From positions 1 through 64,000 of the forward strand of contig JAFQDN010000055.1 of assembly GCA_017415995.1 (NCBI GenBank): DNA of 64,000 nucleotides, written 5' to 3'. Both the position numbers and the translations under genes were made by a program. The stretch comes from Akkermansia sp. (lineage in GTDB: Bacteria > Verrucomicrobiota > Verrucomicrobiia > Verrucomicrobiales > Akkermansiaceae). Of the stretch, positions 1 through 64,000 are shown piece by piece (the stretch's first letter is position 1; each line of letters begins with the position of its first letter). Under the pieces are notes generated by a model. It saw only the letters and a program-made list of their open reading frames with translations. It was not told the origin of the DNA and did no database searches.

Positions 1-61
1 GACTCGCTACGCTCGCTGTCATTTTGGGGCAGAAAAATGGTGGATTTGCCTTGTTTTTTAG

Positions 62-2122
62 TCAATTATCCGCTAAAATTTCGGTGACCGCAATTTTGAG
101 GCATCCACTTTTCGGTGACTGTTTTTTTTGAGGCAATACGTCTTGCCCGCTACCGAACTCCTCTGCCAACGCCATCTCAGCTCGTTCTATTTCCGTGGAT
201 AATTCTTCCCAACGGGTAAAGAGCGCCTCGCTCTCACATTCCAGCACACGGTACTCCTGAGTAAGTTCCATAAGCTTCTGATTATCGGACATGTTTTCCG
301 GCTTTTCCAGTTCAGAAGAAATCGCTGCCTTGCGGTCATCTTTTTCGGCAATGGCAGATTCCACTTCCTCAAGCTCTTTGCGGAGAGGATTCAGTATTTT
401 TGCTCTACGCTCACGTTCCAAAGCGCGGGCACGGCGAGCATCTTTTTTGTTTACCGGAGCGGCGGTTGTTGGGGTAGAGGAAGAAGATGCAGATTCCCGT
501 TGTAAGCGCTCCTCAGCCTCCACTGTTTCCAAGTATTGGCTCACATTACCGTAAAAGAGGCGAGGGGGCATTCCCACGCGGAACTCCAGCACCTTGTTGA
601 CGATAGGATCCAAAAAACGGCGATTGTGAGAAACGATGCAGTATGAACCGGGATACTCGGCAAGGGCTTTTTGCAACACATCTTGGCTCTGGAAATCCAA
701 GTGGTTTGTCGGTTCATCCATAATGAGAAAGTTTGCCGGACGGAGCAGCATGCATACCAGAGCAACGCGCGACCGCTCACCACCACTCAGAACCCCGACT
801 TTCTTGAAGACATCATCACCTCGGAACAAGAAACACCCAAGTATATTGCGCACCAAAGGGCGCGTATTCCTATCGGCCGCAGCTTCCACACACTCCAGCA
901 CCGTTTGCTCATTGTCCAACACATCGGCATGTGTTTGTGAGAAAAACGCCACCTGAGTATGATGCCCGAAGCTGAATAGCCCGGAATCCACCGCCTCCGT
1001 GCCGGAAATCAATCGAGTAAAAGTAGATTTTCCGGCGCCGTTTACGCCGACAATGGCAATACGATCTCCCTTATCCATGGAGAAATCGTAATCTTTAAGT
1101 ACTTGTATAGCCCCATAAGCCTTACAGGCTTTCTCCAATTTTACCACGTTATTGCCACCGGGAGGAGGGGGCGGGAAATGAAAACTCATGACGGCATCAT
1201 CATCCTCCACCTCAATAAGTTCAACCTTCTCCAGCTGTTTGATTCGGCTTTGCGCTTGACTGGCTTTCGTTGCTTTAGCCCGGAAACGGTCAATAAAGGC
1301 CTGAGTTTTGGCAATCTCACGCTGCTGAGCCTTAGCCTGCCGGAGTAACACCTCTTTACGAGCTTTACTCTCTTGTAAATAAAATGAAAAATTACCCGCG
1401 TACTCCTCGGCTCGGCCATGATGGAACGCTATGGTACGGGTCACCAAACTGTCCAGCAATGCAATATCGTGGCTGATAATACATATGGCTCCGCGGTATG
1501 CCCGAAGGTTCTGCTCCAGCCACCGCTGACTGCGGATATCCAAGTGGTTGGTCGGCTCGTCCAACAGCAGTACCTCCGGCTCCTGCAACAAGAGCTTAGC
1601 CAAGGCAATGCGCATCTGCCAACCACCGGAAAACTCCCCACAGTCTCGCTCAAAATCCGATGCTGCAAAACCAAGCCCTCGCAAAATGGATTCAGCACGC
1701 GGTCGCAATGATGCTGCGTTCCGGTCCTGTAACAACAACTCTAAATAGCCGATTTCTTCCAGCGTTTCACGGTATTCTGAGGACGCGGTATCCAACCGCT
1801 GTAAGTCGGCAGACAATTCATCCACCGTTTGCTGCAATTCAACAATATTACCGACAGAACCCATCACCTCCTCCAACAGAGGTGCACCCTGTATATGAAT
1901 ACCATCCTGAGGCAAATACCCAACTTGAGTATGCTTAGGCAGCAACACCTTGCCGCGGTCCGGTTGCATCACTCCCACCACACACTTCATCAGGGTGGAT
2001 TTCCCGGCTCCGTTCTGTCCCGCAAAAGCGATACGCTCTCCCCGTTCCACGACGAAAGAGAGCGAATCGAAAAGCACCCGCGGACCGAACTCAATGTGCA
2101 GGTCCTGTACGGCGAATACCAT
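62..2122 (-). CDS. ABC-F family ATPase (Uup/YheS-like)
   Basis: Soluble twin-ATPase protein of the ABC-F family, whose members act on the ribosome rather than in membranes. Two complete nucleotide-binding domains are visible: Walker A GQNGAGKST at residues 35-43, signature FSGGW at 164-168 and Walker B ending DEPTNHLD near 188-195. The second set is GVNGAGKST at 359-367, LSGGE at 445-449 and DEPTNHLD near 469-476. The linker (about 245-305) is charged and helical, as in the family, and a coiled coil fills 560-655. The second switch region reads SHN instead of the usual SHD. The last 30 or so residues are encoded by short repeats and look like a non-native tail. The start codon overlaps the upstream cyclophilin stop by one base (TAATG), so the two genes are probably translated together. 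Confidence 0.93.
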   Translation of the reverse strand: MVFAVQDLHIEFGPRVLFDSLSFVVERGERIAFAGQNGAGKSTLMKCVVGVMQPDRGKVLLPKHTQVGYLPQDGIHIQGAPLLEEVMGSVGNIVELQQTVDELSADLQRLDTASSEYRETLEEIGYLELLLQDRNAASLRPRAESILRGLGFAASDFERDCGEFSGGWQMRIALAKLLLQEPEVLLLDEPTNHLDIRSQRWLEQNLRAYRGAICIISHDIALLDSLVTRTIAFHHGRAEEYAGNFSFYLQESKARKEVLLRQAKAQQREIAKTQAFIDRFRAKATKASQAQSRIKQLEKVELIEVEDDDAVMSFHFPPPPPGGNNVVKLEKACKAYGAIQVLKDYDFSMDKGDRIAIVGVNGAGKSTFTRLISGTEAVDSGLFSFGHHTQVAFFSQTHADVLDNEQTVLECVEAAADRNTRPLVRNILGCFLFRGDDVFKKVGVLSGGERSRVALVCMLLRPANFLIMDEPTNHLDFQSQDVLQKALAEYPGSYCIVSHNRRFLDPIVNKVLEFRVGMPPRLFYGNVSQYLETVEAEERLQRESASSSSTPTTAAPVNKKDARRARALERERRAKILNPLRKELEEVESAIAEKDDRKAAISSELEKPENMSDNQKLMELTQEYRVLECESEALFTRWEELSTEIERAEMALAEEFGSGQDVLPQKKQSPKSGCLKIAVTEILADN
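79..135. repeat. two short repeat units at the ABC-F 3' end
   Basis: The strings tttcggtgac (79-88 and 110-119) and ttttgaggca (94-103 and 126-135) each occur twice in alternation. A related ttttggggca lies at 22-31. They fall inside the last codons of the ABC-F gene and past its stop. Confidence 0.5.
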
Positions 2123-2646
2123 TACTTGCTCAGTTTGCTGTTCCAGCGGCTTATATTAGCGGCCTGTTCCTCGAACAAGTCCGTGCAATCATCATGAATG
2201 ACAATCTCGGAAATCAAATCGCCTTGGCGAATATTGTTGACAACCTCTTGGTCGTCTGCGCCACACACCTCACCGAAAATGGTGTGCTTGCCATTCAGCC
2301 AATCAGTCGGCACATGGGTAATGAAGAACTGAGAGCCGTTGGTCCCCTGCCCGGTCCACGTCTTACCGGCATTGGCCATAGCCAACAATCCGGGACGATT
2401 AAACTTCAGGTCCGGACGGCACTCATCATCAAACTTGTAACCAGGGCCACCGCACCCCGTTCCCTCGGGGTCACCGCCCTGTATCATGAAGTCGGAAATC
2501 ACACGGTGAAAGCTCAGGCCGTTATAAAATCCCCTGCTTGCCAAGTTCAGGAAACTTGCTGCTGTCATCGGGGTTTTGGAAGCAAAAACGACAAGGTTAA
2601 TGTCGCCCTTATCAGTCTTCATCGTGATCTTTTTGTCAGTTGCCAT
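2122..2646 (-). CDS. peptidyl-prolyl cis-trans isomerase, cyclophilin type
   Basis: Cyclophilin-family proline isomerase of 174 residues, without a signal peptide and so probably cytoplasmic. The family core is plain: SFHRVISDFMIQGGDPEG carries the catalytic Arg-Ile-Phe stretch, NGSQFFITHV is the Gln-Phe-Phe-Ile stretch, and LNGKHTIFGEV is the Trp/His loop region. It is the first gene of a two-gene unit with the ABC-F ATPase, whose ATG overlaps this stop codon. Length and motifs fit a single-domain bacterial PpiB-like enzyme. The specific substrate cannot be told. Confidence 0.93.
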   Translation of the reverse strand: MATDKKITMKTDKGDINLVVFASKTPMTAASFLNLASRGFYNGLSFHRVISDFMIQGGDPEGTGCGGPGYKFDDECRPDLKFNRPGLLAMANAGKTWTGQGTNGSQFFITHVPTDWLNGKHTIFGEVCGADDQEVVNNIRQGDLISEIVIHDDCTDLFEEQAANISRWNSKLSK

Positions 2647-2789
2647 GCGCGCACCATATCAATTCAGCTCACGGATTGCAAGCGTAAAGCGTGGCATACT
2701 ATTGCAGAGCTCATGCTAACGGGTGGAGATTCTGCTTGCATTGCTCTCTCATTTCGGGCACAATCTTACGCAACCCATAACCCTAAACC

Positions 2790-3200
2790 ATGCAACAGGA
2801 CCATTTCACATCAACGACAACAGTAACCGGCAACATGCGTTGCCATTCTGTATTCCGGCATTCTTCTGCCAATTTCATGACCGACATTCCGAAAGCTATC
2901 GGTGGATACGGAGAAATGCCCCCGCCTACAGCTCTTCTTGCAGCTACCCTTGCCTCGTGCATGCTCAGCATGTTGGCATTTACCGGAACTCGCAAAGGAT
3001 TCCGGACTGAAGGCATCTCCATACAAGCTGCCTGCATTGAAGAAAAGTCCGGCATCACGGCTTTTGACCTCCATGTTTCCGTACCTTTTTCCACGGATAC
3101 ACGCGTGCGCGCGTTGATGGAAAATACGGTCGCTTCATGCCCGGTAGCTAATGCTCTCCACCCGAGTATTCAAAAACACATTACTTGGACTTTCGCGTAA
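2790..3200 (+). CDS. OsmC-like protein
   Basis: Small protein of 136 residues in the OsmC/Ohr fold family, members of which reduce organic hydroperoxides through two cysteines. Both expected cysteines are present: C57 in the helix LLAATLASCMLSML, and C117 in SCPVANAL. The Pro-rich turn before the first helix also fits. It is transcribed away from the cyclophilin gene, so the 143-base gap must hold both promoters; I see no clear -35/-10 pair there. Whether it is a peroxidase or one of the uncharacterised OsmC relatives is open. Confidence 0.85.
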   Translation: MQQDHFTSTTTVTGNMRCHSVFRHSSANFMTDIPKAIGGYGEMPPPTALLAATLASCMLSMLAFTGTRKGFRTEGISIQAACIEEKSGITAFDLHVSVPFSTDTRVRALMENTVASCPVANALHPSIQKHITWTFA

Positions 3201-3309
3201 AGTTGTGCTTTTTTCTCGCTTTTTTATCAGTATTACTCAATTTTAGCTTGCTTTAGCACCAGCTTTATGATTGAATGACACCCGCAGTCACCTTTTTCAC
3301 TGCACCTCT

Positions 3310-3393
3310 GCTACAGTGGCGGAATGGTAGACGCAGGAGACTTAAAATCTCCCGGAGGTTAACTCTGTACGGGTTCGAGTCCCGTCTGTAGTA
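3310..3393 (+). tRNA. tRNA-Leu (anticodon TAA)
   Basis: Cloverleaf of 84 bases without encoded CCA. The acceptor gctacag pairs with ctgtagt at 3386-3392, with a G-U pair at the end. The anticodon loop cttaaaa gives TAA, and the long variable arm is typical of a class II leucine tRNA. The T-loop is ttcgagt. Confidence 0.95.
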
Positions 3394-3403
3394 GCTTAAA
3401 AAT

Positions 3404-3440
3404 AAGCGGTTTATGGTAAAACATAAGCCGCTTTTCTTTT
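3404..3440 (+). terminator. terminator after tRNA-Leu
   Basis: Hairpin aagcggtttatg (3404-3415), loop gtaaaa, cataagccgctt (3422-3433), followed by a T-rich tail. It directly follows the tRNA. The remaining 170 bases before adk show nothing further. Confidence 0.8.
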
Positions 3441-3612
3441 AGCTCAATGGCGTAAAAAAACGGGTGTTTTGTCGGTATGTTTTCAGCGGGTTTCAAAAAT
3501 TGAAGCTTATTCAGGCAGGAGAGGATAGATTTAAGCTTGCAATTCATTAAAAAAAATGGATAATGAAGTCATGACGCAGCGTAGTAACGCGCGAAAAGAC
3601 TCTAACACGACA

Positions 3613-4266
3613 ATGAAAACACTCAAGCGATTCGTACTTGTAGGCGCCCCGGCCTCCGGCAAGGGCACACAGTCATCATTCCTGTCCGAGACATACGGGT
3701 TGAAGCCGTTGAGCACGGGAGCACTGCTGCGAGCCGAGATAGCAGCCGGCTCCGAGCTTGGCTTGGAGGCCAAGAAGTATATGGATGCAGCCATGTTCGT
3801 ACCGGATGAGGTAGTGAATGGCATCGTGGCAAAATGGCTGGGCGAGAACCAAGACTGCGGTTGTCTGCTGGATGGCTATCCCCGTACGGTAGCCCAAGCA
3901 GAAACGCTGGATGCCAACCTGAGCAACATGGGGCTGGGCGTAGACATCGTAGTATACCTGAATGTATCCGCCGAGCTGATTGAGGCACGCATGCTCAAGC
4001 GCAAGGCCTGCCCGGCCTGTGGTGAGACCACCCGCAACGGCGAGGAGATTTGTCCGAAGTGCGGAGGTGCCATGATTGTGCGAACCGATGATAATCCCGA
4101 GGCATTTGCCAAGCGCCGCAAGGATTATGAAACACTTACCGTACCCGTTGTAGAGCACTACCAAGCCCAGGGCAAGGTGGTACAGATTGACGTAACGGAG
4201 GAAGGCGAACCGGAAGACGTTTCCGCACGCATTGCAGCAGCTATTCGCGGCTACTGCGAGAAATAA
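3613..4266 (+). CDS. adk: adenylate kinase with zinc-type LID
   Basis: Adenylate kinase, which makes two ADP from ATP and AMP in the cytoplasm. The P-loop GAPASGKGT sits at residues 11-19, and LLDGYPRT near 85-92 matches the family's conserved stretch before the CORE/LID junction. The LID domain carries four cysteines (C133, C136, C147, C150), the arrangement that binds zinc in many bacterial enzymes. I chose the ATG at 3613, giving 217 residues, the family's usual length. An upstream in-frame ATG at 3556 would add 19 residues with no conserved feature. No strong ribosome binding site is seen before either start. A strong terminator follows. Confidence 0.95.
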   Translation: MKTLKRFVLVGAPASGKGTQSSFLSETYGLKPLSTGALLRAEIAAGSELGLEAKKYMDAAMFVPDEVVNGIVAKWLGENQDCGCLLDGYPRTVAQAETLDANLSNMGLGVDIVVYLNVSAELIEARMLKRKACPACGETTRNGEEICPKCGGAMIVRTDDNPEAFAKRRKDYETLTVPVVEHYQAQGKVVQIDVTEEGEPEDVSARIAAAIRGYCEK

Positions 4267-4298
4267 TGCAAACCACAAGTTATCGTTTTATTCATCTG

Positions 4299-4334
4299 AC
4301 GGTGGAAAAGGTAATCTTTTCCACCGTTTTTTTT
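4299..4334 (+). terminator. terminator after adk
   Basis: A perfect 12-bp stem, acggtggaaaag (4299-4310) with cttttccaccgt (4316-4327), loop gtaat, then a run of eight or more T. Confidence 0.93.
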
Positions 4335-4402
4335 GTCAACATACAACAAATCTGTTTTATTCGCTTTACATGGTAGGATAATTTGCTATATTGAGTGGCG
4401 TT

Positions 4403-6616
4403 ATGAGCATTCGTACAACCCTTATGTTAATGGCCGCTACGGTGGCACTCCCCGTCAGCGCACAACAACCGGCAGAGGTGTACACCGCACTCTCCGCACC
4501 GGTAAGCACAACAGCAACAGCAGAGCAACGCGCCGCAGCCATGCCGGCTTTGGCTCTTATGCCCGCAGATGCAGATATCTGCTTCACCGTCACCAATCTT
4601 CCCACGCTGATTGACAACTTGCACAGCTCCGGAATTCTGAGTGATCGCGAGTACCGCAACACCCCCAAAGAGATGAAAGCCATTCACAGCTTTGCTCTTG
4701 CCGGAGGTAAAGACAGTGCTCAATCCCTTATCGCCCTGAGCAAGATTTACAACATCGCCATGTCCGGCATCCTGAGTGAGGACATGCTTGACGGATGGGA
4801 AATGTCAGCAGCAAAGAACCTTCGTCCCCTCATTAACCAAACGAAGAAAGATACCCGAGCTGCTATGGTAGAAAGCTTTAAGGCCACCATCAGCGAGGTG
4901 AAAGTAGGCCCTGCCTATGGCGTGCTTGTTGCAACCCCCGGTAATGAAGACATGTTAGCCGAGTGGTATGCCGAAGCTGTAGAAGAACTGCAGGAGGTAG
5001 CTCAGTATGAGGAAGGAATTGAAGCAGTAACGGTAAATGGCTTCGTCGGTACGAAGATTCAAATTCCCAAGGAAGAGCCCTCCGAGTGGGATAGTGAGTA
5101 CGAGATAGCCGTAAACGAGGAAGTAAGCAAGCGCACCATCTATGTGCTGCTCAAGCACGAGGGAGACAAGATTATCGGCGCTGTGTGCGAGAATCCGGAT
5201 CAGATTAACACCGCTGCAACTCCCGCGGAGTCTATCCTCGGCACGGACAAGCTTGCAGGAGCTGACGACAAACTCAACAAGGGGCTTCTGTTCGCAACCT
5301 ACGCCAGCCCCCAAGCTGTAGATGCCTACAAGGGCATGGGCATGGGCACCCTTACCATGCTTGCAAATAATGTCGTCAAGACCTTCAAGGCACTTGAATC
5401 TGCAGGTGGTGAAAATGCGACTCGCTTTGCGGCAGCAGCCAAGAGCGGTGAGCAAATCATTTCCGCCCTGACCAAGTTCCTCATGCCTGCAACCAATCAG
5501 CCCGTGGCCGCATACGCCAACTGGAGCGACTCTTCCATTGATTTCAGCTTGGACTACGATTGCGCGGGCTGCTCTTACAAACCCGGCAAACTCAGCCTGC
5601 TGAAGCAAGCAGCAGACCCGAACACCATCGTATACATGGAGTCCACCTACTGGAACAATCCCAATACGCCGGATTTGAACGCACTCATTGACAACAGTCT
5701 GACTGTAGCAGACGGTTTCATTGCTACCCTGCCGACCGCTCATCAGGACTATGCATCCGCTGAGTTGCAACAGTTCGTAGCTTTCCTGCCGGAGCTCAAG
5801 GAGGGCATCGGGGCCTTCAAGACCGCTACGGAAGGTATGGACAACACCATGGCCGTCATTGTGGACAAGGGTGCTACCATGCCCGCTGTATTCGGTGGGC
5901 AGCCCGGCAACACAACGTCATTCCCGCGTCTTGCCATCTATTCCGGCGTAAACAACCGCGCCAAGCTCAGCGAGGGATGGGATAAACTCTTGGCTGTTGG
6001 TGGCAAGATTGCAACCAAGGTAGGCTCCGACCCCGCCGTGCTTAACATGCTGCCCATCATCCCGAAGACGGTCGGCAAATCCACCAGCTACAGCGTTGCT
6101 CTTCCTTGGTTTACCGAAAACCTGATTCCTAACCTGACCATCAGCGATGCTTCCTTTGTAGTGGGTTCTTCTTCCGCACTTAATGCGGAAATTGCCGAGA
6201 CTGCAACAGGCTCCATGGACTTTGCAGGCTGCGTTTGCACCGTTAAGTTCACACCCTTTGCTCAGATGATGCGCGATATTGCAAATGATTTGCAGGCTCG
6301 TGCTGATGCCGAGGCTAAGGACGAAGAAGACGACAAACCTGCACCCGTTACGCCTCCCGTTGTCGTAGCTATCGACGATGAGGAAGAAACAGAAGGCGAA
6401 GAGGAGGAATATGTAGAGGAGGACGACTTCGATGAAGAAGAGGTCTATTCCTACCACTACCACGTACCCTCCCCGGCTGAGCAACGTGCTTCCAATGCAA
6501 AGAGCGCTGCCGAAGCACTTGAAGCATTCTCCAAGTTCGTGGATTGTGCTAACATGACCGGTACAATTAAGGACGGTCAGTTCAACATCCGCCTTCAGCT
6601 GAAGCTCAAGAAGTAA
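4403..6616 (+). CDS. large exported protein of unknown function
   Basis: I do not recognise this protein of 737 residues. It has a clear signal peptide (SIRTTLMLMAATVALPVSA) and so is exported. The body looks like a soluble mixed alpha/beta protein. A strongly acidic stretch of Glu/Asp lies near residues 655-690, before a short C-terminal part. The ATG at 4403 is chosen because it begins the signal peptide; a TTG at 4391 would add four residues. It stands alone between the terminators of adk and of itself, so it is its own transcription unit. Any function beyond export would be a guess. Confidence 0.8.
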   Translation: MSIRTTLMLMAATVALPVSAQQPAEVYTALSAPVSTTATAEQRAAAMPALALMPADADICFTVTNLPTLIDNLHSSGILSDREYRNTPKEMKAIHSFALAGGKDSAQSLIALSKIYNIAMSGILSEDMLDGWEMSAAKNLRPLINQTKKDTRAAMVESFKATISEVKVGPAYGVLVATPGNEDMLAEWYAEAVEELQEVAQYEEGIEAVTVNGFVGTKIQIPKEEPSEWDSEYEIAVNEEVSKRTIYVLLKHEGDKIIGAVCENPDQINTAATPAESILGTDKLAGADDKLNKGLLFATYASPQAVDAYKGMGMGTLTMLANNVVKTFKALESAGGENATRFAAAAKSGEQIISALTKFLMPATNQPVAAYANWSDSSIDFSLDYDCAGCSYKPGKLSLLKQAADPNTIVYMESTYWNNPNTPDLNALIDNSLTVADGFIATLPTAHQDYASAELQQFVAFLPELKEGIGAFKTATEGMDNTMAVIVDKGATMPAVFGGQPGNTTSFPRLAIYSGVNNRAKLSEGWDKLLAVGGKIATKVGSDPAVLNMLPIIPKTVGKSTSYSVALPWFTENLIPNLTISDASFVVGSSSALNAEIAETATGSMDFAGCVCTVKFTPFAQMMRDIANDLQARADAEAKDEEDDKPAPVTPPVVVAIDDEEETEGEEEEYVEEDDFDEEEVYSYHYHVPSPAEQRASNAKSAAEALEAFSKFVDCANMTGTIKDGQFNIRLQLKLKK

Positions 6617-6637
6617 TTAAGCTTCCAATCCTTATAA

Positions 6638-6676
6638 AGCACCGATTTCCTCACCGGAATCGGTGCTTTTTTTTTT
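6638..6676 (+). terminator. terminator after the exported protein
   Basis: A GC-rich stem pairs 6638-6650 with 6655-6667 (agcaccgattt against aatcggtgct), followed by a run of T to 6676. Confidence 0.92.
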
Positions 6677-6715
6677 CGCGATATGCCACCAAACATTGTA
6701 TGCTTCCGGAATAAA

Positions 6716-6750
6716 GCAAACCGGGAAACGGCCAAAGCCGAATCCCGGTG
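6716..6750 (-). terminator. terminator after proS
   Basis: On the minus strand, accggga (6743-6749) and tcccggt (6720-6726) pair around an inner GC-rich loop, then TTGCTTT follows. It lies just downstream of the proS stop. The T-tract is interrupted, so efficiency is uncertain. Confidence 0.6.
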
Positions 6751-6773
6751 AAAAAGCGATATGTAATGAGAGC

Positions 6774-8294
6774 TTAATAGCTGCGAGCCCAAAGAACGCG
6801 GCGCGTAGTCGGGCGCCCGGTAAGGATACAGGGAGCCTCAGGGCCTACACCCATGTCACCGTGCGGGATGCAACGGATGGAAATGCGCAAACTCTTACCG
6901 AGCTCTTCTTCCTCCTCGGGTGAGCCATCCCAAGGGCACAGCAACCAGTCAGCGTCCGTACCTGTGGCAAAGTTTGCTTTCAAATCCTCCAAGCTATCGC
7001 AGGGACGAATGTGGCTATCGCGGAAGGAGAGCTGGCGCTGCAGCAGGCAGTTCTGCACATCATCCAGCAACTGCACGGCATTTGCCACAAACTCTTCCTC
7101 AGAGATAAAACTCTTCTCGTTTACGGCTTGGTCACGGCGAGCAAGACAAACGGAGCCCTTCTCCAAGTCACGCGGCCCGATTTCCACACGCAGAGGCACA
7201 CCCTTCTTAATCCACTCCCACTTTTTGGTGCCGCCGTTGAGGTCACGGGTATCCACCTGCACACGTACGGGCAAGCCGTGGAAACTCATGGCGCTTAATT
7301 TGTCCGCCAGAGCTTGGCAGTGGTCGAGGATGGCTTGCTTCGTATCAGCCTTGGGCGTTACAGGAATGATGACAATTTGCTTGGGAGCCACGCGGGGCGG
7401 GCAAACCAAGCCATCGTCATCAGAGTGAGCCATAATCAGCGTACCAATCATGCGGGTGGACACGCCCCAAGAGGTAGTCCAAGCGTATTGGCGCTCATTG
7501 GTGCGACCGGCAAAGGAAATATTCTGAGCCTTGGCAAAGTTTTGCCCGAGGAAGTGGGAGGTACCGGCCTGAATGGCCTTGCGATCCTGCACCATTGCCT
7601 CCACCGTAAACGTGCGAACAGCTCCGGGGAAACGCTCGTGAGCCGTTTTTTCACCGGGAATGGAGGGTACGGCAAGAACATCGCGCTGGAAGTCTTCGTA
7701 CACCTTGTGCATAACGGCAGTTTCCTCCTCGGCTTCCTCGCGGGTTTCATGGGCAGTATGCCCTTCCTGCCAAAGGAACTCAGCCGTGCGTAGGAAAATG
7801 CGCGGGCGCATCTCCCAACGCATCACATTGCACCACTGATTCACCTTGAAGGGGAGGTCGCGGTAGCTTTCCAACCAGCGGGAGAATGCAGCACCGATAA
7901 CCGTCTCGGAAGTGGGACGAATCACATACTTATCCGTCAGTTCGCCGGAAGGAATCATCTTGGTTTTACCGGTTTCCGGGTCTTTAACAGCTTCCAAACG
8001 GTGGTGAGTTACCACAGCACACTCCGTAGCAAAGCCTTCTGCGTGCTCAGCCTCTTTCTCTAGGTAAGAGACGGGGATGAGCATGGGGAAATACGCATTT
8101 GTATGCCCGGTGCGTTTGAACTCAGCATCCATTTGCTGTTGAATGAGCTCCCAAATAGCATAGCCCCAAGGCTTAATGACCATGCATCCGCGAACCTCGG
8201 AGTTTTCTGCGAGGTCCGCAGCTTTGATAACCTGCTGATACCACTCGGGGAAGTCCTCGGCGCGAGTGGGCGATATTGCGTTTTGTTGTGCCAT
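6774..8294 (-). CDS. proS: prolyl-tRNA synthetase, archaeal/eukaryal type
   Basis: Class II aminoacyl-tRNA synthetase that charges tRNA-Pro. At 506 residues, without the INS editing insertion of the usual bacterial form, it belongs to the archaeal/eukaryal-like ProS group also found in scattered bacteria. Class II motifs are seen: the motif 2 region around WCNVMRWEMRPR and RTAEFLWQEGHTAH, and the C-terminal zinc-like/anticodon part ending in Tyr (the ORF ends RSY), a hallmark of this group. It is the last gene of a probable operon ilvA-maf-M50-proS, 24 bases after the M50 gene. Confidence 0.95.
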   Translation of the reverse strand: MAQQNAISPTRAEDFPEWYQQVIKAADLAENSEVRGCMVIKPWGYAIWELIQQQMDAEFKRTGHTNAYFPMLIPVSYLEKEAEHAEGFATECAVVTHHRLEAVKDPETGKTKMIPSGELTDKYVIRPTSETVIGAAFSRWLESYRDLPFKVNQWCNVMRWEMRPRIFLRTAEFLWQEGHTAHETREEAEEETAVMHKVYEDFQRDVLAVPSIPGEKTAHERFPGAVRTFTVEAMVQDRKAIQAGTSHFLGQNFAKAQNISFAGRTNERQYAWTTSWGVSTRMIGTLIMAHSDDDGLVCPPRVAPKQIVIIPVTPKADTKQAILDHCQALADKLSAMSFHGLPVRVQVDTRDLNGGTKKWEWIKKGVPLRVEIGPRDLEKGSVCLARRDQAVNEKSFISEEEFVANAVQLLDDVQNCLLQRQLSFRDSHIRPCDSLEDLKANFATGTDADWLLCPWDGSPEEEEELGKSLRISIRCIPHGDMGVGPEAPCILTGRPTTRRVLWARSY

Positions 8295-8318
8295 ATTAGT
8301 TTTGTTAATAATGAAAGG

Positions 8319-9014
8319 TTAATAAGGAGAATTGCGAATGCCGTTGTAATTAACAAAGGCCAGCAACGCCAAAAGGAAAACCATAAAGAGAAAGCCCATG
8401 TATAAAGCCAGAAGAGCGAGCGCAATAGCTGCAATCATGCTGAACAAATGCACCTTGCGTGGGCTGTGCATCAGGCTTGTCATAATCAATCCGCCGTCCA
8501 AGGGATATATGGGTAACAGGTTCAGCACCCCCCACCACACACCGACTTGTACCAAATACGCAGCAAATAATGCCAGCATGGGAGGATATTGCTCTACCAA
8601 AACGGCAGGCATCATGCCGAGTATCATCCCCCCCAACAGGTATAAACCATTCCCCAACGAACCACCGGCGGCAATCAGCCAGCCCAAAACAGGCAGAGCC
8701 AGTGCAACGGAGGCAAGGGGGCCGGCCAAAGTGGTCAGTACTCGTCCCGTACGGGACAATTTCACTTCCTCATTCACACAAGCGCCTCCTAACCACGCCA
8801 ATTCCACCATCGGAATGCCTCCCCCCAAGCTTCTGCCGACAAGAGCATGGCCCATCTCATGTGCTAAAAGCGAAAAAAAGCCTGCCACAACAAACAGGGC
8901 GACCCCGAGAAGGCCGAACTCGCCACCACTGAGCATATAGCCCATCAGCGCAAGAACCGCCCAAATAGAGGGGTGTATAGCCACCCGAACCCCGAATAAT
9001 GAAAAGCAAACCAT
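8319..9014 (-). CDS. M50 family membrane zinc protease (site-2 type)
   Basis: Multi-pass membrane protein of 231 residues. The zinc-binding motif HEMGH at residues 52-56 lies in a hydrophobic segment, and the second family motif NLLPIYPLDGG lies at 165-175, supplying the aspartate ligand. About six hydrophobic segments are visible, and there is no PDZ or CBS domain, so this is a minimal site-2-protease-like enzyme, such as those that cut proteins within the membrane. Its substrate is unknown; no sigma or anti-sigma gene is next to it. It lies between maf and proS on the same strand. Confidence 0.88.
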   Translation of the reverse strand: MVCFSLFGVRVAIHPSIWAVLALMGYMLSGGEFGLLGVALFVVAGFFSLLAHEMGHALVGRSLGGGIPMVELAWLGGACVNEEVKLSRTGRVLTTLAGPLASVALALPVLGWLIAAGGSLGNGLYLLGGMILGMMPAVLVEQYPPMLALFAAYLVQVGVWWGVLNLLPIYPLDGGLIMTSLMHSPRKVHLFSMIAAIALALLALYMGFLFMVFLLALLAFVNYNGIRNSPY

Positions 9015-9095
9015 GCGCGCGTATTTTACTATGCAAATGACGGATATACAAGTCCCAATTTTACAGAAGGTGGCTCCGGCATGACAAAAATGAGG

Positions 9096-9656
9096 TCAAC
9101 TCGGCAATTCCGCCTGCAATACGGCACTCAGGCGGCGCACGGGCAATCCGACCACATTGTCAAAATCGCCCTCCACGCATTCGATGATAAGCTCTCCATG
9201 CTCCTGCACGGCATAAGCGCCGGCTTTATCGTACACATTCACCACACTCATGTAGTGGCGAATTTGCTCCTCAGTAAGAGGCTTAAAGCTGACGCGGGTA
9301 ATTTCTGCAAAATCCCTGCGCTGCCCATTGGGTAACACTACAGCAACAGCAGTGCAAACAAAATGGGTGCGTCCTTGCAAGCGGGTAAGCATTGCAACGG
9401 CCTCTGCCTCATCATGCGGTTTCCCGAGTGGCATACCATCTATGAACACCAGCGTATCGGCACCAATAACTACTGCATGCGGATACTCACGTGCAACAGC
9501 CAACGCTTTGGCAGCAGCATTCTCGGCACACAAGGTTTGCGGAGCAAGGGTAGCATCATGCACCTCGTCCGTATCGCGCACAATGACCTCAAACTTAAAC
9601 CCCGCACGCTGCAACAACTCACGACGCCTAGGGGATTGTGATGCCAGAATCAACAT
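9096..9656 (-). CDS. maf: Maf family nucleotide pyrophosphatase
   Basis: Maf-like house-cleaning enzyme that hydrolyses non-canonical or dTTP/UTP-type nucleotides. The N-terminal signature ILASQSPRRRELL is intact, followed by GADTLVFIDG (Asp used for catalysis) and GKPHDEAEA. At 186 residues it is the usual length. It begins six bases after the ilvA stop, so the two genes are most likely co-transcribed. Confidence 0.93.
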   Translation of the reverse strand: MLILASQSPRRRELLQRAGFKFEVIVRDTDEVHDATLAPQTLCAENAAAKALAVAREYPHAVVIGADTLVFIDGMPLGKPHDEAEAVAMLTRLQGRTHFVCTAVAVVLPNGQRRDFAEITRVSFKPLTEEQIRHYMSVVNVYDKAGAYAVQEHGELIIECVEGDFDNVVGLPVRRLSAVLQAELPS

Positions 9657-9662
9657 ACGCCA

Positions 9663-11234
9663 TTAAACAGTTTCCGACTGTATGGGAGACATGGAGGCAA
9701 GCACGCGGCGGCGCACATCATCCGGCATTTCATGTATACTCTGAATGGTAGTACCCTGCATTTGCTCAGCAAGTTTACGGCAGGCATCACGGTCTGCAAC
9801 AGTTTGGAACTCAAGCCCGACCATAGCGCGCCCTACCTGCTCACCGGAGTACTGGTAATTAAAGTAACAAAGGTTTGCATACTCGCCGATTACCCGCATG
9901 AACTCCAAAAATGCGCCGGGGCGCTCGGGAAATTCGATAACAAAGAACACAGGGTGCGTGATGTGGACTCTATCATAGGAAATCATTCGGAATCGAACAT
10001 CATCATCCATCGTCACATCCTGAGCCTCCAAGCCGCGTTGTGCCAAACGGGTTCTGATTTGCTCAAATTGCGAGTCCGTACCCAGCACACCGAACACCGG
10101 ATATTGAATATCCCCGCGTATACGTCCATACTGAACATCCATCAACTGAACACCTTCCGGTATGTGATTGAGGTATTTGAGTATTTGACCGCGTTTGGTT
10201 TCCATGGGAATGCGCAGGTAACGAAGGCTGCGATTCGTCTCCCTCACACCGCCTCGGGCGGCAACTACTCCCAGCTGTGAAAAATCCATATTCCCGCCGG
10301 AAAGAACCACCAAGCACTTCTCACCGGGAGTAATGCGCCCGGCATCCCAATCCTGCAACAACGCAGCAAGCCCCATGGCTCCGGAGGGTTCCGGCACCAC
10401 TCGCAGGCTATTCCACAACGCGCGGATTGCTTGACAGACTTCATCATTGGAGACTGTGACAAAACCGTCCAACAGCTCACGGCACAGTTCAAACGTATTT
10501 TCACCGGCTTTGCGCACGGCGGTGCCATCACAGAACACATCCACATACGAAAGCTCGCGCCGCTCGCCGGTTTCCACCGCCAATTTCATAGAAGCCTGAT
10601 TAACGCCCTCCACGCCGATGCATTTGCAGTTCGGCCAGAATTTTTTGAACCAGCAAGCGCAGCCGGAAGCCAACCCACCACCGCCGATTTGCAGGTACAC
10701 GCGGTCAAAAGCCCCCTGCCCACTCATCAGAACCTCATCCGCCAAGGTTCCCTGCCCGCCCATGGTGGCAAGGTCATCATACGGATGCACAAAGGTAAGG
10801 TTATTGGCCTCTGCAAACTCATGAGCAGCAGCAGACGCGGCATCATAGGAATCCCCGATGAGCACAATCTCCACATTATCACCGCCGTGCATGCGTACGG
10901 AGTTCTGTTTCACGGCAGGAGTGGAGCGTGGCATGTAGATATGAGCCTTGCACCCCAGGCGAGCCGCTGCAAGGGCTACACCCTGCCCATGATTGCCGGC
11001 ACTGGCAGCCACCACGCCACAGGCTCGTTGCTCCGGGGTAAGTTTTGCCATGCAATTATACGCGCCACGCCATTTGTACGCTTTAATAGGTCCCAAGTCC
11101 TCTCGTTTGGCAAATACAACGGCATCCACCCCGGGCAAAATCAAACGATTTAGCGGAGTAGGCTCACCTACGGCATACACGCGCTGGCGTGCTTGCAATA
11201 TTTCTTCGAACAACAGGTCTTTCATCCGGCTCAT
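9663..11234 (-). CDS. ilvA: threonine dehydratase, biosynthetic type
   Basis: PLP enzyme that deaminates threonine to 2-oxobutyrate, the first step to isoleucine. The PLP lysine lies in KAYKWRGAYN (K54), the glycine-rich phosphate loop is in the QIGGGGLASG stretch, and the catalytic domain ends near residue 330. Residues 335-510 form two ACT-like regulatory domains, as in the feedback-inhibited biosynthetic form. It heads the group ilvA-maf-M50-proS. No other isoleucine-pathway gene is in the window, and no leader peptide is obvious in the short gap upstream. Confidence 0.94.
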   Translation of the reverse strand: MSRMKDLLFEEILQARQRVYAVGEPTPLNRLILPGVDAVVFAKREDLGPIKAYKWRGAYNCMAKLTPEQRACGVVAASAGNHGQGVALAAARLGCKAHIYMPRSTPAVKQNSVRMHGGDNVEIVLIGDSYDAASAAAHEFAEANNLTFVHPYDDLATMGGQGTLADEVLMSGQGAFDRVYLQIGGGGLASGCACWFKKFWPNCKCIGVEGVNQASMKLAVETGERRELSYVDVFCDGTAVRKAGENTFELCRELLDGFVTVSNDEVCQAIRALWNSLRVVPEPSGAMGLAALLQDWDAGRITPGEKCLVVLSGGNMDFSQLGVVAARGGVRETNRSLRYLRIPMETKRGQILKYLNHIPEGVQLMDVQYGRIRGDIQYPVFGVLGTDSQFEQIRTRLAQRGLEAQDVTMDDDVRFRMISYDRVHITHPVFFVIEFPERPGAFLEFMRVIGEYANLCYFNYQYSGEQVGRAMVGLEFQTVADRDACRKLAEQMQGTTIQSIHEMPDDVRRRVLASMSPIQSETV

Positions 11235-11282
11235 AATTTTTCGCGCATTATCATACGCTTTTACCCTGTATTTAGCAAGCGT

Positions 11283-13418
11283 CTATTGTGACACTGACGG
11301 CATAAAATTATTACTCTCGGTAGCATTCGGGTACAAAAGCCTATCAATATCCATACGCAGCATAAAGTCGCTTACGCTGTTTTCAAGCACCGTCTGTGTT
11401 ACCAAGGAGGGTTTTACCCCCATGGACAACACAAAACTGACATCCTGCAAAAGCAAATCAGCCATCCCATGTTTACCGTAGCGGTATATGACGACATCCA
11501 GCGCATTAAAACCATCCACATCCACAGTATGCACATCAGCACCGTGCTCTGCCAGCACGCGCATCATTTCATAATTACCGAGAGATGCCGCACACCAAAA
11601 TGCGGACTGTTTCAGCTCCGGAATAAGGGCATTCACATCCACCCCTAATGAGATGACGTACTTGAGCATTTCCGTATTCTGCGAGGCAACGGCATAGATA
11701 ATAAGAGGTCTATCAATCTCATTATGCGGTGATAAATCCGCTCCGGCCTCTATCAGCATGCGCAGTATCTCTATATCACCTCGTTTGATAGCACCGGCGA
11801 TAGCCTGCTGTCCGTTTTCATTGCGGGCATTCACATCACACCCTCCGTTCAGGCATGCCGCCACGGTTTCTGCAGAACACATCTCGGCAGCGCACATGAG
11901 CACGGTAATATCATTTTCCGTTTTTGCTTTAACATCTGCGCCGAACTGTATCAATAGCTCTGCAATGTCTTTTTTATTGCAGGCAAAAGCATATAGAACA
12001 GGTGCACAGCCCAGTGCGGTAGAGGCGTTCACATCAACCCCACTTTCAATCAACAATTTTACAGCCTCAGCATGTCCGGCATCAATTGCGGCTTTCAGCG
12101 GTGTTGTTTCTACTTTTTCGTTTTCCGTTTCAGGCTCTTGAGAATCGACCTCAAGCCATAAAACGACATTAACCGGAGCACCTTTGGCTATCAGCTCGCG
12201 CATGATAGCAATCATATTATGAGAGGCGGCATGTACCAAAAGCGAGTTAGATTTGCTAACGAGCTCCGGGGTGAGGGCTCCGGCCTCTATTAACACGCGA
12301 GCAATTTCTTCATCGCCCGCAGAGAGAGCCCCGAGCAATGAGCAATGTCCGTCATCGGAACAAAGAGCCGGATTTGCCCCCGCTGCCAATAATTTACGAA
12401 TCATCGGCACATTCCGGCGCTCTACCGCTGCCTCCAAAGCTGTAAATTGTGCCCGCAAATTCACGTCAGCACCATGAGCCAACAGCAAGTCCAGCATCTC
12501 GTCATTATCTCGGTATGCTGCAAATACTAATGGCAGACGATTAAAACTATCCGGAACATTCGGATCTACCCCGGATTCTAACAGAAGGCGAGTACACTCC
12601 ACATCTCCATGAGCCACACTCACCTCCAACGGACACACCATGCGGTTCAAATCCCGGATCAATGCCGCTTGCATAGGATTTGCACCATGTGCCAACAAAA
12701 GTTTCACCACCTTGGAATGACCGTTGGAGACGGCTGAGTACAGCGGATTATTCTCACCTAAATCCAACATGGGATCAGCCCCGGCCTCCAACAACATGGC
12801 GACCACATCTGCATGCCCGTTTTGAGCCGCCATGCACAATGCACTGCGCGTGCCGGACAACTCTATCCGCGCGTTTGCATCCGCGCCACAATCCAACAAA
12901 GCGCGCACAACCTCGGCATATCCCTGTTGTGCCGCCAATGAAAGCGGAGTAAAGCCTCCGTTGGAACGTTTATTGCAATCTGCTCCGCCCGCCGCCAGAA
13001 TCCGCACCATTTCCGGAAAATCACACTTGGCAGCAATGTACACGGGCGGTTCATCCGCACTGATGGCATTCGGGTTGGCTCCGGCGGCCAACAGAATCCG
13101 CACCATATTCTCATTTTCTCGGATAATAGCCAACGCCAACGGTGTACGGCCATCGGCAGAAACGGCATTTGCGTCGGCACCGGCGTCCAATAAGGCTTTT
13201 ACCACATCATCATAACCGGACTGCACAGCTAAGTTGAGCAAGGTGTTACCCTCAGCATCCGTTTCGTTGGCATTGGCACCATTCTCAAATGCAGCTGCAA
13301 CAACGGCGGCATCCCCCTGCCGTACCAGTTCCGCTAATGTCGGCTCCTCCGGGCTGGGTTCACCGAATGCAGGAATTGTCAACAGCAGAGCAAGTGAGAT
13401 GTGTGGGGTCATTCGCAT
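11283..13418 (-). CDS. exported ankyrin repeat protein (711 aa)
   Basis: The protein is almost all ankyrin repeats of about 33 residues, starting after a signal peptide (residues 1-19: PHISLALLLTIPAFG). I count roughly 18 repeats with the usual TPLxLAxxxGxxxxVxxLLxxGAdxN pattern; several in the middle are degenerate. The last 60 residues leave the repeat pattern. Such proteins bind other proteins. The signal peptide places it outside the cytoplasm, probably in the periplasm. It is separated from ilvA by 48 bases and from the sulfatase by a terminator. Confidence 0.88.
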   Translation of the reverse strand: MRMTPHISLALLLTIPAFGEPSPEEPTLAELVRQGDAAVVAAAFENGANANETDAEGNTLLNLAVQSGYDDVVKALLDAGADANAVSADGRTPLALAIIRENENMVRILLAAGANPNAISADEPPVYIAAKCDFPEMVRILAAGGADCNKRSNGGFTPLSLAAQQGYAEVVRALLDCGADANARIELSGTRSALCMAAQNGHADVVAMLLEAGADPMLDLGENNPLYSAVSNGHSKVVKLLLAHGANPMQAALIRDLNRMVCPLEVSVAHGDVECTRLLLESGVDPNVPDSFNRLPLVFAAYRDNDEMLDLLLAHGADVNLRAQFTALEAAVERRNVPMIRKLLAAGANPALCSDDGHCSLLGALSAGDEEIARVLIEAGALTPELVSKSNSLLVHAASHNMIAIMRELIAKGAPVNVVLWLEVDSQEPETENEKVETTPLKAAIDAGHAEAVKLLIESGVDVNASTALGCAPVLYAFACNKKDIAELLIQFGADVKAKTENDITVLMCAAEMCSAETVAACLNGGCDVNARNENGQQAIAGAIKRGDIEILRMLIEAGADLSPHNEIDRPLIIYAVASQNTEMLKYVISLGVDVNALIPELKQSAFWCAASLGNYEMMRVLAEHGADVHTVDVDGFNALDVVIYRYGKHGMADLLLQDVSFVLSMGVKPSLVTQTVLENSVSDFMLRMDIDRLLYPNATESNNFMPSVSQ

Positions 13419-13465
13419 GTGCTCATTCTACCCTTACATCTACGGTTGCGCAAGCATATTATTGC

Positions 13466-13494
13466 AAAAACCGGAGCTCTCGGCTCCGATTTTT
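13466..13494 (-). terminator. terminator after the sulfatase gene
   Basis: Stem ccggagc/ggctccg (13471-13477 with 13482-13488). On the minus strand it is followed by TTTTTGC, and on the plus strand by ATTTTTG, so it could work both ways. Confidence 0.8.
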
Positions 13495-13505
13495 GTTATA
13501 TAGAG

Positions 13506-15317
13506 TTACTTTTTGATGCGGTCATTTTCTCCGGGTCCCCAAGATGGGAGGAAGTCCGGGATTTTGCGCCCTACTCCGGGGCAATTATCAGGAACTCGGT
13601 ACTGAACACGCGCAGCTTGGTAGAGAGCGGTAAGCTGCTTCATAACTTCAGCATAGGCAGGGTCCTGTGCAACGTTACGCATTTGCTGCGGGTCTTTTTC
13701 ATTGTCAATCAGCAACCACTCATTCTCAGGCTTACGCACACCGCTCTTTTGCTCCTCATCCAGAGGTGTCCAAATGTGAGCAAAGGTGTAACGGGAAGTC
13801 CGGATGCCATCATGACGCGGAGCATTGTGCTCTCCCGGTTGCTCATAGAACGCATAGTAAAGCGGGCGGTCCACAAACTGCGGCGCAGAGCCGTTGGCAA
13901 AAAGCGGGACCATGGATACCCCCTCCATGGTGCGAGTATTCTCCGGCGTATTGGTGCCGGTCACCTCCAACAAGGTGGGCGCATAGTCAATATTCTGCAC
14001 CATGGCATTGCTGCGCTTTCCGGCAGGTATCTTCCCCTTCCAGCGCATGATAAGAGGCATACGCATGGATTCCTCAAAAATCCAGCGTTTATCATACAAG
14101 CCGTGTTCACCGAGGTAGAAGCTCTGGTCTCCCACATACACAACAAGCGTGTTTTCGGAAAGGCCACTGGCATCCAAATAATCCAACAGACTGCTGATGG
14201 ACTCATCCAAGGAAAGAATACAGCCAAGGTAATCCTCCATGTACCAGCGCCAGCGCTGCTCCGTCATATCACGCTGTGTTTTAATCTTACCGGCGCGCAT
14301 TGCTTCCACGAACTCACGTGTACGCGTGGTATAAAAATCAGTGTACACCTGTTGCAAGCCGGGTTCTATCCAATTTGTATCCCAGCCATAATTAGTCTTA
14401 GGCGCAAACTTCGGCGTATGTTTTTCTATATCAAAATCTGCCGGAATTTGCCCGGCAAACTCGCCGTTTTTAATTTTGTTGCGCAATTGGTGCTTGGGGA
14501 TAATTTCCTTCATGACGTCAAAAGGAATCTCTTTGTACACCAAATGATTATCATTCCAGTTGCAAAGATCCCACCCAACAGTCTGGCGATTATGTTGCAG
14601 GAATTCAGGGCGATTTGCCCAATCATCATGCAGCGTTTCAGGGGGAGTCATCTTGGCCACCTGCTTTTTAATGAGCTCTAAGTGACGAGGAGCGGGCAAC
14701 CAGTTGCGGTGTGGTGCCTTGTGCCCCACAATCAGCGCAAAGGGCTTCGTTTTATCACGGCTTTCCATCCATGTGATGGCCATATTCGTGACCACATCCG
14801 TCACATAACCGCGGTGGCGTATTGTTTTAGTGCGCCCCTGCGCATCCGGTATATGAAAAGTGGAGTTCAGGTAATCCCCTTGGCTGGGAAAAACCTGCCA
14901 AGAGTCAAACCCCGTGGGCTGTGAGATAAGGTGCCACTTACCTACAATACCCGTCTGGTAACCGGCTGCTTGCAACATTTTCGGATACGTCGGTTGTGCG
15001 CCATTGAAAGCCGGGCCTCCGTAATTATACAGGAAACCGTTATTGTGTGAGTGGCGCCCCGTCAGCATGCACGCGCGTGATGGCCCGCAAAGCGAGTTTG
15101 CACAATATGCGCGGTCAAACACCATACCTTCATCCGCTAATCTGCGGAATCCCGGCAATGGTACCGGGCTATCCTTCTCATTGGTGCCCATTGCGTTGAC
15201 GGAATGATCATCCGAGATGATGAACAGAATATTCGGGCGTGTATCTTCTGCTGCCGCAGCTAACATGCCCCCCATGAACAATGCCGCCACGGCGGCCAGT
15301 GTGCGTGAGATTCCCAT
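13506..15317 (-). CDS. exported type I sulfatase
   Basis: Formylglycine-dependent sulfatase of 603 residues. A signal peptide ends near AAAAE at 20-24. The metal site begins with ISDDHS (D36, D37), and the cysteine to be converted to formylglycine is C77 in CGPSR, within the longer sulfatase signature. The C-terminal metal stretch reads GDQSFYLGEHGLYDKRW, close to the GDHG..LGEHG form of iduronate- and glucosamine-sulfatases. Such enzymes desulfate mucin or glycosaminoglycans. The modifying enzyme is not in the window. The sugar specificity cannot be told from sequence alone. Confidence 0.93.
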   Translation of the reverse strand: MGISRTLAAVAALFMGGMLAAAAEDTRPNILFIISDDHSVNAMGTNEKDSPVPLPGFRRLADEGMVFDRAYCANSLCGPSRACMLTGRHSHNNGFLYNYGGPAFNGAQPTYPKMLQAAGYQTGIVGKWHLISQPTGFDSWQVFPSQGDYLNSTFHIPDAQGRTKTIRHRGYVTDVVTNMAITWMESRDKTKPFALIVGHKAPHRNWLPAPRHLELIKKQVAKMTPPETLHDDWANRPEFLQHNRQTVGWDLCNWNDNHLVYKEIPFDVMKEIIPKHQLRNKIKNGEFAGQIPADFDIEKHTPKFAPKTNYGWDTNWIEPGLQQVYTDFYTTRTREFVEAMRAGKIKTQRDMTEQRWRWYMEDYLGCILSLDESISSLLDYLDASGLSENTLVVYVGDQSFYLGEHGLYDKRWIFEESMRMPLIMRWKGKIPAGKRSNAMVQNIDYAPTLLEVTGTNTPENTRTMEGVSMVPLFANGSAPQFVDRPLYYAFYEQPGEHNAPRHDGIRTSRYTFAHIWTPLDEEQKSGVRKPENEWLLIDNEKDPQQMRNVAQDPAYAEVMKQLTALYQAARVQYRVPDNCPGVGRKIPDFLPSWGPGENDRIKK

Positions 15318-15370
15318 AACGTCTCCAGTCTAGCTTTTCTGACTCGTGTCGTCAAGCCCAAATAATGCAA

Positions 15371-15411
15371 ATTTAAAAGCTCCGTACTGCTTAATGGCAA
15401 TACGGAGCTTG
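15371..15411 (-). terminator. terminator after aspS
   Basis: Aaaagctccgta (15375-15386) pairs with tacggagctt (15401-15410). On the minus strand the stem is followed by TTTTAAATTT. It lies 24 bases beyond the aspS stop. Confidence 0.82.
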
Positions 15412-15434
15412 AAAAACGGGGAACTTATCCGGCA

Positions 15435-17282
15435 TTAGCCCTGTTGCTCAGCGGCGGCTTTTTCAGCCTCAAGCTTCAGGCGCAGTTTTTCGGGCAGCTT
15501 CACCTGAATATGGATATCGCGAAGCTGGATGGGCTCAGCGGGAGCCGGGGACTCACTCATAAGGTCTGCACCGCGATTGTTCTTCGGGAAGGCAATCACC
15601 TCACGGATGGACTCGCACTTGCCGATGAGCATCACAACTCGATCCAACCCGAGGGCAAGGCCACCATGGGGCGGAGCTCCGAAGGAGAATGCAGCCAAGA
15701 GATGGCCGAACTGCTCCTCGATGGTGGCGTCATCCAACCCGAGGGCGCGGAAAGTGGCGTCCTGCAAGTCCTTCTCGTGTATACGGATAGAACCGCCGCC
15801 CAACTCATTGCCGTTGAAGATAACATCGTAAGCCTCAGCACAGATATCGGTGGAGATTTCACCCTTGAGCACCTTTTCCACGTCCTCCAGCACGGGGCGC
15901 GTGAACGGGTGGTGAATAGCGCAGAAGCGCTGCTCCTCTGCATCCCAACCGAACAGAGGGAAACGGTTCACCCAGAAGAGGTCAATCTCATCATTATCCT
16001 TGAGCAACTCCATGAACTCACCGCAGGCTAAGCGCACGCGGCCCAAGATGGTGCAGCTTTGCTCCCACTCACCGGCAGCAAAGAAAATGCTGTCACCGCT
16101 CTCGATGTTGAGACGCTCCTTGAGGGCCTCCACCTCCGTAGCGGAGAGTCGTTTGGTAATGGGGCTCTTCCACTCCTTGAGGTCGTTCACGTCGCGCACT
16201 TTGATGTAGGCCAAGCCCTTGGCTCCGGCCTCAATGGCGGTCTGAGTCAGGGAATCCACTTGGCCGACGGAGGGGTTAAAGCCCTTGGCATTGATGGCCT
16301 TCACCACGCCACCGTTGGCAACGGCTCCGGAGAATACACGGAACTCACTGTTGGCAAAGATGTCCGAACAGTCGGTAATCTTCATCTCAAAACGGCGCTC
16401 GGGCTTGTCGGAGCCGTACTGGTCCATGGCGTCCTTCCAGGTCATGCGGGGGAACGGCGTCACAATGTCACGCCCCACAGATTCCTTGAAGACACGCTTG
16501 AGCATGTTTTCAATCCAAGCATAAATGTCCTCCGGGGTAATGAAAGAAGCCTCGATATCAATCTGCGTGAACTCCGGCTGGCGGTCGGCGCGGAGGTCTT
16601 CATCACGGAAGCAGCGTGCCACTTGGAAGTATTTCTCCATGCCGGCAACCATCAGCAACTGCTTGTACTGCTGAGGAGCCTGTGGCAAGGCGTAGAATGT
16701 ACCGGGATTCAGACGGCTGGGAACAAGGAAGTCGCGAGCACCCTCGGGCGTGCTCTTGGAAAGGATGGGGGTTTCAATCTCCAAGAATCCCTGCTCGTCC
16801 AAATAGTCACGCATGGTCTTGGTGATGCGGTGGCGCAAAATCATATTGCGCTGCATCTCGGTACGGCGCAGGTCAAGGAAACGGTACTTGAGTCGAATGT
16901 CCTCATTAGCCACGTTGCGATCCAGCTGGAACGGAAGCACCGCAGCGCGGTTAAGGACAGTCATGGCGGAGGCGTCCACCTCAATCTCACCGGTGGGCAA
17001 ATCCGGATTTGTTGCATCCACTTCATCCGTCTTCAAGCGGGCAACAACTTGCCCGGAAACCTGAATAACGGACTCAATACGAAGATTCTCGGCATTATTG
17101 GCAAGCTCAGCATTATTCTCAGGATGGAAAACAACCTGAGTTTTTCCTGCGCGGTCACGGAGGTCAATGAAGATCACTCCACCGTGGTCGCGAACGGTAT
17201 CCACCCAACCGACAAGCGTTACTTGCTTGCCGGCATCACTAAGGCGGAGCTCATCACACGAATGTGTACGGTAACTGTTCAT
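15435..17282 (-). CDS. aspS: aspartyl-tRNA synthetase, bacterial type
   Basis: Class II synthetase of 615 residues. The N-terminal OB fold starts around GWVDTVRDHGG. The catalytic domain follows with FLEIETPILSKSTPEGARDF. Motif 2 is FRDEDLRADRQPEFTQID, and motif 3 is GLALGLDRVVML. The bacterial-type GAD insertion occupies about 290-420. The enzyme attaches aspartate to tRNA-Asp, and to tRNA-Asn if the organism uses the indirect route; the window does not show which. It is a single-gene unit with its own terminator. Confidence 0.96.
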   Translation of the reverse strand: MNSYRTHSCDELRLSDAGKQVTLVGWVDTVRDHGGVIFIDLRDRAGKTQVVFHPENNAELANNAENLRIESVIQVSGQVVARLKTDEVDATNPDLPTGEIEVDASAMTVLNRAAVLPFQLDRNVANEDIRLKYRFLDLRRTEMQRNMILRHRITKTMRDYLDEQGFLEIETPILSKSTPEGARDFLVPSRLNPGTFYALPQAPQQYKQLLMVAGMEKYFQVARCFRDEDLRADRQPEFTQIDIEASFITPEDIYAWIENMLKRVFKESVGRDIVTPFPRMTWKDAMDQYGSDKPERRFEMKITDCSDIFANSEFRVFSGAVANGGVVKAINAKGFNPSVGQVDSLTQTAIEAGAKGLAYIKVRDVNDLKEWKSPITKRLSATEVEALKERLNIESGDSIFFAAGEWEQSCTILGRVRLACGEFMELLKDNDEIDLFWVNRFPLFGWDAEEQRFCAIHHPFTRPVLEDVEKVLKGEISTDICAEAYDVIFNGNELGGGSIRIHEKDLQDATFRALGLDDATIEEQFGHLLAAFSFGAPPHGGLALGLDRVVMLIGKCESIREVIAFPKNNRGADLMSESPAPAEPIQLRDIHIQVKLPEKLRLKLEAEKAAAEQQG

Positions 17283-17429
17283 AATAGTATGCTTGCTGAT
17301 AATTCATGCTTCTCCATGCAACATTTGCACCACGAAGCGCGAAGATTCTACTCCTCCCCCCCTGAAAGTCAAGCAAAATTTACAATTTTACCGTGGCATA
17401 CATGCGTCAACACACACGCCCGGAACACA

Positions 17430-18644
17430 TCAACGCAGCATATTAAGCGCGCGCTCCGTACAGGAGAGCGCAATGTCCACCTCTTCCTCTGTATTGTAAA
17501 GGGCGAACGAGAAGCGCGTAGTCCCGGTAATACCGAGGTATTGCATAAGCGGCTGGCAGCAGTGGTGACCGGTTCTCACCGCAACGCCCATTTGGTCCAA
17601 CAAGGTGCCGAGGTCGTAATGGTGCACACCGGGAACCACCACAGACACCAGCGCACCGCGTCCCTCAGCGGGACCCAACAGGTTCATGCCGCCGATGGTC
17701 TGCAATCCATCATACAAACGGCGTGTAAGGCATTGCTCATGAGCATCAATGGCAGCAAGCCCCTGCTCTTGCACATACCGCAGCGCCGCCGCCAATACAA
17801 TATTGCCGCATATGTTGGGAGTGCCGGCCTCATACTTGAACGGGAGCTCATTATAAGTAGTTGCGGCAAAGGAGACCTCCTTAATCATCTCACCACCGCC
17901 TTGCCAGGGAGGCAGCTCGGAAAGCAATTCCTCCTTTCCCCAGAGCACCCCTGTACCGGTAGGGGCATATACCTTGTGTCCGGAGAATACGTAAAAATCA
18001 CAGCCCAAGGATTGCACATCCACAGCAGTATGCGCCGTGCTCTGTGCGCCATCCACCAATACCAAGGTGTCCGGGCGGTTTGCCTTTGCAGCTGCAATAA
18101 TCTGAGGTATCGGGTTAACCATTCCCAACGCATTGGAAATATAGGGAGCAGACACCAATCGGGTTCTCTCATTGAGCATGGATGTGTATGCCCCCATATC
18201 AAACGTGAGCTCCGGTGTAAGCGGTATGGGTTTCAGCACAGCTCCGGTGCGCTCGCACAGCATCTGCCACGGCACTATGTTGGAGTGGTGTGAATCCGTT
18301 GTCACCAACACTTCATCGCCCGGCTTGATGAAGGCGGATAACGCCAGAACCTGAGCCACCAAGTTAATACCGGCTGTTGTACCGGACGTAAAAACAACCT
18401 CACGGGCAGATGAGGCGTGCAAAAACCCCGCAACCGTAGCGCGGGCCTGTTCATGCTCCTCCGTGGCAAGGCGGCTCAGGTAATGTGCCCCACGGTGTAT
18501 GTTGGAATTGATTTTCTCATAATAATCCCTCTCCGCCTGCAAAACTGCGTGCGGTTTCTGCGTGGTTGCAGCGTTGTCCAAGTAGACCAACGGACGCTTG
18601 CCGATGCGGGTGGCAAGTATGGCAAAAGAGTCTTGAGTATCCAT
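17430..18644 (-). CDS. sufS: SufS-type cysteine desulfurase
   Basis: PLP enzyme that takes sulfur from cysteine for Fe-S clusters. The start at 18644 is chosen because it begins MDTQDSFAIL, close to the family N-terminus, and its ATG overlaps the stop of the upstream gene by one base (TGATG). YLDNAATTQKP is the family N-terminal motif, SGHKVYAPTGTG carries the PLP lysine, and the catalytic cysteine lies in RTGHHCCQP. A 22-residue upstream extension is possible but runs inside the neighbour. No other suf genes are nearby. The coupling to the 467-residue gene suggests a shared expression unit. Confidence 0.93.
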   Translation of the reverse strand: MDTQDSFAILATRIGKRPLVYLDNAATTQKPHAVLQAERDYYEKINSNIHRGAHYLSRLATEEHEQARATVAGFLHASSAREVVFTSGTTAGINLVAQVLALSAFIKPGDEVLVTTDSHHSNIVPWQMLCERTGAVLKPIPLTPELTFDMGAYTSMLNERTRLVSAPYISNALGMVNPIPQIIAAAKANRPDTLVLVDGAQSTAHTAVDVQSLGCDFYVFSGHKVYAPTGTGVLWGKEELLSELPPWQGGGEMIKEVSFAATTYNELPFKYEAGTPNICGNIVLAAALRYVQEQGLAAIDAHEQCLTRRLYDGLQTIGGMNLLGPAEGRGALVSVVVPGVHHYDLGTLLDQMGVAVRTGHHCCQPLMQYLGITGTTRFSFALYNTEEEVDIALSCTERALNMLR

Positions 18645-20047
18645 CAATTCTCGGGGGTTTTGAGGTGTTCTGCCATGCGGTATGCTGCCTCCGGCACGTA
18701 TTCTTTCCACGTCTCGTCCCCGGCGTTAATCATGCGGACTATATCACGCGGTGTGCGGAAGAGCAATTTTTGGTTAAAATACGGCACAGCCACAACATCT
18801 CCGTTGTCCAGCAAGTGTTTGTACAGGTAGCGGTACTTCTCCGGCGCATTGTAGGTACCGGCCGTCACAAATTCACCGGTTTTGCGGTTTATCCACGGTG
18901 TAACATAGAAGCGAGTCTTATTGATGAAGCAATGCCCCATGCTGGCCAGAATGCCTCCCGGCGTATCCGCCCACTTGTCCTTAAAGAGCTCATTCAGCAG
19001 CCCAATGGAGAGCGCAATGGCCACCGGTTCTTTGGTATAGCGGTTCAGCAGCGTGGAAATACGGTGGAAGTGTGTGATGTTGGTCACCATTACCGTCTTG
19101 CCGAGCGCAGCCAACGCATCCGCGCGGTCTATGAATGCCAGTAAATCGACTTCCTTACCGCGCAAGAGATTGGAGAGGGAAATTTCACAAATATCCACCA
19201 CGCGGGAGTGTTGGTCTTCCGGCAAACCTGCCATGAATTTGGCGCGCACACTATCCATCATCTCCAAGTGTATGTTGCAGATGGGCATAAAACTGCCACG
19301 CATCAGCACAATAGGCCGCTTGTACAGAAAATCCGCCGGCTGAGCCACCCGACCATCCGGGCAAAATAGAGTAGCCTCCGACAACCCGCAGCGTACAAGC
19401 TCCAACGCCAGGATTCGGTTGTCAAACATGCTGAATCCATTGCCGGAAAAGCGCATAAAATCCACCTCAAACATACCGCGGTCCAAATTATCGGCCACAC
19501 TGTTTACAAACTCATCCATATGCTCACGCTTGTAGCACAGAGCATACAACAAATTGACCCCCAGAATTCCCAACACGCGCATCTGCACATCGTGGTCCGG
19601 CACCAGCAAGCGCACATGCATGACAAAGTCACTCGGCTCCGCCCCGGGGCGTAATTGGAAGCGTACTCCTATCCAAGCGGACCATGGGCCGTTATCCCGG
19701 TATCCTTTGCACTTCACCGTGTTGCAGAATGAGAAAAAGCAAGTATCCGCGCCGCGTTTTTCGCCCAGCCTATTAATGAGCTGTGTATACTCATAACCCA
19801 TCATCTGCTCCAAGCGCTCCTGAGACACATAACGGCGCACCGGACCGTACAGAGTATCACTCACGGTCATATCATACGCAGAAATTGTCTTCGCTACGGT
19901 TCCTGCTGCCCCGGATGAACGGAAAAACCAGTTTGCCGTCTCCTGTCCGGCACCAATTTCAGCAAAAGTTCCGTAAACACTCTTATCCATGTTGATGCGG
20001 AATGCCTTTTCCTGAGTTGCAGCCAATGCAAATGCTTCTGTAGACAT
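18644..20047 (-). CDS. conserved protein of unknown function, coupled to sufS
   Basis: The 467-residue protein belongs to a widespread but, to my knowledge, uncharacterised family; its near-invariant opening YGTFAEIGAGQE is recognisable at about residues 25-36, followed by a Gly-Gly/Ala-rich AAGTVAKT stretch and GNGFSMFDNR in the middle. Some database names call relatives nicotinate-nucleotide adenylyltransferase, but no HxGH nucleotidyltransferase motif is visible here, so I do not adopt that name. There is no signal peptide, so it is probably cytoplasmic. Its stop overlaps the sufS start, which suggests translational coupling. It begins 22 bases after the penicillin-binding protein gene ends. 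Confidence 0.8.
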   Translation of the reverse strand: MSTEAFALAATQEKAFRINMDKSVYGTFAEIGAGQETANWFFRSSGAAGTVAKTISAYDMTVSDTLYGPVRRYVSQERLEQMMGYEYTQLINRLGEKRGADTCFFSFCNTVKCKGYRDNGPWSAWIGVRFQLRPGAEPSDFVMHVRLLVPDHDVQMRVLGILGVNLLYALCYKREHMDEFVNSVADNLDRGMFEVDFMRFSGNGFSMFDNRILALELVRCGLSEATLFCPDGRVAQPADFLYKRPIVLMRGSFMPICNIHLEMMDSVRAKFMAGLPEDQHSRVVDICEISLSNLLRGKEVDLLAFIDRADALAALGKTVMVTNITHFHRISTLLNRYTKEPVAIALSIGLLNELFKDKWADTPGGILASMGHCFINKTRFYVTPWINRKTGEFVTAGTYNAPEKYRYLYKHLLDNGDVVAVPYFNQKLLFRTPRDIVRMINAGDETWKEYVPEAAYRMAEHLKTPEN

Positions 20048-20069
20048 ATAATGATGAAAAAAATTGTTG

Positions 20070-22679
20070 TTATAAATCGAAAGGAATAACGGGGATATTC
20101 CGCAGGGGGCGCGGACTCGTCAGCGGTATCGAGGTATCCACATCCGGCTCTTTTTGGGTGCGTGACACCTTATCCACGGAGAGATTCACCTCCTCAGAGG
20201 TCTCGTCTTTCAGCTGCGCAATATCCTCAGCGTTTCTGTAACGCGGGTTTAGGTCCAAGTTACAGTTGTACGGGTCATCACCGGTAAGGGCGGGAGCTTT
20301 GGGCAACACCGGCACTACGGGCAATACTCGGGTGGATGCCGTACTGCTGCCACCGTAATCGATAAAGTCGCCCAGGGAGGGGCTCCCGTCTCCATGCACG
20401 GAACAGGAGGCCAAGCTGACATCTCCCTTCGGGAAATACTCACGGTACGTCAGCAAATCATAACTGGAGTTGCACCCGCGGATGGTGGACTCGTAGCAGT
20501 AATCCGTGGCTCGTAATCCGGAGGCCTTGCATATCTCAACCACCTCAGTATCGGACGGCGGTTGTATCTCCTCCGACGGAAACTTTGCATCAGCAGCGGC
20601 ATGGAACACCGCTCCCATTATCGGCGCACAAATGTCGGAACCGAATGCGGTTTTGTAGATGGGGGTATGGTCATTCAAGAAGCCCACCCATATACCGCAT
20701 GTCACGGAAGAATCGTAAGCAAAGAGGGAAGCATCCGCAAAGTCATAGTTCGTACCGCTTTTGACGGCCCCCTTAAAGGAATCCGGCATGAAGGTGCGTA
20801 CTCGCTTGGCAGAGCCGGTTCCCAGTGAATCACGCAAAATAGAATGGATACGGAAAGCCGTGCACGGCTTGGCGCACTCATAAAGCTCACCTTTCAGGTT
20901 ATCCTTACGCTCCCACAGAATCGTTCCGTTGGCATCCTCAATTTTGGTGATGACAAAGGGGTACTGTGCGCGGTATCCGCAGTTCGGGAATACGGAATAG
21001 GCCAACACCATCTGCCGCAGTGACATGGGTTCCGTTCCCAAATAAACGCGGGGGTAATACTGCGGGCAAGCCTCGGTACTGCCGGGATTACGCAAGGGAG
21101 GGGTTATACCGACACGGCTGAGCGTGTTAATAAATGGCTTGCAGCCGATGTTCGGGTTGGCGCTCAGGGCTATACCCAATCGCGCAGCGGAGGATATTTT
21201 GGAGTATGCCAATGCTTGGCGAGCCGTGATGGAATCCAAGTAACGGCCTTTCGGCTCTTCCAAGCCCCACTCACCGAGGATGCCCTCCGTACCGCCGATG
21301 CCGGCAAGGCGGTTATCCAACGCATCATCCACCAGGCGGGAGCACGGTGAATAGCCGTGGTCAAACGCACACATGTACAGGAAAGGCAACAAGGCCGTGC
21401 CCACCGGGCGCCGCCCGGATTCGATGATGTCATAGTTAGAGCGCTCAAAGCTGCGCCCGCCCACATAGGCCAGCACTGCCCCGGTCTTGTTATCAATGGC
21501 AAACACGGCACCATCCAAGTAGTTATGCACAGCGGGCGCATCTGCCGGAACCGGGTCGGAAAAACGCACGTGCGCATAATCCTCACGAGCCTCAATATCA
21601 TCCAACTGCTTCACCAAGGCGGCCATGGCAGCCTCCTGCATGCCCTTATCAATCGTCGTGTATATGCGAATGCCTGCACTCTTAATGATTTCTTGCCCGC
21701 GCACGGGGTCTTTGAAGATGCTGAGAGCCTGCTGTTGTATCAGAGAATGCAGGTGCGAGGTCTGACGGCGGATGGGGTCAGGTTTCACCTCCAGCGGCGT
21801 CAGTTTAAGGCGCTCGGCTTCCTCCAGCGTCAGGTAATTAAGGCGCTGCATGCGGTCTATTACATCATTGCGCCAGCGGCGGTTCAACTCCGGATTGCGG
21901 ATGGGGTTGTAGTTCTCCGGGTTCTTAATCAAGGCGGCAATACTGGCAGCCTCGCGCACCGTCAGGTCTATCGGTTCTTTCCCGAAGTAACCTTTCGCGG
22001 CAGCGCGTATGCCGTAATAGCCACACCCAAAGTAGATGCGGTTGAGGTAAAACTCCATAATCTGACGTTTGGAGTATTTTTCCTCAATACGAATCGCCAA
22101 AAAGATTTCCACCATTTTACGCTCATAGCGGCTACCGCCCCGCACCTCGGTGCGGCGCTCCAAATCGTAAGCGTTACGAGCAAGCTGTTGGGTTATGGTG
22201 GAGGCTCCTTGGTTTGCTGCACCACCGGCAGCAAGAGCCTCCTTAGCCGCGCGCAAAATACCAACCGGGTCATACCCACCGTGCGTCCAAAAGGTTTTAT
22301 CCTCCTGAGCCACAAGCGCATCTATCATGCATGGGGCTATCTTGTCATAGGTCACGTAGCTGCGGTTTTCATCAAATATGCGACCTATTTCCTGCTTATT
22401 GCGGTCATATATAATGCAGGGATGATCCAGATTATTGATGTCCTCCAAATTGAACTCATCCGCCCATTTCTCATACTTTGCCGTAAAAATTTTGAAACCG
22501 AGGTAGCCACCGGCCGCCAAAATTACCATCATGACAGCACAAAATACGGCGAATTTAATCAGAAAACGCTTCCACCAACTGCCCTTGCGGGCCGGCTTGG
22601 CCTTGCGCTCGTCGTTGTGTTTACGGCGGCGCGCCTCAGCAGCCTTACGGCGGTTCTGGTATTCGTCAAGGTCGTCCAT
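20070..22679 (-). CDS. class A penicillin-binding protein with degenerate transpeptidase
   Basis: Membrane-anchored cell-wall synthase of 869 residues: a basic cytoplasmic tail (1-37), one membrane segment (about 41-63), a GT51 glycosyltransferase domain (80-260), and a transpeptidase-type domain (about 390-690). The glycosyltransferase motifs are intact: EDKTFWTHGG (E126), GASTITQQLARN, RKMVEIFLAIRIEEKYSK and LNRIYFGCGYYGI. In the transpeptidase domain, the SxxK box reads VGTALLPF, with Thr428 and Leu431 in place of Ser and Lys. The SxN box reads SKI (493-495); only KSGT (640-643) remains. It should therefore polymerise glycan but probably not crosslink peptides. It lies upstream of the conserved 467-residue gene and sufS. 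Confidence 0.88.
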   Translation of the reverse strand: MDDLDEYQNRRKAAEARRRKHNDERKAKPARKGSWWKRFLIKFAVFCAVMMVILAAGGYLGFKIFTAKYEKWADEFNLEDINNLDHPCIIYDRNKQEIGRIFDENRSYVTYDKIAPCMIDALVAQEDKTFWTHGGYDPVGILRAAKEALAAGGAANQGASTITQQLARNAYDLERRTEVRGGSRYERKMVEIFLAIRIEEKYSKRQIMEFYLNRIYFGCGYYGIRAAAKGYFGKEPIDLTVREAASIAALIKNPENYNPIRNPELNRRWRNDVIDRMQRLNYLTLEEAERLKLTPLEVKPDPIRRQTSHLHSLIQQQALSIFKDPVRGQEIIKSAGIRIYTTIDKGMQEAAMAALVKQLDDIEAREDYAHVRFSDPVPADAPAVHNYLDGAVFAIDNKTGAVLAYVGGRSFERSNYDIIESGRRPVGTALLPFLYMCAFDHGYSPCSRLVDDALDNRLAGIGGTEGILGEWGLEEPKGRYLDSITARQALAYSKISSAARLGIALSANPNIGCKPFINTLSRVGITPPLRNPGSTEACPQYYPRVYLGTEPMSLRQMVLAYSVFPNCGYRAQYPFVITKIEDANGTILWERKDNLKGELYECAKPCTAFRIHSILRDSLGTGSAKRVRTFMPDSFKGAVKSGTNYDFADASLFAYDSSVTCGIWVGFLNDHTPIYKTAFGSDICAPIMGAVFHAAADAKFPSEEIQPPSDTEVVEICKASGLRATDYCYESTIRGCNSSYDLLTYREYFPKGDVSLASCSVHGDGSPSLGDFIDYGGSSTASTRVLPVVPVLPKAPALTGDDPYNCNLDLNPRYRNAEDIAQLKDETSEEVNLSVDKVSRTQKEPDVDTSIPLTSPRPLRNIPVIPFDL

Positions 22680-22756
22680 GCTCTTTCGCGTAGAGAATAG
22701 CAGAAAGCCCCCCGGATTTCAAGGCTCAAATGCGTATTGTTGTCCTTAGGCTCGCA

Positions 22757-24241
22757 TTATTCCCCGACTTTATCGTTTTTTTCGGGGTTAACACGCAACA
22801 AAAGCCACAAAAAGAGCAAAGCTACCCCAAAGCTGATGGCCAGTGAATAGCTCCCATCCATGCATATCAGGCAATCCGGGGCACTTAATAAAAAGCCGCA
22901 GCACACCATCGTCATGAACAAGGCAGGCAGCGTGACTATCCAATGCATGCGGCTCCGTCTCCGCAGCAACACGGCCAAACTCCACAAGGTAAAACATGCC
23001 AGAGTCTGGTTTGCCCACCCGAAAAAGCGCCATATGACCGCAAAATCCAGATTAGCGATGATAATCACCATGGCAAAAATCGGCAGTGCCAAAGCAAGTC
23101 GTGCCGCTACTTTCTTTTGCTCTAGGCCTAGGGCATCTGCCAACATTAAGCGGCAGCAACGCATGGCAGTATCTCCACTGGTAATCGGCAACACCACTAC
23201 TCCCAGCAAGGCCAACACGGCTCCCACCTTACCCAGCAGCATAAACGACGCCTCGTTCACCGCAATAGCAGGGTTTTTAAGCGTTACCGTCATAAAGTTC
23301 ACCGCCTCGCCCTGCGTTACGGCCTTCACCAACTGGCCGTCTGCCAAGGTATAGGTGGTCAGCACATCACGTAGGGTAATACCAGCAACTGCCCACACCA
23401 AGGCCACCAAGCCCTCCACCACCATAGCACCGTAAAACACGGTACGCAGGTTCTTTGCTTGCGCTAAACAACGCACCATCATGGGGCTTTGCGTAGCGTG
23501 GAAACCGGATATCGCTCCGCACGCGATTGTCACAAACAACACCGGCCATACGGAAATCCCGCTCGGGTGCATATTACTGAAAAAATCCGTATAGGGCAAC
23601 ACCTCATACGGGCTCTGAGGCAGTGCTACCGCTACCCCCACCACCATCACCAAAAACAGCAACCCGAATATCGGGTATATTTTGCCGATGATGACATCTA
23701 TCGGCAATACCGTTGCCAAAAAGTAATAACCCAATATAATCACACACCACCACACAACGGAAATCCCGGATACCAAGCCATGCAGCATGCCCGCAGGGCC
23801 TTGCGTAAAGACCACTCCCACCATCAGCATCAGTACAATGCACACGCCGCGCATCAGGTACCCGCTGTACTTGCCGAGGTTCCCCTTCACCAGCTCCGGC
23901 AGGTTACTGCCACCCTTCTCGGCCGATGCCACGGCGGCATAAAAATCATGCACTGCCCCGGCCAACAAACAACCTAACACTATCCACAACAGTGCTACAG
24001 GCCCGAACAAACACCCGGACAACGCACCGAATACGGGACCGAGCCCTGCTATATTCAGCAACTGTACAAAAAACACGCGCCACGTCGGCATCGCCACATA
24101 ATCCACGCCATCTGCCTGCTCCACTACCGGCATCCGCATCCCGGTATCCACGCCGTACACCTTCTCGGCTATCTTGCCATACACAAAGAATCCGCCGACT
24201 AACAACGCCGCACTCAGGGCAAATATCAACATTCCGAACAT
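22757..24241 (-). CDS. cstA: CstA family peptide/pyruvate transporter
   Basis: Polytopic inner-membrane protein of 494 residues in the carbon starvation CstA family, which has been linked to uptake of peptides or pyruvate. The family stretch ends in GPVFGALSGCLFGP near residue 80, with AGAVHDFYAAVASAEKGG just after it, and GFHATQSPMM follows near 245. About 13 hydrophobic segments are seen. It is shorter than E. coli CstA (about 700 residues), matching the short form of many bacteria. It is a probable single-gene unit downstream of the DUF805 gene's terminator. Confidence 0.92.
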   Translation of the reverse strand: MFGMLIFALSAALLVGGFFVYGKIAEKVYGVDTGMRMPVVEQADGVDYVAMPTWRVFFVQLLNIAGLGPVFGALSGCLFGPVALLWIVLGCLLAGAVHDFYAAVASAEKGGSNLPELVKGNLGKYSGYLMRGVCIVLMLMVGVVFTQGPAGMLHGLVSGISVVWWCVIILGYYFLATVLPIDVIIGKIYPIFGLLFLVMVVGVAVALPQSPYEVLPYTDFFSNMHPSGISVWPVLFVTIACGAISGFHATQSPMMVRCLAQAKNLRTVFYGAMVVEGLVALVWAVAGITLRDVLTTYTLADGQLVKAVTQGEAVNFMTVTLKNPAIAVNEASFMLLGKVGAVLALLGVVVLPITSGDTAMRCCRLMLADALGLEQKKVAARLALALPIFAMVIIIANLDFAVIWRFFGWANQTLACFTLWSLAVLLRRRSRMHWIVTLPALFMTMVCCGFLLSAPDCLICMDGSYSLAISFGVALLFLWLLLRVNPEKNDKVGE

Positions 24242-24251
24242 ACTTTACACA

Positions 24252-24280
24252 CAAAAAAGCGCGCAGGTTTCCCTGCGCAC
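24252..24280 (-). terminator. terminator after the DUF805 gene
   Basis: GCGCAGG (24272-24278, minus strand) pairs with CCTGCGC (24261-24267) around a four-base loop, followed on the minus strand by CTTTTTTG. Confidence 0.9.
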
Positions 24281-24300
24281 CTGTTATAACTATCTCACGC

Positions 24301-24852
24301 TTATTTTGCAGGCGGTGCCGGTATGCTGCCGTATTGATTCGGCCCGTGTGACGGCTCCAACGCCAGTATGATGTTGCCATATATCGGGATGAATATGTAC
24401 GCACCGTGTTTACCAATATCCTGCATACGGCGGAATCCCACGGCTATCATCGGCAGTATCATCCCCAGCATGCACAGGAACAACAACCCGGCCAATATCC
24501 ACAAGGGAGGGAAGAACATCCCTATCACCGTGAAAAGTATTCCCACAAAATGCACCACGTGTATCACCAAGAAGAACCACCAGTACTCAGCCTTCCCGGC
24601 ACGCCCGCTGAATTCGGCATAGCGCTTAAAGCAGGACACAACGGCATCTATCATCGTGTACCCCTTTATCTGCGCAAGGCGTTCTGCCTCTGCCATTACG
24701 TCCATTACAGGTGCCCAATCAGGCATACCTTCATGCCATGCCACATAGTCAGCCGTTATCTGACCTCTTTGCAGCATATTCCTCACATCAGCAAGGCTAT
24801 ACGGTCCGGACTGGGCTCCGCCCCTCGGTGCTATAAAATATTTTGCTCCCAT
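24301..24852 (-). CDS. GYF_2-DUF805 membrane protein
   Basis: Two-domain protein of 183 residues. Residues 1-55 form a GYF_2 domain (GPYSLADVRNMLQRGQI, then a Trp-containing W..GMPDWAPV). Residues 65-175 match DUF805, with the family's opening SCFKRYAEFSGRAGKAEYWWF and three to four membrane segments. The same pairing is common in bacteria, but its role is not known. It sits upstream of cstA, with a strong terminator between the two. Confidence 0.87.
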   Translation of the reverse strand: MGAKYFIAPRGGAQSGPYSLADVRNMLQRGQITADYVAWHEGMPDWAPVMDVMAEAERLAQIKGYTMIDAVVSCFKRYAEFSGRAGKAEYWWFFLVIHVVHFVGILFTVIGMFFPPLWILAGLLFLCMLGMILPMIAVGFRRMQDIGKHGAYIFIPIYGNIILALEPSHGPNQYGSIPAPPAK

Positions 24853-24980
24853 AATCTGTTTCTTTGTAATATCGGTTGTATGCGCTCTACCCTTTTTTCA
24901 GGTACGCGCCCAGTCTATCCATTTTCTCCTACATTGTCAAGTTTTTATCGCGTTACTTGTTATATGCCCGGAGCAATGTC

Positions 24981-25244
24981 CTACTCTCCACCGGGAGCAG
25001 AGGCATCCCCTAAATCCGGAGTATAAGGAACATCACCCCCGAGCACTTGGGGGAGCTCCTCTTCCTCGGTCGGAGTGGTAGGCTGATTTTTCAGCGAGGG
25101 TTCAGGCATATGTGAATTAGCGGAAACCTGAGGCACATCTCCCGGGAGAGTTTGCCTATCACAAGAGGCAAGCAACGATCCCAGCACAGCCACCACAGCG
25201 GGAGCGACTGTATTTGTCTTGCTTGTTGAGGGTTGTATTCTCAT
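24981..25244 (-). CDS. small lipoprotein
   Basis: The 87-residue product has a hydrophobic stretch ending in the lipobox LLASC near residue 28, so it is probably a lipoprotein. The remaining part is short, low in complexity and rich in Pro, Glu and Asp, with no domain I recognise. It starts 15 bases before the end of the next exported protein gene, on the same strand, so the two are likely one unit. Confidence 0.6.
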   Translation of the reverse strand: MRIQPSTSKTNTVAPAVVAVLGSLLASCDRQTLPGDVPQVSANSHMPEPSLKNQPTTPTEEEELPQVLGGDVPYTPDLGDASAPGGE

Positions 25245-25259
25245 GGATGTACTTTCGGA

Positions 25260-25697
25260 TTATAGAGACAATCGAGCGGAAACCTGCTTCCACCAATGCT
25301 GCAGCGGAGCCCCGGCATTTCGCTTCTCTAATTTGAGAAACAACAGCACAATTCCCTCTGCGGTAAGTTGAACCGGGAGTGACATGAGCCAAGAGCCATC
25401 ATCGGCCAGTAGGTTCAGATAAAAACAATCATCCGGGGCACAACGTTGAGTGGCAGATTGTGCACCATCAAGCAAAGCTAATAACTCGGTAGTTTCAGTA
25501 GACGTAAGTGCATATTCCGAATTATTGAGATATATTGTTACCTTTGTTGCCTTTGCAAGCTGCTCTTGCAAATGCTGCGTAGCAGTGGGGTTACAGGCAT
25601 CGTAGCCGATTGTCGATGGTTCAGCCGGGGAGCCCAAGGTGCTCGGATGTGCAGCAACCATCGCAAGCAATGACGCAGAATAAAAAATTATTTTCAT
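25260..25697 (-). CDS. small exported protein of unknown function
   Basis: This 145-residue protein has a signal peptide (KIIFYSASLLAMVAAHPS) and contains two cysteines in the pair CAPDDC. I do not recognise the domain. It is followed after 15 bases by the small lipoprotein gene. The gap to the 449-residue exported protein gene is about 57 bases, again on the same strand. Confidence 0.65.
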   Translation of the reverse strand: MKIIFYSASLLAMVAAHPSTLGSPAEPSTIGYDACNPTATQHLQEQLAKATKVTIYLNNSEYALTSTETTELLALLDGAQSATQRCAPDDCFYLNLLADDGSWLMSLPVQLTAEGIVLLFLKLEKRNAGAPLQHWWKQVSARLSL

Positions 25698-25754
25698 TTG
25701 ATATCGAAAAGGAGGTGTTTCACCGTTAGGATAACAGAGCTCCGGCAGACTGCT

Positions 25755-27104
25755 CTATTTTGCGTAGCGATTGCATTGAAGCTTTATGCGTTTGAAATAA
25801 TTTTGAAAGAACTTCACATGATAGTTAATCGCAGAAAAGAGAGGCATCCCCATGGATTCTGTCCGATTGAGATTATCCATGTAAAGAGAGTTTTCAGCCA
25901 AGCGTTTTCTCAACTGAATCAAACTATCGTCTTTATCCACTAAAGCAGCACACATATTCGGGATGTGTCTATCTACCAACTCCCTGAACTCGGCATCCGT
26001 TTTCACAAGGTCTTTGCCACCAACCTTTGAGAGAGCTTCAGCTTCTTCGAACGCGTTTTCAACATCGCTTCTCAAATACTCGCCCAACTCAGTAACACTT
26101 TTCAAGTGACTGATGTCCCACTCTTCCATGTATTTAAAATAGCTTCGCATCATAGCACCTTTAGCTGTGTTCGCAAATTGTGTTTGTTGGTCTCTGATGG
26201 TAATAAACTCCTTAGCGCCTGTAGTTCCAAACATGTCAACATGTGGTTTCAGGCCGAAGGTTGGGCCACTATATGAGCTATCATCACCAAGAATGATAAA
26301 GTTCATCCATTTATCCATCTTGCCGGAGTCCGGAGATGAACCGAAATATTGAATGGCAAGCGGTGCCTCTTTGGGCATGATATCCGCGCGTTCCAAAGCA
26401 ATGTCAAGTGTGTTGTATCTCGCAAACGAGGATTCACTTACAGAACCGGCATTGCTACCAAAATACTTGACCAGATGGTTGTAAATTCGGTCAGCGAGAC
26501 GCCCTTCTTGCTGATTTTCAATATAATCGCGAAAACGAGCGGTCTGTTGCACAATTTCCATGGTATCGTCATTATGTGAAAGGCAGGCTTTTTTGAACGA
26601 GCCGAAATACCACTTGGCAACAGCCTCAGAGCGAGAGATAACATGATCAATCTCTGCGTATTGAGAAGGGGTCAGATAGCGTTTGGCTGCTGCCAAAGTT
26701 GAACGGGACATTACCCCCTCAACAAATTGTCCACTTTCCGGCACAACCGGATAGTTACTCGAAAACCAAGCCAAAGTCTGATTATAAGCAGCGGCCGGGC
26801 TCAGCTCTTCAGTACACTCCGCTAAATCTTTGGTACCGGAAACTACTCGGCAGCAGTATGTTACGCGAGTCAGGATACGAGAATATCCTTCGTTGACAGC
26901 TTGAACATATTTTGCACTGTTGGTAATGAGGGATTGCAGAGCTCTATCTTTATCCTCAGCATCAGCAGCTGCAACCTCTTCTTCCGTAAAGATAAAGCCT
27001 TCATTATCCTCAACGGTGAAATCAAAACCATCTTGAGCAAAAGCCACAGGCCACAAAGTAAGCCCACTGAGAGCCAACAAGTAAAGGGAATTCTTAATTT
27101 TCAT
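25755..27104 (-). CDS. exported protein of unknown function (449 aa)
   Basis: The start at 27104 gives a clean signal peptide (KIKNSLYLLALSGLTLWPVAFAQ). An in-frame ATG at 27179 would add 25 residues ahead of it and is unlikely. The mature protein is mostly helical and charged; it has a Cys-Cys pair in TYCCRVV and no repeat or catalytic motif I can name. It lies 25 bases after the end of the 438-residue exported protein gene, so the two are probably co-transcribed. Confidence 0.75.
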   Translation of the reverse strand: MKIKNSLYLLALSGLTLWPVAFAQDGFDFTVEDNEGFIFTEEEVAAADAEDKDRALQSLITNSAKYVQAVNEGYSRILTRVTYCCRVVSGTKDLAECTEELSPAAAYNQTLAWFSSNYPVVPESGQFVEGVMSRSTLAAAKRYLTPSQYAEIDHVISRSEAVAKWYFGSFKKACLSHNDDTMEIVQQTARFRDYIENQQEGRLADRIYNHLVKYFGSNAGSVSESSFARYNTLDIALERADIMPKEAPLAIQYFGSSPDSGKMDKWMNFIILGDDSSYSGPTFGLKPHVDMFGTTGAKEFITIRDQQTQFANTAKGAMMRSYFKYMEEWDISHLKSVTELGEYLRSDVENAFEEAEALSKVGGKDLVKTDAEFRELVDRHIPNMCAALVDKDDSLIQLRKRLAENSLYMDNLNRTESMGMPLFSAINYHVKFFQNYFKRIKLQCNRYAK

Positions 27105-27129
27105 ATTAAAAAACGGAGTTATGATTGAA

Positions 27130-28446
27130 TCAGAAACGGATTTCGTAATCGTCGACATACCAACGACCTTTATCTCCACCTTTTCGGATAAGCTTATGCG
27201 TATTTTTCTCGCCTACCTGTTTACCGTTAGCATCAAAAGCCTGACTTTTAACCGTGGCATGTTCCACTTTTTCACCCTGCATTTTGATGAGATGGTCACG
27301 TTGGGCATCATCAAGGAAGAAGTTTTCCAAGTCATTCTTATCATCATGCCCCTTGTGAACGGTTATCTTAGCATCACTGAAAACAGCGTGCACATATTCC
27401 CCGTGGAGACGCTGTTGGTGCAAATCCCAGTGGTAACGCAGTAAAGATTCAGCGGTTTCTGTTGCATAGCGCTCAGGATTGATACACTTGAGGAAAAGCT
27501 CATAGTTCTTTTCCTTAATGGAGGCTAGGAAAATTTCCATGACGCGCTCGGGAGTAGCATCTTGAGGTACATCTTTTACGGTGTACCAGCTGTTTTTAAT
27601 ACCGGCAACCTTGTCCTCTTCAACGAAACTACCGCCCTTATCGTGATTGGCATCGAACGTAGCAACTATATGACCATCAACGTAGAGAGCTTCGGGCTCT
27701 ACTACCCAGCCCCATGAATAATTGCTCCGGCGGTTACCGGGAATTTCCATAACCGGGTCTGTTATTTTACCCAACACAGTAAAGTTGATACTCTCACCGA
27801 TGGAAGCATCAACCTCACGGCGGAATCGCTTAATTGCTTCATAGGGCCCCAACCATTCACGGCCGCCGATGTTGACGAAGTAGTAACCGGTAGAGGGTTT
27901 ACCTACCACAATATATTCACCGGAACCACCGACAAACTGATTATCCGGGTACTTAACATTCGGCAAAACGATGGTCTTATTGATAGGGCTGGCCTCATCG
28001 CTGAGTTTAATAGGATCCACCGTGGGGAACACCTTGGTAATGAGCTCACGGTCCTGCAGAAGCTCTTGCCACTTAGCAACACTGAGCTTAGCATAGCGCT
28101 CACGCAGCTCTTTTTCATTGTTGAGATAGGCCACCATGTCAGGCGTGATTTGTTGGTAGTTTCCCTTGCTCATCATCAGCGCGGCACGGGTACGCTCATA
28201 GAGAGCCTGTACGGCCGGATCATCAGGGTAGGCTTTCACCAATGCCTGCACACGGGAAAGTGCCTCATTTTTATTACGGAAAAGAGTGTTAGCATTACCG
28301 CCTGCACGTTTTACCTCAGCTTCAAACTCTTTAAGGTAATACTCGGCATAACCGATGTCTCGTGTGGGGGCTTTCGGGGAATCCGCAAGGGCACTGAAGC
28401 TCAGCACCATCAGTGGTAACAGAGAAAGTAGAGTTTGTTTACTCAT
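27130..28446 (-). CDS. exported protein of unknown function (438 aa)
   Basis: A signal peptide (KQTLLSLLPLMVLSFSALA) is followed by a helical N-terminal part of about 150 residues, then a mixed beta-rich part with YYFVNIGGREWLGPYEA and NYSWGWVVEPEALYVDG. The C-terminal 130 residues, from about YELFLKCINPERYA to WYVDDYEIRF, resemble small SnoaL/NTF2-like domains in outline only. I do not assign a function. It is 42 bases from the 275-residue ankyrin protein gene on the same strand. Confidence 0.72.
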   Translation of the reverse strand: MSKQTLLSLLPLMVLSFSALADSPKAPTRDIGYAEYYLKEFEAEVKRAGGNANTLFRNKNEALSRVQALVKAYPDDPAVQALYERTRAALMMSKGNYQQITPDMVAYLNNEKELRERYAKLSVAKWQELLQDRELITKVFPTVDPIKLSDEASPINKTIVLPNVKYPDNQFVGGSGEYIVVGKPSTGYYFVNIGGREWLGPYEAIKRFRREVDASIGESINFTVLGKITDPVMEIPGNRRSNYSWGWVVEPEALYVDGHIVATFDANHDKGGSFVEEDKVAGIKNSWYTVKDVPQDATPERVMEIFLASIKEKNYELFLKCINPERYATETAESLLRYHWDLHQQRLHGEYVHAVFSDAKITVHKGHDDKNDLENFFLDDAQRDHLIKMQGEKVEHATVKSQAFDANGKQVGEKNTHKLIRKGGDKGRWYVDDYEIRF

Positions 28447-28489
28447 GTTGTATGATGTTTTGTGTGTTAAAAGAATCAGCGCTCAATTT

Positions 28490-29317
28490 TCAGCGGTTTT
28501 TGCGCGCTTTTTTGAGAATAGCTCGTATAGTTTTGGCGTTAGGACCGCCAACACAGTCATCTACCGAGGCTCCTTTGGCCGTTTTAGCATTCAAATCAGC
28601 ACCGTGATTCACCAGCCATTGCACGATTTCAACATGGCTGAGCCCGCAGGCGTTGTGTAGTGCCGTAGTACCGTTGGAATTGGATAGCACATTGTTGACA
28701 TCCCCTCCTTCCATTATTTGCGGAAGTAGGGTAAGTAATCTATTTTTGTAAAGGCGCTCTACAGCTGTTTTATATTGCGTATTTTCCAACTCGCGTATCA
28801 ACTCGCCCAAGCCATCATCTACACTTACCGTGGCTCCATCCGTAGCTTCAGCTTGAGGCAAGGTAACGAGTCCGGCAGAGGAGCTCGAGTGGCAGATGTT
28901 GAAAGTAGCCCCGCGTACGTACCATACTCCGTCTTCCTCAAACCACGTAATCTCGGCCTTACCCTCAGTGTCCGAGGTAAAGGTGAGCTTTACCTCCACG
29001 CACATATCATTACCGGTGATGCTGATGGAGGAATCTTGAGCTGAGTAAACCACCTTAACGGGAGGCCAAGGAGAATCCGGCGTACTCTCGTCCAATTGAT
29101 AGGAGAAACAGTTGTCACAAGAAGTCGGGAATTGCAGCACAAGCGGGGTGGATTGGCAATCAATCCATTGTGTTGGCTGCACATCCGACTGCGTGTGTGC
29201 TTGTTGAGCTCCGTTTACGGATACCACCAAAAGCTTACCTGCCATATCAGCAGGTGCCGCCCATACCGAGGCAATGCATGCAGCAAGTACAGAGCTAATC
29301 TGAAGGATTCGTCTCAT
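28490..29317 (-). CDS. exported protein with beta-rich domain and ankyrin repeats (275 aa)
   Basis: A signal peptide ends near WAAP. Residues 35-150 form a beta-rich domain with the stretch LTFTSDTEGKAEITW, shared in form with the neighbouring 465-residue protein. The ankyrin part lies at about 205-265 (GTTALHNACGLSHVEIVQWLVNHGADLNAKT read in two pieces). Helices with RLYKNRLLTLLP join the two. It is a shorter paralog of the gene at 29536-30933, with a 65-residue membrane protein gene between them. A protein-binding role in the periplasm is likely, but the partner is unknown. Confidence 0.78.
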   Translation of the reverse strand: MRRILQISSVLAACIASVWAAPADMAGKLLVVSVNGAQQAHTQSDVQPTQWIDCQSTPLVLQFPTSCDNCFSYQLDESTPDSPWPPVKVVYSAQDSSISITGNDMCVEVKLTFTSDTEGKAEITWFEEDGVWYVRGATFNICHSSSSAGLVTLPQAEATDGATVSVDDGLGELIRELENTQYKTAVERLYKNRLLTLLPQIMEGGDVNNVLSNSNGTTALHNACGLSHVEIVQWLVNHGADLNAKTAKGASVDDCVGGPNAKTIRAILKKARKNR

Positions 29318-29323
29318 ACGGAT

Positions 29324-29521
29324 TTAGTGTTGAGGTTCACCGAAGATGGAGTTGAACGCACTTTGCACCAAGTCCCCGAACCATGCGCTGATGTCGTCCG
29401 CATAGTAATAGAGAGCGCAGCCGAAGGCAATCAGCGCCAAGGCTGAGGCTATTTCCTTGATATAAGCCCCCAAGTCTTTGATTGTGGTGGATTCCTCTTC
29501 TTTTTTTCTTTTTTTGGTCAT
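29324..29521 (-). CDS. small membrane protein (65 aa)
   Basis: The basic, acidic N-terminus (TKKRKKEEES) is followed by one membrane segment at about 24-45 (ASALALIAFGCALYYYA) and a short amphipathic tail. It starts 14 bases after the end of the 465-residue ankyrin gene and ends 6 bases before the next ATG, so it belongs to the same operon. Length and tight spacing support a real gene. The role is unknown. Confidence 0.6.
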   Translation of the reverse strand: MTKKRKKEEESTTIKDLGAYIKEIASALALIAFGCALYYYADDISAWFGDLVQSAFNSIFGEPQH

Positions 29522-29535
29522 TTGAGAGTTTCTGG

Positions 29536-30933
29536 TTAATCGTGCATTTTAAGAGCCTCTTGAATCTCGGCAAGATTCGGAGTATCCGGAGGCAAGGTAA
29601 CTATTTCTCCTTGCTCATTCATCAGCCTACGGTCCGCTCCGTAGCCGGTAAGCCAGCGCACCAGCTCCACATTTCCCTCTCGTGCGGCGCGGTATACGGC
29701 GGTGGCGGCATCAGGGAGCATGCCTTCTTCCTCTCGCGCCAGTATCATGTGCGGTAATTTTGCCAATACCAATCCATCTCTTCGGCGCACATGTTGGCAG
29801 TAAATATAGCATTGTTTCAGCTCTCGCAGCATGTTCTCCACAAACATTTCCTCGCTCATCTTGGCATTTTGCACGCGGCTGAGAAGAATAGCGGGTGTGT
29901 CCGTCATGCTCATACCGAGAGCAAGTGGCCCGGTACCGGATTTCACACTGCGGTAAAGGAGCTGTGCACACGTCCTCGCCTTTTGTTCATCTGTGGGTAT
30001 GGTGTAATCGGGAGATTCCTGGTTAATGCCGCTGAACTCAAGCTCCAGCCAAGCAGCAGCCTCTCGCGCAGCCTGTATATCAACCTCTGGGCCGCTGTAA
30101 GGGCGGTCTCGCCACTTGCGGGCTTCCTCAAGAATGGCTTTTATCTTTTTAGAGTTTTTACCGCTGATGCAGGCATCAATACTCGCTCCTTTATCAGTGC
30201 GAGCCTCTAAGTCAGCCCCATGCTCCACCAACCATTGCACCAGCTTCACATGGCTGAGCCCGCATGCGTAATGCAAGGCGGTATTGCCCTTGTAGTCCGG
30301 GTTGGTAAATGAGCTGTCGTGCACCATCATCACCATTGGCAGCAGTGATACTAAGCGCTTTCGGTAAAGTTTCTCCGCATCGCTGCGGTAGCTCGCGCTT
30401 TCAATCTCACTGAGGATAGCCTGCAAGCCATCATCCCACATTTCGGGGTCTCGGGCAATGATTTCCTCCGGCAGCTCTACACCGGCAGTTTTATCCGCAT
30501 CCGATTGCACGGTAAAGGTCATGTTGCGGAAGTGGCGGGTATCTCCGGCCTCGTGCCAAGCAATGGTTGCGGTGCCCTCGGTGTTACTTGTATAGGTCAA
30601 GATGGCCAAAATGCGGAACTCGTTGCAATTCACATTGATGTAAGCCTTGTTGATGGCCGGAGCCGGGGCATAACTGACCTGCACTTCATTGGTAATACGC
30701 CCTATACGCGTTGTTGTGGTGGTATATTCTGCATTTGCAGGAAAATCCACGACAAAATCAGTAATTCCCGTCAATAGAAACCACGGTTGTGCAGCCTCTT
30801 GGTACATATCCGTGCGGGCAGCCAACACGTTTTCCATGTTAATGCGTACGGTCTTGTTCGCAATATCCGTCGGGCCCAGCGCCCAAAGCTCAGCCGTACC
30901 CAATAGAGCAACGATAATAAGGCTTATTTTCAT
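29536..30933 (-). CDS. exported protein with beta-rich domain and ankyrin repeats (465 aa)
   Basis: A signal peptide (KISLIIVALLGTAELWA) leads into a beta-rich domain with LTYTSNTEGTATIAWHEAG near residues 115-133, then helices and ankyrin repeats (GNTALHYACGLSHVKLVQW). After a helical middle there is another ankyrin-like unit near the C-terminus (AVYRAAREGNVELVRWLTGYGAD). Its N-terminal two thirds are clearly paralogous to the 275-residue protein downstream. It ends a short operon that also includes the 65-residue membrane protein. The gene is 3 bases from the end of the 5'-nucleotidase gene, so translation is probably coupled. Confidence 0.8.
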   Translation of the reverse strand: MKISLIIVALLGTAELWALGPTDIANKTVRINMENVLAARTDMYQEAAQPWFLLTGITDFVVDFPANAEYTTTTTRIGRITNEVQVSYAPAPAINKAYINVNCNEFRILAILTYTSNTEGTATIAWHEAGDTRHFRNMTFTVQSDADKTAGVELPEEIIARDPEMWDDGLQAILSEIESASYRSDAEKLYRKRLVSLLPMVMMVHDSSFTNPDYKGNTALHYACGLSHVKLVQWLVEHGADLEARTDKGASIDACISGKNSKKIKAILEEARKWRDRPYSGPEVDIQAAREAAAWLELEFSGINQESPDYTIPTDEQKARTCAQLLYRSVKSGTGPLALGMSMTDTPAILLSRVQNAKMSEEMFVENMLRELKQCYIYCQHVRRRDGLVLAKLPHMILAREEEGMLPDAATAVYRAAREGNVELVRWLTGYGADRRLMNEQGEIVTLPPDTPNLAEIQEALKMHD

Positions 30934-30936
30934 GTT

Positions 30937-32349
30937 TTACTCAATAGTTACCTCAATGTTGCTAACGTTGGAGTAATCTACGGCTTCTTTACCCTCCATG
31001 TACAGCATAATGGCACGGGCTCCGTCCATATCATGAGCCACACCGGGGTCTGCCGGTTGTGGGGTTACGGTGGACATGAGGTAGGAATTGGTAGCAACGG
31101 TGTAATATTTGTCGGGGTCGATGGGGGTACCATCCGGCAGCGTTACCTCGGTTATACGCATGGGCTGCAATTCAGCTGCGGGCTTAATGGCTTTATAGCG
31201 AATGCCGGATACGCAGGGCGCACCGTGATGGTCACTGGCAGGTATATTGTTTAGGAAACTGACCAGCTCTTTACCCGTGGCCTTGAAGATAACGGTTTGA
31301 TTGCAGAAAGGATCCAAGCGATAGCAATCTGCCACGGTAAAATCGCCCTCGGGGAACTCAGACAAACGCACATTGCCGTAGTTTACAATGGCTATATCAG
31401 ACTTAGCGTAGGCGCGCAGAGCATCGGCCATCAAACAGCCCAAGCTCTCTCGGCGGGTGATGGCTGGCTTAATGCTGCCGAGGCGGCGTTGCATATAGGG
31501 GCTGGACTTTGTGGCATCCACCGCTGCTTGTATATCAGCATCTTTTGCATAGTCTTTCAGGGGAATCAGCTCCGCTTTTTTGCTGAGCACCTTACCGTCT
31601 TCCACCTCAAAGCTCAGGCGGGTAATATACTTAACCTTGTTCTCGGCCTGAGTTACCAGCACGCCGTTTTCACGCACCTCCCTGTCTACGCGGGTGTGAG
31701 TATGGCCTCCGATGATGGCATCAGCCTCGGGGAACAGCCCGGCAAGTTTAAGGTCATCCTCAAAGCCCAAGTGCGTAAGCAGAATGAGCACATCGCACTG
31801 CTCGCGCAGGTAGGCATAGTCGCGCACAACCTTGTAGGGATTGCTGAACTTCAGACCTTTACCATTATCAGGGTGCACATCAGGCAGACCATTTGAGCCG
31901 ATTTGTACCAGCCCAAGCACGCCGATTCTTACCCCTTCCCGCTCAAAAATATGGTAGGGTTTCAGGTTAAGCTCCGCCCCGCCATCGGCGCTTACATTGG
32001 CGCATACAAAGTTAAAATCGGCAGCATCCAGCGTGTTGCGCAGTCCGACAAGCCCGGAGTCAAACTCATGGTTTCCCAAGGTAGAGAGGTCAAAGCCCAG
32101 CATATTCATGAGCTTAATCATGGGTACACCCGGCTGCTCGCCGTTGTCAACATACGGGGAACCGGTACGGTTGTCGCCGGCTGCAAATAACAGTACATCA
32201 GGATCAGCAGCGCGCTCGTTTTTCAAAAAGGTTGCCAAACGGGGCAATTCGTCTATGTTGGCATGCATGTCGTTAATGCCGAGCACGGTTACCTCTTCAG
32301 CGAACACGCCGACGCAGGCCAGCAGCATGGTGAGAATAGGAAGTTTCAT
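30937..32349 (-). CDS. exported 5'-nucleotidase/metallophosphatase (UshA family)
   Basis: A signal peptide (KLPILTMLLACVGVFA) leads a two-domain enzyme of 470 residues. The metal-binding domain shows LGINDMHANID, FAAGDNRTGSPYVD, LGNHEFDSGL, LTHLGFEDD and IIGGHTHTRVD, the full set of metallophosphatase motifs. The C-terminal 5'-nucleotidase domain covers about 290-460 (DPFCNQTVIFKATGKEL). Such periplasmic enzymes remove phosphate from nucleotides, releasing nucleosides for uptake. A 64-residue protein gene lies 28 bases upstream on the same strand. Confidence 0.92.
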   Translation of the reverse strand: MKLPILTMLLACVGVFAEEVTVLGINDMHANIDELPRLATFLKNERAADPDVLLFAAGDNRTGSPYVDNGEQPGVPMIKLMNMLGFDLSTLGNHEFDSGLVGLRNTLDAADFNFVCANVSADGGAELNLKPYHIFEREGVRIGVLGLVQIGSNGLPDVHPDNGKGLKFSNPYKVVRDYAYLREQCDVLILLTHLGFEDDLKLAGLFPEADAIIGGHTHTRVDREVRENGVLVTQAENKVKYITRLSFEVEDGKVLSKKAELIPLKDYAKDADIQAAVDATKSSPYMQRRLGSIKPAITRRESLGCLMADALRAYAKSDIAIVNYGNVRLSEFPEGDFTVADCYRLDPFCNQTVIFKATGKELVSFLNNIPASDHHGAPCVSGIRYKAIKPAAELQPMRITEVTLPDGTPIDPDKYYTVATNSYLMSTVTPQPADPGVAHDMDGARAIMLYMEGKEAVDYSNVSNIEVTIE

Positions 32350-32377
32350 GGTTGGTATCTGTAGGTTGTGAGTGGTA

Positions 32378-32572
32378 TTATTCTGGGGCTTGTGTAAAAA
32401 TGTGGCGGCCGTCCGCCATGGGACTATCCGCCGCTATAACGTTGCCCCAAGCATCGTAAAGCTCTCCCTGAGGCATGGGTATCTTTTGGTCTGCACAGTA
32501 GCGGCGCAAGGCATCTTGTGCCGTGGCTCCTGTAAATATGGTAACGAGGGTGTTGTCAACGTATACGAGCAT
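32378..32572 (-). CDS. small protein of unknown function (64 aa)
   Basis: No signal peptide or membrane segment is seen. The order of short strands, one helix (GATAQDALRRYC) and a strand-turn end (YDAWGNVIAADSPMADG) gives a beta-grasp feel, but this is only an impression. It lies between the 154-residue exported protein gene (2 bases away) and the 5'-nucleotidase gene (28 bases), all on one strand, so it is probably translated from the same message. Confidence 0.6.
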   Translation of the reverse strand: MLVYVDNTLVTIFTGATAQDALRRYCADQKIPMPQGELYDAWGNVIAADSPMADGRHIFTQAPE

Positions 32573-32574
32573 AT

Positions 32575-33039
32575 TCAGACTTCGGGGTTAAGGGTAATAA
32601 TGATGGTGTGGGGCGTTGCTGTAAACTCATGCGCGGGCTCGCCTTCAGCCCCTACCATTTCACCCTGCGCGGTGAAAATGTAGGTGTTGTCTTTTGCCTC
32701 CTTGAGAGTCAGCGTGCCGCAGAAGTGCACGGCACAGCCATCGCCTACTCCGTCAAATGAAATCATAGCCGTGTTGCGTTTCGGTTCCCACAAAAAAACT
32801 TTCAGCTTGGGCATGGGGGCGTTGTAGCCCATCTTATAGGAGCAGTCAACATTAGTGCCGGGCTTGCGGCCTATGATGGTCAGGGTGCAATCCCCCAGCT
32901 CCGGCGGCAAGTGACGGTCACTTACTTGTTTAGGCGCAATGCTCCGGTGGGAGCTATGCGGCACTGCCTCAGCCACAGTACCGGACATGGCTACGGTGGC
33001 GCTGATAATAAAGGCGTAAATATACTTATGTGTCATCAT
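32575..33039 (-). CDS. exported protein of unknown function (154 aa)
   Basis: A signal peptide (YIYAFIISATVAMSGTVAEA) is followed by a beta-rich region with YTFTA-type strands (NTYIFTAQGEM) and a final FTATPHTIIITL strand. The pattern resembles the beta-rich domains of the ankyrin proteins downstream, though the match is weak. The first of the set 154-residue protein, 64-residue protein, 5'-nucleotidase, it has a short gap of 143 bases upstream holding a hairpin. Confidence 0.65.
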   Translation of the reverse strand: MMTHKYIYAFIISATVAMSGTVAEAVPHSSHRSIAPKQVSDRHLPPELGDCTLTIIGRKPGTNVDCSYKMGYNAPMPKLKVFLWEPKRNTAMISFDGVGDGCAVHFCGTLTLKEAKDNTYIFTAQGEMVGAEGEPAHEFTATPHTIIITLNPEV

Positions 33040-33122
33040 CTCTGTTAATACTACACAATTTTTCTCGTGATGAAATCTTAAAGTGTGATTTTTTTCTTTT
33101 TCTACACTCTTTTTTCAACATA

Positions 33123-33148
33123 ATGCGGGGAGCTCTCGCTCCCCGCAT
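33123..33148 (-). terminator. hairpin after the TMEM43-like gene
   Basis: A perfect 11-bp stem (33123-33133 with 33138-33148) lies just past the stop of the minus-strand gene. No T-run follows on either strand, so it may be a weak or factor-dependent terminator, or an RNA-stabilising hairpin. Confidence 0.45.
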
Positions 33149-33181
33149 GCTAAAGCATTGATAATTAGTTATACGCTTTGT

Positions 33182-34948
33182 TTACTGAGCCTCGGCGGGA
33201 GCGGACTCTTTCTTCTTGCGCATCTTAAGCCATACGATGAGGCCAACCGCTGCCAACAACAGAGGAATGGCAATCAACGGGCGATAGAAAAGCCATGCAA
33301 TGGAGATAACGACCAAGGCAACGACCGTGGCAATTACGAAGGAAATAATCTTGCTGCCGAAGCCGATGATGCTACCGATGAAAGGAATGACATCGCCCAG
33401 CACGGACAGGGGTTTGAACACCATGTTCAGGCCAATGAACATGGCCAACCAACCACCGAAGCGGATTAACCAAGTCATCATGGAGTTTGCGGAATGCGCA
33501 TCGGAGAACATGACGGCTGCGGGCTTCTCTCCCATGGAAAGCAAATCTATGGACTTCCCTGTTTCCTTGGAAACATAGGGCGCAAAGGTGTCATTGTTCT
33601 GCTGAGCTATGATGCTGATGGTTTGGCTGGGTGCAACCAAGAACCAGGATATACGCACATCACCGATTTGGGGAGCCGAGGGATTAACGGTAAGCTGTAC
33701 CGGCATCCCGGGTTGCACAGGCATAACTCCGGGCTGTACCGGACCCGGCATCGCGGGCTGAACCACAGGAGTGTACACCGGAGCCGGCAGAGTTGCGGTA
33801 CGGCCGATTGTTACACTTTGGAATACACCGTTGACGCATACTTGGCGTGCGCCGTTCTCAGAGAAGATGCGGGCAAGCGTGCCATCCGGCAAACGCACGA
33901 ACTCCTTGTTTTCAACCTTCAGGATGGGCAAGGAACCATAGTTGGCAATGTTGGCATAAATGATGTTGTTTTCAGCACCGGGATTGTAAACAAAACCGTT
34001 TCCCGGGGTTGTTTGTGCTACCGGGTGCATGGTGCCGTTGTACATCACGCTGTTGCCAATAACGGCTGCGGCATTGCCATCCGGCGTAATAATAAAGGGA
34101 ACTCCATCTACCGTGCTCACGGCTATGCGGGTCTGTTGGATGCTCGGCACCGTTACAAATCCGCCGTTGGCTACTACCGGCATCATCATCACGCGATCCG
34201 CCGGTATGGGTTGCACCGCAGGTGCTACAGGAGCCACCGGAGCTACGGGCTGAACCGTCGTAGGATACTGGGGCTGCATGCCATAGGCGGCATCGCGCCC
34301 TACGTATATGTAGTTGCCACTGGCTACTGCGCGTCCGGCAAGTCCCGCCGGAATGGTGATTTCCGAGGTGGGCACTGCGGCTTCTCCGCTGATGCGCTTA
34401 ATCTGGCCCTCTGTCAGTCGGAATGCACCAAAGGTGGCATTCGTAGCATAGAGGTCTGCCTTGGTTGCCTCGGGGTAGAAATTGAAGTTATCGTGCCCGG
34501 GGTCGTGGAAAGCACCGGAATCAATGGGCTTGTTGACCCACTTCTTGCTGTAAGAATAGGTGGTGGTAGTGGTTTCGCTGCCCCCCACATTCTTCTTGGT
34601 GGATGTCTGCTTGCGCTCATCCCACTGGTAGTACTCAACTTTACGAACCAGTTTGAAGCCTTTCACGCTGAAGTTGAACAAATCATCCGTCAGCTCATCT
34701 TCCGTGGTAGCTGTACCGGAGGCATGTACCAGATTTCCTTGGTTGGCTGAATCCACTGTTTCTGTGGATGGCAGAGAAACGCAGGCGGCTTCACCCTCTT
34801 CCAAGGTCTTTTGCGTCTTGACATAGTTGCCTTCATTCCAGAATAACAGGGGAATACCCGCTATAAAAAGGCCTATGCCTACGAGAACGCCTTTGAATGA
34901 GCTTCCGAGGCGTTCGCTCCAGCTTGTTGTTGTTGTTTCGGTCGACAT
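33182..34948 (-). CDS. TMEM43-like membrane protein with internal insertion
   Basis: The N-terminal part (membrane segment GVLVGIGLFIAGIPLLFWNEG, then TLEEGEAACV and GTATTEDELTDDLF) matches the bacterial TMEM43/DUF1625 family. The C-terminal membrane part with three segments (about 480-560) also fits. Between them lies an insertion of roughly 200 residues (about 220-430), rich in Pro, Val and Gln with repeated VAPVAP and QPGMP turns, which is unusual for this family. The start at 34948 is chosen; 21 extra residues upstream look non-coding. The function of bacterial members is unknown. Confidence 0.8.
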   Translation of the reverse strand: MSTETTTTSWSERLGSSFKGVLVGIGLFIAGIPLLFWNEGNYVKTQKTLEEGEAACVSLPSTETVDSANQGNLVHASGTATTEDELTDDLFNFSVKGFKLVRKVEYYQWDERKQTSTKKNVGGSETTTTTYSYSKKWVNKPIDSGAFHDPGHDNFNFYPEATKADLYATNATFGAFRLTEGQIKRISGEAAVPTSEITIPAGLAGRAVASGNYIYVGRDAAYGMQPQYPTTVQPVAPVAPVAPAVQPIPADRVMMMPVVANGGFVTVPSIQQTRIAVSTVDGVPFIITPDGNAAAVIGNSVMYNGTMHPVAQTTPGNGFVYNPGAENNIIYANIANYGSLPILKVENKEFVRLPDGTLARIFSENGARQVCVNGVFQSVTIGRTATLPAPVYTPVVQPAMPGPVQPGVMPVQPGMPVQLTVNPSAPQIGDVRISWFLVAPSQTISIIAQQNNDTFAPYVSKETGKSIDLLSMGEKPAAVMFSDAHSANSMMTWLIRFGGWLAMFIGLNMVFKPLSVLGDVIPFIGSIIGFGSKIISFVIATVVALVVISIAWLFYRPLIAIPLLLAAVGLIVWLKMRKKKESAPAEAQ

Positions 34949-35036
34949 AATATTGTTGTCTGTGTGTATCTTGGTTGTTATGTTCAGTTTTGCGCCTGAA
35001 CTTCGCCTCACTATCGCTCCTTGTTGCAGAGCCGTA

Positions 35037-36224
35037 TCAGTAAGAAGGTTGTTCGTCTATCAGGTTGAAGGTTCCGGTGTAGATTATTTTGTCAGCCTGA
35101 ATGGTCGAAGGTTTTCCGGTAACGGTACATGTTGCATAACCGTTCGTGGCAGAGGTAAAAATAAGCTCAAATGTTCGTGTGTACCATTGGCTCACGTTGC
35201 CCCCTCCGTGTGCAGACTCGAAGGTATATGTCACGGTTGCTGCGTTTTTGCCGGTTTTGTGATAAGAGGTTGTGGTCTTAATGTAATCCTCGCCATCCTG
35301 AGATGCTGAGCCCCCGGATTCGGTGTTGGAAAGCTGCCACGTCACATAGTAACGCTGTTCACCTCCCGGGGTCAGGAATGCGTATACGGAGTCATCACGG
35401 GTCGGATTCGGATTCTCCGTCTTTTCGCTTACACATCGGAAATGCAGGGACTTCCCGGCCACTTTCTCCGGTGCCAAGTCATCCATCGCTTTCAGCGCGG
35501 CTTTATCCCCGGCTGCCGCTGCCAGTGAAAAGTAATAATTGGAGAGTTCTCTATCCTTCCCTACACCGCGCCCCTGCCGGTAGCGCCACCCCATCCATCG
35601 GGCTGCGGTGCTGTCTCCGGCCTGCGCGGCACATTCATACAAATCCACCGCTATCGCTTCATTCACGGGCTTGCCGTTTTTTCCCTCTGCGTAACAGACT
35701 CCCAGCTCTCGCAGTTGCGCCGGTGTCATGCCCGGGGTCACGCCCTCATATATTGGGGCTCCCTCCACAGCTACCCCCTGCGCTTCCGGCACTTCAGGCA
35801 AATTCCCATCCTCATCGGCCAGTTTCGGATCTGCTCCGGCCTGCAGCAGGTAGTGCTGTGCCAGAGCATGCTGTGTGTAGTGTAAGGGCGTTCGTCCCAT
35901 GTGGTCCCGCACATTCGGATTCGCCCCGTTGCGTAATAACATTTCCGCAGCCTCCGCTGCGCTGTACGGTAAGTCCAAGGGCTTACTGTCACATTCCTCT
36001 TGGTATATGACATCGTGCACCATCGCACAAAGTAACGGAACTTTGTAGCCGCGTACCAGCTCTACCTCTGCATTGACGTCTATCCCGCTTTTAATCAGCT
36101 GTTCAATCGCGGCCAATGATTCCCCACGCAGTATGGCTTCTTCCAACTGCTCTTCACCGCCGGCGTGCACCGTTGCCGTCATGCACACGCTCATCGCGGT
36201 TAATATGTATGCTGAGATTTTCAT
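35037..36224 (-). CDS. exported ankyrin/Sel1 repeat protein (395 aa)
   Basis: A signal peptide (KISAYILTAMSVCMTATVHA) is followed by ankyrin units at about 25-140 (TPLHYTQHALAQHYLLQAGADP), then two Sel1-like repeats at about 170-245 (YECAAQAGDSTAARWMGWRY, GRGVGKDRELSNYY). The last 130 residues form a beta-rich domain with LIFTSATNGYATCTV, similar in form to the domains at 28490 and 29536. It begins 61 bases left of the first inverted-repeat element, which carries a promoter-like sequence aimed at this gene. The two upstream hairpins may belong to its leader. Confidence 0.82.
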   Translation of the reverse strand: MKISAYILTAMSVCMTATVHAGGEEQLEEAILRGESLAAIEQLIKSGIDVNAEVELVRGYKVPLLCAMVHDVIYQEECDSKPLDLPYSAAEAAEMLLRNGANPNVRDHMGRTPLHYTQHALAQHYLLQAGADPKLADEDGNLPEVPEAQGVAVEGAPIYEGVTPGMTPAQLRELGVCYAEGKNGKPVNEAIAVDLYECAAQAGDSTAARWMGWRYRQGRGVGKDRELSNYYFSLAAAAGDKAALKAMDDLAPEKVAGKSLHFRCVSEKTENPNPTRDDSVYAFLTPGGEQRYYVTWQLSNTESGGSASQDGEDYIKTTTSYHKTGKNAATVTYTFESAHGGGNVSQWYTRTFELIFTSATNGYATCTVTGKPSTIQADKIIYTGTFNLIDEQPSY

Positions 36225-36284
36225 TTACTAGGTTCCTATAACTCGGGCGGTCTAACACACCAACCACTGGTGTTAGTCTATGGT

Positions 36285-36458
36285 TTCAGAATGCTGATGT
36301 CTTAATGATTATTCGTTATAAGGACTTTGGCTACACATATGCATGAAAAGTGCGTGCGCGGTAAATAAGACCTTGAATCTGCAAAAGATTCCTTATATGC
36401 TGATTTACACATTTTTTTGTATGATGAATTATTTTTGAGTTGACATCAGCATTCTGAA
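36285..36458. repeat. inverted-repeat element, copy 1
   Basis: Two 17-bp arms match perfectly as an inverted repeat: 36285-36301 (ttcagaatgctgatgtc) and 36442-36458. Between them lie 140 bases almost identical to copy 2. The likeness to copy 2 continues 52 bases past the right arm, ending at cacgtg (36510), where the IS begins. Both arms contain the dinucleotide AG in the centre of the palindrome. Confidence 0.9.
36315..36343 (-). promoter_or_regulatory. promoter-like sequence in copy 1, pointing to the 395-residue gene
   Basis: Reading leftwards, TGCATA and TATAAC are 17 bases apart. The -10 box is good and the -35 box weak. The start would fall just inside the left arm, so the arm is transcribed into the leader. 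Confidence 0.45.
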
Positions 36459-36740
36459 TGCAGATGCCCTATACATAGCCTGATTTTTTGTGATTGCTAC
36501 AAAACACGTGTGAGGTGCGCCCCGTTTTCTGACCACCGGCTATGTTGTTTAAGGAATTTTGGAGCCGATGCTTGGAGCTGTGGTTAAGTTACTGCTTTTT
36601 TCGGTGATTGTCAATCCTAATTTTTTGGCGATTTTGTTAGCGGAGGCGTGGGCGTGTCGCGCGCAGCGCGCCCCCGGAGCGTAGCGGAGGGAGCCCCGCC
36701 GTAGCGGAAAAATCGCCAAAAAATTTCGCCGGGGGGGGAT

Positions 36741-37574
36741 TCATGCGACGGACTGATGCTCTTCTCTCCATTTTTCTGGTGTCTTGTTGCCAAGGGATGA
36801 ATGCAATCGCTCGCTATTGTAGTAGCTTATCCATGTCTTGAGCCGTTGCTCTATGGACTTCTGTGTCACGTCGTCATATAAGTTGAATAATTCGTATTTG
36901 TACGTACGCCGGAAACGCTCCATTCTTACATTATCCCTCCAACTACCCTTGCCGTCCATACTGGGTCTGATGCCCAGTTGTCGTACTCGTGATAACTAGG
37001 ATTCAGATGTAAACTGACTACCCTGATCTGTATTGAGGATTTCCGGTTTACGTCCACTCGCTAACGCCATTGTCAGTGCCTCATGGCACAGTTCCACGGT
37101 CATGTTGCGTCCTACGCTATACCCTAAGGCCTCTCGGCTTGCCCAATCTATGACGGCACACAAATAATATGTTCTTCCCTCCACCTTTAGGTAGGTTATA
37201 TCGGTAGCCCATACCATGTCCGGCTTGTCCATTTGCATACCTTTGAGCAAGTATGGTACTTTCTCGTGTTGCGGATGCGGTTTGCTGGTATTACGCTTAC
37301 AATAGATTGCCTTAAGCCCCAGCTCTTTCATCAGCCGCCTTACATATTTCCTGTTTACTTGATATTGTAAGGCGTTACTAACGTGAGTTGTTAGGCGACG
37401 ATAGCCTAAACAAGGGTCTTTCAATAACCACGCCAATATTACTTGTTTGGCTTGCTTATCTCTTACTTTGGCTATTTCTGAGCGTTTCTATGTGTAATAA
37501 TACCGCGATTTGCTCAAATCCGGCAATTGACACTGGCGTCTTACGCTTATGCGAGGCTCCGTTTCATCTATCAT
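36741..37574 (-). pseudogene. IS3-family transposase orfB, interrupted
   Basis: The integrase-type transposase is readable from about 37574 to 36741 in one frame. It shows the DDE core stretch WATDITYLKVEGRTYYLCAVIDWASREALGYS, then LNTDQGSQFTS, and a final GSWRDNVRMERF/YYNSERLHSSLG region with the Glu. Two in-frame TAG codons break it, at 37488-37490 and 36996-36998; the second stands where relatives usually have a tryptophan after the FTS stretch. No frameshift is needed to read through both. The element is therefore probably inactive unless another copy supplies the enzyme. Confidence 0.85.
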
Positions 37575-37642
37575 TTGATAGCGTCCCTCCACGCCGGTAC
37601 ACTCATTGCCTTTTTTTTTAGCCAAGCCAGTTCGTATTCCCT

Positions 37643-37888
37643 TTACCCTACCAGCTGTTCCAGGTCGTTGACTTTCTTTTCCGGTTTCCTGACATTTTTG
37701 TCTGCCTTATTCCTGCGGACAAACAACTGCGCTGCTCCTTGCTGCAACTGTTGTTTCCATTCGCATATCTGACCGGCGGCCACTCCGTACTGTGCTGCCA
37801 GTTCCTGCAGACTCTTTTCGCCTTTCACTGCCTCCAAGGCAACTGTCGCCTTGAACTCTTCTGTGCATTGTTTGCGTTGTTTGCTCAT
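37643..37888 (-). CDS. IS3-family transposase orfA
   Basis: DNA-binding helix-turn-helix subunit of 81 residues. The family start is seen (KQCTEEFKATVALEAVKGEKSLQELAAQYGV), then a leucine-rich region. A run of nine A (37611-37619 on the minus strand) follows, in the place where IS3 elements use frameshifting to make the OrfAB fusion. OrfB is broken, so no active transposase should result. Confidence 0.88.
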   Translation of the reverse strand: MSKQRKQCTEEFKATVALEAVKGEKSLQELAAQYGVAAGQICEWKQQLQQGAAQLFVRRNKADKNVRKPEKKVNDLEQLVG

Positions 37889-38107
37889 TGTTGTGTTTGT
37901 GGTTATGTTACCCCAAACACGGCTCTTTTTCCACCCTAAAATTCGTTAACCAATGTGGCCTTTTCAGGGGTGCACCTCACCATTTACTCAACGTCGACAT
38001 TTTTCTGACAAATATTCCACGCCGGGTACCATGCCTCTACTTTCTTTTTCGGATGGCTTTCATTTTCACAAACATCAGCTCACTCCGCTTTAATTCACGC
38101 CCGCTCC

Positions 38108-38437
38108 TCAATAAGTATCAAAATACCCCTTACCCTTGCAGCGGCTGCACGTTTGGGTTGTTGGAATCATCGAGTTCATGTCTACGGCTGCCTCTACGCC
38201 TGAACCACAGCATTTAGAGCAAGTTGAACGCTGTTTTATTGGCTGAGTATACGTTCTCGGGGGCGGTTCCGGAGCCGTTACCGGAGCCACCCACTGAGTC
38301 TGTGTCACTTGCGGTTGCGGATTCAACGGTCCGGGCGAACTTTGCCAGGAGTTGTACCTTGTAGGGGTTTGGCATGAGCAAAACAACAACGCTCCGGCTG
38401 ACATACCGACAAAGATTGCATAAGTGCGAATTTTCAT
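38108..38437 (-). CDS. small lipoprotein with a zinc-ribbon-like end
   Basis: The start at 38437 gives 109 residues and a signal with the lipobox LLFCSC. A Pro/Gln-rich middle leads to two CxxC pairs with glycines (CSKCCGSG and CSRCKGKG) about 23 residues apart, like the zinc modules of DnaJ. It starts 4 bases after the end of the 485-residue gene and is most likely translated with it. A paralog with the same build lies at 40053-40334. Confidence 0.75.
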   Translation of the reverse strand: MKIRTYAIFVGMSAGALLFCSCQTPTRYNSWQSSPGPLNPQPQVTQTQWVAPVTAPEPPPRTYTQPIKQRSTCSKCCGSGVEAAVDMNSMIPTTQTCSRCKGKGYFDTY

Positions 38438-38441
38438 ACTT

Positions 38442-39899
38442 TTATCTGAATAAGAAGGGTGCTTTAAAGATACCGTCCGGACCGGGAACAAGAGTCCTCA
38501 CTTTTCCACCCTCACCGGTCGGAGAAGCGACGCGCTCATGCCACTCTATTACAGACCAATCGGTGGTACCATTCGGCAATAGGCAATGGTTGCGGTACCA
38601 TCTGAAGTAGTTTCCATAATCAACGGAGCAATGCTCTCTCGCAAAACGCTCCGCACTCATACCTTGATAAAAATAGACAGTATTAACAAATGCATATTCT
38701 GCATTGTTGGCATGCCCCTCTACCAATTGTTTTCTGTATATATAATCAGAGTTGAAAATATGATAATATTTGCAAAAAAGAAAACAATGTGCCATTTCAT
38801 GTGCAATCGTACCGTTTATTGCTATTTCTCTCCTCCAGCGAGAAGTCTCATCTGTTATATCAGAAAAATTCTCTACATGCACATCAATTTGAAGATTAAT
38901 AGAATCAGAAGAAGTGAAAGAGCGCTTTGCTTGCCCCAACCATTGAGGCTCAGAAACAGACAAACGTATCGGTATCTTTGATAAATCTATATTCGGCAGT
39001 CCCGCCAAATGATAAGTTCCCCCATATTTGATCAGCTGACTTTTAATATAATAAGCACGAGCTCGAAGCCCTGCTTCATTTTCTGAATAGGTGGACAAAC
39101 GCAACGCCAAATATGAAGGATAAAACCCGGCTATTACTTTCCCGGTATCATAGCCAATAAAACTTTGCATTTCAGCTCTGATTCTTCGTAAAGATTCGAT
39201 GTATGTTTGCAACTCTGCATGTAATCCTGAATCTGCTAGCTTCCATTGAGAATATAGAACTATAGCCTTATCAAGAAACTCAGCGGAGACTCTCTGATTA
39301 CGTTCTGCATTCCAATTACCATCACCATCCCAATGTATCGCTGCCAGCTCTTGCATTGCTGGTTCATAGTTACGCTGAGCTGCAATTACCAGCCATTCAT
39401 ATGCCCTTTCTGCATCTCGCGCGACACCGAGACCATAGCAATTTATTTCTGCCATAAAATAGGCAGCTGCGGCATCCCCCAATGATGCAGCCTCCGCAAA
39501 TTTTGCCAAGCCACTCGACATTTCTCCTTTCTTATAAAGCAACTGCCCGTATAAGCGTTTACCCCGAGCATCGCCATAATTTGCCAGCTTCCGGTACAAG
39601 GATTCCTTCTTTTCATCGGACTCTTCCAAAAAGGATGCGACGTGATTCTTCACATATGCACCATAATTACGATACACCGTCAATAATTCCTCGGAAATCG
39701 ACAGTCTCAGATCATAACTGTGCGCTTGTCCATAGGCATCGTATAGCTGCTCAAATGCACGCTCCTGCGCGTACAAGCTATCCGCATCATAAATTGCCCT
39801 AGCGCTTTGCACCATTTGTCTCGCCTGCGCATCATCTGCCCAAGTTACAGAGCAGCCCAATAAAAACGTTGCCATTAATAAAAACTTACGTATCAACAT
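38442..39899 (-). CDS. exported Sel1 repeat protein with HEMAH motif
   Basis: A signal peptide (IRKFLLMATFLLGCSVTWA) is followed by Sel1-like repeats at about 100-210 (GDARGKRLYGQLLYKKGEM, GDAAAAYFMAEINCYGLGV). A second region contains AHEMAHCFLFCKYYH near residue 365, an HExxH zinc-protease signature, followed some 25 residues later by EGHANNAEY. The pairing of Sel1 repeats with a possible metallopeptidase is unusual. No known peptidase family is clear to me. It sits between the two zinc-ribbon lipoprotein genes. Confidence 0.75.
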   Translation of the reverse strand: MLIRKFLLMATFLLGCSVTWADDAQARQMVQSARAIYDADSLYAQERAFEQLYDAYGQAHSYDLRLSISEELLTVYRNYGAYVKNHVASFLEESDEKKESLYRKLANYGDARGKRLYGQLLYKKGEMSSGLAKFAEAASLGDAAAAYFMAEINCYGLGVARDAERAYEWLVIAAQRNYEPAMQELAAIHWDGDGNWNAERNQRVSAEFLDKAIVLYSQWKLADSGLHAELQTYIESLRRIRAEMQSFIGYDTGKVIAGFYPSYLALRLSTYSENEAGLRARAYYIKSQLIKYGGTYHLAGLPNIDLSKIPIRLSVSEPQWLGQAKRSFTSSDSINLQIDVHVENFSDITDETSRWRREIAINGTIAHEMAHCFLFCKYYHIFNSDYIYRKQLVEGHANNAEYAFVNTVYFYQGMSAERFAREHCSVDYGNYFRWYRNHCLLPNGTTDWSVIEWHERVASPTGEGGKVRTLVPGPDGIFKAPFLFR

Positions 39900-40052
39900 A
39901 AAATTATCATTCTACGGTTTCGAGGTTTATCTATGATGGTTGAATTCCGAGGTGGTGATGGAGGCCATTGTATCGGCTTCCATTCGTCCTACCTTTCAGA
40001 CGGCTCAGAGCTGCATTTTGTTTGATTTTATTTCCGTTTTTGTTGTTAACGA

Positions 40053-40334
40053 CTAATATGTGTTGAATACTTTCCTTCCCTGACAACGAGCGCACTTCCT
40101 CGTTTTTCTCCTCCCGTTGTTGAGATTTTCAACCGATTCCAACCCACTACCTTGGCACTTGCTACAGGGGGTCGTTTTCAACGGTAGCAAATAATGCCGA
40201 TTCGAACTATCCGTAGATGGTATCCTTCCATTGGGGGCGTTCACGACCGGGGTCGTGAATATAAAATGCTGCTCACATGACATGAGCAACAGTACACCGA
40301 CTGATGCTATGCTGATGTTTTCAACTGTCTTCAT
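40053..40334 (-). CDS. small lipoprotein with a zinc-ribbon-like end
   Basis: The product has 93 residues. The lipobox LLLMSC is near residue 20, and the end carries CSKCQGSG and CARCQGRK, two CxxC pairs as in the protein at 38108-38437. The start at 40334 gives the short signal; an ATG at 40346 adds four residues. The two proteins agree in length, order and final residues (KGYFDTY versus RKVFNTY), so they are paralogs. Confidence 0.72.
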   Translation of the reverse strand: MKTVENISIASVGVLLLMSCEQHFIFTTPVVNAPNGRIPSTDSSNRHYLLPLKTTPCSKCQGSGLESVENLNNGRRKTRKCARCQGRKVFNTY

Positions 40335-40420
40335 ACAAGATACCATTTGAGGTAATTGTCAATTTTCAGATATCACGCTCCAGTTTTGAATTTTTATGAA
40401 GTAAGAGCCTTGAGAAAACC

Positions 40421-41818
40421 TTATTTCTTTTTCATCGCAGCTCTCAAGAGCTCTGCAATTCGGGTGTATCCTTTCTTTTGCGCAATATAAAGGGCTGTAT
40501 TCCCGGAGGAATCGACGGCATAAGGGTTAATTCCCGGTGTGGCAAGAAGCATCTCAACGAATTTGGTTTTGCCTAATAATGCAGCACCATGCAACGCAGT
40601 CCACCCCTTACAATCAGCATGATTAACATCAATCCCGGGTGCAGAGAGCAAAAGACGTAAACATTCTGGGTCATCTACATTCATTACACAATAATGAAGA
40701 GGAGTACTCCCCTTATCATCTGCCTTATTGACAAGAATGCCATGAGCATTCAACAAATGACGAAGGTACGGAATTCGATTGGGTACGTTGGGGGCGCCGG
40801 CAATCACATGAAGCAAGCTCATTCCTTTTTCAAGAACAATATTGGCATCAATCCTTGAATCCGAGAGCAAGAGATAAACACAATCTCTATGATCATTGTC
40901 TACAGCATAAAAAAGCGGAGTATTACCGTCTTGGTCCACCGGATTAACATTAATGCCGGAGGCAGCCAGAAGAAGACGAATGCAATCTTTACGCCCCTCG
41001 CGAGCCGCGAAATGCAAGGCTGTGTGCCCTGCCCTATCTGTAGAGTTAACATTTATGCCCTTGGCATAAAGTAAAAGACGTACAATCTCTGTTTGGCCTG
41101 AAGCAGAAGCCTCCATAAGAGGTGTAATTGATTCTCCATCAAAAACACCCGGCATATTTACATCAATCCCCGGGGCATTGAGTAGTAGACGAACAAGCTC
41201 TATGCTGCCTGAACCAATGGCAGCAATAAGAGGAGTACCTGTTTTTCCATCAAAAACAACCGGCATATTTACATCAATCCCCGGGGCATTGAGTAAAAGA
41301 CGTACATGCTCTGTGCTGCCTGAAAAAACAGCCACTATAAGAGGAGTACCTGTTTTTCCATCAAAAACAACCGGAATATTTACATCAATCCCCGGGGCAT
41401 TGAGTAGTAGACGAACACACTCAGTTTGGCCTGTAGCCAAAGCAATCACAAGAGGTGTATATGTAACACCATCAAAAACACTTGGCCTATTTACATCAAT
41501 TCCCGGAGCATTGAGCAAAAGGCGTACATACTCTGCGCGACGAGAAACTACAGCAGCCATAAGAGGCGTACTTGAATCTTCACCCCTAAAACAGGCTATA
41601 TTAACATCTATCCCCGGAGTGGCAAGAAATTGTTTAACCTTCTTGATATCGTTATCCTCGATTGCTTTAATCAATTCACATGCGAGTTTTTTTGCTCTCG
41701 TATCACCATCAGATTGATTTGATAATTCCGCATCATGAGCAGCAAACGAATGAGCAGAAACAGAAAGCAATGCGCATAAGAGAACAGCTATGAAACTAAT
41801 GCATCTCATGTATATCAT
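40421..41818 (-). CDS. exported ankyrin repeat protein (465 aa)
   Basis: A signal peptide (SFIAVLLCALLSVSAHSFA) is followed by about eleven ankyrin repeats. Several have the form RLLLNAPGIDVNxP and differ by only a few bases across 111-bp units (41160-41490), so the array expanded recently. The final repeat lies near the C-terminus (GNTALYIAQKKGYTRIAELLRAAM). A second ATG at 41809 is a possible start. It is the last ankyrin gene of the run that begins at the second inverted-repeat element; the 102- and 49-residue membrane protein genes come just before it. Confidence 0.85.
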   Translation of the reverse strand: MIYMRCISFIAVLLCALLSVSAHSFAAHDAELSNQSDGDTRAKKLACELIKAIEDNDIKKVKQFLATPGIDVNIACFRGEDSSTPLMAAVVSRRAEYVRLLLNAPGIDVNRPSVFDGVTYTPLVIALATGQTECVRLLLNAPGIDVNIPVVFDGKTGTPLIVAVFSGSTEHVRLLLNAPGIDVNMPVVFDGKTGTPLIAAIGSGSIELVRLLLNAPGIDVNMPGVFDGESITPLMEASASGQTEIVRLLLYAKGINVNSTDRAGHTALHFAAREGRKDCIRLLLAASGINVNPVDQDGNTPLFYAVDNDHRDCVYLLLSDSRIDANIVLEKGMSLLHVIAGAPNVPNRIPYLRHLLNAHGILVNKADDKGSTPLHYCVMNVDDPECLRLLLSAPGIDVNHADCKGWTALHGAALLGKTKFVEMLLATPGINPYAVDSSGNTALYIAQKKGYTRIAELLRAAMKKK

Positions 41819-41868
41819 AGTAAAGGGTTAAAAATCTGAGTTTATGCAGCCAATCATCATCACTTTAC

Positions 41869-42177
41869 TTATCCTCGGAATATCGCAACAATAACCTTAA
41901 TAGGAATTACAACAATGCCGATAACGCATGCAACACTAATAGCCACACCTACCGCAAAGAACCCGGCAATCGGGCCGCCACTGGAAAAGGAATCCCTAAT
42001 AGAATGTCTGAGTTTGGGTCCCTGGACAGGATGAGCAAATAACGACATTGTTGCACACAAACAATACCCAACAGCCGAGAAAGTATAAAGCTGGGGCATC
42101 TGAATGGCAAAGCCGATTCCGGCACATATAAGCGCTAGCACCGCCAACACATCTGTAAAGCTGAGTTTATTTTCCAT
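41869..42177 (-). CDS. small membrane protein (102 aa)
   Basis: Three hydrophobic segments are visible (VLAVLALICAGIGFAI, FSAVGYCLCATMSLFA, and a long VGVAISVACVIGIVVIPIKVIVAI). A short basic loop lies between the second and third. It begins 15 bases after the 49-residue gene stops and ends 50 bases before the 465-residue ankyrin gene's ATG. I do not recognise it. Position suggests a membrane partner or immunity role in the peptide cluster, which is only an inference. Confidence 0.65.
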   Translation of the reverse strand: MENKLSFTDVLAVLALICAGIGFAIQMPQLYTFSAVGYCLCATMSLFAHPVQGPKLRHSIRDSFSSGGPIAGFFAVGVAISVACVIGIVVIPIKVIVAIFRG

Positions 42178-42192
42178 AATTCAACCTATATT

Positions 42193-42342
42193 TTATTTAC
42201 CCATATTACACAAAGCCAGCAAAATTGCACCGGGCACTGCCAGCAAAGCGCCTAATGCAATAAAAGCACCGACTCCGCAAAAATCACCGAGCAGACCAAT
42301 AACAATGCCTGCTCCCAACATATTAGCTCCGATTTTAGTCAT
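42193..42342 (-). CDS. small glycine-rich membrane peptide (49 aa)
   Basis: An open frame of 49 codons with ATG at 42342, too short for ordinary gene calling. The product begins MTKIGANMLGAGIVIG and is nearly all hydrophobic, with a Cys in the first helix and one near the end. It is spaced 15 and 30 bases from its neighbours on the same strand. Whether it is a membrane anchor, an immunity peptide or a bacteriocin-like peptide cannot be told. Confidence 0.55.
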   Translation of the reverse strand: MTKIGANMLGAGIVIGLLGDFCGVGAFIALGALLAVPGAILLALCNMGK

Positions 42343-42372
42343 ATATTTATTAGTTTGGTTTTAACAGAGAAC

Positions 42373-43581
42373 TTAATTTGCGCCCTTGTTTTTCAAGAGT
42401 CGCACACATTCAGCATTTCCGCACCGCGCAGCCCAATATAGCGCGGTTTTGCCATGCTCATCCGTCCGGTTAACAAGCGCACCATGCTTCAGCAAAATAT
42501 CAACGCAATCCGCATATCCGTTCATAGCTGCCACGATAAGCGGAGTTTGTCCTCCCGCATCAGCTTTGTTGACATCCGCACCTGCCCTGAGCAAGAGATT
42601 GAGGCAATCTTTATTGCCATCACCCGCAGCAATGAAAAGAGGCGTTTGCCCGTCTTTATTACACACATCCGCTTCTGCCCCGGCAGATAGCAGGAGCTGC
42701 ACACATTCCGGATGATTGTAAAGCGCTGCGCGGAAGAGAGGTGTATTCCCGTCTTTATCTGCTTGATTAGCATCTCCTCCGGCATTCAGCAAAAGCTTGG
42801 CACTTTCTGTGTACCCATATGCTACAGCCTGAGAGAGTGGCGACTCGCCATCTTCATTTGGCTTGTCAACCTCTATGCCCGGCAGTGAGAGCAGCAGTTG
42901 CACACAGTCAGTGTGCCCCGCAGTGGCGGCTGCACAAAGCGCGCTTTCACCTTCTGCCGTGGCAGCATTAAGCTTTATACCGGGCGTTGAGGCCAGCAGC
43001 ATGGCACATTCTGTTCGTCCCAGCCAACACGCCCAATAGAGCGGAAAACATCCGTTCTTATCCGCACCGTTAACATCTGCACCTGATTGAATAAGCAAGT
43101 TTACGCCTTGAATATCATTCAATATTGTAACCAAGGACAACGGATTCCACTCACTCGTATTGATTCCGGGTCTGGCAAGAAGGAGCTTTGCGCATTCTAT
43201 GTGCTCATTCCATGCGGCAAGGTACAGCGGAGTCTCCCCTCCCATACCGGCACGGTTTACATCTATCCCGGGGACAGCAAGCAAACATTTAACGACATCC
43301 GGGTTTCCCTCAGCTGCTGCTATTTGCAGGAATGACTCGCCATCCCAATCTTGCTTGTTCACATCCATCCCTGGTAGCCCAACCAGTCGCCGTACCTGCT
43401 CAACATCATGATTTACGATTGCTTGCGATAATTGAAAATAAGTCTCCTCACACGCTACAGCTTCAGCAGCGCACCCTCGCCTAATATCCGTACCGCAAAA
43501 TGAAACGCCGATGCATACAGCTGTAACACTGACGGTCATCATGTAGGCTATGCTAAGGCTGATTACATCCCGACGTTTCAT
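42373..43581 (-). CDS. ankyrin repeat protein (402 aa)
   Basis: One hydrophobic segment near the start (ISLSIAYMMTVSVTAVCIGVSF) may be a signal peptide or anchor. About ten ankyrin repeats fill residues 45-400, many of the form LLAxPGIDVN, with full TPLxxAA boxes. It starts 20 bases after the rSAM-A gene stops, so it is probably part of the peptide-maturation operon and could be a binding partner or receptor of the product. Confidence 0.85.
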   Translation of the reverse strand: MKRRDVISLSIAYMMTVSVTAVCIGVSFCGTDIRRGCAAEAVACEETYFQLSQAIVNHDVEQVRRLVGLPGMDVNKQDWDGESFLQIAAAEGNPDVVKCLLAVPGIDVNRAGMGGETPLYLAAWNEHIECAKLLLARPGINTSEWNPLSLVTILNDIQGVNLLIQSGADVNGADKNGCFPLYWACWLGRTECAMLLASTPGIKLNAATAEGESALCAAATAGHTDCVQLLLSLPGIEVDKPNEDGESPLSQAVAYGYTESAKLLLNAGGDANQADKDGNTPLFRAALYNHPECVQLLLSAGAEADVCNKDGQTPLFIAAGDGNKDCLNLLLRAGADVNKADAGGQTPLIVAAMNGYADCVDILLKHGALVNRTDEHGKTALYWAARCGNAECVRLLKNKGAN

Positions 43582-43601
43582 CTTGAGTTACTCGTTTCTG
43601 C

Positions 43602-44834
43602 TTATTTACTTCTCAGCCGGCTGCTTTCAAGAGATTGTTTTACCTTGCGCAACAAACGCAGGTACGACTTGAGAAGGGAAGCGGATTCCGGGGTGAGGCC
43701 ACGTTGAATGAGGCGCTCGGACTGAAACTCCAAGGCAACGAGTGCAAGCGTGAGATTGACACGGCACATGGAGTGGTCTCGTACAGCGGGAGAGTTTCTG
43801 TGAATATAGTTAGCGGCAGGACATGTATAACAGGAATGCTTGATGGGGCAATCAACACAGAAGGGGTCATTGTGATTGGCGGCATCATCATATTGGTACT
43901 CATGGTACGGCAAAGCACGTTCCCCGGCACTGACAGGAGAAAACATACTGCATGGATATTTGGCACCGTCCACATCATAACAAACTTTCAGACACCCTGC
44001 CCCACACTTCTGAGAACAGGGAGACGGAGAATCCTCCGCACCGGTAAAAAATGGGGCCAGCAAAGCAGGCAAGGCGGTAGGCTCATGCAAATAAAAAGCC
44101 TTAAGCTCACGCAGCTCGCGTTCCAGAACGCAGCGAGCATACTCCGACCACTGCACACCATGAGCCAACTGAGCCCGCAAAGTGTACCCTGCAGCAAAGG
44201 ATGCTTTAATATCCTGAGCAAGCGTTTCCACGGACTCCGGAGAAACCGTCATGCGGAAAGACATATCCGGCCATTCGCGGTGGCAGAACTCAAGCGCGCT
44301 TTCCGCAGAACAACGTCGGTTTGTCATCTGACTCAGAGAAGAACCATCGTAACTGACGGTAAGCACAATCATGTCCTTATTGTTGCGGAACCACTCGCGC
44401 ACACTATCCGTAAGCAACGTACCGTTCGTAATGACCATGAACATCAGCGGTACAGAGTGAACGGACTCGCGCGCCCAAGCCACCACTTGCTGAATAAGAG
44501 GGAAATTGAGCAATGGTTCCCCTCCGAACAGCTCTACCAACAGCCAAGAAAAACGTTGTTTCTCAGACTCAACGCAACGCAGTTCTTCTTCCAAGCAGCG
44601 TTTAGCCGTGGGAAAGTCCATGGAGCGGTGCGATTTGAAGCGCTCATAGCAGTAGGAGCAGTTCAGATTACAACGCTGAGTGATCATGAGTGTACAAGTC
44701 CTGTTTTTACGCTTATCAACAGGACTCAGACGCTCAATGCGTGGGGTTAATGCCAGCTCTTTCATCAATTGTGGGAAAACGCGCGATGCGCCATGCATAC
44801 ACAGCGCACCGAGCGGGGATTCTTGTTTACTCAA
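43602..44834 (-). CDS. radical SAM/SPASM enzyme A, likely RiPP maturase
   Basis: A 410-residue enzyme. The radical SAM cluster motif CNLNCSYCYERF (C55, C59, C62 from the TTG start) is intact, then VELFGGEPLLN. The C-terminal SPASM region has many cysteines (CSQKCGAGCLKVC, PCSMFS, CVDCPIKHSCYTC, then a final C). Enzymes of this type crosslink cysteines in small peptides. The start is a TTG at 44834 that overlaps the last codons of the peptide A gene by 8 bases; a decayed copy at 45235 keeps the same TTG context, supporting this choice. An ATG at 44798 is the alternative. Confidence 0.87.
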   Translation of the reverse strand: MSKQESPLGALCMHGASRVFPQLMKELALTPRIERLSPVDKRKNRTCTLMITQRCNLNCSYCYERFKSHRSMDFPTAKRCLEEELRCVESEKQRFSWLLVELFGGEPLLNFPLIQQVVAWARESVHSVPLMFMVITNGTLLTDSVREWFRNNKDMIVLTVSYDGSSLSQMTNRRCSAESALEFCHREWPDMSFRMTVSPESVETLAQDIKASFAAGYTLRAQLAHGVQWSEYARCVLERELRELKAFYLHEPTALPALLAPFFTGAEDSPSPCSQKCGAGCLKVCYDVDGAKYPCSMFSPVSAGERALPYHEYQYDDAANHNDPFCVDCPIKHSCYTCPAANYIHRNSPAVRDHSMCRVNLTLALVALEFQSERLIQRGLTPESASLLKSYLRLLRKVKQSLESSRLRSK

Positions 44835-44967
44835 TCGAGCACTTGTAGCTATCGCAGCAGCCGATGCAGCCGGACTTCATTTCTGCAATGCAGCCCTCGG
44901 TCTCGTTGACCGTGCCGAAATCGGCCTCGAAAGCTGCCAAGGCAGCTTGAATTTGGGATTCACTCAT
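44827..44967 (-). CDS. Cys-rich peptide A, candidate RiPP precursor
   Basis: An open frame of 46 codons. The N-terminal half is a helical, acidic leader-like stretch (SESQIQAALAAFEADFG); the end has five cysteines at residues 26, 34, 37, 38 and 43 (core SGCIGCCDSYKCSIE). It differs from peptide B in only four residues. Its stop overlaps the TTG start of rSAM-A, so they are translationally coupled. No Shine-Dalgarno is seen upstream. This is the usual order precursor then maturase, and the five Cys could be crosslinked by the neighbouring SPASM enzyme. Confidence 0.75.
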   Translation of the reverse strand: MSESQIQAALAAFEADFGTVNETEGCIAEMKSGCIGCCDSYKCSIE

Positions 44968-44997
44968 ATTCGTTTTAGTATGTTTGTTGTTTTGTTA

Positions 44998-45024
44998 TTT
45001 TTACCGAAACCGTATCGGTAAAAA
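44998..45024 (-). other. hairpin between the decayed rSAM and peptide A
   Basis: A perfect 10-bp stem (tttttaccga, 44998-45007, with 45015-45024) lies 31 bases before the peptide A start, with a loop of 7. No T-run follows, so it is not a classic terminator. A weaker version sits at the same distance before peptide B (45399-45424). Confidence 0.55.
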
Positions 45025-45028
45025 AGCT

Positions 45029-45235
45029 TACACAAAATCAGAAAATCCTGATTAATCAGTTTTCTGATACGTAATAAGAACTTGAGCAAGTCAACAACTC
45101 CGCAGTAAGCAGGTATAGCGACAGGGCTCAGGAGCTGCATCCGCAGGGGTATTGACGGCTCTTTCATCTGAGACAAAACACGCGCGGTGCGCAATGTACG
45201 CACTGCACACCGCTCGGGGATTCATGTTTACTCAA
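45029..45235 (-). pseudogene. remnant of a third radical SAM gene
   Basis: The 5' end matches the start of rSAM-A: TTG at 45235, then a SKxESPxG reading like SKQESPLG, and a stop after 23 codons. The 3' end matches the last 30 codons of rSAM-B (LLKFLLRIRKLI at DNA level) and the following hairpin. The middle has been deleted. It shows that the unit peptide-plus-maturase was once duplicated in tandem. Confidence 0.8.
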
Positions 45236-45368
45236 TCGAGCACTTGTAGCTATCGCAGCAGCCGATGCAGCCGGACTTCATTTCAGCAACGCAGCCCTCG
45301 GCCTCATTGACTGTACCGAAATCGGCCTCGAAAGCTGCCAAGACAGCTTGGATTTTGGATTCACTCAT
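45228..45368 (-). CDS. Cys-rich peptide B, candidate RiPP precursor
   Basis: The 46-residue product matches peptide A except for Lys5, Val9, Ala23 and Val27, keeping all five cysteines (26, 34, 37, 38, 43). It lies between rSAM-B (61 bases upstream) and the rSAM remnant whose TTG overlaps its stop, in the same arrangement as peptide A and rSAM-A. Few changes, all outside the Cys-rich end, suggest selection on the core. It may be matured by rSAM-A, rSAM-B or both. Confidence 0.75.
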   Translation of the reverse strand: MSESKIQAVLAAFEADFGTVNEAEGCVAEMKSGCIGCCDSYKCSIE

Positions 45369-45429
45369 ATTCGTTTTGGTGTGTTGTTTGTTTTGTTATT
45401 TTCACCGAAACCGTATCGGCAAAAAAAGC

Positions 45430-46605
45430 TTACGAGATCTCAGAAAGCCGCAGATCAATCAGTTTTCTGATACGTAGTAAGAACTTAAGCAAGCCGGCAG
45501 ACTCCGGAGTAAGCGGTTCTGAGGCCAAGAGCTCGGACTGGTACTCAGCCGTCAGCAAAGCAAGCGCCAAATACATGTGACACATAGCGTGATCACGCAA
45601 TGCGGTGTGGCCACGCATCACATAGTTCATGCCATAGCAAGTTGGACACCAATGGCGGATGGGGCACCCCACGCAATGCGGGTCTTCCCTGTTTTGCGGG
45701 AGTGTCAAATTCACCTCTTCCAAAGGAAGCGCCTTATCCCCAACCGTGAGGGGAGTGAACATTTGGCAGCCGTATTTTTTCCCGTCGATATCGTAACAAG
45801 TACAACGAGTGGCGCATCCGCAAGCGATGCTACCACACATATCTGCATCTTCGCCACCCTTGAAAAAGCGGTTTATCAATGTCGTCGGCAAGCTTTTATC
45901 GGCCATAAAAGCTTGTTTAAGCTTACGTCCCTCACGCAGCAACACTGCTGCACATTCCTTCGGCCAATGAATGCCGCCTGCAAGTTCTGCGCGTATGTGA
46001 AAGCCGTTTTTCAGCGCAACCAAGATACTATCCGTCAGAGACTCCAAGGACTCCGGGGGAATCGTCATGCGGAAGGGATGACTAGGCCAAGTAGCCTTGC
46101 TGAAATCTACAGCGGAGTCATTCGCCTTGCCTCGATTGCGCAGTTGAGCCTCAGCAGAGCCATCATAACTCACGCCGTAGAACACCAAATCACTGTTGGC
46201 AGCTAACCAGCCTTTAATTTCATCTGTCAGCAGAGTTCCGTTTGAAGATATGGTAAACTGAACAGGAATATCCCGTACATTCTCCCGCACCCACTCCACA
46301 AGATAGCGAATGACGTCAAAATTCAGCAACGGTTCCCCGCCGAATAAATCGACCAACATCCACTTATACTCAGAGCTGTTGCGTACATTCTGCAGTTGTT
46401 CTCGGAAAGCAGACAAAGCCGTCTCGCGACTCATTTTGCGAGCAGACTTAAACTTCTCATAGCAATAGCTGCAATTCAAATTGCAACTGTGCGTCAGAAT
46501 AAGCATGCAAAGCTTTGCGCTGCGAGGATCTTTCCCCATAGCTTTAGCTACTGCGGAAGCTGCCTCCAACGGAGCGTGCATTACTTCTGTAGTTGTTTCA
46601 TCCAT
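45430..46605 (-). CDS. radical SAM/SPASM enzyme B, likely RiPP maturase
   Basis: A paralog of rSAM-A, with 391 residues. The cluster motif is CNLNCSYCYEKF (C41, C45, C48), then VDLFGGEPLLNF. The SPASM end has CGSIACGCATRCTC, GCQMF, CVGCPIRHWCPTC and a final CHMY. The start ATG at 46605 gives a short N-terminal extension. The small 47-residue peptide gene is 44 bases upstream. A hairpin separates its stop from peptide B. It probably modifies one or both Cys-rich peptides, though no chemistry can be assigned from sequence. Confidence 0.87.
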   Translation of the reverse strand: MDETTTEVMHAPLEAASAVAKAMGKDPRSAKLCMLILTHSCNLNCSYCYEKFKSARKMSRETALSAFREQLQNVRNSSEYKWMLVDLFGGEPLLNFDVIRYLVEWVRENVRDIPVQFTISSNGTLLTDEIKGWLAANSDLVFYGVSYDGSAEAQLRNRGKANDSAVDFSKATWPSHPFRMTIPPESLESLTDSILVALKNGFHIRAELAGGIHWPKECAAVLLREGRKLKQAFMADKSLPTTLINRFFKGGEDADMCGSIACGCATRCTCYDIDGKKYGCQMFTPLTVGDKALPLEEVNLTLPQNREDPHCVGCPIRHWCPTCYGMNYVMRGHTALRDHAMCHMYLALALLTAEYQSELLASEPLTPESAGLLKFLLRIRKLIDLRLSEIS

Positions 46606-46649
46606 AATGAATATAATTCTTGTCTATAACAGATTAATTAGTCTCAGGG

Positions 46650-46793
46650 TTAATCTTTCGTAACCCACCACCACACACGAAGAATCATAGGCAAACACAA
46701 ACCACAACCTAAAACCATCATTTCCTGACATTGAAACAAATTTCCAAGCGCAGCTACGAGGACACCAACAATTAATGCAATAACGTAATACAT
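46650..46793 (-). CDS. small membrane peptide (47 aa)
   Basis: ATG at 46793; the product begins MYYVIALIVGVLVAALG and has two hydrophobic stretches with a Cys-containing middle, then WWW near the end. It resembles the 52-residue peptide at 50309-50467 in its length and its CLP/FLP stretch, so the two are paralogs. The gene lies between the membrane-ankyrin gene (27 bases upstream) and rSAM-B (44 bases downstream). The role is unknown; a membrane partner or immunity function is possible. Confidence 0.6.
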   Translation of the reverse strand: MYYVIALIVGVLVAALGNLFQCQEMMVLGCGLCLPMILRVWWWVTKD

Positions 46794-46820
46794 ATTCTAA
46801 AGTCTATCTTAAACGGGCTA

Positions 46821-47606
46821 TTAATAGCGATACCTCGAACTATAGCTGTTGTTTTGAGAATTAAGCTTATTCTCGATTTCACAATAACAGCTATACTTTC
46901 CACCATCTTTGGCCATATCAAGAGCCGTCTTTCCTTGCTTGTTTTTAATGCTGAGGTCTATATTGGGGGTATTAAGCAAAGCTTTAACACAATCCGTATA
47001 CCCTAAGAAAGCAGCCAAGTGCAAAGGAGTATTGCCGAGCTTATCCTGCTGATTCACATTTTCTCCCTTAGCAATTAAGCGTTTAACCTCAATGACATTA
47101 TTTGCTAACACAGCCTTATGCAAAGCGGTTTGACCATTACCCTCCTCTTTTACTTTGACAATAATATATTTTTCAATGTAGTGGTAGCTGACATAGCTAA
47201 CACCACCTATCATCACAATACCGAAGAAGGAACCGAGCACATATCGGAGGAAATTATTGCGGATAAAAGAAAATGAAGCAAGCGACAGTTGCAGCATCAG
47301 CATGAAAATGTTTATCGTCAGGATGATGGGGATCAATATAAAGCTCAATAGCGTGACGCCACACGCCCAAATAGCCATACCGACACAGCCCAAGTCGCGG
47401 ATACTCAACATCATGACAAAGTAGGAATCTCGTCCCATTGCGCCACAAACAACACCGGCGTACACACACAGCACAAAAAAGGCAATCAAGATACCATCGC
47501 CATCGGTCTCGCACAGTCCTTGCAAAATGTATGATATGCAAGCAATTCCAATAGCTAACACTAACAAACAACGAAAAATAATACCGATACGTCCTAAAAT
47601 TGTCAT
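46821..47606 (-). CDS. membrane protein with C-terminal ankyrin repeats (261 aa)
   Basis: I chose the ATG at 47606, since an ATG at 47624 lies inside the inverted-repeat arm. Four hydrophobic segments fill residues 5-150 (RCLLVLAIGIACISYIL, IAFFVLCVYAGVVCGAM, CGVTLLSFILIPIILTINIFML, YVLGSFFGIVMIGGVSYVSY). Residues 165-250 hold two to three ankyrin repeats (NGQTALHKAVLANNVIEVKRL, GNTPLHLAAFLGYTDCVKAL). It is the first gene after the second inverted-repeat element, whose promoter-like sequence points at it. A shortened copy of its start lies at 50519-50614. Confidence 0.82.
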   Translation of the reverse strand: MTILGRIGIIFRCLLVLAIGIACISYILQGLCETDGDGILIAFFVLCVYAGVVCGAMGRDSYFVMMLSIRDLGCVGMAIWACGVTLLSFILIPIILTINIFMLMLQLSLASFSFIRNNFLRYVLGSFFGIVMIGGVSYVSYHYIEKYIIVKVKEEGNGQTALHKAVLANNVIEVKRLIAKGENVNQQDKLGNTPLHLAAFLGYTDCVKALLNTPNIDLSIKNKQGKTALDMAKDGGKYSCYCEIENKLNSQNNSYSSRYRY

Positions 47607-47618
47607 GCACGAATCATA

Positions 47619-47801
47619 CTGCATTCCGAATGCTGATGTCTTAATGATTATTCGTTATAAGGACTTTGGCTACATATATGCATGAAAAGTGTGTGCGCGG
47701 AAATAAGACCTTGAATCTGCAAAAGATTCCTTATATGCTGATTTACACATTTTTTTGTATGATGAATTATTTTTGAGTTGACATCAGCATTCGGAATGCA
47801 G
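47619..47801. repeat. inverted-repeat element, copy 2
   Basis: Two 22-bp arms match perfectly (47619-47640 and 47780-47801). Each arm holds the palindrome gcattccgaatgc on one side (or its partner gcattcggaatgc). The interior is nearly identical to copy 1. The likeness extends to cacgtg at 47847. Confidence 0.92.
47654..47682 (-). promoter_or_regulatory. promoter-like sequence in copy 2, pointing to the membrane-ankyrin gene
   Basis: TGCATA and TATAAC lie 17 bases apart, reading leftwards. It is the same pair as in copy 1. The start falls about 40 bases before the ATG at 47606. Confidence 0.45.
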
Positions 47802-47839
47802 GTGCCCTATACATAGCCTGATTTTTTGTGATTGCTACA

Positions 47840-47872
47840 AAACACGTGCGCCCCCTTTCGGGGGCGCTGTTT
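47840..47872 (-). terminator. terminator after the 727-residue ankyrin gene
   Basis: A perfect 8-bp GC stem (gcgccccc 47848-47855 with gggggcgc 47860-47867), loop tttc. On the minus strand it is followed by ACGTGTTTTG. It separates the 727-residue gene from the second element. Confidence 0.78.
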
Positions 47873-47921
47873 TCCGGCATCGGCTGCCGAATTAAAGGCG
47901 CTGAGTGCAGCGCGTATCCGT

Positions 47922-50105
47922 TCACGCTTGCGCGCCGGCGGCTTTCAGGAGATGGACACATTCCTCATGACCACTCTCTGTAGCCACGGCAAGTGGTGTC
48001 TCGCCCTTATCTGCTGCTATATTGACATAGCAACCCGCCTTTATCAATAGCTTAACGCACTCCGCGGACCCGCAAAATGATGCATAATGAAGCGGTGTCC
48101 ACCCTGCTTTATCTGCTTGATGAACATCCACTCCTGCTTCAAGCAACAGCTCAGCACATTTTGCGTGACCGTACGTAGCTGCAATGGTGAGCGCCGTCGC
48201 GCCATTCTCATCTGTCTTGCCGGCATCAATACCTGCTTCAATGAGGGCTTTTACCACTACGGTATCGTCATGGGAAACAGCTCGATGCAGCAAGGTCCAA
48301 GCATTTTCCTTTCCGCTATCAGCATCTTCTTCGGCATCAATGTACGCGTTTACAACCTCAGTGTTACCACACGCAGCAGCCTTGTGCAGAGGCGTTTCGC
48401 CATTTTTATCTGTCCCGTTGACATCTGCTCCGGCCTCGATGAGCGCCCTTACGACTCCTGCGCAACTATACTCAGCAGTCTTATGCAGGGGTGACTGTCC
48501 GTCTTTATCTGTCTTGTTGACATCCGCTCCGGCATCGATGAGGAGGTTTACGATTGCAGTGTTACCATTCTCAGCAGCCTTAAACAACGGAGTCCTGCCA
48601 TATTTATCAGCTTTATTAACATCCGCTTTATTAACATCCGCTTCATTCACGAGCTCGGAGACAGCACCATAGTTATCATTCTCAGCAGCCTTAAACAACG
48701 GAGTCCTACCATATTTGTCTGCTTTGTTGACATCCGCTCCGGCTTCTATGAGAACTTCTACTGTTCCGGTGTGACCTTTCTCAGCAGCATTATACAGCGG
48801 AGTCTTGCCTTCCATATCTTTACTATCGACCTCCGCTCCGGCTTCTATGAGAACTTCTACTGTTCCGGTGTGACCTTTCTCAGCAGCATTATACAGCGGA
48901 GTCTTGCCTTCCATATCTTTACTATCGACCTCCGCTCCGGCCTCGATGAGCGCTTCGACGATTTCGGTTTTGCCGAACTTAGCAGCCTTATGCAGAGGAG
49001 TCTCGTCAAAAAGGACGTCTATACTATCTACCTCCGCTCCGGCATCGATGAGCGCTTTGACGATTTCAGCGTTGCCGAGCCAAGCAGCCTTATGCAGCGG
49101 AGTCCTACCATATTTGTCTGCTTTGTTGACATCCGCTCCGGCCTTTATGAGAACTTCTACTGTTTCGGTGCGACACCTCCATGAAGCGACATGAAGCGGA
49201 GTCTCGCCAACCTCATCTTTACTATTGACATCCGCCCCTGCCTCGATGAGCGCTTCGACGGTTTCAGCGTTGTCTTCCCAAGCAGCCATATGCAGCGGTG
49301 TCTTGCCATCCTTATCTGTGCATTCGACATCAGCTCCGGCTTTTATGAGCACTTTGACGGTTTCGGTGTGCCCCTTCCCTGCAGCATCATGTAGCGGAGT
49401 TTTGCCATCCTTATCTGTACTATCGACATCCGCTCCGGCTTTTATGAGCACTTTGACGGTTTCGGTGAGACCTTTCAATGCAGCCCAGTGTAGCGGAGTT
49501 TTGCCATCCTTATCTGTACTATCGACATCCGCTCCGGCTTTTATGAGCACTTTGACGGTTTCGGTGAGACCTTTCAATGCAGCCCAGTGTAGCGGAGTAT
49601 AGCCATCCTCATCTTTACTATCGACATCCGCTCCGGCATCTATGAGTGCTTTTACGATTTCGGTGTGACCTTCCTCAGCAGCGCTATACAGCGGACAGCA
49701 TAAACTACATATGCCTGAGCCGTTGACATCCGCTCCGGCTTTTATGAGCACTTTTACGGTTTCGGCATTCTCAGAAGCAGCCGCATTCAGTGGCGTATCG
49801 CCAACCTCATTTACTATACTATCGACATCCGCTCCGGCATCTATAAGCGCTTTTACGGTTTCGGCATTCCCGGAAGCAGCAGCCGCATACAGTGGCGTAC
49901 AGCCATCCTCATCTTTACTATTGACATCCGCCCCAGCCTCGATAAGAGCTTTTACGGTTTCGGGGTGATCGCGCCAAGCAGCCATATGCAAGGGAATCCG
50001 TCCATCTTTATCTGTACCGTTGACATCCTCGCCGGCAGCGATGAGTTTTTTTACGATTTCTGTTCGGCCTTGTTCAACCGCCATTACCAGTGTCATTTTA
50101 CTCAT
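47922..50105 (-). CDS. ankyrin repeat protein (727 aa)
   Basis: The product is made up of about 21 ankyrin repeats of 33 residues from near the start (MTLVMAVEQGRTEIVKKLI) to the end, without a signal peptide or membrane segment. Many repeats are ETVKVLIKAGADVDSTDKDG-type. Two pairs of adjacent units are almost or fully identical at the DNA level, 99 bases long (49391-49589 and 48741-48938). Such arrays change length by recombination. A protein-binding role in the cytoplasm is likely. It follows the small peptide gene at 50309. Confidence 0.9.
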   Translation of the reverse strand: MSKMTLVMAVEQGRTEIVKKLIAAGEDVNGTDKDGRIPLHMAAWRDHPETVKALIEAGADVNSKDEDGCTPLYAAAASGNAETVKALIDAGADVDSIVNEVGDTPLNAAASENAETVKVLIKAGADVNGSGICSLCCPLYSAAEEGHTEIVKALIDAGADVDSKDEDGYTPLHWAALKGLTETVKVLIKAGADVDSTDKDGKTPLHWAALKGLTETVKVLIKAGADVDSTDKDGKTPLHDAAGKGHTETVKVLIKAGADVECTDKDGKTPLHMAAWEDNAETVEALIEAGADVNSKDEVGETPLHVASWRCRTETVEVLIKAGADVNKADKYGRTPLHKAAWLGNAEIVKALIDAGAEVDSIDVLFDETPLHKAAKFGKTEIVEALIEAGAEVDSKDMEGKTPLYNAAEKGHTGTVEVLIEAGAEVDSKDMEGKTPLYNAAEKGHTGTVEVLIEAGADVNKADKYGRTPLFKAAENDNYGAVSELVNEADVNKADVNKADKYGRTPLFKAAENGNTAIVNLLIDAGADVNKTDKDGQSPLHKTAEYSCAGVVRALIEAGADVNGTDKNGETPLHKAAACGNTEVVNAYIDAEEDADSGKENAWTLLHRAVSHDDTVVVKALIEAGIDAGKTDENGATALTIAATYGHAKCAELLLEAGVDVHQADKAGWTPLHYASFCGSAECVKLLIKAGCYVNIAADKGETPLAVATESGHEECVHLLKAAGAQA
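48741..48938. repeat. two tandem 99-bp units in the 727-residue ankyrin gene
   Basis: The units starting at 48741 and 48840 read the same over almost their full length. They code for two ankyrin repeats. Confidence 0.85.
49391..49589. repeat. two tandem 99-bp units in the 727-residue ankyrin gene
   Basis: The units starting at 49391 and 49490 agree closely, and the start of a third (from 49589) continues the pattern. They code for KVLIKAGADVDSTDKDG-type repeats. Confidence 0.85.
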
Positions 50106-50308
50106 AATTTTGTTGATTTGCGTATTAAATAATTCTTAACCCATATCCACCGAGAGCGCGAGTGCACGGACAGCGGCAATAGACAGCCCAGAGGCGGGGG
50201 CTCTGTGCTCCGACGTGTTGTATTGAGTGAAGAGATGTGCGAACATATGGAGAAAATAAGGTTTAGGGAGAATTTAGAGAGAACGGGGTGAAAAGAGAGA
50301 AGAGCGGT

Positions 50309-50467
50309 TTAACGAAAATCCCTCAGGAATTTGGCAATACGAAAGACAATAGGGAGAAAACACATGACGCCCAGCCAAAAGATTTCCTCAGCAGCCAAAT
50401 AGTGACCGGCGGCCATCAAAGCCCCCCCGGATATTAACAACAGTACAATTACCAGTAATTGACGCAT
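50309..50467 (-). CDS. small membrane peptide (52 aa)
   Basis: ATG at 50467. The product begins MRQLLVIVLLLISGGALMAAGH, has two hydrophobic stretches around LGVMCFLPIVF and a basic end (KFLRDFR). It resembles the 47-residue peptide at 46650, with the same spacing of the second stretch. Both lie downstream of a membrane-ankyrin start and an inverted-repeat element. A gap of 200 bases separates it from the 727-residue ankyrin gene; I see no gene in that gap. Confidence 0.6.
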   Translation of the reverse strand: MRQLLVIVLLLISGGALMAAGHYLAAEEIFWLGVMCFLPIVFRIAKFLRDFR

Positions 50468-50518
50468 AAGTAATTCTATTCTGAATCAGTTTAGTACAGA
50501 TTAGCAACACTGCAAGCA

Positions 50519-50614
50519 TTAACTTTCGTGGTAAATAGCAGGAAAGGCATACAAACAGATTGCCAACACCGGAAAACAACGAACGATAACACACGTGTGA
50601 GCTAAGATTGTCAT
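50519..50614 (-). pseudogene. stub of a membrane-ankyrin gene
   Basis: The 31 codons (MTILAHTCVIVRCFPVLAI...) match the start of the gene at 46821 (MTILGRIGIIFRCLLVLAI) and then stop at a TAA. The rest of the gene is gone. It sits in the same place relative to the third element as the full gene does relative to the second. Confidence 0.65.
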
Positions 50615-50626
50615 GTTGGAATCATA

Positions 50627-50811
50627 CTGCATTACTAATGCTGATGTCGTAATGACTGCTCATTATAAGGATTTTAAGCACATATGTAAATGAAAAGTGC
50701 GTGCGCAGTGAATAACACGTTGCATCAGACAAACTTTCCTTATATGCTGTTTTTGCACATTTTTTTGTGTTACGGATTACTTTTGAGTTGACATCAGCAT
50801 TAGTAAAGCAG
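50627..50811. repeat. inverted-repeat element, copy 3, next to the recombinase gene
   Basis: Arms at 50627-50648 and 50790-50811 match in 21 of 22 bases as an inverted repeat. The central palindrome reads gcattactaatgc on the left and its partner gcattagtaa on the right, so the middle differs from copies 1 and 2 but agrees between the two arms. The interior is related to copies 1 and 2 but more diverged. The right arm ends 11 bases before the recombinase ATG. Confidence 0.9.
50662..50690 (-). promoter_or_regulatory. strong promoter-like sequence in copy 3, pointing left
   Basis: Reading leftwards, TTTACA and TATAAT lie exactly 17 bases apart, near-perfect sigma-70 boxes. Transcription would start inside or just before the left arm and run towards the stub, the 52-residue peptide and the 727-residue gene. 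It points away from the recombinase gene in this orientation. Confidence 0.7.
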
Positions 50812-50822
50812 GAGATAGCAAT

Positions 50823-51965
50823 ATGGAAGCGAGCATCGGAATGAAACTGACGAAGGAAGACGCGGAGCGTTTGGTACAGGAAGCGTTGGAGAATCTGGGA
50901 GAGGGAGCAATGAGGAAGAGCCGGCTGGAGCAAATACAGGAGGTAAGGCGAGTATTGCAGAGAGGAGTGAAAAGCATCCGCGAAGAGGAGGCTACGGAGA
51001 CGCTGGGTAATGCGGCGTGGGCAAGCGTGAAAGCGCGGAGGGAATTAAGAGAGAGCTCACGGCGGGATTTGCGTCATTTTGTGAGGCGGATACTGCGAGT
51101 AGAAGGAGTAGCGGAGCTACCATTGCGAGGGATAAGCAGCAAGGAATGCCGGCGCATCCTGAAAGCGGCATTTGCCAACAGCCGAAGCAGTTACATAAAA
51201 GGCCGGGCAGTCTTGAGTAGCATATTCAGCTACGGGCTCATGCAAGAGTGGTGCAGCGAAAACCCGGTAAAACGCATAGAAGTACCGAAGACAGAGGAGA
51301 AAACCATAGAACCGCTGAGTACGGATGAAGTGGAGCGCTTGCTGAAAACAGCACAAAAGCCACAACACCGCTGCATGGCATTTTCGCTGAGGCTTATGCT
51401 GTATTGCGGCATACGTCCGACGGAGGTAAAGCGATTGAAAGAGAGTGATATATACAAAGAAGAAGGCATCGTCATCATCCGGCCGAACAGCAGCAAAACC
51501 GGGGGTGGGCGCACCGTAACCCTGCGCGGGATGCAGGGATTGAAAGCGCATGAATTACAAATACCGCGCAATTGGAACAGGCGGTGGCGCGCCCTGCGCC
51601 GAGACGCGGGATTTACGCATTGGACGGCCGATGTATGCCGACATACCTTTGCGAGTTACCACGCCGCGAGGTTCCGCAACTTGCCGGAATTGCAGCTGGA
51701 GATGGGGCACCGCGACAGCAGCTTGCTACGCACCCGTTACATGGTGCCCGTCAGCAAAACAGAGGCAGAAAAGTTTTGGAAAATGCGCCCGATAGCGCCT
51801 GAACGCAGGGGGCGAAAACACCGCATTTTACACAACAGCAGGGAGAATGACGGTGATTATTCTTCACCGGGCTTTTTAGAGGAGCCCATGGGGGTCCAAG
51901 AGTCATCCTCATCATCAGAGGCAGCGCCACCGGCGGGGGGCTTTTTGTCGCCCATGGGGTTGTAA
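50823..51965 (+). CDS. tyrosine recombinase/site-specific integrase
   Basis: A 380-residue recombinase. The catalytic residues are R198 (CGIRPTEVKRL), K225, R273-H274 (VCRHTFAS), H296 (LEMGHRD) and Y306 (RTRYM). The first histidine of the HxxR box is an Asp (D270). An N-terminal SAM-like core-binding part covers about 1-155. The start ATG at 50823 has a good RBS (aggag at 50810-50814) that overlaps the right arm of copy 3. The last 35 codons, rich in Ser and Pro, are antisense to the 3' end of the thioredoxin-like gene, so the native C-terminus may be around residue 345. It likely acts on the inverted-repeat arms. Confidence 0.9.
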   Translation: MEASIGMKLTKEDAERLVQEALENLGEGAMRKSRLEQIQEVRRVLQRGVKSIREEEATETLGNAAWASVKARRELRESSRRDLRHFVRRILRVEGVAELPLRGISSKECRRILKAAFANSRSSYIKGRAVLSSIFSYGLMQEWCSENPVKRIEVPKTEEKTIEPLSTDEVERLLKTAQKPQHRCMAFSLRLMLYCGIRPTEVKRLKESDIYKEEGIVIIRPNSSKTGGGRTVTLRGMQGLKAHELQIPRNWNRRWRALRRDAGFTHWTADVCRHTFASYHAARFRNLPELQLEMGHRDSSLLRTRYMVPVSKTEAEKFWKMRPIAPERRGRKHRILHNSRENDGDYSSPGFLEEPMGVQESSSSSEAAPPAGGFLSPMGL

Positions 51966-52891
51966 GAATCGCCGGAGGAAGAGGAATCAGCCTCGGAATC
52001 CGTATTTTTGCGCTGAGCGACGGGGATGTAGGGGGTGTCCTGAGAGGGGTCCGCCTCTTTTGGGGCAACCCAGAGAGCAATGGCCCCCTCCGCGTAGGCA
52101 GCGTAAACGGAATGGGGGTCAATGTTGCGCATTTCCGTATAAACAGCCCGCAAGCGATTGGCAGAGCAGCCATTACGGCGCAAATGGCCGGCATATGCAG
52201 CCATGATTTCCTGGCGCTGGCGGCGCGTATAAAAGCCGGAATCCACAAGGCTGCGTACGTAGTTATTGGCCTCCTCGGCAGACATGGGTTGGAGCGCCTC
52301 CACAACGGTGATGGGGTCAAAGGGAGGGCCTGCAACCTGAGCAGGCAAATGCAACTGAACATCGGCCGCCTGCGCCAAGAGAGCCGTTTTTTTATCGCCT
52401 GATAAACGCTGAGCCTTATCGAGGATTTTTTCCTGAGCTTCAAAGGAATCCAGCAATTTGAGCAAGGCGGGGGTGGCGGATTCCGGGGATTTCATTTCAT
52501 CCGCACTTTGGACAACCCCGCGCAAGTTGCCGGAGCCATCCAACACCACAAGACAGGGATAACTCCAAATACCGGCAGGGAGGGAATGCTGCCCCATAAT
52601 TTTATGCCATTGTTTGAGCTCCTTTTCATTAGGGAGCTGGAACACCGGCACCTCCAAAAAGACACAATTGCGCACGGCTTGGGCAATACCGCGTTTTTTG
52701 ATGAACGACTCATACGCCTGCTCGCTGACGTTGTCATAATTGGCACCGTAACAGAAAAGCACAACAGGCTTACTGCCGCCGGACTTGCGCAAAGCCTCTT
52801 GGTAGGTTTTTGCCGTAGCAGCACAAACTGAATCCGCCAGCAGTAAAGCAGCTGCCACCGTTACCTGAAGAAAACGCCGTATCATCATCAT
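51857..52891 (-). CDS. exported thioredoxin-like protein
   Basis: A signal peptide begins at one of three ATGs, 52891, 52888 or 52885 (IRRFLQVTVAAALLLADSVCAA). Residues 25-160 show a thioredoxin-like fold (VVLFCYGANYDN, PAGIWSYPCLVVLDGSG with the cis-Pro position), but no CxxC pair, so no redox activity is expected. The rest is helical and ends in a Ser/Pro/Asp-rich tail with PMG repeats. It starts 17 bases after the 891-residue gene stops. Its 3' end overlaps the recombinase gene by 109 bases tail to tail. Confidence 0.75.
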   Translation of the reverse strand: MMMIRRFLQVTVAAALLLADSVCAATAKTYQEALRKSGGSKPVVLFCYGANYDNVSEQAYESFIKKRGIAQAVRNCVFLEVPVFQLPNEKELKQWHKIMGQHSLPAGIWSYPCLVVLDGSGNLRGVVQSADEMKSPESATPALLKLLDSFEAQEKILDKAQRLSGDKKTALLAQAADVQLHLPAQVAGPPFDPITVVEALQPMSAEEANNYVRSLVDSGFYTRRQRQEIMAAYAGHLRRNGCSANRLRAVYTEMRNIDPHSVYAAYAEGAIALWVAPKEADPSQDTPYIPVAQRKNTDSEADSSSSGDSYNPMGDKKPPAGGAASDDEDDSWTPMGSSKKPGEE

Positions 52892-52908
52892 TACCGGAAT
52901 AAGAGTTA

Positions 52909-55584
52909 TTACTTTTCTCTGACGGGACGCCCGTAAACATAGAAGCCGACAATGGTGGATTCCCATTTATCGCCGTCACGCAAAAGGCGCACAAAACGAG
53001 TCTGAAGTTTGAGTTTTTTCAGGTCCACGCGAATCACCTTACCCTGAATAGCCGGAACGGCTTCCGAATCCACCCAGTTACGGCCATCCGATGAGACCTC
53101 CAGCTTAAAATCGCGGTCGGATTTCACGGGTTCTGCAAAGACGCAGACAACACCATTGAGGCGGCTGTAAGACTCCAGCTCAAGAGTCATGCCGGCCTCA
53201 CCCTCAAATTTAGCGGGGATGGAGCCGCCGTGTTTCTGTAACACGCCCCAGTGCAAGCAACTTTGCGACATTTGGCCGGGATCCACCGTGGTGGCGGAAC
53301 GAATCAGCCCCTTGGCAGAGACCACGCGCCCCGGGAAAGCCCGGAATGCCATGTCCACCTTCGGGAAGTTTTTGCGGCATTTGCGGTGCGCCAGTTTGCC
53401 GATGGCTTGGAAGGTGCGTTTGTCATTGTTGGAAGCAGCGGCATAAATAGCCTCACCAAGTGCAGCCCAAGTGGCATCGGACTCTCCCTTGCCGGTGCGC
53501 GCACGGTTGAGAGCGCGGACGATGAGGTCACTGAACTCCTCCTGTAACTTTTCCGTCTCCGGGTCGGACTCCGGGAGGCCGGCCATGTAATCCAAGCCCC
53601 AAGAGAGCACGGCACCTGCGTAATCCGGCTTAGACATGAGGGTTTTGAGAGCATCTTTGAGGAAGGCGAGTTTTTCCTTGGAGGAAGCACAGGCCTTAAT
53701 CTGTGTGGTCAGCAGCGGAGCAAGGTCCCAGCGGTTAGTGCCGAAGCCCTCACAGCAATCAAAGAAAGCCTCATACATTTTGTTACGCTCACGGGCATCT
53801 TTGGTAAGCGGCAGCAGGTGCGGGTACACATAGCTGCTGAGCATAACGGCTGCAACATTATGAAACTTAACGGCAAGTCCCTCCACCACGCGGTCATGTA
53901 AACTCTTCCAACGCGCTTTATGATCCGGAGCTTTGTGCTTGAGGTAAGCGGTGTAGGAAACCCACGCCGGCCAGTTAAGAGGCTGAGCACTCACAGCGGC
54001 ATCATAACTGAGGAATGCGGACTTCATCATGCGGCGGGAAGCCAGCAGCTCAGCAATGGCCAGCAATTGGTCCGACACTAAAGTACGGTGATAATCCGTG
54101 TACAAATCCTGAGTCAGGATGAGGAAGTCCCAATCATGCTGCCCCCAGAATGTTTTGTGCATACCATGCTGCCAGTAAATAGAATAACTCATCTTCCACT
54201 CATTACCGACGCGGACGGCATAGGCACAATGGCCGGGCTCCCCCATGGTCATGGCGGGAATACCTGCGGCCAATGCAGCATAGGCACCGTAGTGGGAGCA
54301 AGCACCGCATACGCCGCCAATTTCGCGGTGAGCCCAAGCCGTTGTATTATTGGTATAATTAAGGATGGGCGCCAAATAATCTTCCGAAAAAACAGAATCA
54401 CCCGCCACATTGCGAAGGCGGTACACCAATTGGTTACAGGCAGATAAATAGCCCTCCACAGGCAGACGCACATTATCACGCTGCCAAGCCAGAGAGCGGG
54501 CACTGCCCCAGCCGCCGGGCTCTGTACAACCGGTTACAATGCGGGTTTCCCAGTAGCGGAGAGTGTTGAAAATGCGGTTGAGTTTGCCGGTCTCATAACT
54601 CTTGTAATAGTAGGCAAAGCGCTCCGTCATGTCCTGCTCGGACCAGCCCTCGCGGGCAAACTCCAAGGCAGTCGTGGTGGCGATTCGCTTGGTATGGGGA
54701 TGGGTCATTTGCTCCGCATAGGAAGCATAAATGACGGCCAGGTAACGCAAGGCAACATCCAGGCGTTCCGTAGGGCCGGAGTATAGCAGCCCGGTCATCC
54801 ACTCCTCATCGGAGGTGAGAGCGTGCAGGAAGTTTATTCCCATCTTCATCTCCCGCAGCTTGGCCAATTTCTCATAACCCACTTTGCGAATCAGAGTAAG
54901 CCGAGCCAAATTGAGGCGTGTTTCCGGGTCGCGCAAGGCTTTGAACGCAGACTCCGGGGATGCGAGCACCGGGAGGGTTTTCTCCAGCAGCTCACGGTAA
55001 ATCTGTTCCGGGCGGTTCCAGTGCTCAGCGGTGTAAGTTTTGCTAATGTAACCGGGTTTATCCTTACGCTTTTTTTCCTCTTTTTCGTAGAACTCAGCCA
55101 GATTTTCAGCCTTACGACGCAAGGCGGCGGCAGTGGCGTTGGAGGAGGCGGCAGGAACGGCTTGCTCCGCCGGGACTACGGGGATATCAGCCTCGCGAAT
55201 GGGCTTGAGCGGAGCAACCGGGGCAGGCTGCGGGGTGTAGCTATCAGCATCACGCGCAACGGTCCAATCCTCGCCCTCATCACCGTCTTCCCATTCTTCG
55301 TCCTCGTCATCTGCCAACCCATCTTTAGAGTCCATCTCAGAGGTGCTGACGGAATCCCCCATAGGAGTGGTATGAACAACAACCGGGGCACCACCGGTAG
55401 AGGCGCCGGACTCCTCCGTTGCAGAGGATGAGCTTTGCGACACTTGATTGAGAGCAGAGGCCCCGGCGGACTCCGACGGCACGGGGGCATCCGGCGTCAG
55501 CATATTGACAGCCGGAGCAAACAGATACCCCAACACCATGGATATCACCACGGCAACGAGCAATTTTACAAGGTCCGAGCTCAT
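52909..55584 (-). CDS. exported protein with transglutaminase-like domain
   Basis: An N-terminal membrane segment (KLLVAVVISMVLGYLFAPAV) is followed by a Ser/Glu/Asp-rich, low-complexity stretch to about residue 145. A large helical region then includes GVCGACSHYGAYAALAAG (C429), EPGHCAYAV (H452) and a WDF stretch, the layout of a transglutaminase-like Cys-His-Asp site. The last 120 residues (DFKLEVSSDGRNWVDSE, VRLLRDGDKWES) look like an F5/8 type C-like carbohydrate-binding domain. Such enzymes can be peptidases or crosslinkers; which is not known. It belongs with the 530- and 344-residue genes on the same strand. Confidence 0.78.
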   Translation of the reverse strand: MSSDLVKLLVAVVISMVLGYLFAPAVNMLTPDAPVPSESAGASALNQVSQSSSSATEESGASTGGAPVVVHTTPMGDSVSTSEMDSKDGLADDEDEEWEDGDEGEDWTVARDADSYTPQPAPVAPLKPIREADIPVVPAEQAVPAASSNATAAALRRKAENLAEFYEKEEKKRKDKPGYISKTYTAEHWNRPEQIYRELLEKTLPVLASPESAFKALRDPETRLNLARLTLIRKVGYEKLAKLREMKMGINFLHALTSDEEWMTGLLYSGPTERLDVALRYLAVIYASYAEQMTHPHTKRIATTTALEFAREGWSEQDMTERFAYYYKSYETGKLNRIFNTLRYWETRIVTGCTEPGGWGSARSLAWQRDNVRLPVEGYLSACNQLVYRLRNVAGDSVFSEDYLAPILNYTNNTTAWAHREIGGVCGACSHYGAYAALAAGIPAMTMGEPGHCAYAVRVGNEWKMSYSIYWQHGMHKTFWGQHDWDFLILTQDLYTDYHRTLVSDQLLAIAELLASRRMMKSAFLSYDAAVSAQPLNWPAWVSYTAYLKHKAPDHKARWKSLHDRVVEGLAVKFHNVAAVMLSSYVYPHLLPLTKDARERNKMYEAFFDCCEGFGTNRWDLAPLLTTQIKACASSKEKLAFLKDALKTLMSKPDYAGAVLSWGLDYMAGLPESDPETEKLQEEFSDLIVRALNRARTGKGESDATWAALGEAIYAAASNNDKRTFQAIGKLAHRKCRKNFPKVDMAFRAFPGRVVSAKGLIRSATTVDPGQMSQSCLHWGVLQKHGGSIPAKFEGEAGMTLELESYSRLNGVVCVFAEPVKSDRDFKLEVSSDGRNWVDSEAVPAIQGKVIRVDLKKLKLQTRFVRLLRDGDKWESTIVGFYVYGRPVREK

Positions 55585-55636
55585 GAGTTGATGTCAGAAT
55601 GCAGATTAAAGCCAATGCGTGAGGAGCCGGAGGAAA

Positions 55637-57229
55637 TCAGGGGCGGGATTCGGATTGGCGTTTGCGGATAGATTCAGCGGTGCTTTGAGCTTTGGTGCTC
55701 ACAGTCTTATCAGCATTATCAATATAGCGTTCCACAGCAGGTAATGATACGGACGAGCCGTAATCATGCAGGAAAGTCAGGATATCCGTAATACGCTCCA
55801 GTGGCAGGTTACCACGCTCCAAGTATGTGACCATGCGCTGCTCGGCATGGGTGCCCAGTTTTCCGGTGATTTCATTCCAGGCAACGGGATTGGCAGCCCA
55901 AAGGCGCAAAACGGAGTCCGCAACGCGCTCCGGAGCCTCACGTACCAAACGCTCCACCACGGGAGAAGAAATACCACGCCCGAACTTAATGCATTGGTCA
56001 AAATAGAGTTTAAGCGGCTCAACAATGCGGGAATCACCCTCGCGGGCGTACACAGTGAGTGCTTCCACAAGAGCTTGGTGGGCATCGGGCTCCGATTCCC
56101 AAGGCGTTTCGAGCGTGCGGAGAATGTGGTCACAAATATCCCCACGCAGCACCTGAGTGTTGGCAGCAGCCAGCTTGCGGGCTGCATCCGCAACAAGCTT
56201 GGCATCCAAAGAGGCAAGCGCCTTCATGTTAGCCTCTGCAAAACGAGCACTGTGCGGGTTCATGCGCGCTTGAGGGTCTATATCCACCCCGGCCTGTACC
56301 TTATCGGACTCCAGTGCCAGCTCATAAATACCACGGCGAGTATCTTTGTAATATACTCGGCCATAGCGGTTGAGGATTTTCTCCATGTTGATGCGCTGGC
56401 CGGAGGCATTGGCAATGGTAAAGATAACACCGTTGCCATCACGGCTGTTGTTGATGAGAACCTCTGCACCGTGCATAAAGCGGGAAAGTGAGGATTTAAT
56501 CAGGTTGCGGGTAGCCTGCTCCATGCGCCCGAAGGTAAGAACGCCGTTTGTCTTGTGGTTATCGTCAATATCACAACGCATGAACACGGAATAGTGAATA
56601 CCGCGCGGTTTTTCTTCATGTAACTTAATGTACATGGAGAGCTCCTCGTCTTTGAGGTAGCGGCCTTGTTCAGGAGCTTCCGTTGTAGCGGTTTTCTCAT
56701 CAAATTGCACCGTTCCGGGAGTAGAGGATGCCTCTGCCGTGCGGTGATGCCACAGTGAGGGCATAAACACTCCCATCAGCACGATGAAGAGTGCGGATAA
56801 TCCCACTACCAATTTGTGACGGGTATATGACGGCAGCAACAGAATGGCAGCCAAGGCGCAAACTGATATGGAAATCACCTGTTGAGCTTCGGGCTCCAAC
56901 TGATTCAGGAAAGTCTTTTGCTCTCCATCTCCGAGAATGAACAGTACCACGCATATCAGGAACAGCAGCACGGCAAAACCGCAACGAACTTTCCCCATCA
57001 TGCTGAACGCTGAGGATGAGGCAAACGCTCTCCCCAATCTGCGGGCTCGCGCCTGTTGGCGACGCGTAGCACTGCCGGTATACTCTTTTATCAACTCCTC
57101 ATGACTCGTCGCGGGTGTGGCCGCGCCTGATGAGAACTCCGCATTCAGGCACTGAGGACACACATCCTGCCCTTCAGAGGACGCCTGAAACACCTTATGG
57201 CATCTGGTACACTCTTTTTCCACATGCAA
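55637..57229 (-). CDS. zinc-ribbon membrane protein with helical repeats
   Basis: The N-terminus is a zinc ribbon (CTRCHKVF then DVCPQC). A charged stretch follows, then three hydrophobic segments at about 80-160 (CGFAVLLFLICVVLFILG, VISISVCALAAILLLPSY, LVVGLSALFIVLMGVFM). The C-terminal 350 residues appear helical, with HEAT-like units (DAHQALVEALTVYAREGDSRIV, RVADSVLRLWAANP). I recognise no enzyme motif. It is 52 bases upstream of the transglutaminase-like gene, so the two are probably co-transcribed. Confidence 0.72.
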   Translation of the reverse strand: MHVEKECTRCHKVFQASSEGQDVCPQCLNAEFSSGAATPATSHEELIKEYTGSATRRQQARARRLGRAFASSSAFSMMGKVRCGFAVLLFLICVVLFILGDGEQKTFLNQLEPEAQQVISISVCALAAILLLPSYTRHKLVVGLSALFIVLMGVFMPSLWHHRTAEASSTPGTVQFDEKTATTEAPEQGRYLKDEELSMYIKLHEEKPRGIHYSVFMRCDIDDNHKTNGVLTFGRMEQATRNLIKSSLSRFMHGAEVLINNSRDGNGVIFTIANASGQRINMEKILNRYGRVYYKDTRRGIYELALESDKVQAGVDIDPQARMNPHSARFAEANMKALASLDAKLVADAARKLAAANTQVLRGDICDHILRTLETPWESEPDAHQALVEALTVYAREGDSRIVEPLKLYFDQCIKFGRGISSPVVERLVREAPERVADSVLRLWAANPVAWNEITGKLGTHAEQRMVTYLERGNLPLERITDILTFLHDYGSSVSLPAVERYIDNADKTVSTKAQSTAESIRKRQSESRP

Positions 57230-57312
57230 TTATATAGCACATCAGCGCCTCGGAATCAAGTACAGAATACTATCAGATGTGCATTTATGCGTAGCTTTGC
57301 CCTGCAAGACAC

Positions 57313-57343
57313 GAAAAAAGCGGGAGACAAGAGACTCCCGCTA
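57313..57343 (-). terminator. terminator after the 181-residue gene
   Basis: The stem agcgggag/ctcccgct (57319-57326 with 57335-57342) is followed on the minus strand by TTTTTTCG. Confidence 0.88.
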
Positions 57344-57391
57344 ATGAATGTAAAGTAATATGTGGTTAATCAGAGTAACTTATAAGGGGAA

Positions 57392-57937
57392 TCAATCATT
57401 CTCACGGCAGCCTTTAAGCGTATAGCCGGGGTCTACTTGATGGGGCGCACCGGGTGCAATTCCCTGCACTTCGCCGGAGCCTTTGAACACATCACCGTGA
57501 GCAGGTTGGACAAAGGGTTGTTCAAAAAGGGTATCCTGACCGGAGCCAACGGGATACTCCGTCTTTTTGGCAGCAGCATTGGCAGTAGTATCTGTACCAC
57601 CGACAAAAGCCGGGTCGTCACTCACCCCGGAAGCAGGCGTAATTTCATCATCAGTCGGCCAAGTGAAAACGCCGATAGCAAGCACACAGGCACAAAGGGA
57701 AGTAGCACCGTAAGCCCATTTAAGCCTACCCATGTTGCAGAACTTCATCTTGATATGATCCCACAGAAGACTTCTTGCGGATTTTGTAACCGCATCAGCA
57801 GCAATACGCTCACGGAAATCGTGCAGGAATCTGGCCTCAAAATCCGCCTCGGGGGCGGCATCGACTTTGAGCTCAGCCAGCAGGCTCGTGAGTTCATCCT
57901 CGGAAGTGGACGTATTATTTATTTTATCCTTGTTCAT
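57392..57937 (-). CDS. anti-sigma-factor-like membrane protein
   Basis: The 181-residue protein has an acidic, helical N-terminus (EDELTSLLAELKVDAAPEADFEARFLHDFRERI), one membrane segment at about 76-96 (YGATSLCACVLAIGVFTW) and an extracytoplasmic Pro/Gln-rich tail. The layout recalls anti-sigma factors, but the zinc motif of the ZAS type is missing and no sigma gene is nearby. It follows hemA with a gap of 64 bases, on the same strand. Confidence 0.6.
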   Translation of the reverse strand: MNKDKINNTSTSEDELTSLLAELKVDAAPEADFEARFLHDFRERIAADAVTKSARSLLWDHIKMKFCNMGRLKWAYGATSLCACVLAIGVFTWPTDDEITPASGVSDDPAFVGGTDTTANAAAKKTEYPVGSGQDTLFEQPFVQPAHGDVFKGSGEVQGIAPGAPHQVDPGYTLKGCREND

Positions 57938-58001
57938 ATCGGTTTAATAATTACCTTACATCTGTGTAGACGTTGACGGTGTGGTTTTTGTTCAAAAAAA
58001 A

Positions 58002-59075
58002 CTAACATCGAGCAGAAAAATCCGGTGAAACACCGTCCTGCGCAACGTATTCCGGAGCATCCCGGAACAACAAATCCCGAGCATTCTCCGCCAACCAAGC
58101 TGTTATAATGGATTCCGCCCGCTCAACTTCCGCCTTACGGGCATAGAGGGAAGCCGAGGCCATATCCTGCATAGTATCAATATCATACACATGCACCCCC
58201 TCCACCTGAGAACAAAGCGGATCCACATTGCGGGGTACGGACAAATCAATCAGGAACAGAGGACGGCCGACGCGTGTTTGCTGCGTGCCGCGCAACACTG
58301 CGGGAGATACAACATACACGGGAGAAGCGGTGGAAACAATGACAATATCTATCTTCTCCAGATACGGCACCCATTCAGAAAAGCGAATAACGCGTCCGCC
58401 CACTCGCTCCGCCAACTCCACGGCACGATCATACGAACGGTTAGCCACAAATATGCCCTCCGCTCCGCGTGAATGTAGGCTTTGTGCTGTGCTGCGGGCT
58501 ATATCCCCTGCACCGACAATCAGCACATTAGCCCCGGACAAAGCACCAAGCGTACGTTCTGCCAGCAGCACGGCAGCAGCCCCCACCGAGGTGGGACCGG
58601 AAGTAATCCGGGTATCAGTTCTGACTTTTTTACCGATAGAAAAGATACGCTGGAAAGTACGGTTGGCAAACGTAGCGGTGGAAGAGGCCTGAACGGCAGC
58701 GCGATACGCATCCTTGATTTGACCGAAAATTTCCGTTTCGCCGACGACCATGGAATCCAACCCGGCAGCCACCCTGGCTAAGTGTCGCAAAGCCTCCGCT
58801 CCGGAGAACTCATAAAAACAGGCAGAGAGCTGAGCGTGCTCTTGTGTAGCAACACTCCCGAGGAAAAAACGCAGGATTTCCCGGCGGGCAAGCTGCGGCT
58901 GAGGGGACCAAAAATAGAGTTCCGTGCGGTTGCAGGTGGAAAGCAGCACGCACTCCTGCACACACGTTAAAGCAGCCAGAGCGGCATTCTGCTGCTCCAG
59001 ACAACGCTTGGGCACGGCAAAACGCTCACGCACAGCAACAGGTGCCGTACGGTGGTTTACCCCCAAACAGCACAT
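58002..59075 (-). CDS. hemA: glutamyl-tRNA reductase, short form
   Basis: The ATG at 59075 begins MCCLGVNHRTAPVAVRERF, the family's N-terminus, and leaves a 32-base gap from the cobA-hemD stop; the ORF reading from 59240 would overlap that gene. The catalytic Cys is C48 in STCNRTELYF. The NADPH domain follows with LIVGAGDIARS. At 357 residues the protein ends shortly after the helix YARKAEVERAESII. Relatives run on for about 60-100 residues in a dimerisation domain that is missing here. The enzyme makes glutamate-1-semialdehyde for tetrapyrroles. Confidence 0.9.
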   Translation of the reverse strand: MCCLGVNHRTAPVAVRERFAVPKRCLEQQNAALAALTCVQECVLLSTCNRTELYFWSPQPQLARREILRFFLGSVATQEHAQLSACFYEFSGAEALRHLARVAAGLDSMVVGETEIFGQIKDAYRAAVQASSTATFANRTFQRIFSIGKKVRTDTRITSGPTSVGAAAVLLAERTLGALSGANVLIVGAGDIARSTAQSLHSRGAEGIFVANRSYDRAVELAERVGGRVIRFSEWVPYLEKIDIVIVSTASPVYVVSPAVLRGTQQTRVGRPLFLIDLSVPRNVDPLCSQVEGVHVYDIDTMQDMASASLYARKAEVERAESIITAWLAENARDLLFRDAPEYVAQDGVSPDFSARC

Positions 59076-59107
59076 CTGCACACTACTGATATTGACCGTT
59101 TCCGTAT

Positions 59108-60637
59108 TCAAGAGCCGAAATAACGAGTGATTGCCTCCACCAAACCGGGGATGGTATGATTTTTGCTGACAATGTGGGGTTGCAAACCGAACTCCGCCAA
59201 TGTGGCAGTAGTAACGGGGCCTATGGACGCTATTTTGCAATTTTGCGGCAAAGGCACTCCCAACGCCATAAAGTTTTTGACCGTGCTGGAGCTGGTAAAC
59301 GTAATCAAGTCCGCGCCGTCGCTCTCCAACCGGGCTTTTGCGCCGGTGGGGTCTTCCGTTTCCGGCACGGTATTATATGCGATACATTCATCAACAATAG
59401 CCTGACGCTTCATCAACTCCTTGTACACCACATCACGCCCCTTTTCACTATGCACCCAGAGCATCGTCACATTCGCGACACCGCCGAACTCATCGGCCTT
59501 GCGGTCAAACTCAGCAATAAGCTCCTCTGCAACGGCCTTTTTGGGCATAACGTCCACCATCAGGCCGTGTTTTTTCAGCTCGGCTGCAGTTCCGGGGCCA
59601 ACGGCTGCAATGCGGGCGCCACCAAGCTCGCGAATGTCCTCATATACAGCATAAAAAGCCTCAAAAAACTTTTTAACACCATTGGGGCTGGAGAAGATAA
59701 GCCAATCATAGTGAGGGCTATCCACTACGGAAGCAGCAAAGTCATTACGATCGCCGGGAGGCACAATGCGAATGGTGGGCAGCTCCAAAACCTCTGCCCC
59801 CAAGGCAGATAACGCAGTGCTCAAATCACTGGCTTGTTCACGAGTACGAGTTACCACAACTCGTTTGCCGGCTAGAGGCAAGCGGCTGTACCAATCCAGC
59901 TCATCAGCGCAGGAAACGACCTCGCCGATAACCACTACGGCCGGGGCTCCCAGCCCTGCTTGCTCTACGGCATCTGCCAATGTGGCAACGGTGGCAATCA
60001 CGCGCCGCTGCCGTGCCGTGGCTGCCCACTGAATGGCCGCGGCAGGTTCATCCGCCCGCTGCCCGGCGGCAATGAGGCGAGCCATCGTCTCCGCTAAGCG
60101 GCTCATGCCCATCAGCATGATTTTTGTCCCCTTTGCGCTTGCAATACCTTCAATATCCAGCGTTGATTCACCTTTACCGGGGTCCTCATGCCCGGTAAAG
60201 ACGGTAAACTGAGTACAATGAGCACGGTGAGTAACGGGAATTCCGGCATAGGCGGGGCCGGCAATGGCCGAGCTGATACCGGGGACCACCTCAAAATGCA
60301 CACCGGCAGCAAACAAAGCGGAGGCCTCCTCCGCGCCGCGCCCGAATACGTAAGGGTCTCCGCCCTTCAAGCGTACAGTACAGGGATATTGCGCAGCGCA
60401 TTGCACTAACAAACTGTTGATTTGTGCTTGAGGCAGCGCATGATTACCGGAACGCTTGCCGACGTATACTTTCTTGCAAGAAGGTTTAGCCCAAGCCAGT
60501 AAGGCGGGAGATACCAGCGCATCATACACCAAACAATCCGCTTGCTCAATCAGAGCACGCCCTCGCAGCGTCAGCAAATCCGGAGCACCGGGACCGGCGC
60601 CCACCAAATATACTCTCCCGTTACTTTCTGTACTCAT
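59108..60637 (-). CDS. uroporphyrinogen-III methyltransferase/synthase fusion
   Basis: Residues 1-240 are a SUMT methyltransferase: VYLVGAGPGAPDLLTLRG, CLVYDALVSP, VRLKGGDPYVFGRG and IPVTHR are all present. Residues 245-509 match uroporphyrinogen-III synthase (KRVVVTRTREQASDLSTAL and, near the end, FTSSSTVKNFMALG). Together they would make uroporphyrinogen III and precorrin-2, towards siroheme or cobalamin. The fusion is known in other bacteria. It is upstream of hemA on the same strand, a likely operon. Confidence 0.93.
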   Translation of the reverse strand: MSTESNGRVYLVGAGPGAPDLLTLRGRALIEQADCLVYDALVSPALLAWAKPSCKKVYVGKRSGNHALPQAQINSLLVQCAAQYPCTVRLKGGDPYVFGRGAEEASALFAAGVHFEVVPGISSAIAGPAYAGIPVTHRAHCTQFTVFTGHEDPGKGESTLDIEGIASAKGTKIMLMGMSRLAETMARLIAAGQRADEPAAAIQWAATARQRRVIATVATLADAVEQAGLGAPAVVVIGEVVSCADELDWYSRLPLAGKRVVVTRTREQASDLSTALSALGAEVLELPTIRIVPPGDRNDFAASVVDSPHYDWLIFSSPNGVKKFFEAFYAVYEDIRELGGARIAAVGPGTAAELKKHGLMVDVMPKKAVAEELIAEFDRKADEFGGVANVTMLWVHSEKGRDVVYKELMKRQAIVDECIAYNTVPETEDPTGAKARLESDGADLITFTSSSTVKNFMALGVPLPQNCKIASIGPVTTATLAEFGLQPHIVSKNHTIPGLVEAITRYFGS

Positions 60638-60679
60638 ATGCGGACTATCAGGCTTAAGCTCAAACGACGCAAAACGACA

Positions 60680-61567
60680 TCAACCGCCGATGACGGCAGA
60701 GCCCGCGCCGGGCACAACCACTGTAGACTCCGCAGCAGGCTGCGCGGAAGCACCGCGGGCAGCAGCCTCCCCCATGCCCATTAACTGAGAAACCGTTACA
60801 AGTGTATAACCACGAGCCTGCAAGCCGGTAACAATACCCTCCACCGCTTGCAGTGTAGAGGAATGAATATCATGCAGCAGGATAATGGAACCGGGTTTGG
60901 CGCCGCCTACAGCACGCTGCACCACAACACTTACACCGGGGTGTTGCCAGTCGCGGGTATCAACACTCCACATAATGGTTTTGAGCCCGTACTGATTGTA
61001 CATCAGATTGACCAAGCTACTGTTGACGGCTCCGTACGGCGGGCGCATAACGGAAGGCTTACGGCCGGTAGCGGACTCAATGATGCTGTTGGTGCGGGAA
61101 ATCTCATTACAGACTCGCTCCGTGGAGCTACCTGTCATCTTGATATGGCTGTAGGTGTGATTACCGATTTCATGCCCCTCAGCCACGGCACGCGCCAGAA
61201 TAGACTGATTACGAGCAGCATTCACCCCCTGCACAAAGAAGGTGGCACGAGCACCGTGGCGCTTCAGAATATCCAAAACCTGAGGTGTAAGAGACGAGCT
61301 GGGGCCGTCATCAAAGGTAATGGCAACATATTTTCCGGGGACTCGCACACTGGACACTTTAATACCGGGAGCCATAGGCACAAAGGGCTTGGCAGGAGCA
61401 TCTGCCGAGCTTGAAGAGGACGCGGAGCCCGTAGAAGCGGTGCCGGGCTGCAGCTGTTGCCCGGGCTGAGCGGGTGTATCAGCTCCGTCCTGAGTCTGAT
61501 TCTGCTGAGATGAACACGCAGCCAACACCGCAGCTGCTACTGTTACGAAAAGTCTTTTGAACATCAT
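60680..61567 (-). CDS. polysaccharide deacetylase lipoprotein
   Basis: A lipobox (LAAC near residue 19) follows a short signal, then a Gln/Ser/Pro-rich linker to about residue 65. The NodB-type domain covers 80-260: FDDGPSSS (Asp), HEIGNHTYSH (two His metal ligands), RPPYGAVN, and the later LHDIHSST. It should act outside the cell on peptidoglycan or other N-acetylated glycans. It lies 42 bases upstream of cobA-hemD on the same strand, but a functional link is not evident. Confidence 0.88.
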   Translation of the reverse strand: MMFKRLFVTVAAAVLAACSSQQNQTQDGADTPAQPGQQLQPGTASTGSASSSSSADAPAKPFVPMAPGIKVSSVRVPGKYVAITFDDGPSSSLTPQVLDILKRHGARATFFVQGVNAARNQSILARAVAEGHEIGNHTYSHIKMTGSSTERVCNEISRTNSIIESATGRKPSVMRPPYGAVNSSLVNLMYNQYGLKTIMWSVDTRDWQHPGVSVVVQRAVGGAKPGSIILLHDIHSSTLQAVEGIVTGLQARGYTLVTVSQLMGMGEAAARGASAQPAAESTVVVPGAGSAVIGG

Positions 61568-61707
61568 AGTGGAAAAAATCTGCTGACACAGTCATTTTAC
61601 AACCGCCCACTCCGTTTTGCAACCCCTTTTGTTGTCATTACCCTGCGCATTTGCACAAAATAGTCATCACACTTGCACTTTATGAGCAATCATGCTAAAC
61701 TTCCGGC

Positions 61708-62694
61708 ATGAGCTTACCGTGGTTTCAGAATAACTTTCCGCTCATTCTCGCCCCAATGGCCGGAGTGACTGACCCCATCTTCCGCACGCTTTGCAAAGAG
61801 GCAGGTGCAGACGTCATGGAAACGGAATTCGTTTCAGCAGAGGGAGTTTTGCAAGCTTGGCACCGCAACCGCCGCTACGTTGAGTTTGAACAAAAACACC
61901 GCCCGCTCGGCATCCAAATCTTCGGCTCAGTCCCGGAACATGCGGCAGCGGCTGCCGGAATCATCGTGGATGCCATGCACCCGGATTTTCTGGACATCAA
62001 CGCCGGCTGCCCGGTTCCTAAAGTTGTGGGCAAAAACGGAGGCTCCTCGCTGCTGAAAGACTTACCGCTTTTGCAGCGCATTGCAGAGGCCGTTGTCAGA
62101 GAGCTCGGCCACGACTGTCCTGTTACCGCAAAGATACGTATAGGATGGGATGCCGAGCACATTTGCGCCCACGAAGCATGCCGACGACTCGAAGACGCCG
62201 GGGTGCAATCCATCGCCATTCACGGCAGGACCCGCTCCCAACAGTACGGAGGAAAAGCGGATTGGGGCGTTATTGATGAATGCGCCCGGCTCGTCAGTAT
62301 ACCGATTATCGGCAATGGCGACATCGCAACGCCACAAGATGTAAAGCGGGTAAGGGAAAACACCGCCGTATCCGGCGTGATGATAGGGCGCGCAGCCATG
62401 AATGCCCCTTGGCTGTTCTCCAGAGCGCGCCACTACCTCAACACCGGAGAAATACCGGAGGAACCCACAGTCAACGAGCGCTTGGATTTCATGCTGAGAC
62501 ACACGAGCATGGCCATTGAAAGCCTCCACTACGGAGATGAACTCATCACCATGCGAGCCATGCGTGCGCGCATCTTGGCATATGCAAAAGGAATACCCGG
62601 AGCCAAACCGCTGCGCCCGCAACTGGCGCGAGTAAGCAGTCTCGCGGAGCTGGAAACGATACTCGCACCGCTGCGTGAACATGCCGAACATTAA
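61708..62694 (+). CDS. dus: tRNA-dihydrouridine synthase
   Basis: FMN-dependent enzyme that reduces uridines in tRNA. APMAGVTDPIFR, INAGCPVPKVVGKNGG (with the catalytic Cys), AIHGRTRSQQYGG and IIGNGDI are seen in order. At 328 residues it is the length of a DusB-type protein. It lies head to head with the deacetylase, with a 140-base gap between them, and is followed by an M42 peptidase gene. Confidence 0.93.
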   Translation: MSLPWFQNNFPLILAPMAGVTDPIFRTLCKEAGADVMETEFVSAEGVLQAWHRNRRYVEFEQKHRPLGIQIFGSVPEHAAAAAGIIVDAMHPDFLDINAGCPVPKVVGKNGGSSLLKDLPLLQRIAEAVVRELGHDCPVTAKIRIGWDAEHICAHEACRRLEDAGVQSIAIHGRTRSQQYGGKADWGVIDECARLVSIPIIGNGDIATPQDVKRVRENTAVSGVMIGRAAMNAPWLFSRARHYLNTGEIPEEPTVNERLDFMLRHTSMAIESLHYGDELITMRAMRARILAYAKGIPGAKPLRPQLARVSSLAELETILAPLREHAEH

Positions 62695-62732
62695 CCTTGT
62701 ATGCGTGCAACGGATGTGCTAGAATGCGCGGC

Positions 62733-63884
62733 ATGATAAGACATATTCTCGGTGTGGTAACAGCTTTCAGCTGTACCGCACTTGCAGTAACTCCTTCCTC
62801 TCAATCAGCATCAACAATCATGTTTAATCAAGAACTTTTGCAAAAATGCAGCAACGCCGGTGGCGTTTCCGGTTTTGAAGACGACATCCGCAACCTTATA
62901 GCCGATGAATTGGCAGGCTGTGGCACCATATCACGCAGCATCTCCGGAAACCTTATTTGTGAAAAAAAGGGACCGGAAGGGGCACCAACCATAGCATTGG
63001 TGGTGCATATGGATGAAATCGGCTTCATGGTACAAGGCATTACGGATGATGGTTTTCTGCTGTTGGTACCGCTGGGCGGATGGTGGAACCACACCCTCCC
63101 GAGCCAACGAATGACCGTCATCACACGAGACGGACGCCGCATACCCGGCCAAATCGGCACAAAGCCGCCGCATTTACTCCCGGAGAGCCAACGCAAACAA
63201 GTAATGCCGGATGACGCGCTCTTTGTAGACATCGGGGCTTCTTCCAAAGCTGAGGTAGAGGCCTTGGGCATACGTCTCGGCTGCTGCGTGGTACCGGACG
63301 TGCAATTACAACCGCTTGCAGTAGAGCACCGTTGGATGGGCAAGGCATTCGACAACAGAGCGGGCATTTATTGTATGATTCAGGTGATGCAGGCAATTAA
63401 GAACGAGCAGCTCCCCTGCACTGTGCGCGCCATTGCCACGGTACAGGAAGAAGTAGGCACCCGCGGAGCGCGTTCTCTGCAAGATGAAATGGTCCCGGAT
63501 TTTGCCATCATCTTGGAAGGTCCTCCGGCGGATGACACATTCGGGCAAAGTGCCACCTGCCGCCAAGGAGTACTCGGCAAGGGAGTACAAATCCGCCTGT
63601 ACGACCCCACCAATATCACCCCTCCCGCATTTGCGGATTTTGTGCTGAATATTGCAGAAAAATACGGCATAGCCCACCAGCCGACCGTTCGCCGCACCGG
63701 GGGTACAGATGCCGCAGCCTCGTATCCGCACTGGTTCGGCACACCGTCCATTGTGTTCGGAGTACCCACTCGCTACATACATTCACACAACGGCATTTTG
63801 GATGACCGGGATTTGCAATCCACGGTAGAGCTGACCCTTAAAGTCATCCGTGACATCAAAAATTACACGGCATCCGGCAAATAA
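62733..63884 (+). CDS. M42 family aminopeptidase, possibly exported
   Basis: Metallopeptidase of the M42 family. Metal ligands are visible in VHMDEIGFMV, AFDNRAGIY, VQEEVGTRGAR (the catalytic Glu pair) and VPTRYIHSHNG. The ATG at 62733 begins a signal-like stretch (IRHILGVVTAFSCTALA). An ATG at 62820 would give a normal cytoplasmic start, MFNQELLQKC. Most family members lack signals, so which start is used is open. It follows dus on the same strand by 38 bases. Confidence 0.85.
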   Translation: MIRHILGVVTAFSCTALAVTPSSQSASTIMFNQELLQKCSNAGGVSGFEDDIRNLIADELAGCGTISRSISGNLICEKKGPEGAPTIALVVHMDEIGFMVQGITDDGFLLLVPLGGWWNHTLPSQRMTVITRDGRRIPGQIGTKPPHLLPESQRKQVMPDDALFVDIGASSKAEVEALGIRLGCCVVPDVQLQPLAVEHRWMGKAFDNRAGIYCMIQVMQAIKNEQLPCTVRAIATVQEEVGTRGARSLQDEMVPDFAIILEGPPADDTFGQSATCRQGVLGKGVQIRLYDPTNITPPAFADFVLNIAEKYGIAHQPTVRRTGGTDAAASYPHWFGTPSIVFGVPTRYIHSHNGILDDRDLQSTVELTLKVIRDIKNYTASGK

Positions 63885-63930
63885 AGCTTGCCAAAGCAAA
63901 CAGCAGCTGGTAGTATAGTCGCGCTGCATT

Positions 63931-64000
63931 GCTCCGGTAGCTCAGTTGGATAGAGCACGAGCCTTCTAAGCTTGGGGTCCCGCGTTCGAGCCGCGGCCGG
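63931..64000 (+). tRNA. tRNA-Arg (anticodon TCT), cut by window end
   Basis: The acceptor gctccgg, D-arm, anticodon loop cttctaa (TCT) and T-arm ccgcg-ttcgagc-cgcgg are present. The last bases of the acceptor lie outside the window. Confidence 0.9.

Follow-up and report, generated by a model that had tools for sequence, protein, structure and literature searches.

The window (the whole stretch of DNA that was analysed, 64,000 nt) contains a compact gene cassette on the minus strand, in which two genes for radical SAM/SPASM enzymes enclose two short ORFs. The gene order is rSAM1 (46605-45430), pepB (45368-45228), pepA (44967-44827) and rSAM2 (44834-43602). The genes and the features around them are listed below.

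rSAM1, 45430..46605, minus strand: radical SAM/SPASM peptide maturase, 391 aa; Pfam PF04055 above cut-off
pepB, 45228..45368, minus strand: 46-aa precursor peptide MSESKIQAVLAAFEADFGTVNEAEGCVAEMKSGCIGCCDSYKCSIE; top match of the relatives' leader profile among 409 window ORFs
pepA, 44827..44967, minus strand: 46-aa precursor peptide MSESQIQAALAAFEADFGTVNETEGCIAEMKSGCIGCCDSYKCSIE; second match of the relatives' leader profile among 409 window ORFs
rSAM2, 43602..44834, minus strand: radical SAM/SPASM peptide maturase, 410 aa; sister of rSAM1, 43% identical
Duplication unit 1, 45116..45514, minus strand: rSAM1 3' tail, intergenic hairpin, pepB and decayed copy of the rSAM2 5' end; blastn self-alignment, 84% identical to unit 2
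Duplication unit 2, 44714..45110, minus strand: decayed copy of the rSAM1 3' tail, intergenic hairpin, pepA and intact rSAM2 5' end
Stem-loop of 10 bp with T-run, 45399..45425, minus strand: between rSAM1 and pepB; duplicate at 44998-45024
Tyrosine recombinase, 50823..51965, plus strand: PF00589; right edge of the inserted island
Lineage-specific insertion of about 27.6 kb bearing the cassette, 24242..51856, strand not applicable: boundaries given to the nearest gene; flank orthologs adjacent in four congeners

The two 46-residue Cys-rich ORFs that the earlier note had described were found again at the same positions; 42 of their 46 residues are identical and each contains five Cys. The claim that each peptide gene is followed by an rSAM gene overlapping its stop is correct for pepA, which is followed by the intact rSAM2, but not for pepB, behind which only a decayed remnant was found. 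The rSAM2 start is a TTG within the last pepA codons (TCG ATT GAG TAA), giving an 8-nt overlap with the pepA stop; this start is putative, and in-frame ATG codons are also located at 44798 and 44765. No clear Shine-Dalgarno sequence was found upstream of the small ORFs, and a promoter scan gave scores no better than those of shuffled sequences. The stem-loop is a possible attenuator or processing site; the folding z values of its two copies (-0.67 and -2.04) are weak by themselves, and the copies are non-independent evidence.

Self-alignment using blastn revealed a 400-bp tandem repeat (45514-45116 versus 45110-44714; 337 of 402 positions identical, 84%), whose unit contains the rSAM1 tail, the intergenic hairpin, the peptide gene and the rSAM2 head. 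On the 3' side of pepB, a stretch of about 120 nt copied from the rSAM2 5' end, now decayed, runs into a likewise decayed copy of the rSAM1 3' end; the junction is the same as that behind pepA, but the frame of the rSAM2 head stops after 23 codons. Since the unit comprises the rSAM1 tail, a peptide and the rSAM2 head, the ancestral order was rSAM1-peptide-rSAM2, and the congener G003 has an order of the same ancestral type (rSAM-peptide-rSAM-ABC-ClpP). The peptide gene was doubled by this 400-bp tandem duplication. A comparison of pepA and pepB showed five synonymous and four nonsynonymous changes (dN 0.037, dS 0.211, values that come from few sites and nine changes in all), so that synonymous change exceeds nonsynonymous change per site. 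The last 19 residues of the two peptides are identical, while the flanking remnant has decayed.

Each peptide consists of an acidic leader (about residues 1-25), which is probably helical, and a five-Cys core (about residues 26-46) with the spacing C-x7-C-x2-CC-x4-C (gaps 7, 2, 0, 4), i.e., five Cys within 18 residues and one CxxxC. A leader profile was made from the first 34 residues of ten relatives' peptides, the window sequences being left out, and it ranked pepB (15.5 bits) and pepA (13.9 bits) first and second of 409 window ORFs. The best score was 6.1 bits in 2000 shuffles of pepA and 7.3 bits in the other window ORFs of 40-150 aa. In addition, an FEA--G-V segment was recognisable by eye in the leader of one relative (G019). 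The peptides contain no CXXX repeats, matched no NCBIfam family model and do not qualify as CXXX target peptides. The exact CxxCCxxxxC spacing recurs inside a CXXX peptide of a relative (G600p1, CRFCCFENHC), which suggests that the core in the window is a CXXX-type core in reduced form and not an unrelated peptide.

The peptide was present in one of the 260 genomes of its family, namely the source genome. A further peptide match, in G065 (E 0.004), was dropped as it lies within a 221-aa frame. A CXXX pattern scan for other Cys-repeat ORFs in the source genome gave 84 matches, mostly low-complexity or long frames. Two Cys-dense matches (G000:C40:7663 and G000:C98:22493) were rejected, being outside any start-to-stop ORF and having no rSAM gene nearby, and one match within the window corresponds to rSAM2's own SPASM loop.

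Both enzymes matched Radical_SAM above the Pfam cut-off. The CX3CX2C motif and seven SPASM Cys are invariant in a 12-row family alignment that includes rSAM2 (rSAM1 numbering: C41, C45, C48; C262, C280, C311, C314, C320, C323, C342). Around the first SPASM Cys both window enzymes have extra Cys (ACGCATRCTCYD, KCGAGCLKVCYD), in a loop at about residues 257-270 of rSAM1 and in the equivalent loop of rSAM2; most relatives have none there. The best NCBIfam matches of both enzymes were the PapB maturase, in first place, and the nif11-type, CXXX-repeat and SCIFF maturases, all far below the curated cut-offs. Among solved structures, CteB (5wgg) was closest in the profile comparison (E 2.7e-32) and also in the comparison with the AlphaFold model of rSAM1 (Z 23.2 over 309 residues). 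This model is of moderate confidence (pLDDT 71.9); it was built from three sequences only, and its confidence is low near parts of the loops that bind the clusters. CteB, PapB and other SPASM maturases make Cys thioethers by means of a 5'-deoxyadenosyl radical and auxiliary clusters.

Phylogenetic analysis placed rSAM1 and rSAM2 as sisters (support 100/100), and this pair nests in a clade of 12 rows (100/99) in which all other loci have a peptide of the Cys-repeat type beside the enzyme. In G003 and G600, the second enzymes belong to a separate, long-branched group; therefore the two-enzyme layout seems to have more than one origin, or one enzyme was replaced, a reading made unsure by the long branches. 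Between the two rSAM genes of G600 (L114:8163-11495, minus strand), three different CXXX precursor peptides are encoded; ClpP-like and ABC genes come next.

A short peptide that has a leader and several Cys adjoins the enzyme in 12 of the 13 related loci that could be tested; in G776 no peptide was found within 900 bp, and G711 ends at a contig edge. This supports the proposal of the earlier note that the locus is a RiPP system, which was to be given up if the peptides were absent beside close enzyme relatives. The peptides of the relatives are mostly CXXX arrays, and some match TIGR04114 or TIGR04117. Enzymes of the same clade are sporadic, with strong matches in 4 of 260 family genomes, isolated occurrences in further families of this phylum, and one case in an Alphaproteobacteria MAG from horse faeces. 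Viral contigs yielded distant rSAM proteins only; no Cys-repeat peptide was found in the four best examined, and none encodes the window peptide. One distant enzyme relative (29% identity) was found on plasmids, in Phocaeicola. This gene of a Phocaeicola massiliensis plasmid (L123:1830-3017, plus strand) has a possible Cys peptide 1.7 kb downstream (4694-4843, plus strand).

A short ORF with leader and core stands beside a peptide-modifying enzyme, and this arrangement is kept in relatives. Thus, the nesting of the enzymes, the adjacent peptides of the relatives and the homology of the leaders point to a RiPP precursor/maturase system within a CXXX-repeat-like rSAM clade. These data make it very improbable that the small ORFs are not genes and result only from the repetition of an intergenic region that separates two rSAM genes with another function. 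Such a reading would agree with the lack of an annotated family match and of a clear Shine-Dalgarno sequence; it is contradicted by the ranks of pepB and pepA in the leader profile test, by the homologous peptides that adjoin the enzymes of relatives, and by the conservation of 42 of 46 residues with mostly synonymous change per site.

Five related cassettes contain a ClpP-like protein, and four of these five contain an ABC exporter as well. The ClpP-like (S14) cassette loci are L045:6796-9160 (plus strand), L046:15611-17990 (plus), L047:5283-7503 (minus), L114:5788-8144 (minus) and L006:4449-4967 (plus). An invariant Ser (DSAA or DSSA) and an invariant His are present in these proteins, and the ClpP-like protein and the exporter are a possible leader protease/exporter pair. 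Since ClpP does not appear in a review of RiPP leader proteases from 2023, leader cleavage by a ClpP-like peptidase would be a new role, and one that could be tested. Neither an ABC exporter nor a ClpP-like protease was found next to the window cassette, as had already been noticed, and the rest of the genome (98% complete) yielded no dedicated one either. The best genome-wide ABC match, at 27% identity, was a generic one, and Clp gave a single weak match (35% over 65 residues), presumably the housekeeping ClpP; both candidates were rejected.

The missing exporter and protease could mean a decaying system, and they count against the RiPP reading together with the lack of a CXXX array and of any family-model match. 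It is improbable, in our view, that the cassette is a decaying remnant whose island has lost exporter and protease and whose peptide has lost its CXXX array, with two rSAM genes persisting without a useful product. Besides the two absent partners, the broken gene copies adjoining pepB and the occurrence of the peptide in just one of 260 family genomes would fit such decay. However, both rSAM frames are intact with every motif Cys kept, the 43% identity between the enzymes indicates that these frames stayed open through a long divergence, and the core is the same in pepA and pepB though the flanking remnant has decayed.

The absence of an exporter could also be functional and not a loss, if the modified peptide were an intracellular cofactor or metal-binding peptide, like the PQQ and mycofactocin precursors, and were not secreted. 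This we regard as rather unlikely. It would be consistent with the lack of both an exporter and a leader protease, with five Cys in 18 residues, and with the next gene beginning 20 nt after rSAM2, so that the cassette may be co-transcribed with its neighbours. However, no dedicated dehydrogenase or client protein adjoins the cassette, and related cassettes have an ABC exporter, which suggests that the product was originally exported.

In four congeners, the genes orthologous to those at 18644-24241 and 51857-55584 are adjacent to each other; thus, the window has about 27.6 kb extra between them (24242-51856). This island has a lower G+C content than the right flank, contains genes for secreted proteins, ankyrin genes, an IS fragment and the cassette, and may be the product of several insertions. 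The tyrosine recombinase at its edge is 53% identical to the integrase beside the CXXX cassette of G003, and no att or terminal repeats of at least 12 bp were found at the island ends. The cassette arrived on, or moved with, this recombinase-bearing island. The position in an ankyrin operon, which the earlier note had considered unusual, turned out to be uninformative: ankyrin genes occur throughout the source genome (170 Ank_2 matches in dozens of ORFs), so the ankyrin neighbours of the cassette carry little information.

Several other small genes of the island are on the minus strand. Two paralogous small proteins (38108-38491 and 40053-40346) have C-terminal DnaJ-type CxxCxGxG pairs, the second also having a lipoprotein-like N-terminus; they are flanked by ankyrin genes and other secreted protein genes. 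A truncated IS3-type transposase fragment (36996-37436) was identified by eye from the sequence. Small membrane proteins are encoded at 41869-42177, 46650-46793 and 50309-50467, adjoining ankyrin genes and rSAM1, and the first two had no Pfam match.

All these characteristics allow us to assume that pepA, pepB, rSAM1 and rSAM2 very probably form a RiPP biosynthesis cassette, derived from a system of the CXXX-repeat type and with a predicted thioether-bridged product. That ancestral system would have had an ABC exporter and a ClpP-like protease of its own. Translation and modification of pepA and pepB, as well as the fate and function of their product, are what we infer in the following scheme. 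The enzymes would recognise the leader of pepA and pepB and cleave SAM, and the resulting 5'-deoxyadenosyl radical would remove a hydrogen atom from a residue close to a core Cys. The Cys sulfur would then be joined at that residue, giving a ranthi- or sacti-type thioether-bridged peptide; the chemistry and the type and place of the cross-link are predictions. Candidate acceptor pairs, proposed from the range of PapB, are C26-E29, C38-D39 (or C34/C37-D39) and C43-E46. As the exporter and protease partners are missing here, the product would stay in the cell, or general machinery would trim and export it. It is less likely that the locus represents a distinct rSAM RiPP subclass, in which two sister maturases act jointly on a duplicated, non-repeat five-Cys core (C-x7-C-x2-CC-x4-C) and the cross-linked product is intracellular, without a dedicated protease or exporter; we give this proposal only a small chance.

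A literature search found no description of the window cassette. This cassette provides a compact example, with two peptides and two enzymes, from a family of cross-linked peptides that has been little characterised; its core is so short that the cross-links could be mapped directly. The cassette is also an intermediate state (the same enzymes, a core without CXXX repeats, partners lost), in which it can be asked which core features the maturases need. Two new leads stand out most clearly: the combination of a non-repeat core and two sister maturases, and the ClpP-like protease of the relatives.

The nearest known systems include the CXXX-repeat rSAM systems (maturase TIGR04115; peptides TIGR04114, TIGR04117 and TIGR04118), which share the size and architecture of the enzyme, a small leader-plus-Cys peptide adjoining it and a homologous leader. 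The window enzymes belong to the CXXX-repeat rSAM clade as drawn here (100/99 nesting, leader profile test), but they scored only 81.9 and 62.6 bits against the TIGR04115 cut-off of 350; a relative with true CXXX peptides also stayed below it (106.4 bits). Unlike these systems, the window has peptides with a single CxxxC and no repeat-model match, sister-paralog enzymes, and neither exporter nor protease.

The PapB ranthipeptide maturase (freyrasin type; NF047865) was the best NCBIfam match for both enzymes and was covered almost completely, but the scores were 107.2 and 104.1 bits, with the cut-off at 340. PapB joins Cys to Asp or Glu in CX3D/E motifs and also in CXnD with n = 0-6 (PMC9413430). 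Similar motifs occur in pepA and pepB (CIAE/CVAE, CCD, CSIE), whose acceptors are candidates only and which lack the run of six CX3D motifs. Core Asp and Glu are nearly absent in several CXXX relatives, so acceptors of the PapB kind may not be shared by the whole clade. SCIFF/CteB (TIGR03974) provides the closest solved structure, 5wgg, by profile and by model, but the enzymes scored 80.9 and 63.8 bits against 425, no SCIFF peptide model matched, and the N-terminal region of CteB is missing from the window enzymes (the alignment begins at CteB residue 91). SCIFF membership was rejected on these scores and on the five Cys in place of six, a difference that had been pointed out before.

For thuricin CD (PMC12093266) and ruminococcin C (PMC8188230), two rSAM enzymes and Cys-rich precursors are described, with two precursors and two enzymes for thuricin CD; the likeness to the window is one of layout only, and the enzymes are distant in sequence (54 and 50 bits with the RumMC model against 720). 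The view that the locus belongs to no known class holds insofar as the window proteins lie below the TIGR04114, TIGR04115 and TIGR04117 cut-offs, but the enzymes fall inside a clade paired with CXXX-repeat peptides, a kind already in NCBIfam. Placed in no named family by cut-off, the cassette is an unusual and stripped-down offshoot of a known modified-peptide family and not a wholly new kind.
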